64,000 bases of DNA, taken from contig NZ_CP086615.1 of assembly GCF_020883455.1 (NCBI RefSeq), positions 1,736,001 to 1,800,000 of the forward strand, written 5' to 3'. Below the pieces are notes generated by a model. It was not told the origin of the DNA. It searched no databases and saw only the letters and a program-made list of their open reading frames with translations. The translations under genes were made by a program, and so were the position numbers. Of this stretch, positions 1 to 64,000 are shown piece by piece. The DNA is from Spiribacter halobius (lineage in GTDB: Bacteria > Pseudomonadota > Gammaproteobacteria > Nitrococcales > Nitrococcaceae). Numbering within the stretch: the first letter of the stretch is position 1; each line of letters opens with the position of its first letter.

Positions 1-123
1 CGTATGGGCGCGGCGGGAGGCACCCACGGCGGCCTCGCGCCCGGCACGGCGGCTGCAGCGACCCCTGCGTCGCGGGCTCCTGCCCCCGGGACAGCGGAAG
101 GTCGTTGCTCATCAGGTGTCGAT

Positions 124-152
124 TTGCCGGTGACGGTCTGACACGGTAAAAA
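124..152 (+). promoter_or_regulatory. possible sigma70 promoter of mntR
   Basis: TTGCCG (124-129) and TAAAAA (147-152) are separated by 17 bp, about 35 bp before the mntR start. Both boxes are only partial matches to consensus, so this is a weak candidate. The interrupted dyad GGAC-N7-GTCC just downstream (154-168) could be an operator. Bases 1-123 show no gene I can support. Confidence 0.25.
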
Positions 153-187
153 AGGACTCAAACGGTCCACATTGTTAGGAAATCGCT

Positions 188-658
188 ATGACGGCACGGG
201 CACGGGCGGACGTAATGCTCGACCCTCAGGTGCAGGCACGGCATCACGAGCGGGTGCGCGAGGCGCACCAGACCGAGCTGGTGGAGGACTACGTCGAGCT
301 CATCGCCGACCTGATCGACGCCAAGGGCGAGGCGCGGGCCGTGGAGCTCGCCCAGCGCCTCGGGGTGCGCCAGGCCACGGTGGGCAAGATGGTGGCACGC
401 CTGCGCGAGATGGATCTGGTGCAGAGCGAGCCCTATCGGGCGATCTTCCTTACCCCGCGCGGCCGGCGCATGGCCGAGGCCTCGCGCCAACGGCACGCGA
501 CGGTGCTGCGCTTTCTGCGGGCCGCGGGGGTGTCCGAGGCGACGGCGATGACCGACGCCGAGGGCGTCGAGCACCACGTCAGCGACGAGACGCTGGCGGC
601 GCTGGAGCGTCTGGCCGGCTGGCTGGAGGCGGGGCGGGATGCGTCCCGGTCCGGATAG
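188..658 (+). CDS. mntR: manganese-responsive transcriptional regulator MntR
   Basis: 156 aa, close in length to E. coli MntR (155 aa), a DtxR-family repressor of manganese uptake that also activates efflux. The N-terminal winged helix holds the characteristic run REAHQTELVEDYVELIADL (residues about 24-42). The dimerisation/metal-binding half holds RRMAEASRQRHATVLRFL and DAEGVEHHVSDETL, matching the E. coli signatures ESRERHQ and DAEGMEHHVSEETL. The conserved Glu/His pattern (EGVEHH) fits Mn2+ sites. It is followed by about 330 bp of non-coding DNA, so it appears monocistronic. No mntH or mntP is next to it in the window. Family assignment is confident. Direct targets cannot be seen here. Confidence 0.93.
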   Translation: MTARARADVMLDPQVQARHHERVREAHQTELVEDYVELIADLIDAKGEARAVELAQRLGVRQATVGKMVARLREMDLVQSEPYRAIFLTPRGRRMAEASRQRHATVLRFLRAAGVSEATAMTDAEGVEHHVSDETLAALERLAGWLEAGRDASRSG

Positions 659-791
659 TGCAACGGATGGCGAGGCGGGCGCGCGGGCGTGCTCGGCACG
701 ACGTCGAGCACTCGGTCAGGGCCCAGGGCACGGTTGCCCGCCGGATCCGCGGCCGCAGTCCCGAACCGGAGCGCTTTCCGGGCTGAAGCCA

Positions 792-819
792 TTGATCGGC
801 GGTGTGGATTGTGTACACT
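792..819 (+). promoter_or_regulatory. sigma70-type promoter for the rimP-nusA-infB leader
   Basis: TTGATC (792-797), 16 bp spacer, TACACT (814-819). Predicted transcription would start near 826 and meet the first terminator at 881, giving an RNA of about 80 nt if terminated there. Confidence 0.45.
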
Positions 820-880
820 GTGCGGCTGCAAGGCGGCGTTGGCCCGATTGGGTTGACCGCCCGGCACAGGCATCTTCGGG

Positions 881-903
881 AAGGCCGCTTGCGGCCTTTT
901 TTT
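881..903 (+). terminator. intrinsic terminator 1 in the rimP leader
   Basis: The stem AAGGCCGC/GCGGCCTT has a 2-base TT apex and a T-tract running to 903. It lies upstream of the operon's first gene rather than after a gene, so it probably acts as an attenuator. Confidence 0.75.
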
Positions 904-940
904 GTAGCTGGCGCCCCGGTGGCGCAGGCGGGTTTCGAGG

Positions 941-963
941 AATGGGCCGAGGGCCCATTTTTT
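941..963 (+). terminator. intrinsic terminator 2 in the rimP leader
   Basis: The stem AATGGGCC/GGCCCATT has loop GAG and a T-tract ending at 963, only 28 bp before the rimP ATG. Two consecutive terminators before nusA suggest regulated read-through, because NusA itself influences termination. Confidence 0.75.
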
Positions 964-991
964 GTTCCGGCACGGGCCGGATGCGGAGCGG

Positions 992-1444
992 ATGACGGCA
1001 GTCGACAGTCTCACGGGGTTGCTGGAGCCGGTGGTCGAGGGGCTCGGCTACGAGCTGGTCGGCGTGGAATACCACCCGAGCGGCCGACAGGGGCTCCTGC
1101 GGGTGTACATCGATCACCCCGAGGGCATCGGCGTCGACGACTGCGCGCGGGTGAGCCACCAGGTCAGCGGTGTGCTCGACGTCGAGGACCCGCTGCCCGG
1201 CGAGTATCTGCTCGAGGTCTCCTCGCCCGGTCTCGACCGGCCGGTGTTCAAGCCTGCGGATTTCCAGCGTTTTGCCGGCGAACGAGTGCGCCTGCGGCTG
1301 CGCGGGCTGGTGGACGGCCGGCGCAAGTATCGCGGGCGATTGCTCGGGCTGCGCGGCGAGAGCGTGGTGATCGAGGAGTCCGGCGGGGAGGTGGCCGTGC
1401 CGCTTGCCGAGATCGATCGGGCCAATCTGGAGCTGGAGCCCTGA
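992..1444 (+). CDS. rimP: ribosome maturation factor RimP
   Basis: 150 aa, the usual size for RimP, a cytoplasmic factor for 30S subunit maturation. Recognisable pieces are the N-terminal [49 protein letters not shown] in the middle (the SPGLDRP motif is diagnostic) and an SH3-like C-terminal domain. I chose ATG 992 over an in-frame TTG at 962 because 962 lies inside the second leader terminator and 992 has GGAG just upstream. It is the first gene of the rimP-nusA-infB-rbfA-truB block, 43 bp before nusA. Expression is probably governed by the tandem terminators upstream. Confidence 0.95.
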
Positions 1445-1487
1445 GCGCGGGCGCGCATGGGCTGTGGCGAGCGGGAGACGGAAGACG

Positions 1488-2996
1488 ATGAGCAAAGAGA
1501 TCCTGCTGGTGGTGGATGCCATCGCCAACGAGAAGGGCGTGGATCAGGAAGTGATCTTCGAGGCCATCGAGGCGGCGCTCGCCTCGGCGACCCGCAAGCG
1601 TCACCCCGAGGAGATCGACGCCCGCGTGGCGGTGGACCGGAACACCGGAGAGTACGAGACCTTCCGCCGCTGGCTGGTGGTGGACGACGAGGAAGAGATC
1701 GAGGAGCCGCAGGCGCAGCTGACGCTCTCCGAGGCACGCCAGCGCGACCCGAACGCCCAGCCCGGCGACTACGTCGAGGAGCCGATGGAGTCGGTGGAGT
1801 TCGGCCGCATCGCCGCGCAGACGGCCAAGCAGGTGATCGTGCAGAAGGTGCGCGAGGCCGAGCGGGCCAAGGTCGTCGAGGCCTACCAGGAGCGCGAGGG
1901 CGAGCTGATCACGGGCATCGTCAAGCGCGCCGAGCGCGGCAACGTGTTCCTGGATCTTGGTGGCAACGCCGAGGCCTTCATCCCGCGGGAGGAGATGATC
2001 CCGCGCGAGGCGGTGCGCCCCGGGGACCGGCTGCGCGCCTGGCTGCGCGAGGTGCGCGCCGAGGCCCGCGGGCCGCAGCTGTTCGCGAGCCGCTCCGCGC
2101 CCGAGTTCCTGATCGAGCTGTTCAAGCTCGAGGTGCCGGAGATCGGCCAGGAGCTGCTGGACCTCAAGGGCGCCGCGCGGGATCCCGGGCTGCGGGCGAA
2201 GATCGCCGTGCAGGCCCTGGATACGCGCATCGACCCGGTGGGTGCCTGTGTCGGCATGCGCGGCTCGCGGGTGCAGGCGGTCTCCAACGAGCTCTCCGGT
2301 GAGCGCATCGACATCATCCTCTGGGACGAGAATCCGGCGCAGTTCGTCATCAACGCCATGGCGCCGGCGGAGGTCGAGTCCATCGTCGTTGACGAGGACC
2401 GGCACAGCATGGACATCGCCGTGGCCGAGGAGCAGCTCTCCCAGGCCATTGGCCGGGGCGGGCAGAACGTCCGCCTCGCCAGCGAGCTCACCGGCTGGGA
2501 GCTCAACGTCATGACCGCCGAGGAGGCGGAGGCGAAGAGCGAGCAGGAGGCGGCTGAGCTGGTGCAGATGTTCATGGACGAGCTCGACGCCGACGAGGAC
2601 GTCGCCGCCCTGCTGGTGGAAGAGGGCTTCTCGAGCCTGGAGGAGGTGGCCTATGTGCCGGCCTCCGAGCTTCTCGCCATCGAGGGGTTCGAGCACGAGA
2701 TGGTCGAGGCGCTGCGCGCCCGTGCCCGGGATGTTCTCCTCACCCGGGAGATCGCGGCCGAGGAGGCCGGGGGCGGGAGCCAGGAGCCCGCGGACGATCT
2801 GCTCTCGATGGAGGGCATGGACGAGACGCTGGCCCGCAAGCTGGCAGCCCAGGGCGTGGTCACCATGGAGGACCTCGCCGAGCAGTCGGTGGACGACCTC
2901 ACGGATATCGACGGTCTGGACCCGGAGCGCGCGGCCGCGCTGATCATGAAGGCCCGCGAGCCCTGGTTCGCCGACCAGGAGGACGGCCCGGCCTGA
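1488..2996 (+). CDS. nusA: transcription termination/antitermination factor NusA
   Basis: 502 aa (E. coli 495). It binds RNA polymerase and nascent RNA and modulates pausing, termination and antitermination. The N-terminal RNAP-binding domain opens [16 protein letters not shown]. An S1 domain lies at about 135-200 ([20 protein letters not shown]). KH1 and KH2 follow at about 200-345 ([19 protein letters not shown], then [17 protein letters not shown]). Two acidic repeats occupy about 360-490, as in gammaproteobacterial NusA. ATG 1488 was chosen because it starts the conserved N-terminus; an upstream in-frame extension would overlap rimP. Its place between rimP and infB is the universal order. 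Confidence 0.98.
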
Positions 2997-3073
2997 GCCG
3001 CGCCCGGAGCGCGGACAGCCGTGGGCGTGTCCTCTGAGGGCCGCCCGCCACGACGGGGACGGAGGTTAAGCAT

Positions 3074-5701
3074 ATGTCGCAGACGACAGTCAGAGAATTC
3101 GCCGAGGCGGTGGGCATCCCGGTGGAGCGCCTGCTGGGCCAGCTCAACGAGGCCGGCCTGGAAGGCCGCGAGCCCGATTCGGCCATGTCCGACGAGGACA
3201 AGTCCGCCCTGCTGGGTCATCTGCGCAAGACGCACGGGCGCAAGGACGAGGAGGCCGAAGGCGGCCCCAAGCAGATCACCCTGAAGCGCAAGAGCCACAG
3301 CCAGATCCGGCTGCCCTCCTCGGGCGCCGAGCGGCGTGGTGCGCGCGGCGCACGCACCGGTGGGCGCACGGTCAATGTCGAGGTGCGCAAGAAGCGCACC
3401 TACGTCAAGCGCAGCGTGGTGGAGGCCGAGGCCCAGGAGCAGGACGCGCAGATCCTGCAGACCGCGCTGCAGGAGGACCTCGAGGCCGCCGAGGCGCGGC
3501 GCGAGGCGGAGGCGCAGGAGGCCGCGCGGCGCGAGGCCGAGGCGGCGGAGGCTGCTGCCCGCGAGGCCGAGGCCGCCAAGGCCGAGGCCGCGAAGGGCGC
3601 CGAGGCCGCCGCTGCGACGGATACGCCGGCCGAGCCCGGCGCCGAGCCGGCCGAGGCCCAGAGCGTTGCCGATCTCGAGGCGGAGCAGCAGAAGTCCGAC
3701 TCCGAGGCGGCGCGCAAGAAGGAGATCGAGGACGAGAAGGAGCGCAAGCGCCTGGAGGCCGAGGCGAAGCGCGAGCGCGAGGCCGAAGAGCGCGCGGCGC
3801 GCAAGGCCGCCCGCGGCAAGGGCAAGGCCCGGAAGAAGGCCGAGACGCGACCCTCCGGTCGCGGTGGCCGCGGCGCGCGGCGCCCGGCGGCAGGCTCCGC
3901 CAGCGAGGCCCTGCAGCAGGGCTTCGAGAAGCCCACGGCGCCGGTGGTGCGTGAGGTCCAGGTGCCGGAGTCGATCACCGTGGGCGATCTCGCCCAGCGC
4001 ATGAGCGTGAAGGCCGCGGACCTGATCAAGGAGATGATGAAGCAGGGCGTGATGGCCACCATCAACCAGCCCATCGACCAGGACACTGCCGTCCTGCTGG
4101 TGGAGGAGATGGGCCACAAGCCGCGCATCGTGCGCGAGGATGCCATCGAGGAGACCGTGCTCAGTCAGGCCGCAGAGCCGGAGGGCGAGCAGGTGCCGCG
4201 TGCCCCCGTGATCACCATCATGGGCCATGTCGACCACGGCAAGACCTCGCTGCTGGACTACGTGCGCCGCTCCAAGGTGGCGGCCGGCGAGGCCGGCGGC
4301 ATCACCCAGCACATCGGTGCCTACCGTGTGCCGACCGACCGCGGCGAGCTGACCTTCCTGGACACCCCGGGCCACGAGGCCTTCACGGCCATGCGCGCCC
4401 GTGGCGCCCAGGTCACGGACGTGGTCATCCTCGTGGTGGCGGCGGACGACGGCGTCATGCCGCAGACCGAGGAGGCGGTGAAGCACGCCAAGGCCGCCGG
4501 GGTGCCCATCGTGGTCGCCGTGAACAAGATCGACCGCGAGGATGCCGACCCGGACCGGGTGAAGAACGAGCTCGCCCAGCGCGAGGTGATCCCGGAGGAC
4601 TGGGGTGGTGACACCCAGTTCATCAACGTTTCCGCCATTACCGGCGAGGGCATCGAGGATCTGCTCGAGGCGGTGGCGCTGCAGGCGGAGCTGCTGGAGC
4701 TCAAGGCCGTGCGCGACTGCCCGGCCTCCGGCATCGTCATCGAGTCGAGCCTGGATCGCGGGCGCGGCCCGGTGGCCACGGTGCTGGTGCAGAACGGCGT
4801 CCTGCGGCAGGGCGACACCATCATCTCCGGCACCGAGTTCGGCCGCGTGCGCGCGCTCCTCGACGAGAAGGGCGAGCGGGTGAAGGAGGCCGGGCCGTCG
4901 ACGCCGGTGGTGGTGCTCGGCCTCTCCGGCCTGCCCGAGGCGGGCGACGAAGTGCTGGTGGTCGAGGACGAGAAGAAGGCCCGCGAGGTGGCCGACTATC
5001 GCCGCGAGAAGGGCCGCGAGAAGCGCCTGCAGGCGCAGAAGGCGGCGAAGATGGACGAGCTCTTCTCGCAGATGCAGGACCAGGAGGTGAAGACCGTCAA
5101 CCTCGTGGTGAAGGGCGACGTGCAGGGCTCGGTTGAGGCGCTCACGCAGTCGCTGACCAACCTCTCCACCGACGAGGTCCGGATCAAGGCGGTGGCGAGC
5201 GGCGTCGGCGCCATCAACGAGTCGGACGTCAACCTGGCGCTGGCCTCCGAGGCCCTGCTGATCGGCTTCAACGTCCGTGCCGATGCCAAGGCCCGGCGCC
5301 TCGCGCAGGAGAACGGCGTCGACCTGCACTACTACAGCATCATCTACGACGCCATCGACCAGCTGCGCAACGCCATCAGCGGCATGCTCGAGCCGGAGAC
5401 CCGGGAGCAGATCATCGGCCTTGCCGAGGTCCGGGATGTGTTCCGCTCCTCCAAGCTCGGCCAGATCGCCGGCTGCCTGGTGGTGGACGGCGTCGTGCGC
5501 CGGCGCAACCCGATCCGTGTGCTGCGCGACAACGTGGTCATCTTCGAGGGCGAGCTGGAGTCGCTGCGCCGCTTCAAGGACGACGTCAACGAGGTGCGCT
5601 CGGGCACCGAATGCGGCATCGGCGTCAAGAACTACAATGATGTCAGGGCCGGCGATCAGATCGAGTGCTACGAGCGCGTGACCATCGAGCGGACTCTGTA
5701 A
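3074..5701 (+). CDS. infB: translation initiation factor IF-2
   Basis: 875 aa GTPase that places initiator tRNA on the 30S subunit. There is an IF2_N domain at the N-terminus ([19 protein letters not shown]). A long charged Ala/Glu/Arg-rich linker with predicted coiled coil follows at about 110-280, then a second IF2_N at about 300-350. The G domain carries GHVDHGKT (384-391), DTPGHE (from 430) and NKID (from 484), followed by domains II, III and IV. A strong GGAGG precedes ATG 3074. The linker is unusually Ala/Glu-rich, which fits the high GC. The stop codon overlaps the rbfA start by one base (TAATG), so the two are probably translationally coupled. Confidence 0.98.
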
Positions 5702-6075
5702 TGCCGAAGGACTTCCCGCGTACCCGCCGGGTGGCCGATCAGGTCCAGCGCGAGCTGGCCGGCCTGATCCGGGACGAGGTCCGCGACCCGCGGGTGGGGT
5801 CGGTGACCGTCTCCGAGGTGCAGGTGAGCCGCGATCTCGCCTACGCCGACGTGCACGTCACCGGCCTCGGCATGGATGCGGAGGCCTCCCGCGAGATGAC
5901 GGCCGCCCTCAACCATGCCGCGGGCTTTCTGCGCAGCCAGCTGGCACGCCGTCTGCGGCTGCGTACGGTGCCGGCGCTGCGCTTCCGGCATGACGAGGCC
6001 TTCGACCGGGGCGCCCGCCTCTCGCGGCTGATCGACGACGCGGTGGCAGACGACGCCAGCCGCCGCGACGACTGA
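5701..6075 (+). CDS. rbfA: 30S ribosome-binding factor RbfA
   Basis: 124 aa KH-fold assembly factor for the 5' region of 16S rRNA in the small subunit. Diagnostic stretches are RRVADQVQRELAGLIRDEVRDPR near the N-terminus and the C-terminal LRTVPALRFRHDEAFDRG. It starts on the A of the infB stop codon and ends 14 bp before truB, within the same operon. Length and order are typical. The C-terminal tail after the KH core is short. Confidence 0.96.
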   Translation: MPKDFPRTRRVADQVQRELAGLIRDEVRDPRVGSVTVSEVQVSRDLAYADVHVTGLGMDAEASREMTAALNHAAGFLRSQLARRLRLRTVPALRFRHDEAFDRGARLSRLIDDAVADDASRRDD

Positions 6076-6089
6076 TCGGGAGGGCGCTG

Positions 6090-7001
6090 ATGCCGCGCAA
6101 GGGCCGCCCGGTCAGCGGCATTCTCCTGCTTGACAAACCCGCCGGCGAGACCTCCAACCGCGCCCTGCAGCGGGTGCGCCGGCTGCTGCAGGCGCGCAAG
6201 GCCGGGCATACCGGCAGCCTGGACCCGCTCGCCACCGGCCTGCTGCCGCTCTGTTTCGGCGAGGCCACCAAGGTCAGCGGCTGCCTGCTGGACGCCTCGA
6301 AGCGCTACGAGGTCACCGCGCGCTTCGGCGTGACCACCGACACCGCCGACGCCGAAGGCGAGACGCTGGAGCGCCGGCCGGTGCCGGCCCTGGACCGGCC
6401 AGGAGTGGAGGCGGCGCTGGCCGGCCTGCGCGGCGAGCAGGACCAGGTGCCGCCCATGTACTCGGCGGTAAAGCATCAGGGCCGCCGCCTCTACGAACTG
6501 GCCCGCTCCGGGGTGGAGGTGCCGCGGGCCGCCCGCCGGATCACCGTGCATGCCCTGGAGCTGGCCTGGCTCGCGGGCGAGGAGGCGGGCCTGCGTGTGC
6601 ACTGCTCCAAGGGCACCTATGTGCGCACGCTGGTGGCGGATCTCGGCGAGGCGCTCGGCTGCGGCGCGCACGTCACCGCGCTGCGGCGCACGGCGCTCGG
6701 CCCTTTCGAGGCCCCCGGCATGGTGACCCTGGAGACGCTGGAGCAGCGTGCCGCGGATGGTCCGGCGGCGCTGGACGAGCTGCTGCTGCCGCCGGATACG
6801 GCCATCGCCGACTGGCCGGCGGTGGTGCTCGGCCCCGAGACCGCGCCGTATCTGCGCCAGGGCCAGGCGGTCTGGATTCCGCGGGCGCCGGCGCCCGGCG
6901 CGGTGCGGCTGTACGGGCCGGAGGGGTTCCTCGGCATGGGCTTGGTGCTGGATGACGGCAGGGTGGCACCGCGGCGCCTGCTCGCGGTCCCCGAAGGCTG
7001 A
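6090..7001 (+). CDS. truB: tRNA pseudouridine-55 synthase TruB
   Basis: 303 aa enzyme that makes pseudouridine 55 in the T-loop of most tRNAs. The start [20 protein letters not shown] is typical. The catalytic motif [15 protein letters not shown] places the nucleophile at D45. Also present are the family motifs [10 protein letters not shown] and the GTYVRTL segment, and a C-terminal PUA-like domain (YLRQGQAVW). Spacing of 14 bp from rbfA supports one operon. The following gene rpsO has its own leader hairpin and probable promoter. Confidence 0.97.
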
Positions 7002-7006
7002 GCGCA

Positions 7007-7044
7007 GCCACCGGGGGGGCTTTCGCTTGTTCCCCCTCGGTGGC
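7007..7044 (+). promoter_or_regulatory. hairpin in the truB-rpsO gap (rpsO leader or processing site)
   Basis: Arms 7007-7019 and 7032-7044 pair GCCACCG next to G-rich against C-rich next to CGGTGGC, with a 12-base loop. There is no T-tract after it, so it is not a standard terminator. It could slow or process read-through RNA from truB. Confidence 0.5.
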
Positions 7045-7055
7045 ACCGATAGAAT
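7027..7055 (+). promoter_or_regulatory. possible sigma70 promoter of rpsO-pnp
   Basis: TTGTTC (7027-7032), 17 bp spacer, TAGAAT (7050-7055; 5 of 6 to consensus). The predicted start near 7062 gives a short rpsO leader. That leader contains a direct repeat GAATACCG (7052-7059 and 7069-7076) just before the ribosome binding site. Confidence 0.4.
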
Positions 7056-7095
7056 ACCGAATTCGCTGGAATACCGGATTACTCAGGAGCTTTCG

Positions 7096-7365
7096 ATGTC
7101 TCTCACGGCTGAACAGAAGCAGGAGATCGTCCGTGACTACGGGCGTTCCGAGGGCGATACGGGGTCGCCCGAGGTGCAGATCGCGCTGCTGACTGCGCGC
7201 ATCCAGCACCTCACCGAGCACTTCGCCACGCACAAGCAGGATCATCACTCCCGCCGCGGGCTGCTGAAGCTCGTCAACCAGCGTCGGCAGATGCTCGACT
7301 ATCTGCGGCGCAAGAGCCGGGATCGCTACCAGAGCGTCATCGAGCGCCTCGGCCTGCGCAAGTAG
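7096..7365 (+). CDS. rpsO: 30S ribosomal protein S15
   Basis: 89 aa, the standard S15 length. S15 binds 16S rRNA helix 22 early in 30S assembly. The sequence runs from [16 protein letters not shown] through [13 protein letters not shown] to [21 protein letters not shown], with the conserved DTGS and HH...RG residues that contact rRNA. CAGGAG lies seven bases before ATG 7096. It is followed after 33 bp by pnp, the usual rpsO-pnp pair. S15 often represses its own mRNA through the leader; the hairpin and direct repeat upstream are candidate elements for that. Confidence 0.98.
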
Positions 7366-7398
7366 GCGAACTTTCCACGACCGCAGGGTGTAACCGTA

Positions 7399-9510
7399 GT
7401 GACTCCGACCGCCGTCAAGAAGTCTTTCCAGTTCGGCGAGCAGACCGTGACCCTGGAGACCGGGCGTATCGCCCGCCAGGCCAGCGGCGCCGTACTGGTG
7501 AACATGTCCGATACCGTGGTGCTGGTCACGGTGGTAGGGAAGAAGGAGCAGGTAGAGGGCCGCAGCTTCCTGCCCCTGACCGTCAACTATCAGGAGCGCA
7601 CCTACGCCGCGGGCAAGATTCCCGGTGGCTTCTTCAAGCGTGAGGGTCGCCCCTCGGAGAAGGAGACCCTGGTCTCCCGGCTTATCGACCGGCCCATCCG
7701 GCCGCTTTTCCCGGAGGGCTTCTCCAACGAGGTGCAGGTGATCGCCACGGTGATCTCCATGAACCCCGAGGTCGACGCCGACATCCCCGCGCTCATCGGT
7801 ACCTCGGCGGCCCTGGCCGTCTCCGGTATTCCCTTCGAGGGCCCGATTGGCGCGGCGCGGGTGGGCTACAGCGACGGCCAGTTCCTGCTCAACCCGACCT
7901 TCACCCAGCTGGAGAGCTCCGAGCTGGATCTGGTGGTCGCCGGTACCGAGCAGGCGGTGCTGATGGTGGAGTCCGAGGCACACCGCCTGCCCGAGCAGAC
8001 CATGCTCGACGCGGTGCTCTACGGCCACGAGCAGATGCAGTCGGCGATCGCCGCCATCAACGAGCTCGCCGCGGAGGCCGGCAAGCCGCGCTGGGACTGG
8101 CAGCCGCCGGCGAAGGACGAGAGCCTCGCCGAGCGCGTGCGCAGCGTCGCCGAGCAGTCCCTGACCGAGGCGTACGCCATCACCGAGAAGCAGGCCCGCC
8201 AGGAGGCCATCGGCGCCGTTCGTGAGCGGGTGGTGGAAGAGCTCGTCGCCACCGACGAGAAGCCCGACGGGTATTCTCCCGATCAGGTCTCCGCCGCGTT
8301 CAAGGATCTCGAGAAGCGCATCGTCCGTGGCCGCATCATCCGCGGCGAGCCCCGGATCGACGGTCGTGACACCCGCACCGTGCGCGCCATCGACATCGAG
8401 GTGGGCTCCCTGCCACGCACCCACGGCTCGGCCATCTTCACCCGCGGCGAGACCCAGGCCGTGGTGGTGACTACCCTTGGCACCGGCCGCGACGCGCAGA
8501 TCATCGATGCCATCGAGGGCGAGCGGCGCGAGCCGTTCATGCTGCACTACAACTTCCCGCCGTACTGCGTCGGTGAGACCGGCTTCATGGGCACGCCCAA
8601 GCGCCGCGAGATCGGCCACGGCAAGCTCGCCAAGCGCGGCATCCAGGCCGTGATGCCGACGCCGGAGGACTGCCCCTACGTCATCCGCGTGGTCTCCGAG
8701 ATTACCGAGTCCAACGGCTCCAGCTCCATGGCCACGGTCTGCGGCACCAGCCTCTCGCTGATGGACGCCGGCGTGCCCATCGCCGCGCCGGTGGCGGGTA
8801 TCGCCATGGGCCTGATCAAGGAAGGCGACGACTTCGCCGTGCTCACCGACATCCTCGGCGACGAGGACCACCTCGGCGACATGGACTTCAAGGTGGCTGG
8901 CACCGAGCAGGGCGTCACCGCCCTGCAGATGGACATCAAGATCAACGGCATCACCCGCGAGATCATGGAGCGGGCGCTGGAGCAGGCCCGGGAAGGGCGG
9001 CTGCACATCCTCGGCAAGATGAACGAGGTGATCGGCGAGGCCCGCGCGGAGATGTCCGCCTACGCGCCGCGGCTGATCACCATGAAGATCGACCCGGAGA
9101 AGATCCGCGACGTCATCGGCAAGGGCGGCGCCACCATCCGCCAGCTCACCGAGGAGACCGGCACCACCATCGACATCACCGACGATGGCACGGTGACCAT
9201 CGGCTCCGTGGACAAGGCCGCCGGCGAGGAGGCGCGCCGGCGCATCGAGCTGCTCACCGCCGACGTCGAGGTGGGCCAGATCTACGAGGGCAAGGTCATC
9301 AAGCTGATGGACTTCGGCGCCTTCGTGAACATCCTCCCCGGCCGCGACGGGCTCGTGCACATCTCCCAGATCTCCAACCGTCGCGTGGAGAGCGTCTCCG
9401 ACGAGCTGACCGAAGGCCAGACCGTGCGGGTCAAGGTGCTGGAGGTGGACCGCCAGGGCCGCATCCGCCTCAGCATCAAGGCGATCAACGAGGAGGGCGC
9501 CAGCGCCTGA
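7399..9510 (+). CDS. pnp: polyribonucleotide nucleotidyltransferase (PNPase)
   Basis: 703 aa phosphorolytic 3'-5' exoribonuclease, a degradosome component. There are two RNase PH-like domains (about 1-220 and 320-545), with the active-site region [13 protein letters not shown] and [16 protein letters not shown] in the second. A KH domain (about 553-615, [18 protein letters not shown]) and a C-terminal S1 domain (about 620-690, [18 protein letters not shown]) follow. The start is GTG 7399. A clear intrinsic terminator follows, closing the whole block. Family and length are as expected. Confidence 0.98.
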
Positions 9511-9536
9511 CCGGGTGCCGCCAGCCGACGATCGGG

Positions 9537-9560
9537 AAGGGGCCTGCGGGCCCCTTTTTC
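9537..9560 (+). terminator. intrinsic terminator after pnp
   Basis: The stem AAGGGGCC/GGCCCCTT has loop TGCG and a run of T from 9555. Confidence 0.85.
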
Positions 9561-9584
9561 GTCTCTGAGCCGCTTCTGGGATTC

Positions 9585-9630
9585 AACACAAGGAGACCAA
9601 GGTTCACAAAGCCCTTTGCGCCTTTGTGTT
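9585..9630. repeat. imperfect palindromic intergenic element
   Basis: AACACAAGG (9585-9593) faces CCTTTGTGTT (9621-9630), with further imperfect pairing of ACCAAGG against CCCTTTG inside. It lies between the pnp terminator and the convergent SDR gene. It resembles the dispersed 'CACAAAGG'-type intergenic hairpins seen in other proteobacteria. Only one copy is in this window. Confidence 0.5.
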
Positions 9631-9637
9631 CGTTCTT

Positions 9638-10474
9638 CTAGCGATCCACGAACAGGTCCAGTACCAGCTCCGATTCCGGCAGCGCCGGATCCACCTGGTA
9701 GCCGCTGAAGTCGGTGACGCCCTCACCACGCAGCACGTCCTCGTCGATGAAGAACTGCCCGGTGCACTCGCGGCTTGGCCGCGTCAGGATCACGTGCGCC
9801 GCATCGGCCACGATCTCCGGGTGGCGGCCGCGGGCGGAGAGGGCGGGGCCGCCGAGCAGATTGTCCACCGCGGCGGTCTTCAGCAGCGTGCGCGGCCACA
9901 GGGCGTTGCAGGCGACGCCGCGGTCGCGGAACTCCTCGGCCATGCCCAGCATGCACAGGCTCATGCCGAACTTGGCCAGGCTGTAGCCGACGTGCCCGCT
10001 GAACCAGCGCGGCTGCAGGTCGAGCGGCGGCGCCAGTGTCAGGATATGCGGATTCTCTGCCCGCAGCAGATGCGGCAGGCAGCTCTGGCTGCAGAGGTAG
10101 GTGCCGCGGGCGTTGACCTGGTGCATGAGGTCAAAGCGCTTCATCGGCAGGTCCAGCGTGCCGCGCAGGTCGATGGCGCTGGCGTTGTTGACCAGGATGT
10201 CGATACCGCCGAACCGCGCCACCGCCGCGTCCACGGCGGCCTGCGCTGCCGCCTCGTCGCGGATGTCGGTGACCACCGGCAGACAGCGTCCGCCTGCGGC
10301 CTCTACCGCCGCCGCTGCCTCGGGCAGCGTTCCGGGCAGCTTCGGGTGCGGGCGCTCGGTCTTGGCTGCGAGCACGACATTCGCCCCGTCGGCCCCGCAC
10401 CGCCGGGCAATGGCGAGCCCGACCCCGCGGCTGCCCCCGGTGATGAACACCGTCCGCCCCGACAGCGTTGCCAT
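9638..10474 (-). CDS. SDR-family oxidoreductase, HSDL2-like
   Basis: 278 aa. The NAD(P)-binding motif TGGSRGVG is at 12-19 and NNAS follows at about 95. The stretch HVGYSLAKFGMSLCMLGMAEEF is characteristic of hydroxysteroid-dehydrogenase-like protein 2 and carries the Tyr/Lys pair. In HSDL2 proteins the catalytic Ser sits in an LSPPL motif; here the segment is LTLAPPL, with Ala in place of Ser. Activity as a normal SDR is therefore uncertain. The ATG at 10474 was preferred because it starts the Rossmann fold and has AGGAGG upstream; a longer in-frame version adds 18 basic residues with no support. The substrate is unknown. Confidence 0.85.
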   Translation of the reverse strand: MATLSGRTVFITGGSRGVGLAIARRCGADGANVVLAAKTERPHPKLPGTLPEAAAAVEAAGGRCLPVVTDIRDEAAAQAAVDAAVARFGGIDILVNNASAIDLRGTLDLPMKRFDLMHQVNARGTYLCSQSCLPHLLRAENPHILTLAPPLDLQPRWFSGHVGYSLAKFGMSLCMLGMAEEFRDRGVACNALWPRTLLKTAAVDNLLGGPALSARGRHPEIVADAAHVILTRPSRECTGQFFIDEDVLRGEGVTDFSGYQVDPALPESELVLDLFVDR

Positions 10475-10832
10475 ACCCGTAGCCCTCCTCACCGATACGA
10501 CCCGGCCTCGCCGGCACCGGACTGACACTGGGCAAGGTCTGTCCCAGCCCGGAGCCTCCTTCTCGCCCGGAGCATACGCCAGCGTATGTTCGCCCGTCGA
10601 TGGACCCCGTCCGACCCGGTGTCACTGGATGGCCCCTTTCCGTCCCTGCCTTGCCCCCTCCCGGGCATGAGGCAGCCATGCCGCTGCCGTGCAATGGCGC
10701 TGGCCGCGCTTCGCCGGGCGGCCACAAGGAATGCCACTGGAGAGCCCCCGACATGACGACACTGATCCTCGACGACCTGAGCGAAGCGGCCCGCCGCCGC
10801 CTGTTGGGAACGCCACCGGCCCGCCCGGGCGC
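10475..10832. other. 358-bp intergenic region with a 16-bp palindrome
   Basis: It holds the upstream region of the SDR gene (minus) and the 3' flank of the YheT-like gene (minus). CATACGC-CA-GCGTATG at 10573-10588 is a perfect inverted repeat about 100 bp upstream of the SDR start and could be an operator. A possible degraded antitoxin start lies at 10753. No convincing complete gene is present. Confidence 0.5.
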
Positions 10833-10929
10833 TCAGTCCGGAAACCCCTCCGCCAGCGCCGCCAGCGTGCGCCGCTCGACCCAGTACCGCGGCCGGAACA
10901 AGGGGCCCGCCTCGAGAAAGCCGACGTGA
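10753..10929 (+). pseudogene. possible remnant of a ribbon-helix-helix antitoxin
   Basis: The first residues, MTTLILDDLSEAARRRL, look like the N-terminal beta strand and helix of FitA/VapB-type ribbon-helix-helix antitoxins. The similarity stops after about 18 codons. The remaining frame (58 aa in total) overlaps the 3' end of the opposite-strand hydrolase gene and has no family features. No toxin partner is adjacent. It is either a truncated remnant or coincidence. Confidence 0.2.
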
Positions 10930-11825
10930 CCGCCCCGCGGGCTGACCTCCAGGTCCACCGCCGGGGAAACCCGACCCGGGATGCCCGCGGCGGGTACGAA
11001 GGGGTCGTCCCGGGCCTGCAGCACCAGCGTGGGATCCGCGATACGGGCGAGAGCCGGGCCGGGGCTGCAGGCGCGGTAGTAGCCCACGGCACCGTCGAAG
11101 CCGTGCAGCGGCGCGGTCACATGCTCGTCGAAGGCGCGCAGGCTGCGCAGCTCATGGATCCGCTCCGCGGGCCAGGGCGCATCCGGCCGGCCCTCGAACT
11201 TGGCCCGATAACCCCGCCGCAGCCCCCGCAGCAGGTGCCGCTGGTAGACCCGGGCAAAGCCCTGGTCCACCGCCCGCGCGCAGGCATCCAGGTCGAACGG
11301 CACCGACACCGCCACCGTCAGCTCCGGCTGGACGACGCTCGCCCCGGCGGCCCGCCAGTTGAGCGCCATGGCGCCGCCGAGGGAAAAACCCACCACCGCG
11401 GCAGGTCGTTCACCGAGCTGCCGGCGCAGGTGGGCGAGGGCATGCAGGGCGTCGTCCCAGGCGCCGGCATGGTAGAACCTCGGCAGGCGGTTCGGCCGTC
11501 CGGCCGCTCCCCGATACTGCAGCGCAACCCCCTGATAGCCCGCGGCGTCCAGCGCGGCCAGGAGGCCGAGAATGTAAGGTGAGTTGGCACAGCCCCCGAG
11601 GCCGTGCAGCGCCAGTACCAGTGGTCCCGAGCGCCGCGGGCCGAGGAAGGTATCGACGAAGTCGCCGTCCGGCAGCTCCACCCGCTCCCGGCTCAGCGCC
11701 ACCGGCGGCGGCCGCCGCAACAGCGCCGGCACCATGGTCTGCAGATGCCGGCCCCGCACCAGCGGATGCGGCCGGAACCCGCTGCTGCGCGCCTCCGTGG
11801 CGGGTTTGTCTATCGGAACGTCCAT
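10833..11825 (-). CDS. YheT-family alpha/beta hydrolase
   Basis: 330 aa, the usual length of the YheT/ABHD1-3 group of hydrolases (E. coli YheT 340 aa). The start region GFRPHPLVRGRHLQTMVPALLRR is diagnostic. The oxyanion-side HGLGG is at 74-78, the nucleophile elbow GFSLGG gives S148, the acid is at 273/274 (ARDDPF) and the base is H300 (RGGHVGF). The true start is ATG 11825, although an open frame extends upstream antisense to the kinase gene. The substrate is unknown; the family is linked to short-chain esters and lipids. No signal peptide is seen. Confidence 0.9.
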   Translation of the reverse strand: MDVPIDKPATEARSSGFRPHPLVRGRHLQTMVPALLRRPPPVALSRERVELPDGDFVDTFLGPRRSGPLVLALHGLGGCANSPYILGLLAALDAAGYQGVALQYRGAAGRPNRLPRFYHAGAWDDALHALAHLRRQLGERPAAVVGFSLGGAMALNWRAAGASVVQPELTVAVSVPFDLDACARAVDQGFARVYQRHLLRGLRRGYRAKFEGRPDAPWPAERIHELRSLRAFDEHVTAPLHGFDGAVGYYRACSPGPALARIADPTLVLQARDDPFVPAAGIPGRVSPAVDLEVSPRGGHVGFLEAGPLFRPRYWVERRTLAALAEGFPD

Positions 11826-11895
11826 TTGCCCCGAGTGTAAGGCAACGGTTTCCGTAGGTCGCACACGGCGGCGCCGTGCACGACCTACATCCCGG

Positions 11896-14667
11896 TTACG
11901 AGCCGGTGCCGGCCGCGAGCCGCGGTGGGGCGGCGGGCTCGATGTCGCAGTGCTCGCCGCCGGCCCGGGGGAGGGTGACGATGAAGCAGGCGCCCTCGCC
12001 CGGGGTGCTCTCCACCGTGATGTCGCCCCAGTGCAGCTCGACGATGCGGCGGGCGATGGACAGGCCGAGGCCGCTGCCCTGGGGCTTGCCGGCGCGCTGG
12101 TCCTGAAGCTGGTGGAACTTCTCGAAGATGCGTGCCTGCTCCGCGGGCGGAATGCCGGGGCCGTTGTCCTGGACCCGCAGGGTGATGCGCTGGTCATCGG
12201 CCGCCAGACCGAGGTGCACCTCGCCGCTGCCGCGGGGGCAGAACTTTGCGGCATTGGAGAGCAGATTGATGAGGAGCTGCATCAGCCGGTCCCGGTCGCC
12301 CTTGACCGGCGCCGGCCCCTTGGGTGGATCCAGGCGCAGCGCTACCTCCGCCTCGTGGAACAGCTGCGAGGTCGCGTCCGCCGCCTCGCGCGCGACCTCG
12401 GCCAGGTCCAGCGTCTCCAGCCGCCAGCCGCTCCATCCGCTCTCCATCCGCGAGAGGTCCAGGACCTCGTTGATCAGGCGGCTCAGGCGCTCGGTTTCCC
12501 GGACTACGATCTGCAGGAACTCCCGGCGCTGCTCGTCGGGCATGTCCGGGCTCTCCAGCAGGATCTCGCCGAAGGCCCGGATCGAGGTGAGCGGCGTGCG
12601 CAGCTCATGACTGACCATGGAGACGAACTCGTCCTTGAGCCGGTCGAGCTCCTGCAGCCGCTCGTTGGCGGCGCGCAGCTGGGCGGTGGCGCGCTCCAGC
12701 TCCTGGGATTTCTGCTCCAGGCGTCGGCTGTATTCGATGGCCTGGGAGGTGGCGTCGAGGATCTCCAGCACGCCCTCGAAGGTGAGCGCTTCGCCCTTGA
12801 CCACCGAGCCCATCATCACCCGCGCCGAGGTGGCACCGATGTGCCCCGCGAGCAGCCGCTCGGCGTGGCTCACCAGGGCCGGGTCGGCGAGGGCGTCGTC
12901 CGCGGGCAGGCCGCCATGGCGGCGGCCATAGTCGGCGAAGGCCTCGTGGGTGCGCCGGGCGCCGAGGAAGCGGGCGAGCAGGGCGTGCAGGTCCGCCACC
13001 GTGGTGCGTCCCTGCCAGAAGCGGCCCTCGTGGCCCGACTGACGGAAGACGTCCACGAACAGCGTCGCCTGGATGCGGTCGATGTCCCGTGTCGGGCCGA
13101 ACACCGACAGGCCGATGGTCAGCCCCGTGTTCAGCAGCAGGCTCCATAGGGTGCCGTGGGCGATCGCATCCAGCCCCTCGAGGCCGAACAGTGCCTCCGG
13201 GCGCAGCCAGCCGATCCCGCCCGGGCCCTCGGCGAGCCAGGCCATGGGCAGCCAGCCGGCCCGGATCAGCGCCGGCAGCAGCAGCGTGTAGCCCCAGACC
13301 AGGAAGCCGCCGACCAGGCCGGCCAGTGCCCCGCGGCGCTGGGCGCCGTGCCAGTAGAGCCCGAGCAGGATGGGCGGGGCGAACTGGGCCACTGCCGCGA
13401 AGGCGATGAGGCCGATGCTGACCAGCGCATAGCTTTCGCCCACCAGCGCGTAATAGACGTAGCCGAGCAGGACGACCGCCACGATGGCGAGCCGGCGCAC
13501 GCGCAGCACCAGCCGGCGCAGGTCGGCGTCGCCACGGCTCGGCAGCAGGCCGCTGCGCAGCAGCGCCGGCATGACGAGGTCGTTGCTGATCATGGTGGAG
13601 AGCGCCACGGTGGCGACGATCACCATGCTGGTGGCCGCGGAGAAACCGCCGAGATAGACCAGCAGCGCCAGCAGCTCCTGGCCCTGGGACAGGGGCAGGG
13701 TGAGTACGAACGTGTCCGGGTCCACGCCATGGCCTAGGGTGAGCAGCCCGCCCAGGGCGATGGGCAGGACGAACAGGTTGATCACGAACAGGTACAGCGG
13801 AAACAGCCAGGCCGCGGTGAGCAGGTGCCGCTCGTCGGTGTTCTCCACCACCGTGATCTGGAACTGCCGCGGCAGGAAAAGCACCGCCGCCATTGACAGC
13901 ACCGTCAGCGCGATCCAGTGCCCGTAGCCGCCCGGCAGCGCCCCGAGACCGAACAGCGGCACAAGCTCGGGCTGGCTCGAGGCCCGCTGCAGCAGATCGC
14001 CGACGCCGTTGAACAGCCCCCAGGTCACGAACGCCCCGACGGCAAGAAAGGCCACGAGCTTGACCACCGACTCGAAGGCGATGGCCACCACCATGCCCTC
14101 GTGGCGCTCGGTGGCGTCCAGGTGGCGGGTGCCGAAGAGGATGGCGAACGCCGCCAGCACCATGGCCACGTAGAAGGCCTTGTCAGACAGGAAGAGCCCC
14201 GAGCCGACCATGGCCTCGCCCCCCTGGAGCACGCTGAAGCTGGCGGAGACGGCCTTCAGCTGCAGGGCGATGTAGGGTGTGGAGGCCACCACGGCGATCA
14301 CGGTGGACGCTGCGCCGAGGCCGACGCTCTTGCCGTAGCGCGAGGCGATGAAATCGGCGATGGAGGTGATGCGGTAGGTCTTGCAGATGCGGATGATCTT
14401 GCGCAGCACCAGCCACCACAGCGCCGCCATGAGGGTAGGGCCGAGGTAGATGGGCAGGAAGCCGATGCCGGTCGCCGCGGCGCGGCCCACGCTGCCGTAG
14501 AAGGTCCAGGCCGTGCAGTAGACGGCGATGGACAGGGTATAGACGTAGGGGTTGCCGGCGAGCGAATTGCCCGCGTCCGCGCGCCGGTCCGCCAGCCAGG
14601 CGATGGCGAACAGCAGCGCCAGATAGAGGAAGGACAGACCTAGGATCAGCCCCTGGTCAACTGTCAT
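11896..14667 (-). CDS. Na+/solute symporter-like sensor histidine kinase with STAC domain
   Basis: 923 aa inner-membrane kinase. Residues about 5-490 form a complete sodium/solute symporter (SSS) module of about 13 membrane helices. A STAC-type linker follows at about 520-625, then a coiled coil at about 640-680. The HisKA domain carries H687 in VSMVSHELRTPL, and the HATPase has DNGPGIP and GSGLGLSI. This is the MxtR/CrbS layout, in which the transport-like domain senses or moves a substrate to control kinase activity. It overlaps by 11 bp the small membrane gene at 14657-14845. It lies downstream of the exonuclease and receiver genes on the same strand, so a four-gene operon is likely. The ligand cannot be read. 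In Pseudomonas and Vibrio, related kinases govern acetate metabolism. Confidence 0.92.
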   Translation of the reverse strand: MTVDQGLILGLSFLYLALLFAIAWLADRRADAGNSLAGNPYVYTLSIAVYCTAWTFYGSVGRAAATGIGFLPIYLGPTLMAALWWLVLRKIIRICKTYRITSIADFIASRYGKSVGLGAASTVIAVVASTPYIALQLKAVSASFSVLQGGEAMVGSGLFLSDKAFYVAMVLAAFAILFGTRHLDATERHEGMVVAIAFESVVKLVAFLAVGAFVTWGLFNGVGDLLQRASSQPELVPLFGLGALPGGYGHWIALTVLSMAAVLFLPRQFQITVVENTDERHLLTAAWLFPLYLFVINLFVLPIALGGLLTLGHGVDPDTFVLTLPLSQGQELLALLVYLGGFSAATSMVIVATVALSTMISNDLVMPALLRSGLLPSRGDADLRRLVLRVRRLAIVAVVLLGYVYYALVGESYALVSIGLIAFAAVAQFAPPILLGLYWHGAQRRGALAGLVGGFLVWGYTLLLPALIRAGWLPMAWLAEGPGGIGWLRPEALFGLEGLDAIAHGTLWSLLLNTGLTIGLSVFGPTRDIDRIQATLFVDVFRQSGHEGRFWQGRTTVADLHALLARFLGARRTHEAFADYGRRHGGLPADDALADPALVSHAERLLAGHIGATSARVMMGSVVKGEALTFEGVLEILDATSQAIEYSRRLEQKSQELERATAQLRAANERLQELDRLKDEFVSMVSHELRTPLTSIRAFGEILLESPDMPDEQRREFLQIVVRETERLSRLINEVLDLSRMESGWSGWRLETLDLAEVAREAADATSQLFHEAEVALRLDPPKGPAPVKGDRDRLMQLLINLLSNAAKFCPRGSGEVHLGLAADDQRITLRVQDNGPGIPPAEQARIFEKFHQLQDQRAGKPQGSGLGLSIARRIVELHWGDITVESTPGEGACFIVTLPRAGGEHCDIEPAAPPRLAAGTGS

Positions 14668-14845
14668 CCGCCCTCCGGTGCAGCGCCGCGAGCAGCAGGA
14701 TGAAGCCGGCCCAGACCGCGAACAGCCCGGCCCAGAGCCATCCGCGGCCGGCGGCGGCGAGCAGAGACAGGCCCGGGTAGGCGAAGACCACCAGTCCGAG
14801 CAGGAACAGCGCCACGGCGCGATCGGCGAAGCGCGAGCGTGACAT
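14657..14845 (-). CDS. small two-helix membrane protein upstream of the SSS kinase
   Basis: 62 aa with two hydrophobic segments (about 10-30 and 36-54) separated by a short loop, a basic N-terminus and an HRRADD tail. Its 3' end overlaps the kinase start by 11 bp, which implies coupled translation. The exonuclease gene ends only 2 bp before its start codon on the transcribed strand. I do not recognise the family. Comparable tiny membrane proteins precede SSS-type kinases, including the second one in this window (33753-33947). A partner or chaperone role is inferred from position only. Confidence 0.7.
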   Translation of the reverse strand: MSRSRFADRAVALFLLGLVVFAYPGLSLLAAAGRGWLWAGLFAVWAGFILLLAALHRRADDS

Positions 14846-14847
14846 GG

Positions 14848-16935
14848 CTAGAAGGCCCGCTGCTGGCGCCGGTACTCGACCATGCGCTCGGAGGCGCCGA
14901 CCGCGTCGCGCAGGGTGACGATGCCCTGGGTCGGCAGCAGATCCAGCAGGCGCACGAAGATCTCCGCGGTGGTGAGGGCATCCCCGAGGGCCGTGTGGCG
15001 TCCGCCGACGCTCACGCCGAGGCGCTGCGCGATGGCCTCCAGCGTGTGCTCGGGAGTGTGGTCGTGGATGAGGATGGACAGCAGCAGCGAGTCGAGCACC
15101 GGGTTGTCGAAGATCACCCCGGTGGGGCGCTGCTTCAGCTTCAGGAAGCGCATGTCGAAGGCGACGTTGTGCCCCACCAGCACGGCGTCGCCGACAAAGG
15201 CGCGAAAACGCCGCAGCGCCTCGGCGATGTCCGGCGCGTCGGCCACGTCGGCGTCGGTGAGTCCGTGGACTCGGGTGGCGAGCTCCGGGATGCCGCGGCC
15301 GGGGTTGACCAGGGTTTCGAAGGTCTCGCCATGGATGACGCGACCGGCGGTGACCCGCACCGCGCCGATGGCCACGATCTCGTCGCCGTGGCTGGGCTCC
15401 AGGCCGGTGGTCTCGGTGTCGAAGACGACGTAATCCAGCTCCGCCAGCGGCCGCTCGGCCAGCTCGCCCAGCGGCCGGGCGCGCTCACTCAGGCTGAAAT
15501 CGTAGAACTCGGGCCGCGGCGGCAACGGCCGGCCCGGCTCCAGCTTGGCCGGCGCCGCGGGCAGGGGCAGCCGGAGCAGGGCGCGCTGCTCGTCCGCCGG
15601 CTCGCGAAAGCTCCAGACGGTGGTGTCGTGGCGCTCCAGCACCTCGCGGGCGCTCACCGTGCCGCCCACGTCCTCCAGGGGGGCGTCCAGCCAGCCGGCG
15701 AGGCGGGCGGTGGGGACTGGCCGGCCGGACCAGCTCATGTCCAGATAGACGCGGCTGCCTTCCTCGCGGCCGCTGACCGTGAGCGCCGCCACGGCGTGCT
15801 CCGTGCGCAGGCGCAGCAGCAGCGTCTCCAGCACCTGGCTCACCAGATAGGGCTCGGCCCGCACCCAGACATCGGCGGCGGCCTGTACCCGCGGCAGGGC
15901 CTCGCCCTGGCGCTGGACGACGCTCGCCAGCAGATCCCCGGCGTGGACGTCTTCCAGCCGCCAGTTGTCGGTAACCACGGATTCCGTCTCGGCGCAGAGC
16001 CGCGCGAAGCGCTCGCCGAGGCGCGCGCTCTCGTCATCGATCACCCGGCCGAACCGCTCGACGTCGGCGGTGAGGCCCTCGGCGCGGGCGATGGCCAGGT
16101 TCTCGCTCGCCGCCCGCAGGCTCGCCAGGGGATCGCGCAGTCCCTCCACCTCCTGGCGCAGGGCACGCTCGCGGCGCAGCAGGGCGCGGGTGCGGGTGCT
16201 GACGTCCTCCAGCGTGAGCACGAAGCCGCCGGCCTCGGGGCCGTCCTCTGCCAGCAGGGTGACCCGGCAGCGCAGCAGTCGGTCGCCGCTTGCGCTGGCG
16301 CAGACAAGGTCGGCGCCGTCGTTGCCGCCGGCCTCCGCGCCGGCACGGCGCTGGCGCAGCAGGTCGAGGGTGTGGCGCAGGGGCGCGTCGTTCAGCACCT
16401 CGCCCACCCGGCGGCCGAGGCCGAGGGCGGGCTCGCCCTGGAGCAGGGCGCGGGCGGCATCGTTGTAGAGCAGGAGTCGGCCCTCGGCGTCACAGACCAC
16501 GACGCCCTCGCGGATTTCCCGCAGCACCGTTTCCAGCCGCGCCTTGCGCTCCTCCAGCCGGGCCGACCAGGCGGCCACCGCCTCGCCGAGCTCCGCCTGA
16601 CTGCGGCTGATCGCCGCCCCGAGCTCCTGCACCCGCTCCGGCAGCCGCTCCAGCCAGTGGCGGCCGCGCAGCTCCAGGCGGTGCTCGGGGTTGGAGCAGG
16701 CGAGGATTTCCGCACCGCGGCTCACCGTCGCCAGAGGGCGCAGCACCCGCCGGTCCAGCACCACCACGATCAACAGTGTCACCAGGATGGCGAGGCCGCC
16801 CAGGGCGAGCACTGCCGGCATCGCCGCCGGATAGCCGAGGGCAAGCCCCGCGGTGAGGCCGGCGAGGATAAGCACCCCCAGCGCGGCGAGATACCAGGCG
16901 CGGCGGCGGATCGGGGGCAGGCGGAAGGCCCGCAC
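14848..16935 (-). CDS. membrane-anchored PAS/kinase-like protein fused to a DEDDh 3'-5' exonuclease
   Basis: 695 aa. There are two membrane helices at about 12-33 and 39-60, then a HAMP-like/coiled stretch. A PAS domain (about 130-230, EGVVVCDAEGRLLLYNDAARALL) is followed by a kinase-like region (about 235-430) in which I see no convincing HisKA histidine and only a poor ATPase. The C-terminal DnaQ-like exonuclease starts with the Asp/Glu pair of FDTETTG at 506-508. Later come VGHNVAFDMRFLKL and HTALGDALTTAEIF, which supply the remaining acidic residues and the catalytic His. It lies 3 bp from the receiver gene. Such fusions sit beside MxtR-type kinases in other gammaproteobacteria. The nucleic-acid substrate and the meaning of membrane anchoring are unknown. 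Confidence 0.88.
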   Translation of the reverse strand: MRAFRLPPIRRRAWYLAALGVLILAGLTAGLALGYPAAMPAVLALGGLAILVTLLIVVVLDRRVLRPLATVSRGAEILACSNPEHRLELRGRHWLERLPERVQELGAAISRSQAELGEAVAAWSARLEERKARLETVLREIREGVVVCDAEGRLLLYNDAARALLQGEPALGLGRRVGEVLNDAPLRHTLDLLRQRRAGAEAGGNDGADLVCASASGDRLLRCRVTLLAEDGPEAGGFVLTLEDVSTRTRALLRRERALRQEVEGLRDPLASLRAASENLAIARAEGLTADVERFGRVIDDESARLGERFARLCAETESVVTDNWRLEDVHAGDLLASVVQRQGEALPRVQAAADVWVRAEPYLVSQVLETLLLRLRTEHAVAALTVSGREEGSRVYLDMSWSGRPVPTARLAGWLDAPLEDVGGTVSAREVLERHDTTVWSFREPADEQRALLRLPLPAAPAKLEPGRPLPPRPEFYDFSLSERARPLGELAERPLAELDYVVFDTETTGLEPSHGDEIVAIGAVRVTAGRVIHGETFETLVNPGRGIPELATRVHGLTDADVADAPDIAEALRRFRAFVGDAVLVGHNVAFDMRFLKLKQRPTGVIFDNPVLDSLLLSILIHDHTPEHTLEAIAQRLGVSVGGRHTALGDALTTAEIFVRLLDLLPTQGIVTLRDAVGASERMVEYRRQQRAF

Positions 16936-16938
16936 GGC

Positions 16939-17313
16939 TCAGTCCGCCTCGCCGGCGAGCCGTCGCACGCGCTCCACCACCTCGCGGGTGGAGAACGGCT
17001 TGACGATGTAGTCGTCGGCGCCGAGGGACAGCCCCTTCTCCCGGTCCACCTCGCGACCGCGGGCGGTGAGCATGAGGATGGGGACGCTCTCGAGGCCGGG
17101 TTGCTCGCGCAGGGCCTGGCAGAGCTCGTAGCCATCCATCCCGGGGAGCATGATGTCCAGCAGTACGACGTCGGGGCGCTGCTCGCGGGCCGCTGCGAGG
17201 GCGCCTTCGCCGTCATTTGCCGTGGCCACGCTGAAGCCGCTGCGGCTCAGCAGGAACTCCAGCGAGAGCACGATGTTGGGTTCGTCGTCGACGATCAGCA
17301 CGTGTTGGGCCAT
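16939..17313 (-). CDS. single-domain response regulator
   Basis: 124 aa receiver with no output domain. The acidic pocket is at D9-D10, the phospho-acceptor is D53 (LLDIMLPGMDGYELC), and the switch Thr and Lys lie in LTARG and YIVKPF. It is the first gene of the minus-strand cluster, divergent from the DUF294 gene with 218 bp between them. The likely phospho-donor is the SSS kinase three genes downstream. With no DNA-binding domain it should act by protein contact, perhaps on the PAS-exonuclease or as a phospho-sink; this is inference. Confidence 0.9.
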   Translation of the reverse strand: MAQHVLIVDDEPNIVLSLEFLLSRSGFSVATANDGEGALAAAREQRPDVVLLDIMLPGMDGYELCQALREQPGLESVPILMLTARGREVDREKGLSLGADDYIVKPFSTREVVERVRRLAGEAD

Positions 17314-17531
17314 GGCGGCGCCCTTGTCGTTCTGGCGGACCCGGTGCCGCCCGTCTCTCCTCCAGCGGCCGCCCCTGGGCGGCCGGGGATCCTTGCCCTC
17401 AGTATACGCACGCGGCAGAGCGGCTTGTCAGCGGCCCGGCGGCGTTCGACCGGGGACCGCTGACGGGGCTACTCTGGTGGCTGGTGCACCGGGCTCGTAC
17501 GGTCGGTGCCGCCTTCGCCGCGGGAGTGATC

Positions 17532-19421
17532 ATGGACGCTGATGCCGCCGCCAGCGTGCGCGCTTTCCTCGAGGCCCATGCGCCCTTCGACGGTCTGCTG
17601 CCGCGCCATCGCCAGTATTTCGCCGAACACTGCGAGCAGCGGGACTACGCGCCGGGGGAGGTGATCCTCGAGCCGCGCATGGGGCGGGTAAGCCATTTCC
17701 ACCTGGTGGCCGCGGGCCGCGTCCGGGGCGAACGCCCCGACATCGGCGACGACGGCAGCGAGGCATTCGAGCTCGGCGAGGGGGATACCTTCCCCATGGC
17801 CGCGCTGCTCGGGGAGCGGGCGACCAGAACGGTCTACCGGGCCGAGGATGCCGTGCGCTGTTACCGGCTCGCCCGCGAGCACTTCGAGCGCCTGTTCACC
17901 GAGAGCCCGGCGTTTCGGGACTACTGCATCCGCGGCGTGAGCAGCCTGCTCGAGCAGGTGCAGCAGGACATCCAGCGTGGCGCGGCACGCAGCCTCGGCA
18001 GCGAATCCACCCTGGACATGCCGCTGGCGCGACTGATGCGGGCCGAGCCGCTGAGCTGCCCCCCCGAGCTCAGCGTGCGCGAGGCGGTGGAGCGCATGCA
18101 TGCGCGCAAGGTCGGCAGCATGGTCGTGGTGGACGAGGCGCAGCGCCCGGTCGGCATCTTCACGCTGCACGACCTGCGGGCCCTGATCGCCGCCCGCGCC
18201 GACCTGGAGGCGCCCATCGGCTCCGTGATGACGCCGCGCCCCTGCTGCCTGTCCGCCGAGACCTATGCCTTCGAGGCGGTGGTGGAGATGGCCCAGCGGC
18301 ATATCCGCCACGTGGTGGTCACCGAGGGGGAGCGCCTCGTCGGCGTCGTCTCCGAGCGTGATCTCTTCGCGCTGCAGCGGATCAACGTCGTGCACCTGAT
18401 GCGCGCGGTGGCCCGGGCCGAGAGCCTGGACAGGCTGGTGGCCGCCCGCGGCGACATCAGCCGGCTGATCGACGGCATGATGGCCCACGGCGCCGGCGTC
18501 GAGCAGATGACCCGCATCATCACCCTGCTCAATGACCGTACCGTCTCCCGGGTCATCGAGCTCTGCCTCGCCGAAGAGGACGACCCCGGCGTGCCGTTTA
18601 CCTGGATTGCCTTCGGCAGCGAGGGGCGCAGCGAGCAGACGCTGGTGACCGATCAGGACAACGCCATTCTCTTCGACCCCGGCAGCGAGGACACCGTCGC
18701 CGTGCGCCAGCGGCTGCTGCCCATTGCCCGGCGCATCAACGAGGCGCTGGACCGCTGCGGCTTCCCGCTCTGCAAGGGCAACATCATGGCGAGCAACCCG
18801 CGTCTTTGCCTGAGCTTCGCCGAGTGGGAGGAGGCGTTCCGCCGCATCGTGGCGAGCGCCACGCCGGAGCATCTGCTGGATTCCACCATTTACTTCGACT
18901 TCCGCCCGGTGTGGGGTGATATCGCCTTCGGTGAGCATCTGCATCAGCGGGTGCTCGCCATGGCCTCGGGTAACAGCCTGTTCCTGCATACGCTGGCGGG
19001 CAACGCGCTGTCCGTGAAGCCGCCGCTCGGCGTCTTCCGGGACTTCGTCACCGAGCGCGATCCCAAGGACGACGTCCACCGGCTCGATCTCAAGATCCGC
19101 GGGCTGACGCCGTTCGTCGATGGCGCCCGGGTGCTCTGCCTGCAGGCCGGTATCGAGGAGACCAATACACCGGAGCGCTTCGCCCGCCTGGCCGAAGCGG
19201 AGGCAATCCGCGGCGAGGAGGCGGAAGCGTTCACGCGCTCCTTCGCCTTCGTCCAGCTGCTGCGCATGCGTGAGCACCAGCGCCAGGCCGCCGCCGGCCT
19301 GCCCATGCACAACCGCCTAGACCCGGAGACCCTCAACCCGATGGACCGGCGCATCCTCAAGGAGGCCTTCCGCCAGGCCCGCCGGCTCCAGCGCAAGCTG
19401 GAGATCCGCTTTCACCTGTAG
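17532..19421 (+). CDS. cNMP-binding/CBS/nucleotidyltransferase (DUF294) signalling protein
   Basis: 629 aa. A cyclic-nucleotide-binding-like domain occupies about 20-130. A CBS pair occupies about 160-280 (MRAEPLSCPPELSVREAVERM, then VMTPRPCCLS). A DUF294 putative nucleotidyltransferase has the motif GSEGRSEQTLVTDQDNAI at 362-379, with the DxD-like TDQDN, followed by the DUF294 C-terminal helical domain. GlnD-like nucleotidyl transfer to a protein is suspected for the family but not shown. ATG 17532 was chosen over an upstream in-frame start because GGGAG precedes it and the conserved part begins there. It is divergent from the receiver/exonuclease/kinase genes, a neighbourhood conserved with MxtR/CrbS systems. 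The stop codon lies inside a 17-bp perfect hairpin. Confidence 0.9.
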   Translation: MDADAAASVRAFLEAHAPFDGLLPRHRQYFAEHCEQRDYAPGEVILEPRMGRVSHFHLVAAGRVRGERPDIGDDGSEAFELGEGDTFPMAALLGERATRTVYRAEDAVRCYRLAREHFERLFTESPAFRDYCIRGVSSLLEQVQQDIQRGAARSLGSESTLDMPLARLMRAEPLSCPPELSVREAVERMHARKVGSMVVVDEAQRPVGIFTLHDLRALIAARADLEAPIGSVMTPRPCCLSAETYAFEAVVEMAQRHIRHVVVTEGERLVGVVSERDLFALQRINVVHLMRAVARAESLDRLVAARGDISRLIDGMMAHGAGVEQMTRIITLLNDRTVSRVIELCLAEEDDPGVPFTWIAFGSEGRSEQTLVTDQDNAILFDPGSEDTVAVRQRLLPIARRINEALDRCGFPLCKGNIMASNPRLCLSFAEWEEAFRRIVASATPEHLLDSTIYFDFRPVWGDIAFGEHLHQRVLAMASGNSLFLHTLAGNALSVKPPLGVFRDFVTERDPKDDVHRLDLKIRGLTPFVDGARVLCLQAGIEETNTPERFARLAEAEAIRGEEAEAFTRSFAFVQLLRMREHQRQAAAGLPMHNRLDPETLNPMDRRILKEAFRQARRLQRKLEIRFHL

Positions 19422-19445
19422 CGCCCAGCGCTACAGGTGAAAGCG
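19407..19445 (+). terminator. 17-bp perfect hairpin spanning the DUF294 stop codon
   Basis: Arms 19407-19423 and 19429-19445 are exact complements around the loop CCCAG. The left arm contains the last four sense codons and TAG. No T-tract follows, so termination would be atypical; it may stabilise the 3' end. Confidence 0.5.
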
Positions 19446-19450
19446 AGTGG

Positions 19451-19490
19451 CAAGTAACAAGTAACAAGTTGCAAGTTGCAAGTTGCAAGT
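19451..19490 (+). repeat. tandem heptanucleotide array (CAAGTAA/CAAGTTG)
   Basis: Five and a half head-to-tail 7-bp units: CAAGTAA twice, CAAGTTG three times, then CAAGT. The same unit occurs inverted at 19586-19610. Confidence 0.9.
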
Positions 19491-19585
19491 GGGCGATGAG
19501 AAATGCCGGGAGACAGGGCGCAAATAACGAGGCGTGAGCGGGATCGCTAGTGGCCGTGCCGTCGCGAGGCCGCCTCCCCATCTCG

Positions 19586-19610
19586 CTTGCAACTTGCAAC
19601 TTGTAACTTG
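19586..19610 (-). repeat. inverted copy of the CAAGTTG heptanucleotide array
   Basis: On the minus strand it reads CAAGTTA, CAAGTTG, CAAGTTG, CAAG. Together with 19451-19490 it forms a long inverted repeat around about 95 bp of non-coding DNA. Confidence 0.88.
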
Positions 19611-19643
19611 CTACTCGGAGCGACTGCCGACTCAGGAAAAAGC

Positions 19644-20522
19644 CTAGACCTCGCCACCATCGCTCAGCAGCGCCTTCAGCAACTGATTGGGAAAACGTCT
19701 CCGCATGGCCACGGCGTAGAAGGTCTCGGCGATGCCGGGGAGGCGGTCCGCCTCCACCAGCGTGCCCTGGGCGAGCTCGTCGCGTACGACGATCGGCGGG
19801 AGGATGGCGAGGCCGACGTCGGCGCGGCCGAGCAGTCGCATCATGGCCATGTCGTCCACCTCGGCGGCGATCCTCGGTGCCACGCCCAGGCGGTCGGTGA
19901 GGGCGTCGAAGCCGCTGCGCACGCTGCTGCCCGGGGTCGGCAGCACCACCGGATGGTGGCGCAGCAGCGCGTCCAGCGGGCCGCCGCCGGCGAGCCGCTG
20001 CGGCGTGCCCACAAGGCTCACCGGCTGCTCGTCGAGCCGGTGCACGAGGAATCGGGTGCGGGCGTCCGCCGGCGGCGGCCGGTTGCTGAGGACAACGTCC
20101 AGGGTAAGCGCCTGCAGCTCGGCGAGCAGTTCCGCCTGACTCCCCGAGCGCAGCACCAGGTCCACGTCCTCCCGCCCGAGCAGCGGGCGCAGGAAGCTGA
20201 TCTGGAAATTGCGCGAGAGCGTGGCCAGGGCGCCGACGCGCAGCGCCTGCCGGGCCTCGCCGGTCTGACGCAGGGTCGCCAGCAGCTCGGTGCCGGTGGC
20301 GAAGATCGCGTCGGCGTGGTCCAGGGCAATGCGTCCGGCCTCGGTGAGGTGCAGGCCGCGGCCGCGGCGCTCGAACAGGTCATGACCGAGGCGATCCTCC
20401 AGCTTGCGGATCTGCACCGAGAGTGCGGACTGGGACAGATTCAGCCGCTCTGCGGCCCGGGTCAGGCTGCCCTCGTGGGCCACCGCGTGGAAATAGCGCA
20501 AATGCTGAAGGTTGAGGTTCAT
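19644..20522 (-). CDS. LysR-family regulator, NhaR-like, divergent from dabBA
   Basis: 292 aa. The HTH is at 1-60 (MNLNLQHLRYFHAVAHEGSL, AAERLNLSQSALSVQIRKLE), followed by the marker LFERRGRGLHLTEAG and a periplasmic-binding-like effector domain. The N-terminus resembles the NhaR branch more than typical CysB or CbbR proteins. ATG 20522 was preferred over an upstream in-frame ATG because it aligns with family starts. It lies divergent to dabB with 200 bp between, holding a perfect dyad at 20544-20562. LysR regulators next to DAB genes usually respond to inorganic-carbon supply, so control of dabBA is a strong inference. The effector is unknown. Confidence 0.88.
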   Translation of the reverse strand: MNLNLQHLRYFHAVAHEGSLTRAAERLNLSQSALSVQIRKLEDRLGHDLFERRGRGLHLTEAGRIALDHADAIFATGTELLATLRQTGEARQALRVGALATLSRNFQISFLRPLLGREDVDLVLRSGSQAELLAELQALTLDVVLSNRPPPADARTRFLVHRLDEQPVSLVGTPQRLAGGGPLDALLRHHPVVLPTPGSSVRSGFDALTDRLGVAPRIAAEVDDMAMMRLLGRADVGLAILPPIVVRDELAQGTLVEADRLPGIAETFYAVAMRRRFPNQLLKALLSDGGEV

Positions 20523-20543
20523 TACGGATAGCCTGGGTTGCAT

Positions 20544-20562
20544 CGTTCGATTTTATCGAACG
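20544..20562. promoter_or_regulatory. inverted-repeat operator between lysR and dabB
   Basis: CGTTCGAT-TTT-ATCGAACG is a perfect 8-bp dyad, of the T-N11-A type expected for LysR proteins. It lies 22 bp from the lysR start and about 160 bp before dabB. Confidence 0.6.
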
Positions 20563-20684
20563 AAACAGGTAGAACAATGAATTTTTTATGCGGCTCCGCG
20601 CTGGTACTGTCTGCGCGGTGCCGGCCCGTCGGGGCGCCTGATCCCGGCTGACCGAGGCGAATTCGAGACCTCGCGGGCCGCGCA

Positions 20685-20715
20685 CGGGCAACGGGCACTG
20701 GGCACTGGGCACTGG
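20685..20715 (+). repeat. tandem heptanucleotide array (CGGGCAA/TGGGCAC)
   Basis: The units are CGGGCAA, CGGGCAC, TGGGCAC, TGGGCAC, then TGG. The array ends at the Shine-Dalgarno sequence of dabB (AAGGAG, 20717-20722). Confidence 0.85.
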
Positions 20716-20722
20716 TAAGGAG

Positions 20723-22306
20723 ATGACCTTGAACACCGCCTGGCTTGTCGCACTGGCGCCGGGGCTGCTGCTAGCGGCCGCGGCCCTGGCTTTCCGAGAC
20801 CGCGCGCTGCGCCCGCGGCGTGCGCCGCGAGCGGTGGAGACTGCGGCCGTGCTCGCATTCGCCTGTGTCGCCCTGGCGGCCGTGGCCCTGGTGGGCGCGG
20901 GGTCGGTGACCTTCGGCCCGAGCCTCGCGGGGCTCGGTCTGACCCTGCGCGTGGACGTGGTGACGATCACGCTGCTGCTGCTGGTCACCTTCATCGGCTG
21001 GGTGGTGCTGCGCTACTCGGCCACCTACCTTGACGGTGAGCCCCGGCAGGGTCCCTTTCTGGGCTGGATGAGTGCCACCCTCGCCGCAGTGATGCTGCTG
21101 GTGAGCGCGGGTGATCTGCTCATGCTGCTGCTGGCCTGGGTCGCGACCAGCCTGACACTGCACCGCCTGCTGCTGTTCTACCCGCAGCGCCGGGCGGCCC
21201 GCCGGGCGGCGCGCAAGAAGTGGCTGGTGGCGCGCGCCGGGGACGTCGCCCTGGGCCTCGCCGCAGTGCTGCTGTGGCTGGCCACCGGCACCGGGGAGAT
21301 CACGGCCATCGGCAGCGCGGCGGATGCGAGCGGTCCGATGGTCATCCTCGCAGCGGGACTGCTGGCCCTGGCGGCGGTGCTCAAGTCCGCCCAGTTCCCC
21401 ACCCACGGCTGGCTCACCGAGGTGATGGAGGCGCCGACGCCTGTGTCCGCGCTGCTGCATGCCGGCGTGGTCAACGCCGGCGGCGTGCTGCTCATCCGTT
21501 TCGCCGATGTCATGCTGGCGGCGCCGGGCGTGCTTGCCGTGCTCGCCATGGTCGGCGGCTTCACGGCGCTGGCCGGGGGGCTGGTCATGCTCACCCAGAG
21601 CGCGGTGAAGACCTCCCTCGCCTGGTCCACCATCGCGCAGATGGGCTTCATGATGTTCCAGTGCGGCCTCGGGCTGTTCGCCCTGGCGCTGCTGCACATC
21701 GTCGCCCACTCCCTGTACAAGGCCCACGCCTTTCTCGGCGCCGGTGGCGCAGTGGAGCAGGTGGCGGCCAACCGCCGGCCCGGGCCGGTTGCCGTGCCCA
21801 GTGGCCGCGCGGTGTTGCGCTCCTTCCTGCTGGCGCTCGCCATCTACGCGGTCATCGGTCTGCTCTTCGGTGTCGAGAGCAAGTCGCCGCAGGCCATTGC
21901 CCTTGGCGCCATACTCATCTTCGGCGTCGCCTATCTCATCGCCCAGGGCCTTGCGGACGCCGCCCCCTGGGCCCTCACCCGGCGCACCGTGCTGGCGTCG
22001 GGGGCCGCCGCGGTGAGCTATTTCGCCCTGCAGACAGGCACCGAGTGGCTGGTGGCGGGCACGCTGCCGGCAACTCCGCCGCCCGGCCCCCTGGAGTGGG
22101 CGCTGATCGTCCTCGCGCTGGTGAGCTTCGGGACCGTCGCTGTGGCCCAGGCCCTGTTCCCGCTCTGGGCGGGGCACCCGGCGGCGGCCGGGCTGCGGGT
22201 GCACCTGGTCAATGGCCTCTATGCCAATGCCGTGTTCGACCGTCTCATCGGCGGCTGGTCCCACGCCTTCCATGATCGCCAGGGAGGGCTGCCTCATGAC
22301 CGCTGA
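20723..22306 (+). CDS. dabB: inorganic carbon transporter subunit DabB (NuoL/NDH-1 antiporter-like)
   Basis: 527 aa polytopic membrane protein of the proton-conducting NuoL/MrpA family. It has about 13-14 membrane helices and the lysine-bearing segment [29 protein letters not shown], as in proton-translocating subunits. There are no other complex I genes nearby. With dabA it forms the DAB system, in which proton flow through DabB is thought to drive CO2 hydration by DabA. AAGGAG abuts ATG 20723 with no spacer, so initiation may really occur at the in-frame TTG 20729, which has normal 6-bp spacing. It overlaps dabA by 11 bp. Confidence 0.9.
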
Positions 22307-24758
22307 GCACGGACTCGCCCCCGAGCAGACCCGCGCCGCCGTGGCGGCGGCGATCCGGCTCGTGCCGCCGCTCTGGCCACTCACCGGGAGCGTGGCGGTG
22401 AACCCGTTCCTCGGCCAGAGCATGGATGACCTGGCCTTCGCCTCCGTGCGGCTCGCCCGGGTGGCGGGCGAGCGGGCCGTCCCGGAGCGCGCCCTGCAGG
22501 CACGACGGCTGGCCAGCGGCGAGGTGAACGACAGCGACCTCGCCGCGGCCCTTGCCGCCCATCCGGAGCTCGGCGATCTCGATGTCGCCGGCCTGCGCGC
22601 CGCCGCCGAGCAGCCGAGGCCTGCCCCCGAGCCGCTGCCGACGGTGGCGGAGCTCGCCGGCGAGGCCTCCGGCATCGACTGGCCTGCGGTGGTGACGGAG
22701 CGGATCGGCGTATGGGCTGGCGGCTACTTCGACGAGGGCCAGGCGCTGTGGGCCGCGCCCCGGGGTCGCGGTGCCTATGCCGCCTGGCGTGCCTTCGCGA
22801 CCCGGGACCTTACCCCGGAGATTACCGGTCTGCGCAGCTTTGCCGCCTTCGTCGACGCAGCCCCCGAGCATGCCGAGGCAGCGCTGGCACGCAGCCTCCA
22901 CAGCCTGGGCGCCGGCGCCGCGGCATTGGAGACGCTCTGCCACCGGGCGCTTACCAGCCTCGGTGGCTGGGCGCAGCTCGGCCGCTGGCGGCTCTGGCAG
23001 GCCGAGCTTGCCGGCGGCAGCGACAACACGCTTTCGGACCTGCTGGCGGTGCGGCTGCTCTGGGAGGAGGCCCTGTTCTCGCAGTACCGCGATCGCATTG
23101 CCGAGCGCTGGTCGGAAGTCCTTGCGGCCTACGCGGAGCCGCCGCGGCCGGCGCGGGACGACCTCATCGACACGGTGCTCCAGGAGGCGGCCGAGCGCGC
23201 CGCCCAGCGCCGGCTGGGATCCGTGCTGACGGCGGCGCCCGCGGCCACCCCGGAGCACACCCGGCCCGAGCTGCAGGCGGCCTTCTGCATCGATGTCCGC
23301 TCGGAGCGCTTCCGGCGCGCGCTGGAGGGGGTCGCACCGGCCTGCGAGACCATCGGCTTCGCCGGGTTCTTCGGCCTGCCCCTGGCGCACCGGCGCTTCG
23401 GCTCCATCCTCGAGGAGGCCCGGCTGCCGGCGCTGCTGGCGCCTGCGGTGCATTCGTCGCCGGGCGTGGAAGAGGCAGCGGAAGGCCGTGCCCGCATCGT
23501 CGCCCGGGCCCGGCGTGCCTGGGGCCGATTCCGGCTCGCGGCGGTTTCCTCGTTCGCCTTCGTCGAGGCTGCGGGGCCGCTGTACGGGTACAAGCTGGTG
23601 CGTGACAGCCTCGCCGCCGTAGGGCGGCGGCCGCCGCGGGAGCCACAGCCGGTGCTGGCGGATGAGGCCACGCGGCAGGCCCGGATCGGGCTCGCCGCCG
23701 GCATCCTGCGCGGCATGTCCCTCACTGAGGGCTTCGCACCCATGGTGCTGCTTGTCGGCCACGGTGCCAATGTGGTCAACAACCCCCATGCCAGCGCCCT
23801 GCACTGCGGCGCCTGCGGTGGCCAGAGCGGCGAGATCAACGCCCGTCTGGTGGCCGCGCTGCTGAACGCCCCGGACGTCCGGGGCGGACTGGCCGGGGAG
23901 GGCATCGAGATCCCCGACGACACCTGCTTCGTGCCCGGCCTCCATGACACCACCACGGACCAGGTCACCCTCTACACGGAGGACCTGCCGGCACCGCTCC
24001 CGGCCGCGAGCCGGGAGCGCCTGGAGGCCTGGCTGGCCGAGGCCGGAGATCGGGTGCGCACGGAGCGCGCCGGCACGCTGCCCCGGGTCGAACGGGCCCG
24101 CCATATCCTGCGTCGTGCCCGGGACTGGTCGGAGGTGCGACCGGAATGGGGGCTGGCCGGCTGCCGTGCCTTTGTCGCCGCACCGCGCGCGCGCACCGCC
24201 GGCCGCGCACTGAATGGCCAGGTGTTCCTGCACGACTACGACTGGCGTGCCGATGAGCGCTTCGGCGTGCTGGAGCTCCTGCTCACCGCCCCGGTGGTGG
24301 TGGCGAGCTGGATCTCGCTGCAGTACTACGGGTCCGCCGTGGCCCCGGAGACCTTCGGCGCCGGCAGCAAGCTGCTGCACAACGTCGTTGGCGGGATCGG
24401 CGTGCTCGAGGGCAATGGCGGCGTGCTGCGCGCCGGTCTGCCCTGGCAGTCGGTGCACGACGGTGAGCGGCTGGTGCACGACCCCCTGCGCCTGACCGTG
24501 GTCATCGAGGCCCCGCGCGAGGCCATCGCCGACGTGCTGCAGCGCCATCCCGAGGTGCAGGCGCTGTTCGACCAGCGCTGGCTTCACCTTCTGGTGCTCG
24601 ATGAGACGGGGCGTCTGGCGTGGCGTTACGCCGGCAACCGCCAGTGGATTCCGGCGGCCACGTCCGCAGACACCGACGCCGCAATGGCGAAGGGCGGACC
24701 GAGGCCGACGTCCACTGCGGAAAACGCGGACGTCGCGCGGGCACGGCGAGCCCCGTAG
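22296..24758 (+). CDS. dabA: inorganic carbon transporter subunit DabA (DUF2309)
   Basis: 820 aa, cytoplasm-facing partner of DabB with a beta-carbonic-anhydrase-like zinc site. The expected ligands are visible: C331 and D333 in [12 protein letters not shown]489 in LLVGHGANV and C504 in LHCGACGG. Family hallmarks include [16 protein letters not shown] at the N-terminus and EFYGSA-type text ([23 protein letters not shown]) near the C-terminus. ATG 22296 was chosen because it begins the conserved N-terminus and overlaps the dabB end by 11 bp. The pair suggests active CO2/bicarbonate accumulation for autotrophic or anaplerotic carboxylation. No RuBisCO or carboxysome genes are in the window. Confidence 0.94.
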
Positions 24759-24874
24759 CACGGCCGCTCACGGCGCGGACTGTGGCGGCGGCAGTCGACA
24801 GGGGATCCGCGGCCAGCGCCTCCACCCGCCTCGATCCCGCATGGCCGCGCCAGGTGCGCAAAGAGAACAAAAAG

Positions 24875-24910
24875 AAAGCCCCCGGCAGCCATGCTGCCGG
24901 GGGCTTTTTT
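24875..24910. terminator. bidirectional intrinsic terminator between dabA and the symporter
   Basis: A 14-bp stem, AAAGCCCCCGGCAG against CTGCCGGGGGCTTT, has A-rich and T-rich flanks on either side. It can serve dabA (plus) and the convergent symporter gene (minus). Confidence 0.9.
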
Positions 24911-24932
24911 CAGGCCGCCAGGCCGAGGCGCG

Positions 24933-26705
<1,773 letters not shown>

Positions 26706-26720
26706 GCCTGTGTCCCCCGC

Positions 26721-26987
26721 TTATTCCTCGTGCACGTCGTATTTGCGGTCCAAGGCGTTCATCTTGGCCACATACACGAAGATCAGCACGATGAAGGTGT
26801 AGATCGAGCCCTGCTGGGCGAACCAGAACCCAAGCGGGTAACCGCCGATGACGATGTTGTTGAGCGCCGGCGCGAGGAAAATCCCCAGGCCGAACGAGAC
26901 CGCGAACCAGATGATCAGCAGCGTGATCAGCAGCCTCACGTTCTCTTTCCAGTAGGCGATGGCCGCCTCTTCCTTCGATGAAGCCAT
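26721..26987 (-). CDS. symporter small subunit (DUF4212)
   Basis: 88 aa with two membrane helices (about 18-40 and 55-75). It has the family pattern YWKENVRLLITLLIIWFAVSFG, then GGYPLGFWFAQQGSIYTFIVLIFVY, and a short acidic tail. DUF4212 proteins always accompany VC_2705-type SSS symporters and are probably needed for assembly or activity. GAGGAG precedes the start. It is the first gene of a two-gene operon with the symporter, with a sigma54-like promoter and a GTTACC-N4-GTAAC motif upstream. Confidence 0.92.
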   Translation of the reverse strand: MASSKEEAAIAYWKENVRLLITLLIIWFAVSFGLGIFLAPALNNIVIGGYPLGFWFAQQGSIYTFIVLIFVYVAKMNALDRKYDVHEE

Positions 26988-27191
26988 ACTGAGCTCCTCC
27001 TCTTTCCGTCACTGACCGGACCCCCCTGGATACAGAGTCCGGCGCTTACGGTTGACGCGGGCGTTTCGGGCGTTCGGGCAGGGGGGTGACCGGACGCGAT
27101 CGGCGACCGGTGATCTCCTCCTCGAACGGGTGCGAGCCCCCGTCGTCTTATCGATCAGCCCCGTCCCGCGGAGCGATCGTCCCCTGCGAGC

Positions 27192-27207
27192 TGCAGGATT
27201 CGTGCAA
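27192..27207 (-). promoter_or_regulatory. sigma54-like promoter of the DUF4212-symporter operon
   Basis: On the minus strand it reads TTGCACG-AATC-CTGCA. Spacing equals the -24/-12 consensus TGGCACG-N4-TTGCA, with one mismatch in each box. It sits about 65-80 bp downstream of the shared activator motif. Confidence 0.4.
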
Positions 27208-27270
27208 GCCTGTGTGCCCTAGAGAAAACAACGGGTTGGCGTCCATCTCAGCCCTTACTTCCCTGTCCGC

Positions 27271-27285
27271 GTTACCGTTGGTAAC
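27271..27285 (-). promoter_or_regulatory. candidate CbrB-type activator site (symporter)
   Basis: The palindrome GTTACC-GTTG-GTAAC has the same arrangement as the site ahead of acs. The published CbrB recognition element in Pseudomonas is built from TGTTAC half-sites, which this matches. Confidence 0.55.
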
Positions 27286-27310
27286 GCTCATGCGTGTTGC
27301 GGGGTAACAT

Positions 27311-27340
27311 CGGGCCGGCAGCGCCATGGCTACCGGCCCG
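27311..27340 (-). terminator. hairpin after acs
   Basis: CGGGCCGGTAG pairs with CTGCCGGCCCG (minus-strand reading) over 11 bp with one G-U pair and an 8-base loop. It has no U-tract, so it is a weak or factor-assisted terminator at best. Confidence 0.4.
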
Positions 27341-27349
27341 GTTCGGAGG

Positions 27350-29287
<1,938 letters not shown>

Positions 29288-29324
29288 GCCGTTTCTCCTC
29301 CTGTCGATGTCTGAAAGTGTCCCC

Positions 29325-29340
29325 GGCGAAGGCCGTGCCG
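29325..29340 (-). promoter_or_regulatory. sigma54-like promoter of acs
   Basis: On the minus strand it reads CGGCACG-GCCT-TCGCC. It has GG-N10-GC spacing and only two departures from TGGCACG-N4-TTGC. The predicted start is about 27 nt before the acs ATG. Confidence 0.5.
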
Positions 29341-29475
29341 TCGCCGTCGGTCAACCATCCCCGCCCGGGTCGTTGTTGTTCTCGTCGCCTGGCTCCGAGC
29401 TTTCCCAACTTTAACAGACAGGCCGCGATTCGCCTGTCGTCGCGGGCGTCCCGCGGTATCTGAGTGCTACTGCGC

Positions 29476-29501
29476 GTAACAGACCGTTACCCTAAGTAAC
29501 A
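29476..29501 (-). promoter_or_regulatory. candidate CbrB-type activator site (acs)
   Basis: Three half-sites, GTAACA (29476), GTTAC (29486) and GTAACA (29496), are spaced exactly 10 bp apart. They include GTTACC-CTAA-GTAAC, the same composite motif found ahead of the symporter operon. The site lies about 150 bp upstream of the -24/-12 element. Confidence 0.6.
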
Positions 29502-29502
29502 A

Positions 29503-30826
<1,324 letters not shown>

Positions 30827-30834
<8 letters not shown>

Positions 30835-33763
30835 GACGCTGACTTGCCTCCATCGGTTCCCCCGGGGGCAGGGTGATCACCACCTCGGTGCCGCGCTGGC
30901 GGCCCCGGCGCGGCTGCAGCCGGAGATCCCCGCCGTGCTCGCGCAGGATGTTGTACACCAGCGGCAGGCCGAGGCCGGTGCCCTGCCCCGGGGCCTTGGT
31001 GGTGAAGAAGGGCTCCAGGATCTTGTCCCGGATCGGCGCCGGAATGCCGGGCCCGTCGTCCAGCACCTGGATGCGGATGCGCCCGCGATGGCGCCGGGCG
31101 GCGATGGTGATGCGGCCCTGGGCGTCACAGGCGTCGATGGCGTTGGTGAACAGGTTCACGAATACCTGAACCAGGCGCTGATAGTCCCCGAGCACCTGGA
31201 TGCCGTCGGGCACGCAGTTGTCGAAGGCCATGCTGCGGGCGCGCTTGCTCAGGCGCACCACCCGCTCCGCTTCCTCCACCGCCGGGCGCAGGCGCACCGG
31301 CTGCGGCTCCGGGGCCTCGTGATGGCCGGCGTGGGCGTAGCTCACCAGCGTCTGCACGATGTTGTTGATGCGCTGGGTCTGCTCCAGGATCTGCTCGGCG
31401 GCCTCGCCGTCGGCGTCGCCCTCGCGCAGCTCCTGGGCCAGGCAGGCGATGCCGGTCACCGGATTGCCAATCTCGTGGGCAACGCCGGCGGCCAGACGGC
31501 CGATGGAGGCGAGCCGCTCGCTGTGGGTGAGCTCGTCCTCCAGGCGCTGCAGCTCGGTGACGTCCTCCACCAGCAGCAGCCGGTCGCCGGTCTCGCCGCG
31601 TCCGGGCTCGGCGATCCAGGCCTTGTGCAGGGACAGCCAGCGGCTCTCTCCCGGCAGGCGCAGCGGACGCTTGTAGGCATGGCTCGCGTCCTCGGCCACG
31701 AAGCCGGCGAGGAAGGCGCCCCACGGTTCCGGCAGCTCCTCGATGCGGTTGCCGATCACCCGCGGTGCCGCGAGCCCGGTCAGGGCCTGCATCGCCGGAT
31801 TCCAGCGCACGATGCGGCGCATGGGCGTCACCGCCACCACGCCGAGGGGGAGATCCTCGAGAATCTGGCGGTGATATCGGCGCAGCTGGTCCAGCTCCGC
31901 GGCGAGACCGCGGAAGCGGCTGCGCGAGCGCTCCAGGCGCTCCTCGATCAGGCGCACGTTCTGGGCCAGCGCCGTGCGCGTGTCGGTATCGAGCTGCAGG
32001 CGCTCGTCGACGATCATGCGTGCGAGGATCGGGCCCATCATCCCGGAGAGGTTGCGCTCGATCTGCTCACGCAGGTGCTGCAGGCGGTCCGGCCGGCCCT
32101 CATCCCAGTCGAGCCCGAGGTCGGCGAGCGCCTTGCTCACCTCGGCACGGGCCGCCGGCCCGCCGGTGACGGGCGCCAGCTGCTCGGCGAACTGCGCCGG
32201 GGAACCCGCCACCAGCGCCCCGCGCGGGATGCGGGTACTGACGTCGCGGCAGGCGGCCGCCGCCTCCGCCTCGCGCTCGCCGGGCCGGGTGACCAGCGAC
32301 ACGGCGGCGAACAGCAGCGCGTTGAGGCTCACCGACCAGAAGGCGACCCGGCCGTAGTGCCCGGCGGACTGGGCCGTGGCCGCATCGAGCCCGATGATCT
32401 CCACCGGGCCCACGGTGGAGAGCGCCGGCAGGAGGCCGGCAAAGCCCCAGATCAGCCCGCCCGCCAGCAGCCCGCTGATGAAGCCTGCCCGCGTCGCCCG
32501 TGGCCAGAACAGCACGCCGAGGATTCCGGGCAGGAACTGTGCCATGGCGAGGAAGGAGATCAGGCCCCAGGAGACCAGGCCCTCGGCGCGCTCGAGGATG
32601 AGGTAGAACAGATAGCCGGCCGCGATGATGGCGGCGATCAGCATGCGCCGCGCCCAGCGCAGCGCCGCGTAGAGATTGCGCGCCGGGTCCGGGGGCACCA
32701 GCGGCAGCAGCAGATGGTTCAGCGACATCGACGACAGCGCCAGCGTGCAGACGATGATCATTGCGCTGGCCGCCGAGATGCCACCGAGGTAGGCCAGCAC
32801 CGCCAGCGGCACCGACTCGCTGAACATGGCGATCGCCAGCACGTAATAGTCGGGCGGCGAGGGCAGCCCCAGCGCCTGCCCTGACCAGAGGATGGGCGGA
32901 ATCACCGCCGCCAGCAGAAGCAGCAGCAGCGGGAAGGCCCAGCTCGCGGTGTGCAGGCCGTCGGCGCGCAGGTTCTCGGTGAAGATCATGTGAAACTGTC
33001 GCGGCAGCAGAAAGGCCGCCGCGAAGGTCATGAACAGCAGGCTGACCCAGGTATCCCCCTGCACCGGGCCGTAGAAGCTCGCGAGCCGCTCCGGGTTGGC
33101 GGCGAGCCAGGCCTGCATGCCGCCGGGGGAGCCGAAGGCGAGGCCCACTGCCACCGCCGCTACCAGCAGCAGCGCGCCGATCTTCACCAGCGACTCGAAG
33201 GCGATGGCCGCCACCAGTCCGGTGTGCTTCTCCCGCGGCGTGACGTGGCGGGCGCCGAAGATGATCGCGAACACCGTCACCATCACGCAGAAGCCGATGG
33301 CGATGACGTGCGGTGGCGAGTCGCCGCTCAGCACCTGGGTGGACTCCGCCACGGCGCGGATCTGCAGCGCCAGGTAGGGCAGGCTCCCGGTGAGCATCAT
33401 CAGCGTCACCAGCACCCCCGCCAGCTGGCTGTCGAAGCGGAAGGCGAAGACATCCGCCACCGAAGTGAGCTGGTGGGTGCGCGTCAGCCGCAGCAGCGGC
33501 ATGAGCAGCACCGGCGTGAGCGCAAAGGCCAGGGTCACGCCCAGGTAGATGGTCGCGTAGCCGAGCCCGAAGCGCTCGGCGAAGCCGACGCTGCCGTAGT
33601 AGCTCCAGGTGGTGGCGTAGACGCCGAGGGAGAGCACATAGACGGCGGGATGATGCAGCAGGCGATGCGGCAGCCAGCCCCGCTCGGTGCCGTAGGCGAT
33701 CAGGAACAGCGCCGAGAGGTAGGCGATGGCGCTGACGAACAGCGTTGCGAGGCTAAAGGTCAT
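30827..33763 (-). CDS. cbrA: CbrA-like SSS-domain sensor histidine kinase
   Basis: 978 aa inner-membrane kinase. The N-terminal SSS transporter module covers about 1-490, and its opening resembles Pseudomonas CbrA ([24 protein letters not shown]). A coiled linker lies at about 560-620 and a PAS domain at about 625-740 ([24 protein letters not shown]). HisKA has H763 in [17 protein letters not shown]. HATPase has N-box [16 protein letters not shown] and GTGLGLPL. CbrA in Pseudomonas transports histidine and sets carbon/nitrogen hierarchy with CbrB. Here the pair sits directly upstream of acs and an acetate-type symporter. It overlaps both its neighbours (11 bp and 8 bp), forming a tight operon. 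Confidence 0.9.
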
Positions 33764-33947
33764 GCCGCCCCAGCCGCCGCACCACCAGCCCGATCAGCAC
33801 GATCAGCAACAGCCACAGCGCATAGGCCGTATACCAGGGCGGCTGCCGGGCGGCCCACCATTCGGTGAACGGCGAGGCAAAGAGCAGCAGCCCGAACAGG
33901 AAGACGATCAGACTCCCCGCGCCAGCGCCATGATCCGATGGAGCCAT
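33753..33947 (-). CDS. small two-helix membrane protein upstream of cbrA
   Basis: 64 aa with a short acidic/Gly-rich N-terminus, two hydrophobic segments (about 13-30 and 39-58) and a basic RRLGRHDL tail. ATG 33947 was chosen because GAGGAGGAG precedes it; an upstream in-frame ATG adds 12 unsupported residues. It overlaps cbrA by 11 bp, the same overlap as the small membrane gene and kinase at 14657-14667. A short membrane protein of this kind (CbrX-like) is known upstream of cbrA in Pseudomonas. Its role is not established from sequence. Confidence 0.72.
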   Translation of the reverse strand: MAPSDHGAGAGSLIVFLFGLLLFASPFTEWWAARQPPWYTAYALWLLLIVLIGLVVRRLGRHDL

Positions 33948-34318
33948 GCTCTCTCCTCCTCGCAGCGTTACAGAAGGTAGCACAAGGGCGGCGCGGCGGG
34001 GTCACGCCATCACGTATCAGCGCCGGCGTTCGGTCCTTGGCCCGCACATCTCACCGATTCGCGGCTGCGGGCGTGCACCGTGTTTTGGCGCGCTTGTGCC
34101 CGTCATGCGCCTGCTCAAAACTGGCGGTTCCCTTGTGCGGGCGCGTTCACGACTGACCGCTCCCCTCCGCGGGCGGACTGCGTGGCACCGCTCGGAGATG
34201 TGGCGATGCAGACGACGGACACGGTCGCGCAGGGCTGAAAGACGGCGCGGCAGGCGGCCGCCGATGGTGAGCGGCCGGCTCGCCGGAGCCGCCATCCCGT
34301 TGCGTGGGGCTGACGCTC
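33948..34318. other. 371-bp divergent intergenic region
   Basis: It separates the minus-strand cbr operon from the plus-strand NmrA/AraC fusion gene. GTTAC-AGAAG-GTAGC (33966-33980) differs by one base from the GTTAC-N5-GTAAC motif and sits just ahead of the operon's first start codon, suggesting possible autoregulation. No gene is visible. Confidence 0.5.
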
Positions 34319-35608
34319 ATGGACGCTGTTGCGCACCGATATCCGCTGTTCGTCATGCTGGCCGACGCCTGCCGCGAGGCCGGCGTCGGCTATCGCATCG
34401 CAGCGCGGCTCGCGCGGGCGGGAGAGCCGGTGCGGGTGCTCGTGCGCAGGCCCAGCCGGCGTACCCGCACGCTGGTCCGTCTCGGCGTCGAGGTGATTCC
34501 CGCCGATCCCGTTCACCTCGGCGAGGTGCGCAGCGCCCTGCGGGGCTGCCGGGCGGCCTGCTTCGCCTACACCATGCATCCGGGGCTGCTGGATGCGGCC
34601 ACCACCTTTGCCACCGCCGCGCGGGAGCTCGGCCTCGGCCATGCGGTGCATGTCTCCCAGCTCGAGTCAGCGCCGGACAGTCCGGCGCTGCGCCTGCGCG
34701 AGCACTGGCTCGCCGAGCAGGTCATGGACTGGGCGGGCATCGACGTGCTGCACCTGCAGCCGGGGCTGCTGACCGAGTCCCTGCTGCGCCACGTCGCCTA
34801 CGACGTCGCCCAGGGCGAGGAAATCCGCCTGCCGCTGGGGGACGGGGAATGCCGGCTGCCGTTGATCGCCGCCGAGGATGTGGCCGCCATCGTGGCGGGG
34901 CTACTGCGGGAGCCCGGCCTCCAGCCTGCGCCCAGCCGCCGCCTGGCGCTCGCCACCGAGGTGCCGACCGTCGCCGGTCTGGTGGATCGGCTGGCCGCGA
35001 CGAGTGAGCTGCCGCTGCGGTACCGACCGGTATCGGCGGAGGGCTGGCGCACGCTCGTGCGCCACCGGGCCCGGCCCAACAGTGATTATTCGCTGCACAC
35101 GCTGCCCGCGCTCTGGGAGGCGATGACCTATCCGCGGCTCGACGGACACCCGCCGTTGCGGGAGGCCCATGCCCTGATCGCGAGGCTGAGTGGTCGGGAG
35201 CCGCGGCGGCTGGGCGAGCTGGCCCGCCGCCGTGTTCCGCTCTGGCTCGCCGAGCGCCGTGACACCGGCGCGGCAGGCGGCGCGCTGACGGCAGGCGAGC
35301 GCCGGCAGCTCGAGGACTACATCGAGGCGCACCTCACCGAGCCGATCACCGTGGCCGATCTCGGCAGGCTGCTGGGGCGGGACCGCCACGCCCTGCACCG
35401 GGCCTTCCAGAAGGCGTTTCACCGATCGCCCCACCGCTACGTGGTGGAGCGCCGTGTCGCCCGGGCCCGGGCCCTTCTGGAGCAGGGCGACCTCCCGCTC
35501 AGCGAGATCGCCCTGGCAGCGGGCTTCTCCTCCCAGTCCCACATGACGACGGTCTTCAAGCGCGTAACCGGGCTGCCCCCTGGCCGTTATCGCCGCAGCA
35601 CGGCATAG
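34319..35608 (+). CDS. fusion regulator: NmrA-like Rossmann domain plus AraC-type HTH
   Basis: 429 aa. Residues 1 to about 290 look like an NmrA/atypical-SDR domain: VRVLVRRPSRRTRTLVRLGVEVIPADP, then LRGCRAACFAY, then HLQPGLLTESLL. The glycine-rich nucleotide loop is degenerate (FVMLADACREAGVG where GATGxxG is expected). Residues about 320-425 are a full AraC double HTH ending in AAGFSSQSHMTTVFKRVTGLPPGRYRRS. NmrA proteins sense the NADP+/NADPH state in fungi. An enzyme-like sensor joined to AraC would be a one-component redox or ligand switch; this is inference. ATG 34319 was preferred over an in-frame GTG at 34304 because GGGG is well spaced. Targets may include the divergent or downstream genes. 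Confidence 0.82.
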   Translation: MDAVAHRYPLFVMLADACREAGVGYRIAARLARAGEPVRVLVRRPSRRTRTLVRLGVEVIPADPVHLGEVRSALRGCRAACFAYTMHPGLLDAATTFATAARELGLGHAVHVSQLESAPDSPALRLREHWLAEQVMDWAGIDVLHLQPGLLTESLLRHVAYDVAQGEEIRLPLGDGECRLPLIAAEDVAAIVAGLLREPGLQPAPSRRLALATEVPTVAGLVDRLAATSELPLRYRPVSAEGWRTLVRHRARPNSDYSLHTLPALWEAMTYPRLDGHPPLREAHALIARLSGREPRRLGELARRRVPLWLAERRDTGAAGGALTAGERRQLEDYIEAHLTEPITVADLGRLLGRDRHALHRAFQKAFHRSPHRYVVERRVARARALLEQGDLPLSEIALAAGFSSQSHMTTVFKRVTGLPPGRYRRSTA

Positions 35609-35689
35609 ATCAGCCGGCGCCGAAAAAGAAGGCCGCCGGGGGAAGGGCGGCCGAAAGCGGGGCAAGATCGCGGGCCGGGCAGACGCCGC

Positions 35690-36397
35690 CTACGCCGCCG
35701 CGGCCATGCGGCGCACGGCCTCCTCCGTGGTCCAGAGCGCGTTGGCGACGTAGCGGAAGTTGATGATCGCGGCCTGGTAGCCATCGCCGTCCGGGATCCT
35801 GGCGGCCGCCGTGGCGTCCCGCACCACCGCCACCTCGAAGCCCTGCTCCAGCAGCTCGAACAGGTGCGCCTGGGTGCACAGGTTCGCGGACATCCCCGCG
35901 AGAATGACCCGGCTGACTCCGCGCTTTCGCAATTGCAGGACCAGGTCGTTGTTCTCGGGGCCGTACACCTTGTGCGGACTGGCGATCACCGTTTCGCCGT
36001 CGAGAATGTGCTCGCGGTACTGAGGCATGAAGTCGGATCCGGAACCCTCGAAGCCATCCAGGCTGTAGGGGCCCTTGCGATCGAACATGCCGATGTCGTG
36101 CATCAGCTTCTCCAGCGGGCCGCCGAACCGCCAGCCGTGATCGGTGGGGTAGTAGTGGTGCGGGGAGATGAACACCGCCAGCCCGTGCCGCTTGGCCGCG
36201 GCCAGCAGCCGTCCGATGTTCTCCACCGTGTTGTGCTCGGTCACGCTCTCGCCCACCACCGGCCAGGTCACGCCCCGCTCGCTCAGGAAGTCGATCTGCG
36301 GATCGGTGATCACCAGCCCGGTGCTCTCGCGGGTCACCTCGACGTCGGTCGCCGGCAGGGCGGACTGCTCCGGGTCGGCATAGGGGTTGTTCTGCAT
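35690..36397 (-). CDS. isochorismatase-family cysteine hydrolase
   Basis: 235 aa. The catalytic triad typical of the family is visible: D32 (LVITDPQIDFLSE), K143 (ASPHKVYG) and C174 (LAGMSANLCTQAHL), with the cis-peptide region just before the Cys. The family hydrolyses amide or ester groups on small molecules (nicotinamide, N-carbamoyl compounds, isochorismate). The substrate here is unknown. It lies 18 bp downstream of the SDR gene on the same strand, so the two are probably co-transcribed. It has no signal peptide. Confidence 0.9.
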   Translation of the reverse strand: MQNNPYADPEQSALPATDVEVTRESTGLVITDPQIDFLSERGVTWPVVGESVTEHNTVENIGRLLAAAKRHGLAVFISPHHYYPTDHGWRFGGPLEKLMHDIGMFDRKGPYSLDGFEGSGSDFMPQYREHILDGETVIASPHKVYGPENNDLVLQLRKRGVSRVILAGMSANLCTQAHLFELLEQGFEVAVVRDATAAARIPDGDGYQAAIINFRYVANALWTTEEAVRRMAAAA

Positions 36398-36415
36398 GAC
36401 TCGGTACTCCTTGCG

Positions 36416-37162
36416 TCAGAGCTGGGTCCAGCCGCCGTCGGCGACGATCTCGGTGCCGACGAGGTAGGAGGATTCATCGCTGGCGAGCAACAGGGCGACC
36501 TCGGCGATCTCCTCGGGGCGCCCGAAACGGCCCAGAGGAATCTTCCGGGAGAGGTCGGCGGCGAAGCCGTCCAGGGTGGCCTGGGGCAGGCCGAGCTTGC
36601 CGTAGATGGGTGTCTCGACCGGGCCCGGGCTCACCGCGTTGATGCGGATACCGCGCTCCACGAGCTCCCGGCCGAGGATGCGCACCAGCGAGCGGGCGGC
36701 GGCCTTGGAGGCGCCGTAGATGCTCGAGCCCGCCATACCCATGCGGTTGTTCACCGAGGTGGTGACCACGATGCTGCCGCCGTCAGTCATCAGCGGCGCG
36801 GCTTCGAGGATGCTGTACAGCACCCCCTTCACGTTGATCGTGAGCACCTCGTCGATGGTCGCGTCGTCCAGCGCCTCGGCGGGGCCGATGCGGGCGATGC
36901 CGGCGTTGGCGAAGAGGACGTCCAGCCCGCCGAGCTCGCGCCGGGCCTGCTCCATCAGCGTCGCGACCTCGCTGCGGCGCCCCACGTCGGCGACCATCGT
37001 CGCCACCCCCGGCAGCTCGGCGGCCGCGGCCTCCACCGCCGCCGGATTGCGGCCGGCGATGGCGATCCGCGCGCCTTCCTCCCGGAAGCGCCTTGCGGTC
37101 GCCAGGCCGATGCCGCTGCTGCCGCCAGTAATCAGTGCTCGCTTGTCCTTGAGTCGGTCCAC
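36416..37162 (-). CDS. SDR-family oxidoreductase (classical)
   Basis: 248 aa classical short-chain dehydrogenase. The cofactor motif TGGSSGIG is at 12-19, NAG at about 86-88, and the catalytic residues S136, Y149 and K153 lie in TTSVNNR...IYGASK. The C-terminal text FGRPEEIAEVALLLASDESSYLVGTEIVADGGWTQL is typical of FabG/glucose dehydrogenase-like enzymes. R38 (IAGRNP) suggests NADP(H) preference. It is upstream of the cysteine hydrolase in a likely two-gene operon, near a TetR gene on the same strand. The substrate is unknown. Confidence 0.92.
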   Translation of the reverse strand: MDRLKDKRALITGGSSGIGLATARRFREEGARIAIAGRNPAAVEAAAAELPGVATMVADVGRRSEVATLMEQARRELGGLDVLFANAGIARIGPAEALDDATIDEVLTINVKGVLYSILEAAPLMTDGGSIVVTTSVNNRMGMAGSSIYGASKAAARSLVRILGRELVERGIRINAVSPGPVETPIYGKLGLPQATLDGFAADLSRKIPLGRFGRPEEIAEVALLLASDESSYLVGTEIVADGGWTQL

Positions 37163-37285
37163 GGCATCCGCTCCTCTGCGCTGCGTTCCGGCATGGTGTT
37201 GCAGCGTAGAGGGCGGTGTGCAGGCGGTCTTTCGTCATTGTGCGGCCCGGCTGGCGCCCCGCAGGCGCCGGCGGCCGCGGGCCGG

Positions 37286-37825
37286 TCAGCGGGGTGTCAG
37301 GCGCTCCAGTGCCGCGGTGGCCCGGTCGAAGACGTCGGGGCTGCCGAACACCCGCGCCAGCAGGCTCGCGCCCTCCAGCTGCGCGAGCACGGTCAGGGCG
37401 GTTGTCTCAGGTTCGCTCACCGAGTCGTGCAACCCCTCGGCCAGGTGCGCCGCCGCCCGTTCGAAGAAGCGCCGCGACTCACGCGCGACCTCGGGCGGGA
37501 GGGCAGCACTCTCCGCCCCCAGCAGCCCGCACAGGCACATCACGCATCCGCTCTCCAGCGAGCGGCGGAAGGCCTCGCGGTAGGCGGCGATACGGCCCGC
37601 GCCGCCGGGGGCGTCCGCCACCGTCGCGAGAAAACGATCCGCGTAGCGCGCCGCCAGCCGCGCGACCAGGTCCCCCTTGGTGGGGAAGTGATGGTGCACG
37701 CTCGCGCTGCGCACGCCGACATCCTCCGCCAGGTCGCGAAAGCTGAAACCGTTGTAGCCGCCGGCACGCAGGCGCCGCTCGGCGGCCTCGAGAATGCGCT
37801 CGGCGGTGCTGTTCTCCCGCGCCAT
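37286..37825 (-). CDS. TetR-family transcriptional regulator
   Basis: 179 aa. The N-terminal HTH is at about 8-55 (AERILEAAERRLRAGGYNGFSFRDLAEDVGV, ASVHHHFPTKGDLVARL). A helical ligand domain follows with a Cys-rich patch CVMCLCGLLGAE at about 93-104, where cysteines might sense electrophiles as in NemR-type repressors (inference). It is divergent from an azoreductase gene with about 210 bp between, and that gap carries a TATCA-N6-TGATA dyad. Repression of the azoreductase and of itself is likely. Confidence 0.9.
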   Translation of the reverse strand: MARENSTAERILEAAERRLRAGGYNGFSFRDLAEDVGVRSASVHHHFPTKGDLVARLAARYADRFLATVADAPGGAGRIAAYREAFRRSLESGCVMCLCGLLGAESAALPPEVARESRRFFERAAAHLAEGLHDSVSEPETTALTVLAQLEGASLLARVFGSPDVFDRATAALERLTPR

Positions 37826-37872
37826 GGCGAGGGACCTCCCGGTTGCCAGCGCTCGTGACAGAACGCCCGCAG

Positions 37873-37895
37873 TATATCAATCGACTGATAGATCG
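37873..37895. promoter_or_regulatory. candidate TetR operator between tetR and azoR
   Basis: TATCA (37875-37879) and TGATA (37886-37890) form an inverted repeat in a short AT-rich patch of otherwise GC-rich DNA. The overlapping ATCGA/GATCGA text extends the dyad. It lies 50 bp upstream of the tetR start. Confidence 0.5.
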
Positions 37896-38035
37896 AGTGG
37901 GCGACTGTCGCAGCACCCGAGGCACAAACCTGGAAGTCGCGCACGCCGGCGGTCCGTAGGGTGACGCTCGACAGACCCCGCCGGACACCCGCGCCGGCGA
38001 GGCGGGCAGCGGCACGCGGAACCGGGAGGTGCCAC

Positions 38036-38656
38036 ATGAGCAACGGGGAGACGACAGTACTCAGGGTGGATGGCAGCGGCCGCTACGCCGGCTCGTACAG
38101 CCGCCATCTGGTGGACGCGGTGCTGGATCACTGGCGCGGGCGGGTCTCCGCGCTGCGCGTGCTGCGGCACGAGCTCGCAGGCGGCGTGCCGCAGGTGGAT
38201 GAGCGCTGGATCGCGGCCAACTTCACACCGGCGGACGAGCGCTCACCGGCTCAGCGCGCGGCGCTGACGACCTCCGATGAGATGGTGGACGACCTGTTCG
38301 CGGCGGACGCGGTGGTGATCGGAGCGCCCATCTACAACTTCGGCATCCCCGCGGCCCTGAAGGCCTGGGTGGACCTCGTGTGCCGCGCGCGGCGGACCTT
38401 CCGCTACACCGAGTCCGGCCCCAGGGGATTACTGGAGGGCCGGCAGGCCTGCGTGGTCATGGTTTCCGGCGGTACGGCGGTCGGTTCCGATCTGGACCAC
38501 GCCAGCGGCTATCTGCGTCACGTGCTCGGCTTCATCGGCATACAGGACGTCGAGTGGGTCGTGGCCGACGGGCTCATGTCCGCCGCCGACGAGCGCCTTG
38601 CTGCCGCGCGGGCACGCGTCGCCTCGCTGCCGGTACCGGGCCGGGTGCCTCACTGA
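38036..38656 (+). CDS. azoR: FMN-dependent NAD(P)H azoreductase (AzoR/flavodoxin-like)
   Basis: 206 aa flavodoxin-fold quinone/azo reductase. Visible are the N-terminal phosphate-binding strand (TTVLRVDGSGRYAGSYSR), the FMN-contact motif GAPIYNFGIPAALKAWVDLVCRARRTFRYTE, and VVMVSGG further on. Such enzymes reduce quinones, azo dyes and nitro groups by two-electron transfer. ATG 38036 is supported by GGGAGGT. It is divergent from a TetR gene, its probable repressor. A second azoreductase gene in the window (51966-52637) is broken. Confidence 0.9.
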   Translation: MSNGETTVLRVDGSGRYAGSYSRHLVDAVLDHWRGRVSALRVLRHELAGGVPQVDERWIAANFTPADERSPAQRAALTTSDEMVDDLFAADAVVIGAPIYNFGIPAALKAWVDLVCRARRTFRYTESGPRGLLEGRQACVVMVSGGTAVGSDLDHASGYLRHVLGFIGIQDVEWVVADGLMSAADERLAAARARVASLPVPGRVPH

Positions 38657-38712
38657 GCGCGGCCGGCAGACGCTCCAAGGCGCAGACTCCAAGCCCATCC
38701 GGGGAAATACTA

Positions 38713-38728
38713 CCTATCGCTCAATAGG
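38713..38728 (+). promoter_or_regulatory. palindrome abutting the thioredoxin promoter
   Basis: CCTAT-CGCTCA-ATAGG ends one base before the -35 box, a good place for an activator. The CTAT...ATAG halves recall OxyR sites, but the spacing is 6 rather than 7 and the outer halves are poor. Confidence 0.4.
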
Positions 38729-38729
38729 C

Positions 38730-38758
38730 TTGAAACCCATCGGACAGCTCCCTATATT
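38730..38758 (+). promoter_or_regulatory. sigma70 promoter of the thioredoxin-like gene
   Basis: TTGAAA (38730-38735), exactly 17 bp, TATATT (38753-38758). It is among the best -35/-10 matches I found in the window. The start would be near 38765, giving a leader of about 110 nt. Confidence 0.6.
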
Positions 38759-38875
38759 GCCGACCGATCACTAGGTAGGTGCGAGGAGCCGCCAGCCGGC
38801 GGAGCCATCATGAATCAGCGGGCCCCGATATCGTCCGCGGGTCCGCGCGAGGCAATCCGGAAGAGGAGATGCATC

Positions 38876-39217
38876 ATGGCTACGGTCACCGAGCACGCCC
38901 CGATCCCTGTCAGCGACGCCGAGCTGCGTGCGCTCGTCGAGCGCGAGCCGCTGGTGCTGGTGGACTTCTGGGCTCCCTGGTGCGGCCCCTGCCACGCCAT
39001 CGCACCGGTGCTGGAGGGGCTGGCGGCGAAGCACGGCGAGCGCCTCACCATCGCCAAGGTCAACGTGGACGAGCATCAGGAGACCGCCCGCCGCTTCAGC
39101 GTGCGCGCGATTCCGACGCTGGTGGTGTTCCGCGACGGCCGCGCCGTCGAGACGCTGGTCGGTTTGCAGACGCGGCGTTCCCTGGATGAGGCGCTGCAGC
39201 GGGCGGGCCTCGAGTAG
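38876..39217 (+). CDS. thioredoxin-family protein
   Basis: 113 aa thioredoxin fold with the active site WCGPC at 35-39 (VDFWAPWCGPCHAIAPVLEGLA), followed by KVNVDEHQETARRFSVRAIPTLVVFRDG with the cis-proline. The length matches a free cytosolic thioredoxin. GAGGAG precedes ATG 38876; a longer in-frame version adds 22 residues with no family match. It has its own strong promoter with an adjacent palindrome and a 12-bp hairpin after the stop. It is a possible disulfide reductase for stress response. It may not be the housekeeping trxA, since rho is not adjacent. Confidence 0.9.
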   Translation: MATVTEHAPIPVSDAELRALVEREPLVLVDFWAPWCGPCHAIAPVLEGLAAKHGERLTIAKVNVDEHQETARRFSVRAIPTLVVFRDGRAVETLVGLQTRRSLDEALQRAGLE

Positions 39218-39864
39218 TCCCGGATCGGGCACGGAAGCGCTTCGCTTTGGCAGCGCTTCCGTGTCATTCGGGTGGGATATCCCCTGGATAAAGGTATTCC
39301 ATGCCTCGCGGTGAGCGGGGTAATTTCACACTGCTCCGGTGCACCGTAGTTCCGGTGATTCCCCGTATCGCAATTTCGTTTCACCGAGAGCAAATCCGGT
39401 TCCATTCCGCGAATAATCCGGATTTGCGCACCCGTTCGGGCGCTGCATTCCAACCCGCTCTCGAATCGCAGCCGAATCCCTGCCGACGGTGACGCCCCCG
39501 CGCCTGCCGCCGTCGGCTGGCCCAAACCCGCACAGCGAGCGCGATCGACGTCCGGCACCGCCCCCGGCCGCGCGGTGGCACGTGCAATAGGGCGGAAGCT
39601 CTGGGATTTGGAGAATTCCGCCCGGATTCTGCCCCGATCTGTCGTTCGCAAAAGCGGTTCACTACCCGCAATCCGGTCGCTTCCGCGGACAGTCGGGAAT
39701 AACAAAACTGAACCTGCGAAAAGGCAGTGCTTTTTCCGTTGAAGGGCGCATTGCGGGCCGCGATGCGCCGCTGGATTCACGGAGCGGGGATTCCCGCCCG
39801 CGCCCCGGCCGCTGGCTGCGGTGCCGCGGGTGGCCGGGAGACCCGTTCAGGGAGGAAAGCAGCC
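39218..39864 (+). other. 647-bp non-coding stretch with inverted repeats
   Basis: No credible gene on either strand. It contains a 12-bp stem just after the thioredoxin gene (39230-39241/39252-39263, no T-tract). It also contains a perfect 10-bp inverted repeat, GCAAATCCGG (39390-39399) with CCGGATTTGC (39418-39427), and repeated ATTCCG/AATCCGG words. Base composition is visibly less GC-rich than the neighbours. It may be the long control region of the AraC gene, an RNA gene or decayed DNA. Confidence 0.5.
39390..39427. repeat. 10-bp perfect inverted repeat with 18-base loop
   Basis: GCAAATCCGG and CCGGATTTGC are exact complements. They lie in the 647-bp gap, about 440 bp before the AraC-type gene. 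Confidence 0.75.
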
Positions 39865-40302
39865 ATGGAGCGACCGGTTCACATCATCACCACTGACGAC
39901 AGCGGCGCGTCGGCGCGGCGGGCGCTGTCCGGGCCCGAGCGGGCGCTGCTGCGGGACCACGTCCAAGGCAATCTCTGTGAGCCTCTGCTGGTTGCCGAGC
40001 TGGCCGCGCTGGTGGGGCTCGATCGCTACCGCTTCCACCGCGCGTTCCGGCGGGCCTTCGGGGTGCCGCCCTACCGCTACGTCCTCGCATGCCGTGTAGC
40101 CGAGGCCTGCCGGCTGATCGAGGCCGGAACCATGCCGCTGTGCGAGATTACCTACGAGGTCGGATTCTCGTCACAGTCGCACATGACCACCGTGTTCAAG
40201 CGCCTCACCGGCCGTACGCCGGGGCGCTACCGTGCGGAACGCGGCGGCAGTCCGGCAAACCGTGACGGCGGAAGCCGCAACGGCGTCGCGCGGCCAGGCT
40301 AG
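39865..40302 (+). CDS. short AraC-type regulator (HTH domain only)
   Basis: 145 aa made almost entirely of the AraC double HTH (about 27-125): LLVAELAALVGLDRYRFHRAFRRAFG, then EVGFSSQSHMTTVFKRLTGRTPGRYR. There is no cupin or other sensor domain, so it either binds DNA constitutively or depends on a partner. GGAGG precedes ATG 39865. The HTH is clearly related to the C-terminal part of the NmrA/AraC fusion at 34319-35608 (identical SSQSHMTTVFKR). That suggests a shared origin, possibly duplication with loss or gain of the sensor domain. Confidence 0.85.
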   Translation: MERPVHIITTDDSGASARRALSGPERALLRDHVQGNLCEPLLVAELAALVGLDRYRFHRAFRRAFGVPPYRYVLACRVAEACRLIEAGTMPLCEITYEVGFSSQSHMTTVFKRLTGRTPGRYRAERGGSPANRDGGSRNGVARPG

Positions 40303-40340
40303 CCATGTTCGCCTGCCGCGCGCAGCCGCGAAACGGGACA

Positions 40341-40766
40341 CTAGTGAAGCCCCGTGGAGGGGATCGGCGAAGGATCGAGATAGAAGCGGAGGTCGCGCAC
40401 CTGATCCCGAGTCACCCGGGCGAACACGGCGCAGGGGATGATCAGCGGTGGCCGATCGCGGTCGCAGCCGACGCCGAGATCCGTTTCCAGAATGATGGCC
40501 TCGCGAAATTCCCAGGTGTCCCGAAAGCCGGTGCCGACGCTGTCGACGCGCCCCAGCAGGTGCTCGAGGGCGGAGAGGGCGCAGGCCTTGCCGAGGCAGG
40601 GCGGCCGGTTGCCGATGCGCAGGTGGCAGTCGTCGCCGAGGGCCGCACTCCAGCCGGCGCGGTCGAACGGACGGATCAGGAGCAGACGCCAGAGCTCCTT
40701 TGCCGTCAGCCGAGATCGTTCCCGCGTGCCCACTGCAGCCTCCAGGGCGTGGTGACGACCGAACAT
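40341..40766 (-). CDS. SnoaL/NTF2-like protein
   Basis: 141 aa. The pattern RPFDRAGWSAALGDDCHLRIGNRPPCLGKACALSALEHLL, followed by RDTWEFREAIILETDLG and VTRDQVRDLRFYLDPSPI, is that of small NTF2-like alpha/beta barrels (SnoaL group). These are usually cyclases, isomerases or orphan ligand-binding proteins. ATG 40766 fits the domain start; the frame is open upstream but adds an arginine-rich unsupported segment. It is convergent with the AraC gene and next to an AraC-cupin regulator on the same strand. The function is unknown. Confidence 0.7.
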   Translation of the reverse strand: MFGRHHALEAAVGTRERSRLTAKELWRLLLIRPFDRAGWSAALGDDCHLRIGNRPPCLGKACALSALEHLLGRVDSVGTGFRDTWEFREAIILETDLGVGCDRDRPPLIIPCAVFARVTRDQVRDLRFYLDPSPIPSTGLH

Positions 40767-40985
40767 TCGGACCAACGGCTCCGGGCCCGTCGGGGATCGG
40801 CTCCGTAACGTCCTCTCCGGAACTTTGTCACCGCCATGGCCGCGGCGCCATGGGTTGACCGCGGCCCTGCGCACGTTTGCGCAAACGCGGAACAGGCGGC
40901 GCAAGATCGGCCACGGGTTGCAGAGGAGAGGGCAGGCCGCCGGCTGAAATTCGCGCTGGCGTCGGCTGGTAGCCCGCGGGCCGGC

Positions 40986-41873
40986 TCAGCGGCGGATCTG
41001 TCCGCGATAGCGCGCCGGGCTCATGCCGAGCTCCCGCCGGAAGAGGCGCCCCAGCGCCTGCGGGGTCTCGTAGCCAACGGCCTCGGCCACCTGGGCCACG
41101 GTGAGGTCGGTGTCGCGCAGCAGCGCCTGGGCCCGTTCCAGGCGCAGCCGCGTCTGGTAGCGGTGTGGCGGCAGGCCCAGGGTGGTCTTGAACGCACGGG
41201 CGAAATGGTAGGGCGAGAGATGAACCAGGGCGGCGAGCTCGTCGAGGCTGATCTGCTCGGCGAAGTGGGCGTTCAGATACTCGGTGACGCGGCGTGCCTG
41301 CCACGCCGCGAGGCCGCCCCGGAACGGCTCGCGGCCCTGGCTGCGCTGGGCGAGCAGGGCGATCCGCGCGAGCAGGGCGCTTGCCGCGCTCTCGACGAAC
41401 AGCCGCGCCGCCGGCTCCTCGGCGGAAAGCTCGCCCCACAGGGCGTGCAGGGTCTGACGCACCAGCGGGTCGTCGCTGATCTGCGCGTGCAGGACACCGA
41501 AGTCCAGCGGCCGGTTGGCGTCGCCGTTGAGCCAGAGCGCGGCCGTGCGGGCATCGATGCCGACGTTGCGGATGCGGTGCGGGGCATCGATCAGGATGGT
41601 GGTGGGCACGCCCGGCGGCACGACCACGAACTGCCCGGGCAGCCCGCGCCCGGAGAACATTCCCGCCCCGAGGTCGCTGGAGAACGGCGTCGGCGTGAGC
41701 AGCTCGGTGATGACGAGATCCGACACCGGCGGGTCGGACATGTCCCCGGAGGGCTGGTGGGACTCGGTCATGCGTACCGGGCAGCCCTCGGGCGCCCGCA
41801 CGTCCCGGACGTACGGCGCCAGGCGGCCGCCCAGATTCCACTCCACCAGATTAGGCAGACCGGTGGTGTCCAT
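40986..41873 (-). CDS. AraC-family regulator with N-terminal cupin domain
   Basis: 295 aa. The N-terminal AraC_binding-like half covers about 50-170 (GLPGQFVVVPPGVPTTILIDAPHRIRNVGIDARTAALWL). The C-terminal HTH covers about 190-293 (QISLDELAALVHLSPYHFARAFKTTLGLPPHRYQTRLRLERAQALL, then VGYETPQALGRLFRRELGMSPARYRG). GGGAG precedes ATG 41873. The open frame runs far upstream antisense to the RND genes, but that part is not coding. It faces away from the RND remnant and may have regulated that pump before it decayed. Confidence 0.88.
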   Translation of the reverse strand: MDTTGLPNLVEWNLGGRLAPYVRDVRAPEGCPVRMTESHQPSGDMSDPPVSDLVITELLTPTPFSSDLGAGMFSGRGLPGQFVVVPPGVPTTILIDAPHRIRNVGIDARTAALWLNGDANRPLDFGVLHAQISDDPLVRQTLHALWGELSAEEPAARLFVESAASALLARIALLAQRSQGREPFRGGLAAWQARRVTEYLNAHFAEQISLDELAALVHLSPYHFARAFKTTLGLPPHRYQTRLRLERAQALLRDTDLTVAQVAEAVGYETPQALGRLFRRELGMSPARYRGQIRR

Positions 41874-42001
41874 TACGGAACTCCCTGATCGACGCCGACG
41901 CCGAAGCGCGCTGCCACGCTTGAACGCCGCATAGACCTCCCAGGTTGAGTCAATCGGGCCCGCCATGGCGGCGTCTTTCATTCCTGCTCGCCCGTGGGTG
42001 A

Positions 42002-42169
42002 TGGCTGCCGCGTCGGCGTCGGCACGAAGGGCGCCGCGATGGCCTGCCGGTCGTCCGCAGCGGTCTCGCGGCCGCTGAGCGGGTGGTGATCTCCGGGGTG
42101 CAGCGGGTGCGCCCCGGTGCCCGGGTAACGGCGGTGCCGGCGACCCTGCGCCTCGCCGCCGGGCACTGA
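42002..42169 (+). pseudogene. C-terminal remnant of an RND periplasmic adaptor (MFP)
   Basis: About 55 codons in one frame, preceded by a stop at 41999. They read DGLPVVRSGLAAAERVVISG and then VQRVRPGARVTAV up to TGA at 42167. This is the typical end of an AcrA/MexA-type membrane fusion protein. No start, signal peptide, lipoyl or hairpin domain is present upstream. It ends 4 bp before the permease ORF, the normal MFP-permease spacing, so a full adaptor gene once stood here. Confidence 0.75.
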
Positions 42170-42173
42170 CCGC

Positions 42174-44273
42174 ATGCGCCTCGCCCATTTCTTCATCGAG
42201 CGGCCGATCTCCGCGGCCGTGCTTTCCATCCTGATTACGCTGATCGGCGGGCTGGCGTATCTGGGCCTGCCGGTGACCCAGTACCCGGAGATCGCGCCGC
42301 CGACGATCGAGGTGCGCGCGAGCTACCCCGGCGCCTCCGGCGAGGTGATTGCCAACACCGTCGCGACGCCGCTGGAGCAGGAGATCAACGGCGTCGAGGG
42401 CATGCTCTACATGCTGAGCCAGTCCACCTCCAACGGCCGCCTGGTGCTCACCGTGACCTTCCGCCCTGGCACCGACCTCGACGAGGCCCAGGTGCTGGTG
42501 CAGAACCGCGTCGCCATTGCCGAGCCGCGGCTGCCCGAGGCGGTGCGCCGACTCGGCGTGCAGACCCGGCAGAGCTCGCCGGATCTGATGATGGTCGTGC
42601 ACATGCTCTCCCCGGACGACTCCCGGGACCAGCTCTACATCTCCTACTACGCCCGCACCCAGGTGGTGGACCGCCTGCTGCGCATCCCCGGGGTCGGGCA
42701 GGCGACGGTGTTCGGCGAGCGCGCCTATGCCATGCGCGTGTGGCTCGACCCGGAACGCATCGCGGCCCGCGATCTCACCGCCGGCGAGGTAGTGGCGGCG
42801 TTGCGCGCGAACAACGTGCAGGTGGCCTCCGGTGTGCTCAATCAGCCGCCGGTGCCGCGGCCCGGCGCCTTCGAGCTGAACGTGGAGACCCTCGGGCGCC
42901 TGGCGGATCCGGCGCAGTTCGAGGACATCGTGCTGCGGGCCGGGCCAGAGGGGCGCAAGGTGCGCGTGCGGGACGTGGGCCGGGTGGAGCTCGGCGCCCA
43001 GGACTACGGCACCAACGGCTACCTGGACGACACCGTGGCCCTGCCCATCGGCATTTTCCAGCGCCCGGGCTCCAACGCCCTGGAGACCGCCGACACCAAC
43101 GCCCCCAATGCCGGGACGATCTTCTTCACCACCGAACCGTTCCCGGAGCGGGCCGTCACGGGACGCTCCAATGAGGTGATCATCGACGAGGCCTACAAGC
43201 GCCTTGGCGCGTTGACCGAGGCCAACCTGTTCGTGATCGCGCCGCCGCCGGTGCGCGGCATCGGCAACGCCGGCGGGTGGAAGCTCTACGTGCAGGATGA
43301 GCGCGGGCGCGGCCTGCCGGCGCTGGAGGCGGCCGCCGCGGACATCGCCCGGCAGGCCAATGCGACGGAGGGGCTGACCGCCGCCTTCACGCTGTTCAAC
43401 ACGGCCACCCCCAAGCTGTTCGCCGACATCGACCGGGTCAAGGCCGAGGAGCTCGGCGTGCCGCCGGAGCGGGTGTTTGAGGCCATGCAGGTGTACCTCG
43501 GCTCCGCCTTTGTCAACGACTTCAACTTCCTCGGGCGCACCTATCGCGTCACCGCGCAGGCCGACGCGGCCTTTCGCGACGAGCCCCGCGACGTGCTGGA
43601 CCTGCGCATGCGCTCGAGCAGCGGGGCCAGCGTGCCCCTCGGCTCGGTGGCGAGCCTCGAGCCCATGACCGGGCCGTACCGGGTCGCCCGCTACAATCTC
43701 TTCCCCGCCGCCGCGGTGCAGGGGGCGGTGCTGCCCGGCACCTCCACCGGCGAGGCGCTCGCGCGCGTCGAAGGAGTGCTGGCGGAGCACCTGCCGGACG
43801 GCTTCGTCTTCCTGCTGCTCGCCGCCCAGTACGAGAGCTGGCTGCTGCCGCTGGCGGTGATCCTGATCGTGCCCATGTGCCTGCTTGCCGGGGTGAGCGG
43901 CGTGATGCTGCGCGGCATCGACAACAACACCCTGGTCCAGATCGGCTTCGTGGTGCTGGTGGGGCTCGCCTCCAAGACCGCGATTCTGATCGTCGAGTTC
44001 GCGAAGCAGGCCGAGGCGCGGGGGCTCAGCGCCCTTGATGCCGCCGTGGAGGCCGCGCGCCTGCGCCTGCGGCCGATCCTCATGACCTCCTTCGCCTTCA
44101 TCCTCGGCGTGGTGCCGCTGATGCTCGCCACCGGCGCCGGCGCCGAGATGCGCCAGGCCCTCGGCACGGCAGTGTTCTCCGGGATGCTCGGCGTTACCGC
44201 CTTCGGGCTGCTGTTCACCCCGGTGTTCTACGTGGCCTGCCGGTGGCTCGGCACACGCCGGCGCGCGCAGTGA
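42174..44273 (+). pseudogene. RND efflux permease with two in-frame internal deletions
   Basis: 699 aa where HAE1-type RND permeases have about 1040. The start is normal (MRLAHFFIERPISAAVLSIL) and the first porter region is intact to IGIFQRPGSNALETAD (about 305). The sequence then jumps to TNAPNAGTIFFTTEPFPER, which belongs about 315 residues later in AcrB-like proteins. That removes TM2-TM7, including the TM4 Asp pair of the proton relay. A second junction, LPDGF to VFLLLAAQYESW (about 543), lacks about 30 residues before TM8. TM9-TM12, with the conserved Lys (SKTAILIVEFAKQ), remain. The frame is open but proton-driven export is not expected. Either a decayed gene or a mis-assembled repeat. 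Confidence 0.8.
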
Positions 44274-44353
44274 CCGGCAGTGCGCCATGGGCATATCCGC
44301 GCGCGCAAATCTGCAAGAACGCGCGCTGGCACGCGGCTACAAACTGGCCGCAT

Positions 44354-46045
44354 ATGGCCACCACGACTGCCGAGATCAACTACACCTTCTCCCCGCAGGA
44401 GCTCGAGCAGCTCCGGCCCTACGGGGAGGTGCTCTTCCACGAGGCCGGCGAGCTGCTCGTGGCAGAGGGGGAGCGGGAGGCCGACTGCCTGGTAACCCTT
44501 TCCGGGGAGACGCACATCATCGTCGAGAGCGCGGAGGGGCCGAAGCGCGTCGGCTGGATGGAGGCCGGGCAGTTCGCCGGGGACCTCTCCGTGCTCACGG
44601 GCAACGCATCGCTCGCGCGCATGGTGATGGGCAAGGCGGGGGAGGTCCTGCACATTCCCTACGCGAACTTCCGGCGGCTGCTGGTGGAAAGCCCCCGGCT
44701 CTCCGAGGTCTTCGTGCGCACGTTCACGGCGCGCCGGACGTTCGCGATCAGTCGGCGCCACGCTTCCGTCATCCTGCTCGGCAGCGCGCAGGATCGCGCG
44801 GTCGTGTCCCTGCGGGTTTTTCTGTCCCGCCGCTCCGTGCCCCACAACTGGCTGGACACGCAGACGGACCCTCTTGCCCGTGCCGTGATGGCCGCGAAGG
44901 GGCTCACCGGTCCCGACCTCCCCGCCGTTGTGCTCGGCGCCTCCGGGGTGCTGCGCAACGCGACCGCGGATGCCCTCGTGCGCAGCCTCGCTCTCGACTC
45001 CCTGGCTGACGGGGCCGAGGCGGACCTGGTGGTGATCGGTGCCGGCCCCGCCGGGCTCGCCGCCTGCGTCTATGCGGCGTCCGAAGGCCTCAACGTCATC
45101 GCCTTCGACGCCGAGGGGCCGGGCGGGCAGGCCGGAAGCTCCTCCAAGATCGAGAATTACCTCGGCTTCCCCGCCGGAGTCTCCGGCCGCGAGCTCGCCG
45201 ACCGTGCGGCGGTGCAGGCGCAGAAGTTCGGCGTGCGCATCGCCGCCCCGGCGCGCGTCACCGCGCTGGAGCCGCTCGCGGATGGCCGCTACTGCCTGCG
45301 TGCCGCCGACGGGCGGGCAGTGGCTGCGCGCGCCGTGGTGATCGCGACCGGCGCGCAGTACCGGCGCCTGGACATCCCGCGGCTGGAGGCCTTCGAGGGA
45401 AACGGCGTCTACTATGGCGCATCGCCCGTGGAGGCCCAGCTCTGCGTCGGGGCCAGCGTGGCGGTGGTGGGCGCCGGCAACTCCGCCGGCCAGGGCGCGA
45501 TTTTCCTCGCCGAGGTGGCGCGGGAGCTACACGTCCTCTACCGCCGTGCGGACATCCGGGAGACGATGTCGGCCTACCTCGTACGCCGGCTCGAGGAGAC
45601 GCCCAACGTCATCCTACATCCGGGCAGCGAGCTCGCCGAACTGCTCGACGGGGGTGAGCCTGACGGCGGTGAGCGCCTCGGTGCAATCCGGATCCGCACC
45701 CCTCGCGGTCTCGAGCGGCTCGAGACACCCTTCGTGTTTCTGTTTATCGGCGCGCTGCCGTTCACCGCCTGGCTGCCGCCGGAGGTTGCGGTGGACGAGA
45801 AGGGGTTTGTCTGCACCGGGCAGACCCTCGGCCACCTCGCCCTGGTCCGGGCCCGCTGGCCCCTGGAGCGCCTGCCGAGCACCTTCGAGACGACCCTGCC
45901 CAGGGTCTACGCAGTGGGGGATGTGCGCGCGGGCTCGGTGAAACGTGTCGCAAGCGCCGTCGGCGAGGGTTCCGTGGTCGTGAGCGACGTGCATCGTGCG
46001 CTGGCGGAGCTGGAGCGCCAAGTGCAGGAAGCCGCTGGCGGGTAG
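44354..46045 (+). CDS. cNMP-binding domain fused to thioredoxin-reductase-like FAD oxidoreductase
   Basis: 563 aa. A cyclic-nucleotide-binding domain covers about 10-130 (GELLVAEGEREADCLVTLSGE). A thioredoxin-like middle covers about 140-220 (SVILLGSAQDRAVVSLRVFLSRRSVPHNWLD). An FAD/NAD(P)-binding TrxR-like module follows from about 230, with GAGPAGLAACVYAASEG, GGQAGSSSKIENYLGFP, the second Rossmann motif GAGNSAGQGAIFLA and the FAD C-terminal motif YAVGDVRAGSVKRVASAVGEG. The CxxC redox pair of true TrxR is absent (YYGASPVEAQLC in its place), so it is not a disulfide reductase by the usual route. ATG 44354 begins the conserved part. The family is often called fused regulator/TrxR; its physiology is unclear. 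Confidence 0.88.
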   Translation: MATTTAEINYTFSPQELEQLRPYGEVLFHEAGELLVAEGEREADCLVTLSGETHIIVESAEGPKRVGWMEAGQFAGDLSVLTGNASLARMVMGKAGEVLHIPYANFRRLLVESPRLSEVFVRTFTARRTFAISRRHASVILLGSAQDRAVVSLRVFLSRRSVPHNWLDTQTDPLARAVMAAKGLTGPDLPAVVLGASGVLRNATADALVRSLALDSLADGAEADLVVIGAGPAGLAACVYAASEGLNVIAFDAEGPGGQAGSSSKIENYLGFPAGVSGRELADRAAVQAQKFGVRIAAPARVTALEPLADGRYCLRAADGRAVAARAVVIATGAQYRRLDIPRLEAFEGNGVYYGASPVEAQLCVGASVAVVGAGNSAGQGAIFLAEVARELHVLYRRADIRETMSAYLVRRLEETPNVILHPGSELAELLDGGEPDGGERLGAIRIRTPRGLERLETPFVFLFIGALPFTAWLPPEVAVDEKGFVCTGQTLGHLALVRARWPLERLPSTFETTLPRVYAVGDVRAGSVKRVASAVGEGSVVVSDVHRALAELERQVQEAAGG

Positions 46046-46073
46046 CCGCCGCTTGCGGGACGATGTGCCGCGC

Positions 46074-46169
46074 CCCCTGCTGCTCAGGCATGGCATACCG
46101 ACTTGGGGCTTGCTCTGCCAGCCGGCGAGTCCGGCGCCGGTGGATCGGGGTTACCGCGTGTTACTGGGA
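46074..46169 (+). pseudogene. fragment of a haloalkane-dehalogenase-like hydrolase
   Basis: One frame reads LLLRHGIPTWGLL, then about ten diverged residues, then RGYRV. This matches the region LLLMHGIPTWGYLYHEV...RAGYRV of the intact hydrolase at 53717-54601 in order and spacing. Neither the N-terminus nor the catalytic Asp and His region is present. It lies in the 132-bp gap between the oxidoreductase and the DUF1330 gene, so it is a relic. Confidence 0.65.
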
Positions 46170-46177
46170 GCCGAAGG

Positions 46178-46477
46178 ATGTTTGAGATGCTCATGGCACT
46201 GCACGTCACGGACGACGCGGGTTACCAGCGCTATCGAGAGGCGATGACGCCCATTCTCGAGCGGCATGGCGGTGGCTTCGGCTATGACTTCCGCGTCTCG
46301 GAAGTGCTGCGCTCGCAGGTGGAGCATCCGATCAACCGTGTGTTCACGATCCGGTTCCCCGACCAACCGGCCTCCCGGGCGTTCTTCGCCCATCCGGAGT
46401 ATCTCGACGTCAGAAGGCGGTACTTCGAGGATGCGGTAAGCGCGATGACCATCATTGCCGAGTACACGCGGGAGTAA
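46178..46477 (+). CDS. DUF1330-like/EthD-type small alpha-beta barrel protein
   Basis: 99 aa. It has the dimeric ferredoxin-like pattern MALHVTDDAGYQRYREAMTPILERHGGGFGYDF, FTIRFPDQPASRAFFAHPEY, then the C-terminal AMTIIAEYTRE, typical of DUF1330/YciI-like proteins of unknown role. ATG 46178 fits the family; an in-frame GTG-type extension runs into the hydrolase fragment. It stands alone between the relic and a LysE gene. The function is not known. Confidence 0.75.
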   Translation: MFEMLMALHVTDDAGYQRYREAMTPILERHGGGFGYDFRVSEVLRSQVEHPINRVFTIRFPDQPASRAFFAHPEYLDVRRRYFEDAVSAMTIIAEYTRE

Positions 46478-46535
46478 GCAGCGCTCGGTGATGGTGCAGT
46501 CCCTGGTACAGCTCTTCTAGGCCGAGATCCCTCCG

Positions 46536-47165
46536 ATGACACTCGAAACCTGGCTCGCCTTCGTGGTCGCGGCGGTGGCCATCAGCCTCTCGCCCGGCGC
46601 CGGCGCGGTGGCCTCCCTCTCCAGCGGGCTGCGCAACGGCTTCCCGCACGGCGTGTGGACGGCGCTCGGGCAGCAGCTCGGGCTGATGCTGCAGCTGCTG
46701 GTGGTCGCCATCGGTTTGGGCGCGGTGCTGGCCGCCTCGGGCACGGCGTTCGAGATCGTGCGCTGGTGCGGTGTCGCCTATCTGCTGTGGCTCGGCGTGC
46801 AGCAGTGGCGCCTCGCCGGGGCACGGGCGGCGCTGCATGCCGAGACGGAGGTCGCGCAGCGCCCCGCCGCCATGGTCGCCCACGGCTTTCTGGTCAACGC
46901 CGTGAACCCCAAGGCGACGGTCTTCATGCTGGCGGTGCTCCCGCAGTTCATCGACCCGGTGCGGCCGCTCGCGGCGCAGTACGGAACCATGGCCGCCACC
47001 ATGGTGGCCGTGGATATCGTGGTCATGGGCGGCTACACGCTGCTCGCCGCCCGCCTGCTCGCCTTCTGGCGGGATCCGAAGCACTTGCAGTGGGTGCATC
47101 GCGGCTTCGGCATGCTGTTCGTAGGCGCCGCGGCCTTGCTCGCCACGTTCCGGCGCTCAAGCTGA
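46536..47165 (+). CDS. LysE/RhtB-family amino-acid exporter
   Basis: 209 aa, full length for the family, with six membrane helices. The N-terminal signature is FVVAAVAISLSPGAGAVASLSSGLRNG. The mid-protein signature VNAVNPKATVFMLAVLPQFIDP is diagnostic of LysE/RhtB carriers that export amino acids or homoserine lactones by proton exchange. It is probably monocistronic, 58 bp after the DUF1330 gene. The substrate is not predictable. A truncated relative lies at 54667-54987. Confidence 0.9.
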   Translation: MTLETWLAFVVAAVAISLSPGAGAVASLSSGLRNGFPHGVWTALGQQLGLMLQLLVVAIGLGAVLAASGTAFEIVRWCGVAYLLWLGVQQWRLAGARAALHAETEVAQRPAAMVAHGFLVNAVNPKATVFMLAVLPQFIDPVRPLAAQYGTMAATMVAVDIVVMGGYTLLAARLLAFWRDPKHLQWVHRGFGMLFVGAAALLATFRRSS

Positions 47166-47238
47166 GCGGGGTAGTTCTTCCGGCGTTCCCCCTCGCTGGG
47201 TAGCGCTCTCATCCAGCGGCCCGCCGTGCGCGCTGCCT

Positions 47239-47697
47239 CTAGCGGCGCACGGGCCGAATGTCCGCATGGTCCACCACGTCCCACTCGCCGCTGTTGCGGT
47301 AGAGCCGCTTGGCGAGCCGCGGATAGTCGGTCACGTCCTGCGCAAGGCGCTGCCCGACCACTAGGCACACCAGGGGCTCGTCGCCGTCGTTGTAGAGGTC
47401 GTGGGCCGTGCCGTTCGTGGGGTAGCCGAGGAAGTCCCCCGGGCCGACGGCGAGCGTGTCCTCGCCGAGCGTCGCCCGGGCACGCCCGGATAGCACGTAC
47501 ACCGCCTCCTCCTCGTAGCGGTGGGCGTGATACTCGGTGGAGTAGTGCCCGGGCGGCACCGTGATGAGGTGCACGCCCAGGCGCTCCAGGCCCACGGCGT
47601 CACCCAGGGAGCGGTTCCGGCGCACCGCCTGCGGGTTGAGGAAGTGCACCTTCTCGGTGCCCTCCATCCGCTCGATGTCCTGTGCGGAGAGATACAT
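47239..47697 (-). CDS. cupin-domain protein
   Basis: 152 aa. The metal-site motifs of a single cupin fold are visible: PPGHYSTEYHAHRYEEEAVYVLSGRARATLG, and PGDFLGYPTNGTAHDLYNDGDEPLVCLVVG. They have the HxH(x)nE residues of motif 1 and the His of motif 2. The C-terminal YPRLAKRLYRNSGEWDVVDHADI is a conserved tail in this group. GGAGG precedes ATG 47697; a longer in-frame start adds 41 residues without similarity. Enzyme or sensor function is unknown. Confidence 0.85.
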   Translation of the reverse strand: MYLSAQDIERMEGTEKVHFLNPQAVRRNRSLGDAVGLERLGVHLITVPPGHYSTEYHAHRYEEEAVYVLSGRARATLGEDTLAVGPGDFLGYPTNGTAHDLYNDGDEPLVCLVVGQRLAQDVTDYPRLAKRLYRNSGEWDVVDHADIRPVRR

Positions 47698-48270
47698 GGC
47701 TGCCTCCAGGGCCGACGTCTTCGCGGCGAAGGATAGCGCCGATCTCTGGTCCCCGCGGCCGCGTTCTCGAAGGGGGGCAGAACCTATTCGGGTGATCCGA
47801 AAGGATGCCCGCCTCAACATCAGGGCTTTCCTCCAGAGACTTTCGAACGTTGCCGAAGAAGGCTCTGGCGGGAGGCGTGCCCGACCAGACGCTGGTCGCC
47901 AGCATTCGCCACACGTACGGGGAAGGACGCTTGCGTGAATGTTGGTAGCGGCGCTGTTGGCCGAGGGGGATTGGCTCAGCGGTCAGTCGGCGGGCGTGAT
48001 GTTGCGGAAGGTCCGAAGCGGCGGTGTGTCGCGAAGGATCGCCACGCCGGACCTCCTGCGCTGGCGGAACAGCGCCGTCAGTTCCGTCGCAAGCTCGTCC
48101 GCGAGCCTCATGAGGTGCGGGTAGGCCCGCTGCCACTGCTCGCCGGTCACGGCGGGTCATAGTTGCGGTTGGGCCTCCCGTTCGTGACAGTGCGGCAGTG
48201 CAGGCGGGAGGCTGGCTTTGGACCCGAGGGACAGGACCGCTCCAAGGGGAGCGCAGGTGGAGGACCGGAT
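47698..48270. other. 573-bp region between two cupin genes
   Basis: Apart from the small minus-strand frame at 47983-48150, nothing convincing is seen. The region 48160-48270 leads to the plus-strand cupin and carries its Shine-Dalgarno (GGAGG near 48256). Confidence 0.4.
47983..48150 (-). CDS. small hypothetical protein or fragment
   Basis: 55 aa from GTG 48150. It reads TGEQWQRAYPHLMRLADELA, then a basic Arg-rich stretch and a Pro-rich end (PPLRTFRNITPAD). Residue use looks protein-like and helix-rich, but there is no Shine-Dalgarno, and a stop lies three codons upstream. It could be the tail of a lost larger gene. I do not recognise the family. Confidence 0.3.
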   Translation of the reverse strand: MTGEQWQRAYPHLMRLADELATELTALFRQRRRSGVAILRDTPPLRTFRNITPAD

Positions 48271-48744
48271 ATGCAAAAGGTGAACCTCAAGGAGAAGCTC
48301 GCGGGATTCACTGAGCAGTGGAGCCCGCGCGTCGTGGCCGAGCTGAACGGCCAGCACGTGAGGATCGTGAAGGTGCAGGGCGAGTTCGTCTGGCACCAGC
48401 ACGAGCACGAGGACGAGCTGTTCCTGGTCATCCACGGCCGGCTGCGGATCCGGCTGCGCGACCGGGAGGTGGTCCTGGACGAGGGCGAGCTATTCGTGGT
48501 GCCGCGCGGCGTTGAGCATCAGCCGGTGGCCGAGGAGGAGGCCCATGTGCTGCTGTTCGAGCCGGCCGCGACGCTCAACACGGGCAACGTGCGCGAGGAG
48601 CGGACGGTGGATCGGCCGGCGCGGGTCTACGCAAACCGTCCCGTATGCCGTCGCATCCATGTGAGCTACCAGCCGACTCAAGCGGACTTCAAAGCGGTCA
48701 TGTGCGGGCCGTGTGAATCCCTAGGCGCAGCCGTATGTCCATGA
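48271..48744 (+). CDS. cupin-domain protein with unusual C-terminal extension
   Basis: 157 aa. Residues 1 to about 115 form a standard cupin (KVNLKEKLAGFTEQWSPRVV, FVWHQHEHEDELFLVIHGRLRIRL, PRGVEHQPVAEEEAHVLLFEP, TLNTGNVREERTV), with the HxHxxxxE metal site. Relatives normally end a few residues after ERTV. Here the frame runs on for about 40 more residues with four cysteines (CRR, MCGPCES, VCP) and no family match, so a frameshift or stop-codon loss at the 3' end is likely. It ends 45 bp before the Fic gene, inside the first arm of a nested palindrome region. Confidence 0.75.
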   Translation: MQKVNLKEKLAGFTEQWSPRVVAELNGQHVRIVKVQGEFVWHQHEHEDELFLVIHGRLRIRLRDREVVLDEGELFVVPRGVEHQPVAEEEAHVLLFEPAATLNTGNVREERTVDRPARVYANRPVCRRIHVSYQPTQADFKAVMCGPCESLGAAVCP

Positions 48745-48779
48745 CAGAATTGCCGATATGGAATTCTGCTACCGGACAT
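48735..48779. promoter_or_regulatory. nested palindrome ahead of the Fic gene
   Basis: Outer arms ATGTCC (48735-48740) and GGACAT (48774-48779) enclose inner arms AGAATT (48746-48751) and AATTCT (48762-48767), nearly symmetric about 48757. It lies directly before ATG 48790, so it is a plausible autoregulatory operator. Confidence 0.5.
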
Positions 48780-48789
48780 CGAAGCGGAC

Positions 48790-50007
48790 ATGAAAGCGGA
48801 TCCGGAAGGGCCGGCAACGGACCGGGGTGAGCCCATCAGCCTGATGGAGCCGCTGCTCATCGGCGAGACCTCCCGCCACCGAACCCCGCTCACTGATCTC
48901 GCCCTCGAGCTCGCGCAGCGGGCCGCGGGATTCCGGCGCAGCCTGCCCGACGGCCTGCTCGGGGCGCTCGCCGATCTCGTCCGCGCCATGAACTGCTACT
49001 ACAGCAACCTCATTGAAGGGCACGACACCCATCCGGTCGATATCGAGCGCGCTCTTCGGGACGACTACAGCGCCGACCAGCAAAGGCGCAATCTGCAGCT
49101 GGAGGCCAGGGCCCATATCGCGGTCCAGAAGTGGATCGACGAGGGCGGGCTCGGGGGGCAAGCCACCACCCGGGATGGCCTCCTGGAAATTCATCGCCGG
49201 TTCTGTGAGCTGCTGCCCGACGAGCTGCTGTGGGTCGAAAGCCCCGACACCGGCGAGCGGCTCAGAGTCGTCCCGGGCGCCGAGCGCAAGCGCGATGTCC
49301 GGGTCGGTCGTCACATTCCCGTCAGCGCGGTGGCCTTGCCGCGGTTTCTCGAGCGCTTCGAAGCCGCCTATGGCGCCCTTGGGCGCGTGGACAGCATTCT
49401 CGCTGCCGCAACGGCGCATCACCGCCTGCTGTGGGTCCATCCGTTCGTCGACGGAAACGGGCGCGTTGCCCGGCTCATGTCCCACGCGATGCTTCTGGAT
49501 TCGCTCGATACCGGCGGAATCTGGTCCATCGCACGGGGGCTCGCCCGTCAGGAAGGACGATACAAGGATCTGCTCATCGCCTGCGATGCCGAGCGACGTA
49601 ACGACCTGGACGGCCGCGGTCACCTCAGCGAGGAGGCACTGGCGGAGTTCACCCGGTTTTTTCTAACGACGTGCATCGATCAGGTGAGGTTCATGGAAGA
49701 GCTGGTCCGGCCCGATCGCCTGCGCGACCGCATCCTGATCTGGGCGGAGGAGGAAATCCGCGCGGACCGCCTCCCGCCCAAGTCCGGCAATGTCCTCGAG
49801 GCCGTGCTTTACCGCGGGCAGCTGCCGCGGGGCGACGTCGCCGGCCTCCTTGGCACCGGGGCGCGGCAGGCCCGTCGCGTCACCTCGGCGCTTATCGAGC
49901 GCGAGGTGCTCGTTGCCGACAGTCCCCGTGCCCCTCTCCGCCTGGCGTTTCCGGCGGCGCTCGCGTCGCGCTGGATGCCCGGTCTCTTTCCCGAGAGTGC
50001 CTCTTGA
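48790..50007 (+). CDS. Fic-domain protein (probable AMP transferase, class II self-inhibited)
   Basis: 405 aa. The Fic core motif HPFVDGNGRVAR is at 217-228, with catalytic His217 and the phosphate-binding GNGR. The inhibitory helix motif SxxxEG is present N-terminally as SNLIEG (72-77), the arrangement of class II Fic proteins, in which the Glu blocks ATP until relieved. The C-terminal winged-helix-like region (about 335-395, GNVLEAVLYRGQLPRGDVAGLLGTGARQARRVTSALIE) suggests DNA binding and autoregulation. A nested palindrome lies just upstream. No separate antitoxin gene is adjacent, consistent with built-in inhibition. The target protein is unknown. Confidence 0.9.
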   Translation: MKADPEGPATDRGEPISLMEPLLIGETSRHRTPLTDLALELAQRAAGFRRSLPDGLLGALADLVRAMNCYYSNLIEGHDTHPVDIERALRDDYSADQQRRNLQLEARAHIAVQKWIDEGGLGGQATTRDGLLEIHRRFCELLPDELLWVESPDTGERLRVVPGAERKRDVRVGRHIPVSAVALPRFLERFEAAYGALGRVDSILAAATAHHRLLWVHPFVDGNGRVARLMSHAMLLDSLDTGGIWSIARGLARQEGRYKDLLIACDAERRNDLDGRGHLSEEALAEFTRFFLTTCIDQVRFMEELVRPDRLRDRILIWAEEEIRADRLPPKSGNVLEAVLYRGQLPRGDVAGLLGTGARQARRVTSALIEREVLVADSPRAPLRLAFPAALASRWMPGLFPESAS

Positions 50008-50138
50008 CCCGCGGACCTTGAGAGTATCGCAGGATCCTGGAAGAGCGACTTCCCGCCGGCGGATAGGTTGAATCCGCAGCGGCCCCCTGCGGAGCGCGCA
50101 AGGCCGCCGGCTCATCCAGCAGGCAGAGGAGCCCTCAC

Positions 50139-50465
50139 GTGATCCACTACGACCCGTCCAACCTGAATCAGCTGAAGTCCATGTCCGGCCATGCGCCCGA
50201 CGCGCTCAAGGCCTTACAGACGTTCAGCGGGGCCGCCACGCAGGAGGGTGCCCTGTCGACGAAGACCAAGGAGCTGATCGCGCTCGCGGTCTCGGTCAAG
50301 GCGCAGTGCCCCTACTGCATCGACATCCACACCAGCAACGCCCGCCGGGCCGGCGCCACGGACCCGGAGATCACCGAGGCGGTGGTCGTCGCCGCCGCCA
50401 TCGGCGCCGGAGCGGTGATGACGCACGGCACCCACGCGTTGCTGACTGGGGCGAACGGGTCATGA
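50139..50465 (+). CDS. carboxymuconolactone decarboxylase/AhpD-like protein
   Basis: 108 aa with the AhpD-type redox motif CPYCIDIHTSNA (C57, C60, H64) in an all-helical fold (SMSGHAPDALKALQTFS, KTKELIALAVSVKAQ). Family members are alkylhydroperoxidase-like reductases or gamma-carboxymuconolactone decarboxylases. The CxxC-H set favours peroxidase-type thiol chemistry. GTG 50139 is supported by AGAGGAG. It is convergent with a LysR gene, and no catabolic operon is next to it. Confidence 0.9.
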   Translation: MIHYDPSNLNQLKSMSGHAPDALKALQTFSGAATQEGALSTKTKELIALAVSVKAQCPYCIDIHTSNARRAGATDPEITEAVVVAAAIGAGAVMTHGTHALLTGANGS

Positions 50466-50547
50466 CTTGCTTTTACGGTCGTGATCGCCGCCGCTTCCGC
50501 TTCATTTCCGGGAGATCCCGGTATCCGGCTCGGAGCTCGCGGCGCCG

Positions 50548-51414
50548 CTATGCCTCCTGCGCCAGCAGCCATGAGCGGAACAGCCGCACCCGCCGGCTGT
50601 GCGCGCGCTGTGGCGGGACGACGACGGTGTAGGCAAGGCCGTCGACCGTGACTTCCGGCCGATAGGGGACGAGCCAGCCACGCCGGACGATGTCCGAGAC
50701 GAGGACATCGCTGATCAGGATCAGGCCCTGCCCGGCGAGCCCGGCGTTGATCACGTGCTGCTCCTCGGTGAACGAGCGCAGCCGCGCACCGGCGGGTGGG
50801 AGTTCACCGGCCTGTGCGAACCAGTGCTGCCAGGTGACCGGCGGCGAACCGGCTCCCTGCCAGCGGGTATCGATGTACGTAGCCCGTGAGGGGTCCGCGA
50901 GCCCAGCGAGGTAGCCGGGGGTGCCGTAGGCGGCCAGGCGCTCGCGCGCCAGCGTCTCGGCGTCGAGTCCAGGGTAAGGGCCCCGGCCGTAGCGGACCGC
51001 GAGATCCATGCGACGCTCGCGCGCGAAGTCCACGACACTCACCGAGCTGTCGATGTGAACGCGTATGTCGCCGTGCGCGGCTTCGAAATCGCGGATTCGG
51101 GGTGCCAGCCACAGGGCGCCGAAGGCGGGGGTCGTGGAGACCGTCAGCGTCCGTTCCGCTTCTCTCAGCTCTTCCAGCGCCCGCTCGAGCTCCCCGAACG
51201 CGCGGCTGGCAGCCGAGGCGAGCCGCGCCCCGGCCTCGGTCAGCTCGACGCGGCGCGTCCTGCGCACGAATAGCGCGATGTCGAGCTGATCCTCCAGCGT
51301 GCGGATCTGGTGGGAGACCGCGGACGGTGATACGCCGAGCTCCTCTGCTGCAGCCTGAAAGCTGCCGCGGCGCGCGGCGGTCTCGAAGACGCGAAGCGCC
51401 ATAGGGGAGGGCAT
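50548..51414 (-). CDS. LysR-family regulator, GcvA-like
   Basis: 288 aa from ATG 51414 (an in-frame GTG at 51420 is also possible). The HTH is SPMALRVFETAARRGSFQAAAEELGVSPSAVSHQIRTLE, then LFVRRTRRVELTEAG. The effector domain carries the GcvA-group text STTPAFGALWLAPRIRDFEAAHGDIRVHIDSS. It is divergent from the SMR transporter gene. The AT-rich gap has an imperfect dyad TATAAGTGA/TCGCTTGTA. It likely controls the SMR-azoreductase-EamA genes to its right and itself. Confidence 0.88.
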   Translation of the reverse strand: MPSPMALRVFETAARRGSFQAAAEELGVSPSAVSHQIRTLEDQLDIALFVRRTRRVELTEAGARLASAASRAFGELERALEELREAERTLTVSTTPAFGALWLAPRIRDFEAAHGDIRVHIDSSVSVVDFARERRMDLAVRYGRGPYPGLDAETLARERLAAYGTPGYLAGLADPSRATYIDTRWQGAGSPPVTWQHWFAQAGELPPAGARLRSFTEEQHVINAGLAGQGLILISDVLVSDIVRRGWLVPYRPEVTVDGLAYTVVVPPQRAHSRRVRLFRSWLLAQEA

Positions 51415-51451
51415 ACGCACAGGGCCACCCCACGCATGAGAAAAATCAATT

Positions 51452-51476
51452 TATAAGTGACGAATTTTCGCTTGTA
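51452..51476. promoter_or_regulatory. candidate LysR operator upstream of the SMR gene
   Basis: TATAAGTGA-CGAATTT-TCGCTTGTA is an imperfect dyad (7 of 9 paired). It lies in an AT-rich patch that stands out from the surrounding GC-rich sequence. Confidence 0.45.
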
Positions 51477-51612
51477 GGTCAATAACCAGAAAAGAAAACT
51501 TGGGTTCAGCGCCCGCTGAGGAAGATGAGCAGGATTGTCCAGCGGCGGAGTCGGGCAAGTCCCGGCGCCGGATGCGGGTGGCGCGGGATCAGGTATGGAG
51601 GACGCGGTCGGC

Positions 51613-51927
51613 ATGGCATGGATCCACCTTGCGCTCGCCGGCGTCGCAGAAGTCGTCTTCGTGGTCGGCATGAAGCTCTCGCGGGGTTTCGAGCGGCCGG
51701 CCTGGGTTGCTGTCGCGGCCGTCTTTCTCCTCACCAGCGTCGGCCTGCTCACCCTGGTGGCCAAGGCGCTGCCCATCAGTGTCGCCTATCCGATCTGGAC
51801 GGCGGCCGGGATCTTCGGCTCGGCGATCGTTGGCGCCCTGGCCTTTGGCGAGGCGATGAGCATGCCGAAACTCGTCGGCCTCACGCTGATTGTCGCCGGC
51901 GTGGCGAGCCTGCGTGTGGCCGCCTGA
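51613..51927 (+). CDS. SMR-family multidrug/guanidinium exporter
   Basis: 104 aa with four membrane helices. It has the conserved membrane Glu (AGVAEVVFVVGMKLS, about E14) and the signature AYPIWTAAGIFGSAIVGALAFGEAM. Small multidrug resistance proteins work as antiparallel dimers exchanging substrate for protons. Text around the first helix is closer to the SugE/Gdx side, but I cannot settle the subtype. ATG 51613 matches family starts, with GGAGG 11 bp upstream. It is first of a three-gene run (SMR, broken azoreductase, EamA) divergent from a LysR gene. Confidence 0.88.
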   Translation: MAWIHLALAGVAEVVFVVGMKLSRGFERPAWVAVAAVFLLTSVGLLTLVAKALPISVAYPIWTAAGIFGSAIVGALAFGEAMSMPKLVGLTLIVAGVASLRVAA

Positions 51928-51965
51928 CCGTGATCGCCAAACCGAGAATGGAGAGTTGGGAAACC

Positions 51966-52637
51966 ATGACGACCATCCTGCGTCTGGATGCCTCCGCGCG
52001 CCGGAGCCGTTCTCTCACCCGCGAGCTCGCGGATCGCTTCGAGGGCGCCTAGCGCGCCGAGGAGCCGGCTGTCACGGTGATCCGGCGGGATGTGGGGCGC
52101 GAGCCCCCCGCAATCATCAGCGAACGGTGGATCGCCGCGGCCTTCGAGCAGAAGGGACGCCGCACTGCGGAGCAGGTCGAGGTGCTGAAGCAATCCGACA
52201 CGCTCATCGACGAGATCCGGCGCGCAGACGTGCTGCTGATCGCCACGCCGAACTATAACTACGGCATGCCCGCCGCGCTCAAGGCCTGGGTGGATCAGGT
52301 CATCCGGGTCGAGGAGACCTTCAGTTTCGACCTCGCCCGCGGTGACCAGCCACTGGAGCCCATCCTCTCGGGCAGGACGATGGTCATCCTGTCCTCCTCG
52401 GGCGAGTTCGGCTACGCACCCGGCGGTCCCAACGCCGAGCACAATCACCTGGAGCCGCATCTGCGCAGCGCCGGCAGGCTGTTCGGCGTCTCGAGCACAT
52501 TCCACATCGCCATCGAATACGAGGAGTTCGGTGGCGAGCGCCACGCGCTTTCGAAGGCGGAGGCGCATCGCAGGGCTCGGGAGCTGGCCCGCCAACTCGC
52601 GTCGACGAGTGTGGACCATTGCGCCGAGCAGGCATGA
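51966..52637 (+). pseudogene. azoR: FMN azoreductase interrupted by a nonsense codon
   Basis: The frame starts ATG 51966 (TTILRLDASARRSRSLTREL) and hits TAG at 52050-52052 (codon 29). The same frame then continues without damage to 52637, with VIRRDVGREPPAIISERWIAAAF and the FMN motif ATPNYNYGMPAALKAWVDQVIR. Relatives usually have Trp at the stop position (EARWRA-type text), so TGG to TAG is the simplest cause. Restart at ATC/GTG codons near 52077 would lose the N-terminal phosphate loop. Its stop overlaps the EamA start (ATGA). Otherwise complete, so the lesion is recent or a sequencing error. Confidence 0.85.
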
Positions 52638-53575
52638 GTATCCGGAGGCAGCCGAGCTCCAACGTGCTGAAGGCACACCTTGGAATGCTCGGCTGGGCGG
52701 TGATCGTGGGGTCATCATTTCCCGTCGTCGGGCTACTCACCCAGGGCCTGCCGCCGTTGCAGCTCACTGCGCTGCGATTCGCGATCGCGGCCGGCGTGCT
52801 GTGGCCGCTGGTGAGGCTGCCTTCCGATCGGCGTCCCGGTCTCCGTGCCCTGGCCGTCTATGCCCTCATGGGGCTGTGCCTCGCCAGCTTCTTCGGTGCG
52901 ATGTTCTGGGCGGCGCATCGCACAACGGCGCTAACCATGTCGGTGCTGTACGTGAGCGTGCCGTTTCTAGCCTACCTGTTCGGCCGCATGCTCGCGCTCG
53001 AGCCGCGGGCGCTCGACCTGCCCCTTATCCTCGGCGCCGGTGCCGCCGGTGCCCTCGCGCTCGTCTGGGCGGAGGCCGCTTCTTCCGGGGGGAGCGTCCG
53101 CTTCGCCCTCGCCGACGCCGTCTTCTTCGCCGGCTGCATCGGCTCGGCGCTCTACCCGGTGCTCAGCAAGTGGGGGCTCGAGCGCCAGCTCCTCTCCAGG
53201 AGCGCGGCGGTGCGGACGTTCTGGAGCCTTGCCGCCGGGGCAGTCGCCATCGGCGTGCTGGGCGCGCTCGCGGAAGGCGCGGGCGCACTTGCCAGGGTGA
53301 CCCTTCGCGATCTTCTGATCGTCGGCTACCTCGCCGTCTTCTCGAGCGGCGTGACCTTCTGGCTGATGCAGAGGTCGACGGAGGTCATGACGCCGGGGGC
53401 GGTCACGGCCTACACCTATCTCGTGCCCTCCGTTTCGATGGTGGTGCTGTTCTGGGAGAACCCCGCCCTCGTTGGCTGGCAGTGGCTGCCGGGGACGATG
53501 CTCGTGGCGGCTGCCATCGCCCTGCTGGCCGCCCGCGACACCCGCGGGCAGTTGCCGGCGCGGGGGCATCGCTGA
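52634..53575 (+). CDS. EamA/DMT-family transporter
   Basis: 313 aa with ten membrane helices in two EamA repeats (about 15-145 and 160-305): GWAVIVGSSFPVVGLLTQGLPPLQLTALRFAIAAG, then TPGAVTAYTYLVPSVSMVVLFWENP. These are metabolite or drug exporters of the drug/metabolite superfamily. ATG 52634 overlaps the stop codon of the broken azoreductase (ATGA), so translation was probably coupled to it. The nonsense mutation upstream may therefore reduce its expression. Confidence 0.9.
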   Translation: MSIRRQPSSNVLKAHLGMLGWAVIVGSSFPVVGLLTQGLPPLQLTALRFAIAAGVLWPLVRLPSDRRPGLRALAVYALMGLCLASFFGAMFWAAHRTTALTMSVLYVSVPFLAYLFGRMLALEPRALDLPLILGAGAAGALALVWAEAASSGGSVRFALADAVFFAGCIGSALYPVLSKWGLERQLLSRSAAVRTFWSLAAGAVAIGVLGALAEGAGALARVTLRDLLIVGYLAVFSSGVTFWLMQRSTEVMTPGAVTAYTYLVPSVSMVVLFWENPALVGWQWLPGTMLVAAAIALLAARDTRGQLPARGHR

Positions 53576-53716
53576 CCGCGGGGCGCTGGGAGTGCGTTTG
53601 AGCCCCCGCTTGCCGCTGCAGCGATCGGCCATGTTCATGGACCGGGAAGGGCGCCTTCCGGGCGCCGAGAGCATCCGACGCTGCGCATGGTCGCAACACC
53701 TCAAGGGAGTACGCAC

Positions 53717-54601
53717 GTGAACGGTAAAACAGCGCCATGGCGGAACTGGCAGGACTTTCGCGCGGCGCAGCGGGAGCTGCGCCTGCCTGCGGGTGCGGCG
53801 GCGCACATCGAGGTGTCGATCCGCTACATCGACGTCGGGGAGCCCCGACGCGGCAGCCTGCTGCTGATGCACGGCATTCCCACCTGGGGCTATCTGTATC
53901 ACGAGGTCATCCCGGCCTTCGTCCGGGCGGGCTACCGCGTTATCGCGCCGGATTTCCTCGGCCATGGATGGTCGGATCGCAGAGACCGGTTCGATCGCTC
54001 CTTCCAGGATCAGGCGCGCATGATCGATGCGTTGCTCTCGGCACTCGGGCTGCGGGGCCTGGACATCGTCGGCCACGACACCGGCGGGGCGGTCGCGCTG
54101 ATCCTCGCCATCGAGCACGCGGCGCTGGTGCGCCGCATGGTGATCACCAACTCGGTCTGCTACGACCGCTTCGACGATGACATGCTGGACTTCGGCCACC
54201 CACTGCGCTGGAAGCCGCGCCCGGTCGCCGAGCTCGTGGCTGAGCTGGAGGAGAGCCTGGCCGCAGGGCTCTCCAATCGCGACCGCCTCACGGCCGGGTT
54301 CCGCGAAGGAATCATCGCGCCCTGGGCGAGCGAGGAAGGCAAGCTCAGCCTGTTGCGGAACGCGGCTGCGCTGAACGCGAACCAGACCATGGCGCTGGTG
54401 GACCGGCACGGCACCATTCGCGCGCCGACGCTGGTGCTCTGGGGGATGGATGACCCCTGGCAGAAAGCGGAGGACGGCGCCCGGCTTGCGCAGGAAATCC
54501 CCGACGCCAGGTTTCAGGGCATCGACGGGGCATCACACTGGCTGCCGCAGGATGCCCCGGAGCGTTTCTCGGCAGCGGTGCTCGATTTTCTCGGGTCGTG
54601 A
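53717..54601 (+). CDS. haloalkane-dehalogenase-like alpha/beta hydrolase
   Basis: 294 aa. HGIPTWGYLYHEVIP (52-66) has the tryptophan next to the oxyanion site seen in haloalkane dehalogenases (HGEPTWSYLYR in them). The nucleophile elbow GHDTGG gives Asp121, not Ser, as in dehalogenases and epoxide hydrolases. The acid lies around LWGMDDPWQ and the base His in GASHWLPQD. The Glu of HGEPTW is Ile here, so substrate range is uncertain. GTG 53717 has GGGAG at good spacing. A decayed relative lies at 46074-46169. Confidence 0.87.
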   Translation: MNGKTAPWRNWQDFRAAQRELRLPAGAAAHIEVSIRYIDVGEPRRGSLLLMHGIPTWGYLYHEVIPAFVRAGYRVIAPDFLGHGWSDRRDRFDRSFQDQARMIDALLSALGLRGLDIVGHDTGGAVALILAIEHAALVRRMVITNSVCYDRFDDDMLDFGHPLRWKPRPVAELVAELEESLAAGLSNRDRLTAGFREGIIAPWASEEGKLSLLRNAAALNANQTMALVDRHGTIRAPTLVLWGMDDPWQKAEDGARLAQEIPDARFQGIDGASHWLPQDAPERFSAAVLDFLGS

Positions 54602-54666
54602 ACGCCGTTCGCCTGGAGCGGACCGATCGGGACGCCAACCTGGCACGCGGAGGAGGGTTGGCACCG

Positions 54667-54987
54667 ATGGACGTCTGGCTTGCCTTTGTCATGGCCTCGG
54701 TTGTGGTGACGCTGCTGCCGGGGCCGTCCATGCTGCTGGTTATCGCGAAGGCGCTGGCGGAAGGGCCGGCCAGGAGCCTCGCCACGGTGACGGGTGTGGT
54801 CGTGGCGGACGCGTGCCTGATGCTGCTGGCCCTCGCCGGCGTGGGGGCGGTGATCTACAGCTCGGCGGTGGCGTTCACCACGATGAAATGGCTGGTCGCG
54901 GCCTATCTCGTCTACCTCGGCGTGCGTCAATGCCTCGCCGTCCGTCGGCCCATTCAGGATTCCCGCGCCGGCACAGGCACTGGATGA
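54667..54987 (+). pseudogene. C-terminally truncated LysE-family transporter
   Basis: 106 aa instead of about 205. Residues 1 to about 88 are a proper LysE start (AFVMASVVVTLLPGPSMLLVIAKALAEG, VVVADACLMLLALAGVGAVIY, WLVAAYLVYLGVRQ), giving three membrane helices. The frame then turns into a non-family tail and stops. The diagnostic NPK segment and the last three helices are missing. The truncation point lies close to the equally truncated MOSC gene on the other strand. Confidence 0.78.
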
Positions 54988-55054
54988 CTTCGATGCCGTC
55001 TGGGCCGCTGTGGCGACGCCGCCGCGGGCGGGCAATGCGTCTTTCGGGAAGGCC

Positions 55055-55134
55055 GTGGAGCTCGCCTCGCCGTTCGGCCCGAAGGGTACGGGCTGGCCGA
55101 CCAGCACGTGATCCACGGTGACGGTCAGGTTCAT
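55055..55134 (-). pseudogene. 5' remnant of a MOSC-domain protein
   Basis: From ATG 55134 it reads MNLTVTVDHVLVGQPVPFGP and then NGEAS, matching the beginning of YiiM-like MOSC proteins (VGKxxPFGPxGEPSAI). Homology ends there; the GLxGDxQAD and HGGPDKA segments are absent. The start overlaps the glutamine amidotransferase stop (ATGA), so the two once formed a tight operon. The frame stays open by chance antisense to the LysE fragment. Confidence 0.65.
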
Positions 55135-55844
55135 TCCTCCACCGCCTCCAGCCATTCGCTGAAGCAGCGCCGGCCCTGCTCGTGCAGGGTCGCCGAGTGG
55201 CGGGCCGTGTCCGCGCGCAGCTGCGGCACGGATACGCCCGGGGTGGCCGCGATCTCCACGGTGTGGCCGATGAACCAGCGCTCCAGCGCGCGCCCCGCGG
55301 CCTCGGCGTGGAACTGCAGGGCCAGCGCCCGCTCTCCGTAGGCGAAGGCCTGGTTCTCGCAGGCGCGGGTTGAGGCCAGGCGCGTCGCCCCCGCCGGCAG
55401 CTCGAAGGTGTCGCCATGCCAGTGCAGCACCAGGGTGATGCCGCCATCCAGGTGCCGCAGGCAGCCCGCGCGCCCCGCCGCGGTGAGCTCGAGCGGCGCC
55501 CAGCCGATCTCCTTCTCCCGCGCCGGGTACACCTGCGCGCCGAGGGCCCGCGCCATGAGCTGGGCGCCGAGGCAGAGGCCGAGGGTCGGGCGGTCGGCGG
55601 CGAGGCGCTCCCGCAGCAGCCGGACCTCGTCGGCGAGGAAGGGGTAGTCCGCCTCGTCGGCGGCGCCGATGGGGCCGCCGAGGATCACCAGCAGATCCGG
55701 GGCGTGGGGGTCCTCGGCGGTGAGGTCGTCGACGCCGGCCTCGCGATAGCGGATTTGGTAGCCGCTGGCCTCGAGCAGCGGGGCGAGCAGGCCGAGATCC
55801 TCGAAGGCGACGTGGCGGATGGCGAGGCAGCGGCGTTCGGCCAT
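55131..55844 (-). CDS. class I glutamine amidotransferase (GMP-synthase-like)
   Basis: 237 aa stand-alone GATase1 domain. The oxyanion strand GGPIGA is followed by the nucleophile C91 (TLGLCLGAQLMARALG) and by H179 and E181 (LQFHAEA), completing the triad. Related free-standing proteins act on gamma-glutamyl compounds or supply ammonia to partners. No synthetase partner is nearby, so the function is open. It lies 32 bp downstream of the secreted protein gene on the same strand and overlaps the MOSC remnant. Confidence 0.9.
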   Translation of the reverse strand: MAERRCLAIRHVAFEDLGLLAPLLEASGYQIRYREAGVDDLTAEDPHAPDLLVILGGPIGAADEADYPFLADEVRLLRERLAADRPTLGLCLGAQLMARALGAQVYPAREKEIGWAPLELTAAGRAGCLRHLDGGITLVLHWHGDTFELPAGATRLASTRACENQAFAYGERALALQFHAEAAGRALERWFIGHTVEIAATPGVSVPQLRADTARHSATLHEQGRRCFSEWLEAVEE

Positions 55845-55876
55845 GGTCGGGTATCCTCCCTGACGGGGTTGCGGGG

Positions 55877-56599
55877 CTATTCGACGCGGCCTGGGAGGTC
55901 GAGGTCGCCGGAGGCGACGTCGAAGACGTCCTCCACGCAGAGCAGCGGGGCATGCACGCTCTCGTTCACCCGCAGGCCCGAGGTGACGCCGTCGAAGGCG
56001 CTGCCCTCGAGGGCGCCGGCGTCACGGAACGGCACCCGCACGGTGACGGAATCGCCGTCGACCAGCGGCGTGTAGCCCGGGCTGTCGATGTAGAGGGGCA
56101 GGCCCGGCCAGGTGGCCGGCAGCTCCGGTTCCTCGCCTTCGGGGATGTCGCGCACCTTCAGCCCGCCGGGGCAGTCCTCCTCCGCCGGCACCAGCACCAC
56201 CCAGTGGCTGTGCCAGCGCCCCCCGTCGTTGTCCGGGTCGCCGTCGCCGTCCTCGTCGAAGGCGGGCGTGTCGTCAAAGTCCGGATGCGCGGTGACCGCG
56301 AGGGCCAGGATGCCCTGCTCCGGGCCGAACCCGACCGCCGCCGTGTCGAGCCCGGTGGGCCAGACGTAGGAGTACACCGGCGCGCCGCCGAGGCCACCGG
56401 CGGCCTCCGGGCGGTGGGCACCGGCCTCGCCGGCCACCTGCATGCGGAACTCGAGCCAGTGTGTCTCGGCGCTGACCTCGACGCGCACCACGTCGAAGGC
56501 GGCGTCCGCGCCGCCGCGCTCGGCGTCAATGCCGTGAGCCGCGGCGAGGGCGGGCAGGAGGGAGAGCGCGATGGCGGGAGCACGATGGAGCGGGTGCAT
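55877..56599 (-). CDS. secreted hypothetical protein with Ca-binding-like Asp repeat
   Basis: 240 aa. A signal peptide is visible (APAIALSLLPALAAAHG, cleavage about 21-22). The mature part holds DVVRVEVSAETHWLEFRMQVAG, YSYVWPTGLDTAAVGF, an acidic loop DEDGDGDPDNDGG (about 115-127) like calcium-binding type-3 repeats, and WHSHWVVLVPAEEDCPGGLKV. Two cysteines could form a disulfide. The family is known only as a hypothetical, as far as I can tell. It directly follows the MarR gene (4 bp gap) and may be co-transcribed. Periplasmic location is inferred. Confidence 0.75.
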   Translation of the reverse strand: MHPLHRAPAIALSLLPALAAAHGIDAERGGADAAFDVVRVEVSAETHWLEFRMQVAGEAGAHRPEAAGGLGGAPVYSYVWPTGLDTAAVGFGPEQGILALAVTAHPDFDDTPAFDEDGDGDPDNDGGRWHSHWVVLVPAEEDCPGGLKVRDIPEGEEPELPATWPGLPLYIDSPGYTPLVDGDSVTVRVPFRDAGALEGSAFDGVTSGLRVNESVHAPLLCVEDVFDVASGDLDLPGRVE

Positions 56600-56603
56600 G
56601 GCG

Positions 56604-57269
56604 TCAGTCCTCCGGTGTGGGGTGGGAAGCGGTGAATCGCCGCCAGTTGCGGCGCGCGAGTGCCCCGTCCGCCGGCTCGTGGTCGGGGCAGTCCAGGCGC
56701 AGGTGGCGGTCGCCGAAGGGGGCGTCGACGAAGGCGCAGTGATGGGGCGTCGCCGGGTCGTCGTGGGCGTGGGGCCGGAAGTAGCGGCAGCTCGCGCACA
56801 TGCGCTGCACCGGGATCGCCCCGCGCGCCTGCAGGCCGCGGATGGTGCGGGTGAGCAGCCGCAGCAGCGCGGCCTGCTCGGCCTCCGGGAGGTCGTCCAC
56901 CGCGGCCTGGAGCACATCCGGCCAGTCGCTGAGGCGCTCGGCCTCCGCCGTGCCGCGGTCGGTGAGCCGGATCGCCCGCGCCCGGCGGTCGTCCGCGGCG
57001 GGCTCGCGGCGCAGCAGCCCCTTCGTCTCCAGCGCCGTCACCGCCTGGCTCGCCGTCGGCGCCCGCACCGCGAGCTCGTCCGCCAGCGTGGAGAGCCGCA
57101 GCGGGCCGCGGGCGCGCAGCAGGGTCAGCACCTGCGCCTGGGTGGGCGTGAGGCGCTGCTCGCGGCCCTGGCTCCAGGCCTCGTGGCGCAGGACCAGGGA
57201 GAGCTTCGCGAGCCCGGCCACCACCCGGCGGGGCAGCGGTTCGCTGAGGGTGTCGAACGGGGTTTGCAT
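56604..57269 (-). CDS. MarR-family regulator with C-terminal four-cysteine extension
   Basis: 221 aa, longer than usual MarR (about 145). The winged helix is at about 40-110 (LTPTQAQVLTLLRARGPLRLSTLADELAVRAPTASQAVTALE, DDRRARAIRLTDRG). After about 150 comes an extra segment with C158, C161, C178 and C194 plus nearby histidines (MCASCRYFRPHAHDD, HHCAF, LDCPDHEP). This looks like a metal (Zn or Fe-S) binding knot that could make it a metal or redox sensor; that is inference. A perfect palindrome TTAGTA-G-TACTAA sits 6 bp upstream of its start, and the PNPOx-like gene starts about 160 bp beyond it. Confidence 0.88.
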   Translation of the reverse strand: MQTPFDTLSEPLPRRVVAGLAKLSLVLRHEAWSQGREQRLTPTQAQVLTLLRARGPLRLSTLADELAVRAPTASQAVTALETKGLLRREPAADDRRARAIRLTDRGTAEAERLSDWPDVLQAAVDDLPEAEQAALLRLLTRTIRGLQARGAIPVQRMCASCRYFRPHAHDDPATPHHCAFVDAPFGDRHLRLDCPDHEPADGALARRNWRRFTASHPTPED

Positions 57270-57274
57270 AGTGG

Positions 57275-57287
57275 TTAGTAGTACTAA
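57275..57287. promoter_or_regulatory. MarR operator palindrome
   Basis: TTAGTA-G-TACTAA is a perfect 13-bp palindrome between the divergent marR and PNPOx-like genes. It resembles MarR/OhrR-type sites and is probably bound by the adjacent MarR. Confidence 0.65.
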
Positions 57288-57445
57288 ATAAATGTCCGGG
57301 ACCTGTCAAGCCGGCGGTCCCACGCACGCAGCCATCGGTTGCAGTAAGGTGAAAGCCGGCGGTGCCCGTCCTGGTGCAGTCTTCTGAGGGGCAGGGGCTG
57401 CCGGGCCGCGGTGCGCTGCGCGGGCCCGTTTGCCGGGAGGCGAGC

Positions 57446-58360
57446 ATGACGGATCCCTATCACGCGGGTGAGCGTGCCGTGCAGGAGGCCGCGGGCGAGC
57501 GGGATGCCGCCCTCGCCAATGGCCGCAACATGAACCCGCGCATTCCGGCGGCGGCCCATGGCTTCGTCGCGCAGCAGCAGTTCGTGCTCCTCGGCGGTGC
57601 GGACCGGGAGGGCCGGCTCTGGGCGGCGCTGATCGCCGGAGCGCAGGGCTTCGCGCAGGTGGCCGTTGCCGGGGAGACGCTGTCCCTGCAGCTCTCCGAC
57701 CCGGGCGCCGTGCTGCCCGCGGTGGAGCCGCTGCGCGCCCTGCAGGCCGGCGATCACCTCGGCGTGCTATTCATCGAGCTCGCCACCCGGCGGCGCCTGC
57801 GGGTCAACGGGCGGGTGCGCTCGGTTGGCGCCGGTGAGCTCGTGCTCACCACCGACCAGGCGTATGCGCTCTGCCCGAAGTACATCCAGCGCCGCCGGCT
57901 CGAGGAGCGCCCCGCCGGGGGTGTCGCTGCGGACGTGCGCGAGGGTGAGCGGATGGATGGCGAGATCCGTGCCTGGATCGAGGCCGCCGACACGTTCTTC
58001 GTCGCGAGCGCGCACCCGGACGGGCCGGCCGACGTCTCCCACCGTGGCGGGCGGAGCGGCTTCGTCGAGGTGGCGGAGGGCAGGCTCCGGATCCCGGACT
58101 ACCCTGGCAACAGCATGTTCAACACCCTCGGCAACTTCACCCTGCGCCCCGAGGCCGGGCTCGCCTTCATCGACTTCGAGGGCAACCGGCAGCTCCAGCT
58201 CACCGGTTCGGTGGAGCTCGCGCTGGATCAGGGCGACCGTGACGGGCGCACCGGCGGTACCGGGCGCTGGTGGTCGTTCCGCCCCGAGGCGTGGCGGATT
58301 GCGCCGCTCAACCGCGCCTTCGTGTGGGAGCTCATCGACAGCTCCCCGTTCAACCCGTGA
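57446..58360 (+). CDS. pyridoxamine 5'-phosphate oxidase-like FMN protein
   Basis: 304 aa split-barrel flavoprotein. An N-terminal barrel-like half (AHGFVAQQQFVLLGGADREGRLWAALIAG) precedes the PNPOx domain at about 165-290 (AWIEAADTFFVASAHPDGPADVSHRGGRSGFVEV, PDYPGNSMFNTLGNFTLRPEAGLAFIDF). The second half is typical of PNPOx-related oxidoreductases of unknown substrate. ATG 57446 is supported by GGGAGG. It lies 10 bp before the ferredoxin-reductase gene, so the two likely form an electron-transfer pair, a combination seen fused in some bacteria. It is probably controlled by the divergent MarR. Confidence 0.87.
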   Translation: MTDPYHAGERAVQEAAGERDAALANGRNMNPRIPAAAHGFVAQQQFVLLGGADREGRLWAALIAGAQGFAQVAVAGETLSLQLSDPGAVLPAVEPLRALQAGDHLGVLFIELATRRRLRVNGRVRSVGAGELVLTTDQAYALCPKYIQRRRLEERPAGGVAADVREGERMDGEIRAWIEAADTFFVASAHPDGPADVSHRGGRSGFVEVAEGRLRIPDYPGNSMFNTLGNFTLRPEAGLAFIDFEGNRQLQLTGSVELALDQGDRDGRTGGTGRWWSFRPEAWRIAPLNRAFVWELIDSSPFNP

Positions 58361-58370
58361 CGGGCGCGGC

Positions 58371-59288
58371 ATGCAGCTTGTGCTAGCCGAGCGCACGCCG
58401 GTCGCCGAGGATACCCTGCGCCTGCGGCTGGCGCCGGCCTCCGGCCAGGGGCTGCGGCCGTTCGCGCCCGGCGCGCATCTGGCGCTCTCCTTTGCCGGCC
58501 TAGAGCGCCGCTACTCCCTGACCTCCGACCCCGCGGGCGTGGATTATTACGAGATTCACGTCCTGCGCGTGCGCCCGAGCCGGGGTGGCTCTGAGTATCT
58601 GCACGAGCAGGCGCAGCCCGGGGAGCGCATGGACGCCGCCGGCCCCTTCCACGCCTTTGCGCTTCAGGAGGACGCGCCCCGCTCGGTCTTCATCGCAGGT
58701 GGCATCGGCATCACCCCGTTCCTGACCATGATGGCTGCGCTGGAGCGGCGGGGCCGGAGCTTCGCCCTGCACTATGCGGCCCGCCGTGCGGAGAGGCTGC
58801 TGCCGCTGCCACCCTACCGCCACGGGGACGTGCACCGCTATAGCGCCGCCGACGGCGTGCGGCTGCAGGTGCCGGAGCTGCTTGCCGGGCTCTCCCCGGC
58901 GCTGCCGCTCTACGTCTGCGGCCCCCGCGGGCTGATCGAGTCGGTGCGCCAGTGCGCGGCCGCGCTCGGCTGGCCGGCGGTTCGGGTGCGCTTCGAGAGC
59001 TTCGGCGCCGCGCAGCGGCCCGGGGACCGGCCGGTGCTGGTGCGCCTTGCCCGCAGCGGGCTGAGCATCGAGGTGGCGCCGGGGCGGAGCATCCTGGACG
59101 CTCTGCTCGAGAACGGCGTCTGGACCGGCTACGAGTGCCGGCGGGGCGAGTGCGCATCCTGCGTCACCGAGGTGCTCGCCGGCACGCCGGACCATCGGGA
59201 CTTCTGCCTCACCGAGGCCCAGCGCAGCCACTCGCTCTGCACCTGCGTGTCCTGGGCGCAATCGGCGGAGCTGGTGCTCGATCTATAG
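58371..59288 (+). CDS. phthalate-dioxygenase-reductase-like FMN/NAD(P)H/2Fe-2S oxidoreductase
   Basis: 305 aa. A flavin-binding barrel with RRYSLTSDP (about 45-53) is followed by an NAD-binding domain (FIAGGIGITPFLTMMAAL, YVCGPRGL). The C-terminal plant-type ferredoxin domain has the cluster cysteines C256, C261 and C264 (YECRRGECASCVTEV) and C292. This is the VanB/PDR layout that feeds electrons to oxygenases. No Rieske oxygenase is present; the adjacent PNPOx-like flavoprotein is the likely partner. It ends about 180 bp before the MBL gene. Confidence 0.92.
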   Translation: MQLVLAERTPVAEDTLRLRLAPASGQGLRPFAPGAHLALSFAGLERRYSLTSDPAGVDYYEIHVLRVRPSRGGSEYLHEQAQPGERMDAAGPFHAFALQEDAPRSVFIAGGIGITPFLTMMAALERRGRSFALHYAARRAERLLPLPPYRHGDVHRYSAADGVRLQVPELLAGLSPALPLYVCGPRGLIESVRQCAAALGWPAVRVRFESFGAAQRPGDRPVLVRLARSGLSIEVAPGRSILDALLENGVWTGYECRRGECASCVTEVLAGTPDHRDFCLTEAQRSHSLCTCVSWAQSAELVLDL

Positions 59289-59465
59289 CGTCTCGACCTC
59301 TGCGCCGGCACGGGCAATGTCCCTGGAGGGTACGCCGCCGAATTGCCGTTGGCTCGTGATGACGGCCGACGAATGACGGGGCAGGAAGCTGAAAGACGGT
59401 GCCTGCCGGCAGCGGTAGGAATAGGACGAACCTTCAGCGATTGCGCGTCCGCGCCGGAGTGCCCC

Positions 59466-60365
59466 ATGAGCGCACAGACCCTGACCATCGGACGCCTCAC
59501 GGTGCCGGGCCCCGGAGGCGTCAACACCTGGTGGGTGGAGCCGGAGGCCGGGGTGGCTGTCATCGACCTCCAGCGCGACCCCCGGGCCGCCGAGCGTGCC
59601 ATCGAGGCGGTGCGCGCCCTCGGCAAGCCTGTCTACGCGCTGCTGCTGACCCACGCGCACCCGGACCACATCGGCGGCGCCGAGGCCTTCCGCCGTGCTT
59701 TCCCGAGGGCCCCCCTCTGCGCCACCCGGGCGACCGACCGCGAGATCCGGCTCGATCCCCACGGTTTCCAGCGTCTCACCCGCGAGGCCCTCGGCGCCGC
59801 GGCACCCGAGACCTATCCGCCCGCGGATCGCATCCTCGGCGAGCGCGAGCGCCTGGTGTTCTGGGATCTGCACCTCGAGGCCCGCGAGCTCGGACCCGGT
59901 GAGGCGGGCTCGGCGACCGTCTACTGGGTCAAGCGCAGCGGCGCGCTTTTCTGCGGCGATGTGGTCGGCAACGGCGTCATCCCCTTTCTGCTGGAAGGGC
60001 GCAGCGGCGCCTGGCTCGCCCAGCTCGACCGCCTGGAGGCGGAGTTCCCCGAGGCCGAGCGTCTCTACCCGGGCCACGGCGATCCGGGTTCGCCCGCGGT
60101 GCTCATCGCCGGGCAGCGGCGCTACCTGGAGCGCCTGCGCGCAGAGGTGGAGCGCCAGATCACCGAAGGTCACTGGGACGGTGAGTCGCTCGACGCCTCG
60201 GGCCGTCGGGCCGTGGCCGGCGCCATGGCCGCCGAGTACCCCGAGGCGGTGCCGGTCGCCCCGATTCCGGACCTCGCCGAGCAGAATGCGGACGCGGTGG
60301 CGCGGGAGCTGATGTCGGATAATGGCACGGGGGCTTCCATTGGCCGGGAGGCCGCGCCGCACTGA
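59466..60365 (+). CDS. metallo-beta-lactamase-fold hydrolase
   Basis: 299 aa. The metal motif is THAHPDHIGG (H63, H65, D67, H68). The later ligands include GDVV (Asp) and LYPGHGDPG (His). The usual third His after about 60 residues is not obvious (text CATRATDRE), so one site may be altered. The family covers glyoxalase II-like thioesterases, lactonases and others; the function is unassigned. GGAG precedes ATG 59466. It lies 10 bp before an alpha/beta hydrolase gene, and the two are probably co-transcribed. Confidence 0.87.
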   Translation: MSAQTLTIGRLTVPGPGGVNTWWVEPEAGVAVIDLQRDPRAAERAIEAVRALGKPVYALLLTHAHPDHIGGAEAFRRAFPRAPLCATRATDREIRLDPHGFQRLTREALGAAAPETYPPADRILGERERLVFWDLHLEARELGPGEAGSATVYWVKRSGALFCGDVVGNGVIPFLLEGRSGAWLAQLDRLEAEFPEAERLYPGHGDPGSPAVLIAGQRRYLERLRAEVERQITEGHWDGESLDASGRRAVAGAMAAEYPEAVPVAPIPDLAEQNADAVARELMSDNGTGASIGREAAPH

Positions 60366-60375
60366 GGGAGGAGCG

Positions 60376-61218
60376 ATGATGTCGGGAAGGGCGGAGTGGC
60401 AGCTGCCGCAGACCTTCGAGTTTCACGGCCGCCTCGTGCGCTACGGCGTCACGGGCAAGGGGCCGCCGCTGGTGATGGTGCACGGCACGCCGTGGTCGTC
60501 GTTCAACCTGCGGCATCTGATCGCCGGGCTCGCCGGCGACTTCACCGTCCACTACTACGACCTGCTCGGCTACGGGGCCTCGGACCGGTCGCCGGGCGAT
60601 GTCTCCCTCGGCATCCAGAACCGGGTGCTCGCCGCGCTGCTGGACCATTGGGGCCTGGATCGTCCGGCCATCATCGGCCACGACTTCGGCGGGGCGACGA
60701 CGCTGCGTGCCCACCTGCTCGATGGCCGCGACTTCGCGCGCATCGTCCTCATCGACCCGGTGGCGGTGGCGCCCTGGGGCTCGCCGTTCTTCCGCCACGT
60801 GCGCGAGCACGAGGCCGCCTTCGCCGGCGTGCCCGGCTACATCCACGAGGCCATCGTGCGCGCCTACGTGCAGACCGCTGCCTACCGGCCCCTGAGCGAG
60901 GAGACCCTAGAGGGTGTCCTCGCCCCCTGGCGCGGCGACCCGGGCCAGGCCGCCTTCTACGGCCAGATCGCCCAGGCCGACCAGCGCTACACCGACGAGG
61001 TCCAGCCCCGCTACGGCGGGATCACCCGCCCCGTGCTCCTGCTCTGGGGCCGCGAGGATGCCTGGATCCCGGTCGAGCGTGGCGAGGCGCTGCAGCGGCT
61101 TATCCCCGGCGCGGAGCTGCGCGTCGTCGCCGATGCCGGGCATCTCGTGATCGAGGAGCGGCCCGAGGCGCTGCTGCGCGAGATCCGGCGGTTTCTCGGT
61201 GTTGCGGAAGGGGAATGA
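60376..61218 (+). CDS. alpha/beta hydrolase with Asp nucleophile (epoxide hydrolase/dehalogenase-like)
   Basis: 280 aa. HGTPWSSFNLR (36-46) is the oxyanion side, and the nucleophile elbow GHDFGG gives Asp103. The acid is likely in LLWGREDAWIP and the base His in ADAGHLVIEERP. An Asp elbow points to epoxide hydrolase, fluoroacetate dehalogenase or haloalkane dehalogenase chemistry rather than esterase. GGGAGGAG precedes ATG 60376. It forms a two-gene unit with the MBL-fold gene. Confidence 0.88.
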   Translation: MMSGRAEWQLPQTFEFHGRLVRYGVTGKGPPLVMVHGTPWSSFNLRHLIAGLAGDFTVHYYDLLGYGASDRSPGDVSLGIQNRVLAALLDHWGLDRPAIIGHDFGGATTLRAHLLDGRDFARIVLIDPVAVAPWGSPFFRHVREHEAAFAGVPGYIHEAIVRAYVQTAAYRPLSEETLEGVLAPWRGDPGQAAFYGQIAQADQRYTDEVQPRYGGITRPVLLLWGREDAWIPVERGEALQRLIPGAELRVVADAGHLVIEERPEALLREIRRFLGVAEGE

Positions 61219-61672
61219 GCCGGGCGTAGACCCCGGGAAGGGGACGGGGCCACCACCGCGCGGATCTGTGACGGCACGGCCGGTGTCCAGTGCGCGGCGT
61301 CGCGGCGGAAGTCTCCGCAAGCATTCGGTAGTCACGTGCGTGATCAGGTAGCGGCGAGAACGTGGAAGCGCCGTCCCGGGCGGACGCTGCACAATCTCTC
61401 TCGTTGTCGCTGCCGGAGGCGGTCAAGGAGCGCCTCCTCGCCACCCGCGACCGGCGCATCCGCCGCGCCCGCATCAAGTCCCTGCGAGGGAAGCCGCCGC
61501 CGGAGTGAGGCGATGGGGTTCGTCGCGGGCGAGCCGCGCCCGTGGCCTTCCCGACGGGATGCTGCCTGCAACGACCGTCAGGAATCTGGAAGCCCCGGTA
61601 AGCGGCGTCGTGCTATCCAGGGACGCCTGAGACACCGCAGGCCCGGCGGCGCGGCCGCGCGAGGAGCAGAGA
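61219..61672 (+). other. 454-bp gap with one small possible gene
   Basis: Apart from the small frame at 61362-61508, no gene, repeat or terminator is evident. Confidence 0.4.
61362..61508 (+). CDS. small basic hypothetical protein
   Basis: 48 aa from GTG 61362. It has an Ala/Ser-rich start, then LSLPEAVKERLLATRDRRIR and a basic end (RARIKSLRGKPPPE). It resembles a short DNA- or RNA-binding helix protein or an antitoxin N-terminus, but I cannot name a family. The Shine-Dalgarno is weak (GGCGAG). Confidence 0.3.
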   Translation: MEAPSRADAAQSLSLSLPEAVKERLLATRDRRIRRARIKSLRGKPPPE

Positions 61673-62905
61673 ATGAGCAGTGTTTCCGTCCCCGTTCCCG
61701 CCTGGCGCAAGCCGGTGGTCATCCTCCTCTGCGGCTGCCTCATCGCCCTCATCGGGTTCGGCCTGCGCTCTAGCCTCGGCGTGTTTACCGACCCGCTCTC
61801 GGAGGGGCGCGGCTGGAGCCGCGAGGTGTTCGCGCTTGCCATCGCCCTGCAGAACCTGCTCTGGGGCCTCGGCCAGCCGCTCGCCGGAGCGGTGGCGGAC
61901 CGCTTCGGCACCGCCCGGGTGCTGACCGCCGGCGGGCTGCTCTATGCCCTCGGCATCGCGCTGATGGCGCTTGCGCCGACCCCCGGAGCGCTGTACCTGA
62001 GCGGCGGGTTGCTCGTGGGGCTCGGACTCTCCGGGGCGTCGTTCCCGGTGGTGATCGCCGCCTTCGGCCGGCTGCTGCCGCCGGAGCGGCGCTCCTGGGC
62101 CTTCGGCATGGGCACCGCCGCGGGCAGTCTCGGGCAGTTCGTGTTCGCGCCGCTCGGCCAGGCGTTCATCGCCGCCTATGGCTGGGAGACCGCGCTGCTG
62201 CTGCTTGCCGCCACGGTGGCGCTGATCCCGCTGCTGGCGCCGCCGCTGGCCGGCCGTGGTGGCACCCAGGCGGCTGCGGGCGAGACCACGCTCGGCTTCC
62301 GGGACGCCCTGCAGCGTGCCTTCGGCCACGGCAGCTACTGGCTGCTGCTCGCCGGCTTTTTCGTCTGCGGCTTCCATGTGGCGTTCATCACCACGCATCT
62401 GCCGCCCTATCTGACGGACCTCGGCGTGAGCGCGGCGCTGGCCGCCTGGAGCATCGGGCTGATCGGCCTGTTCAACATCGTCGGCTCCTACAGCTCCGGG
62501 GTCCTAGGCGCACGCTATCCCAAGCGACATCTGCTGAGTGGCCTGTATGCGGCGCGGGCGGTGGCGATCGCGCTGTTCCTGATGCTGCCGCCGAGCCCGG
62601 CGGTGACGCTCGCCTTTGCCGCGGCCATGGGGCTGCTGTGGCTGTCCACGGTGCCGCTCACCTCGGGCCTGGTGGCCGTCATGTTCGGCACCCGCTACCT
62701 CGGCACGCTGTTCGGGCTCGTCTTCCTCTCCCATCAGGTGGGAGCCTTTCTCGGCGTGTGGCTTGGCGGCGCGCTGTTCGAGCGCTTCGGCTCCTACGAC
62801 CCGGTGTGGTGGATCGCCGTAGCGCTCAGCGTCGTGGCGGCGGCGCTGCACTGGCCCATCCGCGAGGCGCGTGCGCCGGCGTTCGTGGCGCCGGAGGCCG
62901 CTTGA
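61673..62905 (+). CDS. MFS transporter
   Basis: 410 aa with 12 membrane helices in two halves. The loop 2-3 signature is visible as GAVADRFGTARVLTAGG. TM1 and TM7 texts (IGFGLRSSLGVFTDPLSEGRGWSREVFALAIALQNLLWG, and FFVCGFHVAFITTHLPPYLTDLG) are typical of the OFA/YcxA-like monocarboxylate group of MFS carriers. The substrate is unknown. It is probably monocistronic. Confidence 0.9.
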   Translation: MSSVSVPVPAWRKPVVILLCGCLIALIGFGLRSSLGVFTDPLSEGRGWSREVFALAIALQNLLWGLGQPLAGAVADRFGTARVLTAGGLLYALGIALMALAPTPGALYLSGGLLVGLGLSGASFPVVIAAFGRLLPPERRSWAFGMGTAAGSLGQFVFAPLGQAFIAAYGWETALLLLAATVALIPLLAPPLAGRGGTQAAAGETTLGFRDALQRAFGHGSYWLLLAGFFVCGFHVAFITTHLPPYLTDLGVSAALAAWSIGLIGLFNIVGSYSSGVLGARYPKRHLLSGLYAARAVAIALFLMLPPSPAVTLAFAAAMGLLWLSTVPLTSGLVAVMFGTRYLGTLFGLVFLSHQVGAFLGVWLGGALFERFGSYDPVWWIAVALSVVAAALHWPIREARAPAFVAPEAA

Positions 62906-63090
62906 GGGGCGGACGTTCATGTATTTCGGTATCGGAGCAGGCAGTTCCTCACGGTACGGGTGAACGCGCCTACGGAGGCGGGTGAGCGGCGGCACGCCAT
63001 GGTCAGCACCGTCAACACGGGGGCTCGCCCGAGGGCCTGGCCGTCAGCTGCCCGTTACGAATGCTTGCACGCAGCTCGGCCTTGTGCCGT

Positions 63091-64000
63091 TCAGCTTGGC
63101 GGTATCCGGAACACCAGGCTGTAGAGGACCGGCACCACGCCGAGGGTGAGCATCGTGCCCACGGCGAGGCCGCAGGCGAGCACGGCGGCGAGGCCGTAGA
63201 ACAGGGCGTCCTCGGCGATGATGAGCGGCAGCAGCCCGAGCAGAGTGGTGATCGTGGTCATGAGGATCGGGCGCAGACGGCGCACGCAGGCGGCGATCAG
63301 GGCCTCGAAGTCCCCGGTCCCACCCGCGGCGCGCTCGATGTCGATGCGGTCGATGAGCACGATCGCGTTATTGATGAGGATGCCGGCGAGGGCGTAGAGG
63401 CCGAGCAGCGGCATGAAGCCGAAGGGCGCCCGCAGCAGATGCAGTCCCAGAACGGCGCCGATGGCGAGCAGCGGGATGGTCAGCACGATGATTAGCGGGC
63501 GCAGGTAGCCGTTGAACTGGGCCACGAGCAGCAGCGCCATGCCGCCAATGGCAAGCGGCAGGTTCGCGGCGAGGGCGGCGCGGCCCTCGGCGCTTTCCGC
63601 CACCACCCCGTCGAATTCGATTCCGTGGCCCGGCGGCAGCTCGGCGCGCAGGGCGTCCAGCGCCCCGGCCACTTCCGGGGCCAGATCCTCGGCGGCCATC
63701 CGCGTGTTGCGCGCGGAAACGGTCACCGTGCGCACCATGTCCTCCCGGGCGATGCGCGCCCAGTCCGCCCGGAGATGCACGTCGGCCACCTGGGTAAGCG
63801 GGACCACCGCCTCGCCTTCGGCGGCGAACACGCTCACCGTATGCAGGCGCTGCAGGTCGTCGCGCCCGGCGCCCACGGCGCGCGTGACGATGGGGATGAG
63901 CTCGTCGCCTTCGCGCAGCGCCGAGACCATGCGGCCCGAGTAGTGCCCCTCGAGGGAGCGGGCCACATCCTCGGCGGTGACGCCGGCCCGCCGGGCGCGC
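63091..64000 (-). CDS. RND-family efflux permease, partial (5' end beyond the window)
   Basis: The C-terminal 302 residues or so of an RND permease; the frame is still open at base 64000, so the start lies outside. The second porter region (DLQRLHTVSVFAAEGEAVVPLTQVADVHL) leads to TM8-TM12 (LPLAIGGMALLLVAQFNGYLRPLIIVLTIPLLAIGAVLGLHLL, GILINNAIVLIDRIDIE, RLRPILMTTITTLLGLLPLI). It resembles the AcrB/efflux group with NNAIVLID in TM10, typical of MdtB-like or cation/efflux hybrids; the subtype is open. It is on the opposite strand from the eroded RND gene at 42174 and not a copy of it. Confidence 0.88.
   Translation of the reverse strand, partial: RARRAGVTAEDVARSLEGHYSGRMVSALREGDELIPIVTRAVGAGRDDLQRLHTVSVFAAEGEAVVPLTQVADVHLRADWARIAREDMVRTVTVSARNTRMAAEDLAPEVAGALDALRAELPPGHGIEFDGVVAESAEGRAALAANLPLAIGGMALLLVAQFNGYLRPLIIVLTIPLLAIGAVLGLHLLRAPFGFMPLLGLYALAGILINNAIVLIDRIDIERAAGGTGDFEALIAACVRRLRPILMTTITTLLGLLPLIIAEDALFYGLAAVLACGLAVGTMLTLGVVPVLYSLVFRIPPS

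Follow-up and report, generated by a model that had tools for sequence, protein, structure and literature searches.

Sensor kinases that combine an SLC5-type transporter domain with a STAC linker (CrbS, CbrA, RpuS) act via transcription factors, according to the portions of the literature covered (parts of PMC9100948, PMC8402216, PMC3710099, PMC9765439 and PMC1183210, besides the papers cited below). In Pseudomonas, soluble relatives of two proteins considered here, an exonuclease and a DUF294 protein, have already been linked to the CrbS/MxtR regulon, as far as the available sections of PMC5715377 and PMC9927547 indicate; PP_0354 and Pflu5625, of the CBS/transferase type, are placed there in the MxtR/ErdR or CrbS/R regulon. 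In the same portion of PMC9927547, deletion of pp_0353, which encodes an RNase_T protein, delays growth on pyruvate, and growth of P. putida on 20 mM acetate is unchanged by deletion of pp_0353 or pp_0354. In P. putida, CbrX is translationally coupled to CbrA (PMC6591292, available part). A precedent of a different kind comes from DivL, in which mutation of R553 weakens the binding of DivK~P (PMC4211667, available part).

Here, we describe a branch of these kinases that is associated instead with a lone receiver and with an effector in which a seemingly dead, sensor-like kinase core is fused to a predicted exonuclease. The window, meaning the whole 64,000-nt stretch analyzed, comes from Spiribacter halobius (GCF_020883455.1, NZ_CP086615.1, 1,736,001-1,800,000, forward), and positions are given relative to it. 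The relevant features are as follows.

11896..14667, minus strand: HK1, SSS/SLC5-type sensor histidine kinase, 923 aa (SSF, HisKA, HATPase_c)
14657..14845, minus strand: small hydrophobic ORF of 62 aa, a crude gene call, overlapping the HK1 start in a CbrX-like position
14848..16935, minus strand: EXO, membrane-anchored PAS/pseudo-histidine-kinase/DEDDh exonuclease (predicted), 695 aa, GTG start
15556..16200, minus strand: pseudo-histidine-kinase core of EXO, residues 246-460 (hhalign, profile and fold matches)
14896..15447, minus strand: predicted DEDDh 3'-5' exonuclease domain of EXO, residues 497-680 (catalytic residues, fold matches)
16939..17313, minus strand: REC, lone PhoB-type receiver, 124 aa (Response_reg; D9, D10, D53, T83, K105)
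17532..19421, plus strand: DUF294 protein with cNMP, two CBS, DUF294 (Pol-beta-type nucleotidyltransferase, predicted) and DUF294_C domains; likely start ATG 17532
24933..26705, minus strand: VC_2705-family sodium:solute symporter (TIGR03648, 840 bits, cut-off 321), acetate-type by context
26721..26987, minus strand: symporter small subunit, DUF4212 (PF13937 5.7e-36, TIGR03647)
27350..29287, minus strand: Acs, acetate-CoA ligase (TIGR02188, 1058 bits, cut-off 725)
29503..30834, minus strand: RR2, NtrC-type sigma-54 response regulator (Pfam Response_reg and Sigma54_activat)
30827..33763, minus strand: HK2, second SSS-type kinase, CbrA-like (PAS, HisKA, HATPase_c; SSS part by similarity to HK1)
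33753..33947, minus strand: small ORF of 64 aa, a crude gene call, overlapping the HK2 start in a CbrX-like position

The ORFs of HK1, EXO, REC and the DUF294 protein are all open and intact in the window, with the expected domains found by Pfam, and the REC and DUF294 genes are divergently oriented. These domain calls support the view, put forward in a preliminary description of this DNA, that the four genes form a signaling set with a nuclease and a (predicted) nucleotidyltransferase as outputs. That description listed four genes and placed the cluster boundary at 19421, and both points need revision: the 62-aa ORF had been overlooked, and the block continues, beyond LysR and DabB/DabA-like genes, with the symporter and its small subunit, Acs, RR2 and HK2 (24933-33947). 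Its claim that no transcription factor is present holds for the four genes but not for the block, which contains RR2.

Much of the symporter/Acs/RR2/HK2 block is found again alongside the cluster in relatives, where the symporter adjoins the EXO/DUF294 genes; symporter and small-subunit calls in the relatives' locus maps are best matches to the window proteins. Identification of the window symporter as ActP with DUF485 was considered and rejected, since Pfam and NCBIfam place the pair in the VC_2705 family with DUF4212. Neither the 62-aa nor the 64-aa ORF has a Pfam match, and relatives of the former lie beside HK1 at several loci. Two pattern scans of the window for sigma-54 (-24/-12) sites returned 24 matches against 24.2 expected and 9 against 7.4 expected, counts near expectation that give no sign of RR2 driving the cluster from such sites. 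The best explanation of this arrangement is that the cluster provides the signaling side of a conserved locus for acetate (short monocarboxylates). From the gene neighborhood and the soluble Pseudomonas relatives, we lean toward a signal that is acetate or an acid related to it; the unchanged growth of the two P. putida deletion strains on acetate speaks against this link.

EXO had been characterized as a PAS-exonuclease. The PAS domain and the nuclease stand (Pfam PAS_4 1e-5, RNase_T 1.6e-35), together with N-terminal hydrophobic helices; the histidine-kinase core between them had been missed. An AF2 model of EXO (pLDDT 88.6) gives Foldseek matches to WalK/VicK/LOV kinases and to PolC/DnaQ exonucleases. 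Its nuclease domain superimposes on PolC exonuclease (Z 24.2, 1.8 A over 190 residues) and Pol III epsilon (Z 20.6, 1.7 A over 164), and the catalytic residues D506, E508, D594, H647 and D652 (DEDDh) are kept in 83/83 aligned rows, 10 of which come from the window's own family. Catalytic set and fold both predict that EXO is an active DEDDh 3'-5' exonuclease of the DnaQ/PolC type. Such a membrane-tethered nuclease might serve in defense against incoming nucleic acid, and the DEDDh domain does have matches among PADLOC models (PDLC01247 at E 4e-40, plus two for PDC-S48). However, the PADLOC matches of EXO are confined to this domain, those of REC and HK1 are weak and partial, the DUF294 protein has none at E <= 0.001, and the neighborhoods seen, in many families, are made up of acetate and symporter genes. 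We regard a role in defense as extremely unlikely.

In profile comparison, EXO aligns with VicK-like 4i5s across profile positions 48-474 (E 6.6e-25) and also matches DivL 4q20 (E 1.6e-7), and the EXO core aligns with the core of HK1 itself (hhalign prob 99.4, E 4.8e-21). The column of the phosphorylated His, occupied by E264 in the window protein, holds His in 0/83 rows; the Asp of the ATP site is replaced by Trp (W402) in 82/83; and the N-box and G-boxes are degenerate. Judged by these residues, the EXO core is a complete but dead histidine-kinase core, with neither phospho-His nor working ATP site. In 19/83 rows a His occurs no more than about four columns away from the lost position (in 16/83, four residues upstream), so a shifted phospho-acceptor might conceivably exist there. 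The lowest-entropy residue of the pseudo-DHp is R267, at H+3, which is kept in 80/83 rows, and R267, A271, A275, A276 and E278 of DHp helix 1 all rank within the 25 core positions of lowest entropy. Because ordinary HisKA motifs also have Arg at H+3, the conservation of R267 is no proof of docking.

Which kinases does the dead core resemble? Searched against the kinases of its own genome, a profile of the EXO core scored HK1 at 58.8 bits, the next kinase at 28.0 and HK2 at 7.9. Over all fetched loci, non-hybrid HK1-type kinases scored 40.4-67.5 bits (95 ORF rows, with repeats between loci), three CrbS-like hybrids 7.8-21.4 bits, and the other 24 rows 26.2 bits or less. Control profiles made from the HK2 core (built from 3 sequences) and the HK1 core did not reproduce this pattern. 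At the level of sequence, then, the EXO core is far closer to HK1-type kinases than to the other kinases compared.

In HK1 itself, Pfam finds SSF (3e-6), HisKA (1e-21) and HATPase_c (3e-31), and the H, N, G1 and G2 boxes are intact in 63/63 rows, with H687 as the phospho-His. No PAS or Response_reg match is seen by Pfam at E <= 1, marking HK1 as non-hybrid. There is likewise no Pfam match to STAC; alignment to MxtR-like kinases runs through residue about 656, and a STAC-like linker may be present. In the kinase tree, the HK1 clade (30 tips, support 0.975) lies beside an MxtR-like clade (5 tips, support 1.0), and HK2 groups apart from HK1 with CbrA-like kinases. Labels of the CrbS and CbrA type on comparison loci are provisional assignments by architecture. 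L072 and L176-L179 are non-hybrid kinases that belong to neither the HK1 nor the MxtR-like clade, and the outlier L174 is a truncated ORF. The Pseudomonas genome of locus L141 carries all three types: HK1, an MxtR-like kinase and a CbrA-like kinase. By these sequence criteria HK1 is a non-hybrid relative of CrbS/MxtR, in a clade of its own, and not CrbS/MxtR.

REC is a single-domain response regulator (Pfam Response_reg 1e-33) in which the DD, D, T/S and K residues are present and no output domain is found; its best NCBIfam model is PhoB, below that model's cut-off. We rejected the possibility that REC is a detached CrbS receiver: with the lone-REC profile, the receivers of four CrbS-like hybrids scored 25-41 bits, versus 127.6 bits for a 229-aa regulator that lies beside a kinase in the same genome and is PhoB-like by size and place. 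The other four ORFs on that list are truncated or otherwise built and gave no receiver match.

A natural experiment links REC to HK1. At E <= 1e-100, HK1 is found in 0/22 other genomes of the window's family. Fourteen of these 22 keep REC beside EXO, and here D10 of the acidic pocket is lost in 13/14, the phospho-Asp D53 is lost in 5/14 and A84 is replaced in 13/14; N13, L18 and K105-P106-F107, which form the docking face, are kept in 14/14. D10 and D53 are kept in all other 87 genomes (89 RECs, a count that includes the doubtful match of G248, 36%, a 217-aa regulator, and excludes the repeat genomes L085-L091). G004 branches outside the group formed by the window genome and g2 when EXO sequences are compared in a tree (support 1.0), which implies at least two losses of HK1 unless the gene was regained. 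Thus, receiver chemistry decayed in two lineages that lost HK1, tying HK1 to REC. Among the 89 RECs, the HK1-less members of the family being left out, an HK1-type gene lies within 5.5 kb in 67.

These observations suggest the following reading, which we hold to be somewhat better supported than not. The symporter-like domain of HK1 would sense a solute or the state of transport, and phosphate would pass from HK1 to the lone REC. REC~P would then dock on the pseudokinase core of EXO, which is HK1-like, has neither the His nor the ATP site, and retains the helix 1 docking face. Docked REC~P would switch the membrane-held DEDDh exonuclease, in the way that DivL reads DivK~P. The steps differ in strength: phosphotransfer from HK1 to REC is very likely, docking of REC on EXO is probable, and gating of the nuclease by REC is finely balanced.

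A strict dependence of REC on HK1 can nonetheless be rejected, because HK1-less genomes with an intact REC exist. In G020, the REC pocket is intact and only an HK2-type kinase was found. For 17 loci outside the window's family that have REC beside EXO and no HK1 nearby, several of them in draft MAGs, we searched the whole genomes for HK1 relatives. REC is intact in all 17. Three (G313, G320, G322) have no match at E <= 1e-60 genome-wide; G317 yielded just an SSS protein whose output is GGDEF/EAL-like; G312, G314, G315, G316 and G318 have hybrid or partial relatives only; and 8/17 have a near-full-length relative, which in four cases (G323, G325, G326, G327) falls outside the HK1 clade. Other kinases may therefore sometimes serve REC. 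The concern raised earlier, that an unrelated kinase might serve the receiver, is answered mostly in favor of HK1 as the partner, with these genomes as the exceptions.

REC may also have other targets, since 3/12 genomes with full-length HK1 in a class-wide sample (G053, G100, G149) have an HK1-REC pair, the two genes adjoining in 3/3, and no fused EXO. It could be, then, that the HK1-REC pair serves another target throughout, for example as a phosphate sink or in crosstalk with HK2/RR2, with EXO an independent, co-regulated, PAS-controlled membrane nuclease and its pseudokinase an inherited linker or dimerization module. EXO does have its own PAS domain, and REC is missing from the vicinity of EXO in 13/80 named loci, although some of these contigs are short. 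On the other hand, the center of REC lies within 3 kb of EXO in 67/80 named loci (repeat genomes L085-L091 included; locus counts by tblastn or six-frame ORFs). Pseudo-receivers with an intact docking face persist beside EXO after loss of HK1, which would be needless for a pure phosphate sink, and the low entropy of the five DHp helix-1 residues also speaks against this alternative. We consider it unlikely.

The docking reading is also in keeping with how the genes co-occur, a check proposed with the preliminary description. In the class-wide sample of 274 genomes, EXO is present in 11, full-length HK1 in 12 and both in 9 (Fisher p = 5.6e-13, ignoring shared ancestry); the 12 include the kinase of G064 (locus L072), even though it lies outside the HK1 clade in the tree. 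DUF294_C is present in 11/11 EXO genomes versus 66/263 others (p = 5e-7, again ignoring shared ancestry). Part of these counts scored only the 3-4 best first-look candidates per genome. The two EXO genomes with no HK1 at E <= 1e-150 (G131, G251) are draft assemblies in which EXO sits at the end of a contig. Members of several proteobacterial classes carry the set, and no description of the fused pseudokinase-exonuclease or of this gene set was found in the titles and abstracts searched, a search with most subscription journals outside its scope. The set is widespread and seemingly undescribed, in line with the earlier view that it was under-described.

The fourth protein matches DUF294 (1.8e-45) and DUF294_C (5.5e-43) in Pfam, plus CBS and cNMP; some 340-520 aa "DUF294" labels in the locus maps may match CBS regions only, and the 80-locus count uses the transferase half. 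The motif GS..R.E...DQDN is invariant in 61/61 DUF294 proteins. In an AF2 model (pLDDT 92), the C-terminal half matches GlnE domains (Z 26.9 and 26.8) and DrrA (25.6). By motif and model, the protein has a GlnE/DrrA-type nucleotidyltransferase fold with a helical C-terminal domain, and NMP transfer to a protein is predicted. The enzyme would belong to this pathway and would probably tag a protein that takes up or activates acetate (the symporter or Acs). It is conceivable that the two-component pathway ends not at DNA but at a protein switched by a nucleotide: the symporter or Acs would be nucleotidylated by the DUF294 enzyme, EXO would remove the nucleotide or destroy a nucleotide signal, and HK1 would set the balance via REC~P on the EXO core. 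We consider this extension quite doubtful.

A simpler account makes EXO and the DUF294 protein ordinary regulon members, active in nucleotide salvage or RNA turnover on acetate or pyruvate, with their neighborhood a product of shared RR2/CrbR-type transcription and no signaling pathway of their own. The available text of PMC9927547 fits this account: PP_0354 shares an operon with PP_0353 and is a target of MxtR/ErdR, and pp_0353 affects growth on pyruvate, with no effect seen for pp_0354. In the Pseudomonas genome of L141, too, a DUF294 protein sharing 50% identity with that of the window is followed by a stand-alone exonuclease of 236 aa. But the account leaves unexplained the dead HK1-like core on the nuclease, the lone receiver, and the decay of this receiver after HK1 loss, and we judge it highly improbable. 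The docking reading, for its part, suggests a specific role for the exonuclease and DUF294 proteins whose place in the CrbS/MxtR acetate regulon has lacked an explanation, and the lineages that lost HK1 make its wiring directly testable.

Finally, the locus can be set against its nearest described counterparts. The P. aeruginosa homologues of PP_0353/PP_0354 are PA3232/PA3233. In both species an exonuclease gene lies beside a CBS/DUF294-type gene, and the P. aeruginosa pair adjoins actP (PMC9927547, available part); there, however, the exonuclease is small and stand-alone, whereas in the window it forms one protein with a membrane pseudokinase and is encoded in a single gene run together with HK1 and REC. 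With CrbS/CrbR (MxtR/ErdR), an SLC5-STAC hybrid kinase and a LuxR-type regulator, the cluster shares an SSS-type sensor kinase (SSS fused to a HisKA/HATPase core), an acetate gene context, and genes of the DUF294 and exonuclease families, which in that system are among the targets (PMC5715377, PMC9927547, available parts). It differs in that HK1 lacks, by Pfam, the PAS domain and C-terminal receiver found there and forms a separate clade, and in having a separate PhoB-type receiver without output domain and no LuxR partner. Like CbrX-CbrA-CbrB, it has a small overlapping ORF ahead of an SSS kinase, a form also shared by the 64-aa ORF, HK2 and RR2; HK1, though, belongs to another SSS-kinase clade, and the cluster has no NtrC partner of its own. 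The DUF294 protein has in common with GlnE/GlnD and DrrA-type transferases the fold of the C-terminal half and the GS...DxD site, and differs in having cNMP and CBS sensors in front. A parallel to EXO is found in DivL-DivK of Caulobacter: both DivL and EXO have PAS and a degenerate DHp/CA core without His, in the case of EXO adjoining a lone receiver, and R267 in EXO and R553 in DivL both lie three residues after the His position. In contrast to DivL, EXO is a membrane protein with a predicted exonuclease output and a core like that of the neighboring HK1, and its binding of REC is a prediction. If this holds, EXO would join DivL as a natural example of a dead kinase core serving as the ear of a receiver, here with an enzyme as the direct output.

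Gene calls and domain searches confirmed the four open reading frames of the preliminary description, both in place and in domain content, and added a small hydrophobic one that it had overlooked. The features are as follows; the window spans 64 kb, and the genome is one contig of 4.17 Mb.

11896-14667, minus strand: HK1, SSS/SLC5-type sensor kinase, 923 aa
Overlapping HK1, minus strand: small hydrophobic ORF, 62 aa
14848-16935, minus strand: EXO, PAS/pseudo-histidine-kinase/DEDDh exonuclease, 695 aa
16939-17313, minus strand: REC, lone receiver, 124 aa
17532-19421, plus strand: DUF294 protein, cNMP/CBS/nucleotidyltransferase
24933-33947: acetate-type gene set, comprising a VC_2705-type symporter and small subunit, Acs, a sigma-54 response regulator (RR2), an SSS kinase with PAS (HK2) and a small overlapping ORF

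By crude gene calls, REC, EXO, the small ORF and HK1 look like one operon, with a gap of only 3 bases between REC and EXO and an 11-base overlap between the small ORF and HK1; the DUF294 gene diverges from them. The acetate-type set starts about 5.5 kb past DUF294, and in Spiribacter-like relatives the gene order is PNPase, EXO, REC, DUF294, symporter, small subunit, Acs, RR2, HK2; given these neighbours and this order, the cluster is part of an acetate-use block. The stretch that separates DUF294 from the symporter (19644-24758) holds a LysR gene and DabB/DabA-like genes, which are absent from this position in the Spiribacter-like loci compared. At 34304-35608, a single 434-aa ORF fuses an NAD(P)-binding/NmrA-like domain to an AraC-type HTH domain.

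Judged from its sequence, EXO is a dead sensor kinase joined to a nuclease. Pfam recognises only PAS and RNase_T-type domains; a profile of the intervening residues aligns along its length with the HK1 kinase core (hhalign probability 99.4, E 4.8e-21). The top Foldseek matches of the AF2 model (pLDDT 88.6) are full sensor kinases (a WalK model, LOV kinases, VicK-like 4i5s), while the modelled nuclease domain matches PolC (Z 24.2, 1.8 A) and Pol III epsilon (Z 20.6, 1.7 A). A purely sequence-based search with the family profile finds 4i5s (profile positions 48-474, E 6.6e-25) and DivL 4q20 (E 1.6e-7). Among 83 aligned rows, the phospho-His column never holds His (E in 56); in 19 rows a His lies no more than about four columns away, and 16 of the 83 carry one four positions upstream. 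In the N-box Asn column, 45 rows have Arg and 2 have Asn, and the ATP-contact Asp column holds Trp in 82. All five DEDDh residues are intact in 83/83, as are all four kinase boxes of HK1 in 63/63. In one Spiribacter-like genome (L037), two overlapping frames (query residues 1-431 and 402-695) together make up EXO, possibly because of a frameshift, and DUF294 and REC remain open. Another genome (G031) carries three fused exonuclease paralogues in differing neighbourhoods, each near a DUF294-type gene (crude label).

Within the window's genome, an EXO-core profile scores HK1 at 58.8 bits and the next-best kinase at 28.0. Across all fetched loci, non-hybrid HK1-type kinases score 40.4-67.5 bits (n=95 rows, some repeated across loci), CrbS-like hybrids 7.8-21.4 (n=3), and the remaining 24 rows at most 26.2; the window's own HK2 scores 7.9. 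A control HK2-core profile (3 sequences) did not favour HK1 (74 vs 81 and 79). The reverse control, an HK1-core profile, gave EXO 11 bits and several other kinases of the genome far more, as expected because the catalytic motifs of EXO are lost. The simplest reading is that an HK1-type core was duplicated and joined to an exonuclease to give EXO; alternatively, the likeness could reflect a shared docking constraint.

Conservation within the EXO pseudo-DHp is strongest (lowest entropy) at R267 (80/83), +3 from the lost His, and is also high at A271, A275, A276 and E278. In DivL, R553 occupies the +3 position relative to Y550, which sits over the phosphotransfer site, and the R553A substitution reduces binding of DivK~P (PMC4211667). 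Both proteins thus have Arg at +3 from a (former) phosphotransfer position. This parallel supports, but does not prove, REC docking on EXO, since an H+3 Arg also occurs in the ordinary HisKA motif.

Co-occurrence, the check proposed in the preliminary description, shows that the gene set recurs. Among 274 genomes sampled class-wide, EXO (E <= 1e-80) occurs in 11, full-length HK1 (split by aligned length from 17 genomes matching at E <= 1e-150) in 12, and both in 9; the kinase of one of these 9, G064, does not fall in the HK1 clade. DUF294_C occurs in 77, including 11/11 EXO genomes. The two genomes with EXO and no HK1 (G131, G251) are drafts with EXO at contig ends, and in all three with HK1 and no EXO (G053, G100, G149) REC adjoins HK1. 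Among named loci, the best 80 of at least 535 relatives, some on short contigs, 67 have a REC centred no more than 3 kb from EXO, 46 have HK1, 49 a DUF294-type transferase and 42 an SSS permease; 75 have at least one of the four, and the five with none are Accumulibacter loci. Taxon labels of these 80 are mostly Alpha-, Beta- and Gammaproteobacteria and Magnetococcales, the others being single MAGs.

Where HK1 has been lost, REC has often decayed. Among 23 genomes of the window's family, only the window's own has HK1 (E <= 1e-100), and 14 of the other 22 keep REC beside EXO. Of these 14, 13 no longer have D10 (H 7, S 5, N 1), 5 lack D53 (N 4, E 1) and 13 carry another residue in place of the small A84; N13, L18, F/Y20 and K105-P106-F107 are retained in all and L21 in 13. 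Outside these genomes, all 89 RECs (87 genomes) retain D10 and D53. Because G004 branches outside the window's genome plus group g2 in the EXO tree (support 1.0), two or more losses of HK1 are implied, barring a regain, each accompanied by decay of REC; within g2, G020 retains D10. As the family's genomes are related, the cases amount to few independent events. An HK1-type gene lies within 5.5 kb of 67 of the 89 RECs. Genome-wide searches for 17 loci with REC and no HK1 nearby found a near-full-length relative in 8 (four outside the HK1 clade: G323, G325, G326, G327), only hybrid or partial relatives in 5, only an SSS protein with GGDEF/EAL-like output in G317, and none at E <= 1e-60 in G313, G320 and G322. 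The RECs of these 17 loci are intact, and intact RECs in genomes without HK1 rule out strict HK1-REC dependence. Decay occurs only where HK1 is gone; HK1 loss or absence without decay also occurs. An HK1-REC-EXO wiring of the DivL type is likely, and we lean modestly towards the mechanism as a whole, in which HK1 would phosphorylate REC, which would dock on the EXO pseudokinase and gate the nuclease.

The DUF294 active-site set GS..R.E...DQDN is invariant (61/61). Its predicted model (pLDDT 92) aligns with both GlnE nucleotidyltransferase domains from E. coli (Z 26.9, 4.7 A over 321; Z 26.8, 2.9 A over 304), as well as with DrrA (Z 25.6, 3.4 A over 292). GlnE and DrrA are protein adenylylating or de-adenylylating enzymes. 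These fold matches favour protein nucleotidylation over nucleic-acid or small-molecule work; fold alone gives no substrate.

In the kinase tree, the HK1 clade (support 0.975) adjoins hybrid MxtR/CrbS-like kinases and is separate from HK2/CbrA; the non-hybrid kinases of L072 and L176-L179 fall outside both the HK1 and MxtR/CrbS-like clades. REC is PhoB-like; its origin as a detached CrbS receiver was rejected. One locus (L180) has an SSS protein akin to the HK1 sensor part with GGDEF/EAL-like output and no kinase (C-terminus judged by eye), the same sensor type on another signalling output.

The cluster is a real, conserved branch of SSS-kinase acetate systems and apparently undescribed, which bears out its earlier designation as an under-described signalling system; the literature searched, covering few subscription journals, yielded no description of a fused exonuclease with an HK1/REC link. 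In Pseudomonas, relatives of the exonuclease and DUF294 pair belong to the CrbS/MxtR targets: PMC9927547 and PMC5715377 give PP_0354 and Pflu5625 (CBS/transferase type) as such. According to the former, PP_0353 (RNase_T) shares an operon with PP_0354, deletion of pp_0353 delays growth on pyruvate, deletion of either gene leaves growth on 20 mM acetate unchanged, and in P. aeruginosa an exonuclease/DUF294-type pair adjoins actP. One Pseudomonas genome (L141) has HK1, MxtR-like and CbrA-like kinases together (labels by architecture); it also encodes a DUF294 protein that shares 50% identity with that of the window, and a stand-alone exonuclease of 236 aa comes after it. The window's genome itself has a second DUF294 protein (635 aa, 27% identical; G000:C1 about 2077540-2080190, L039:9542-12190) adjoining a small stand-alone exonuclease of 242 aa, a pair that resembles PP_0353/PP_0354.
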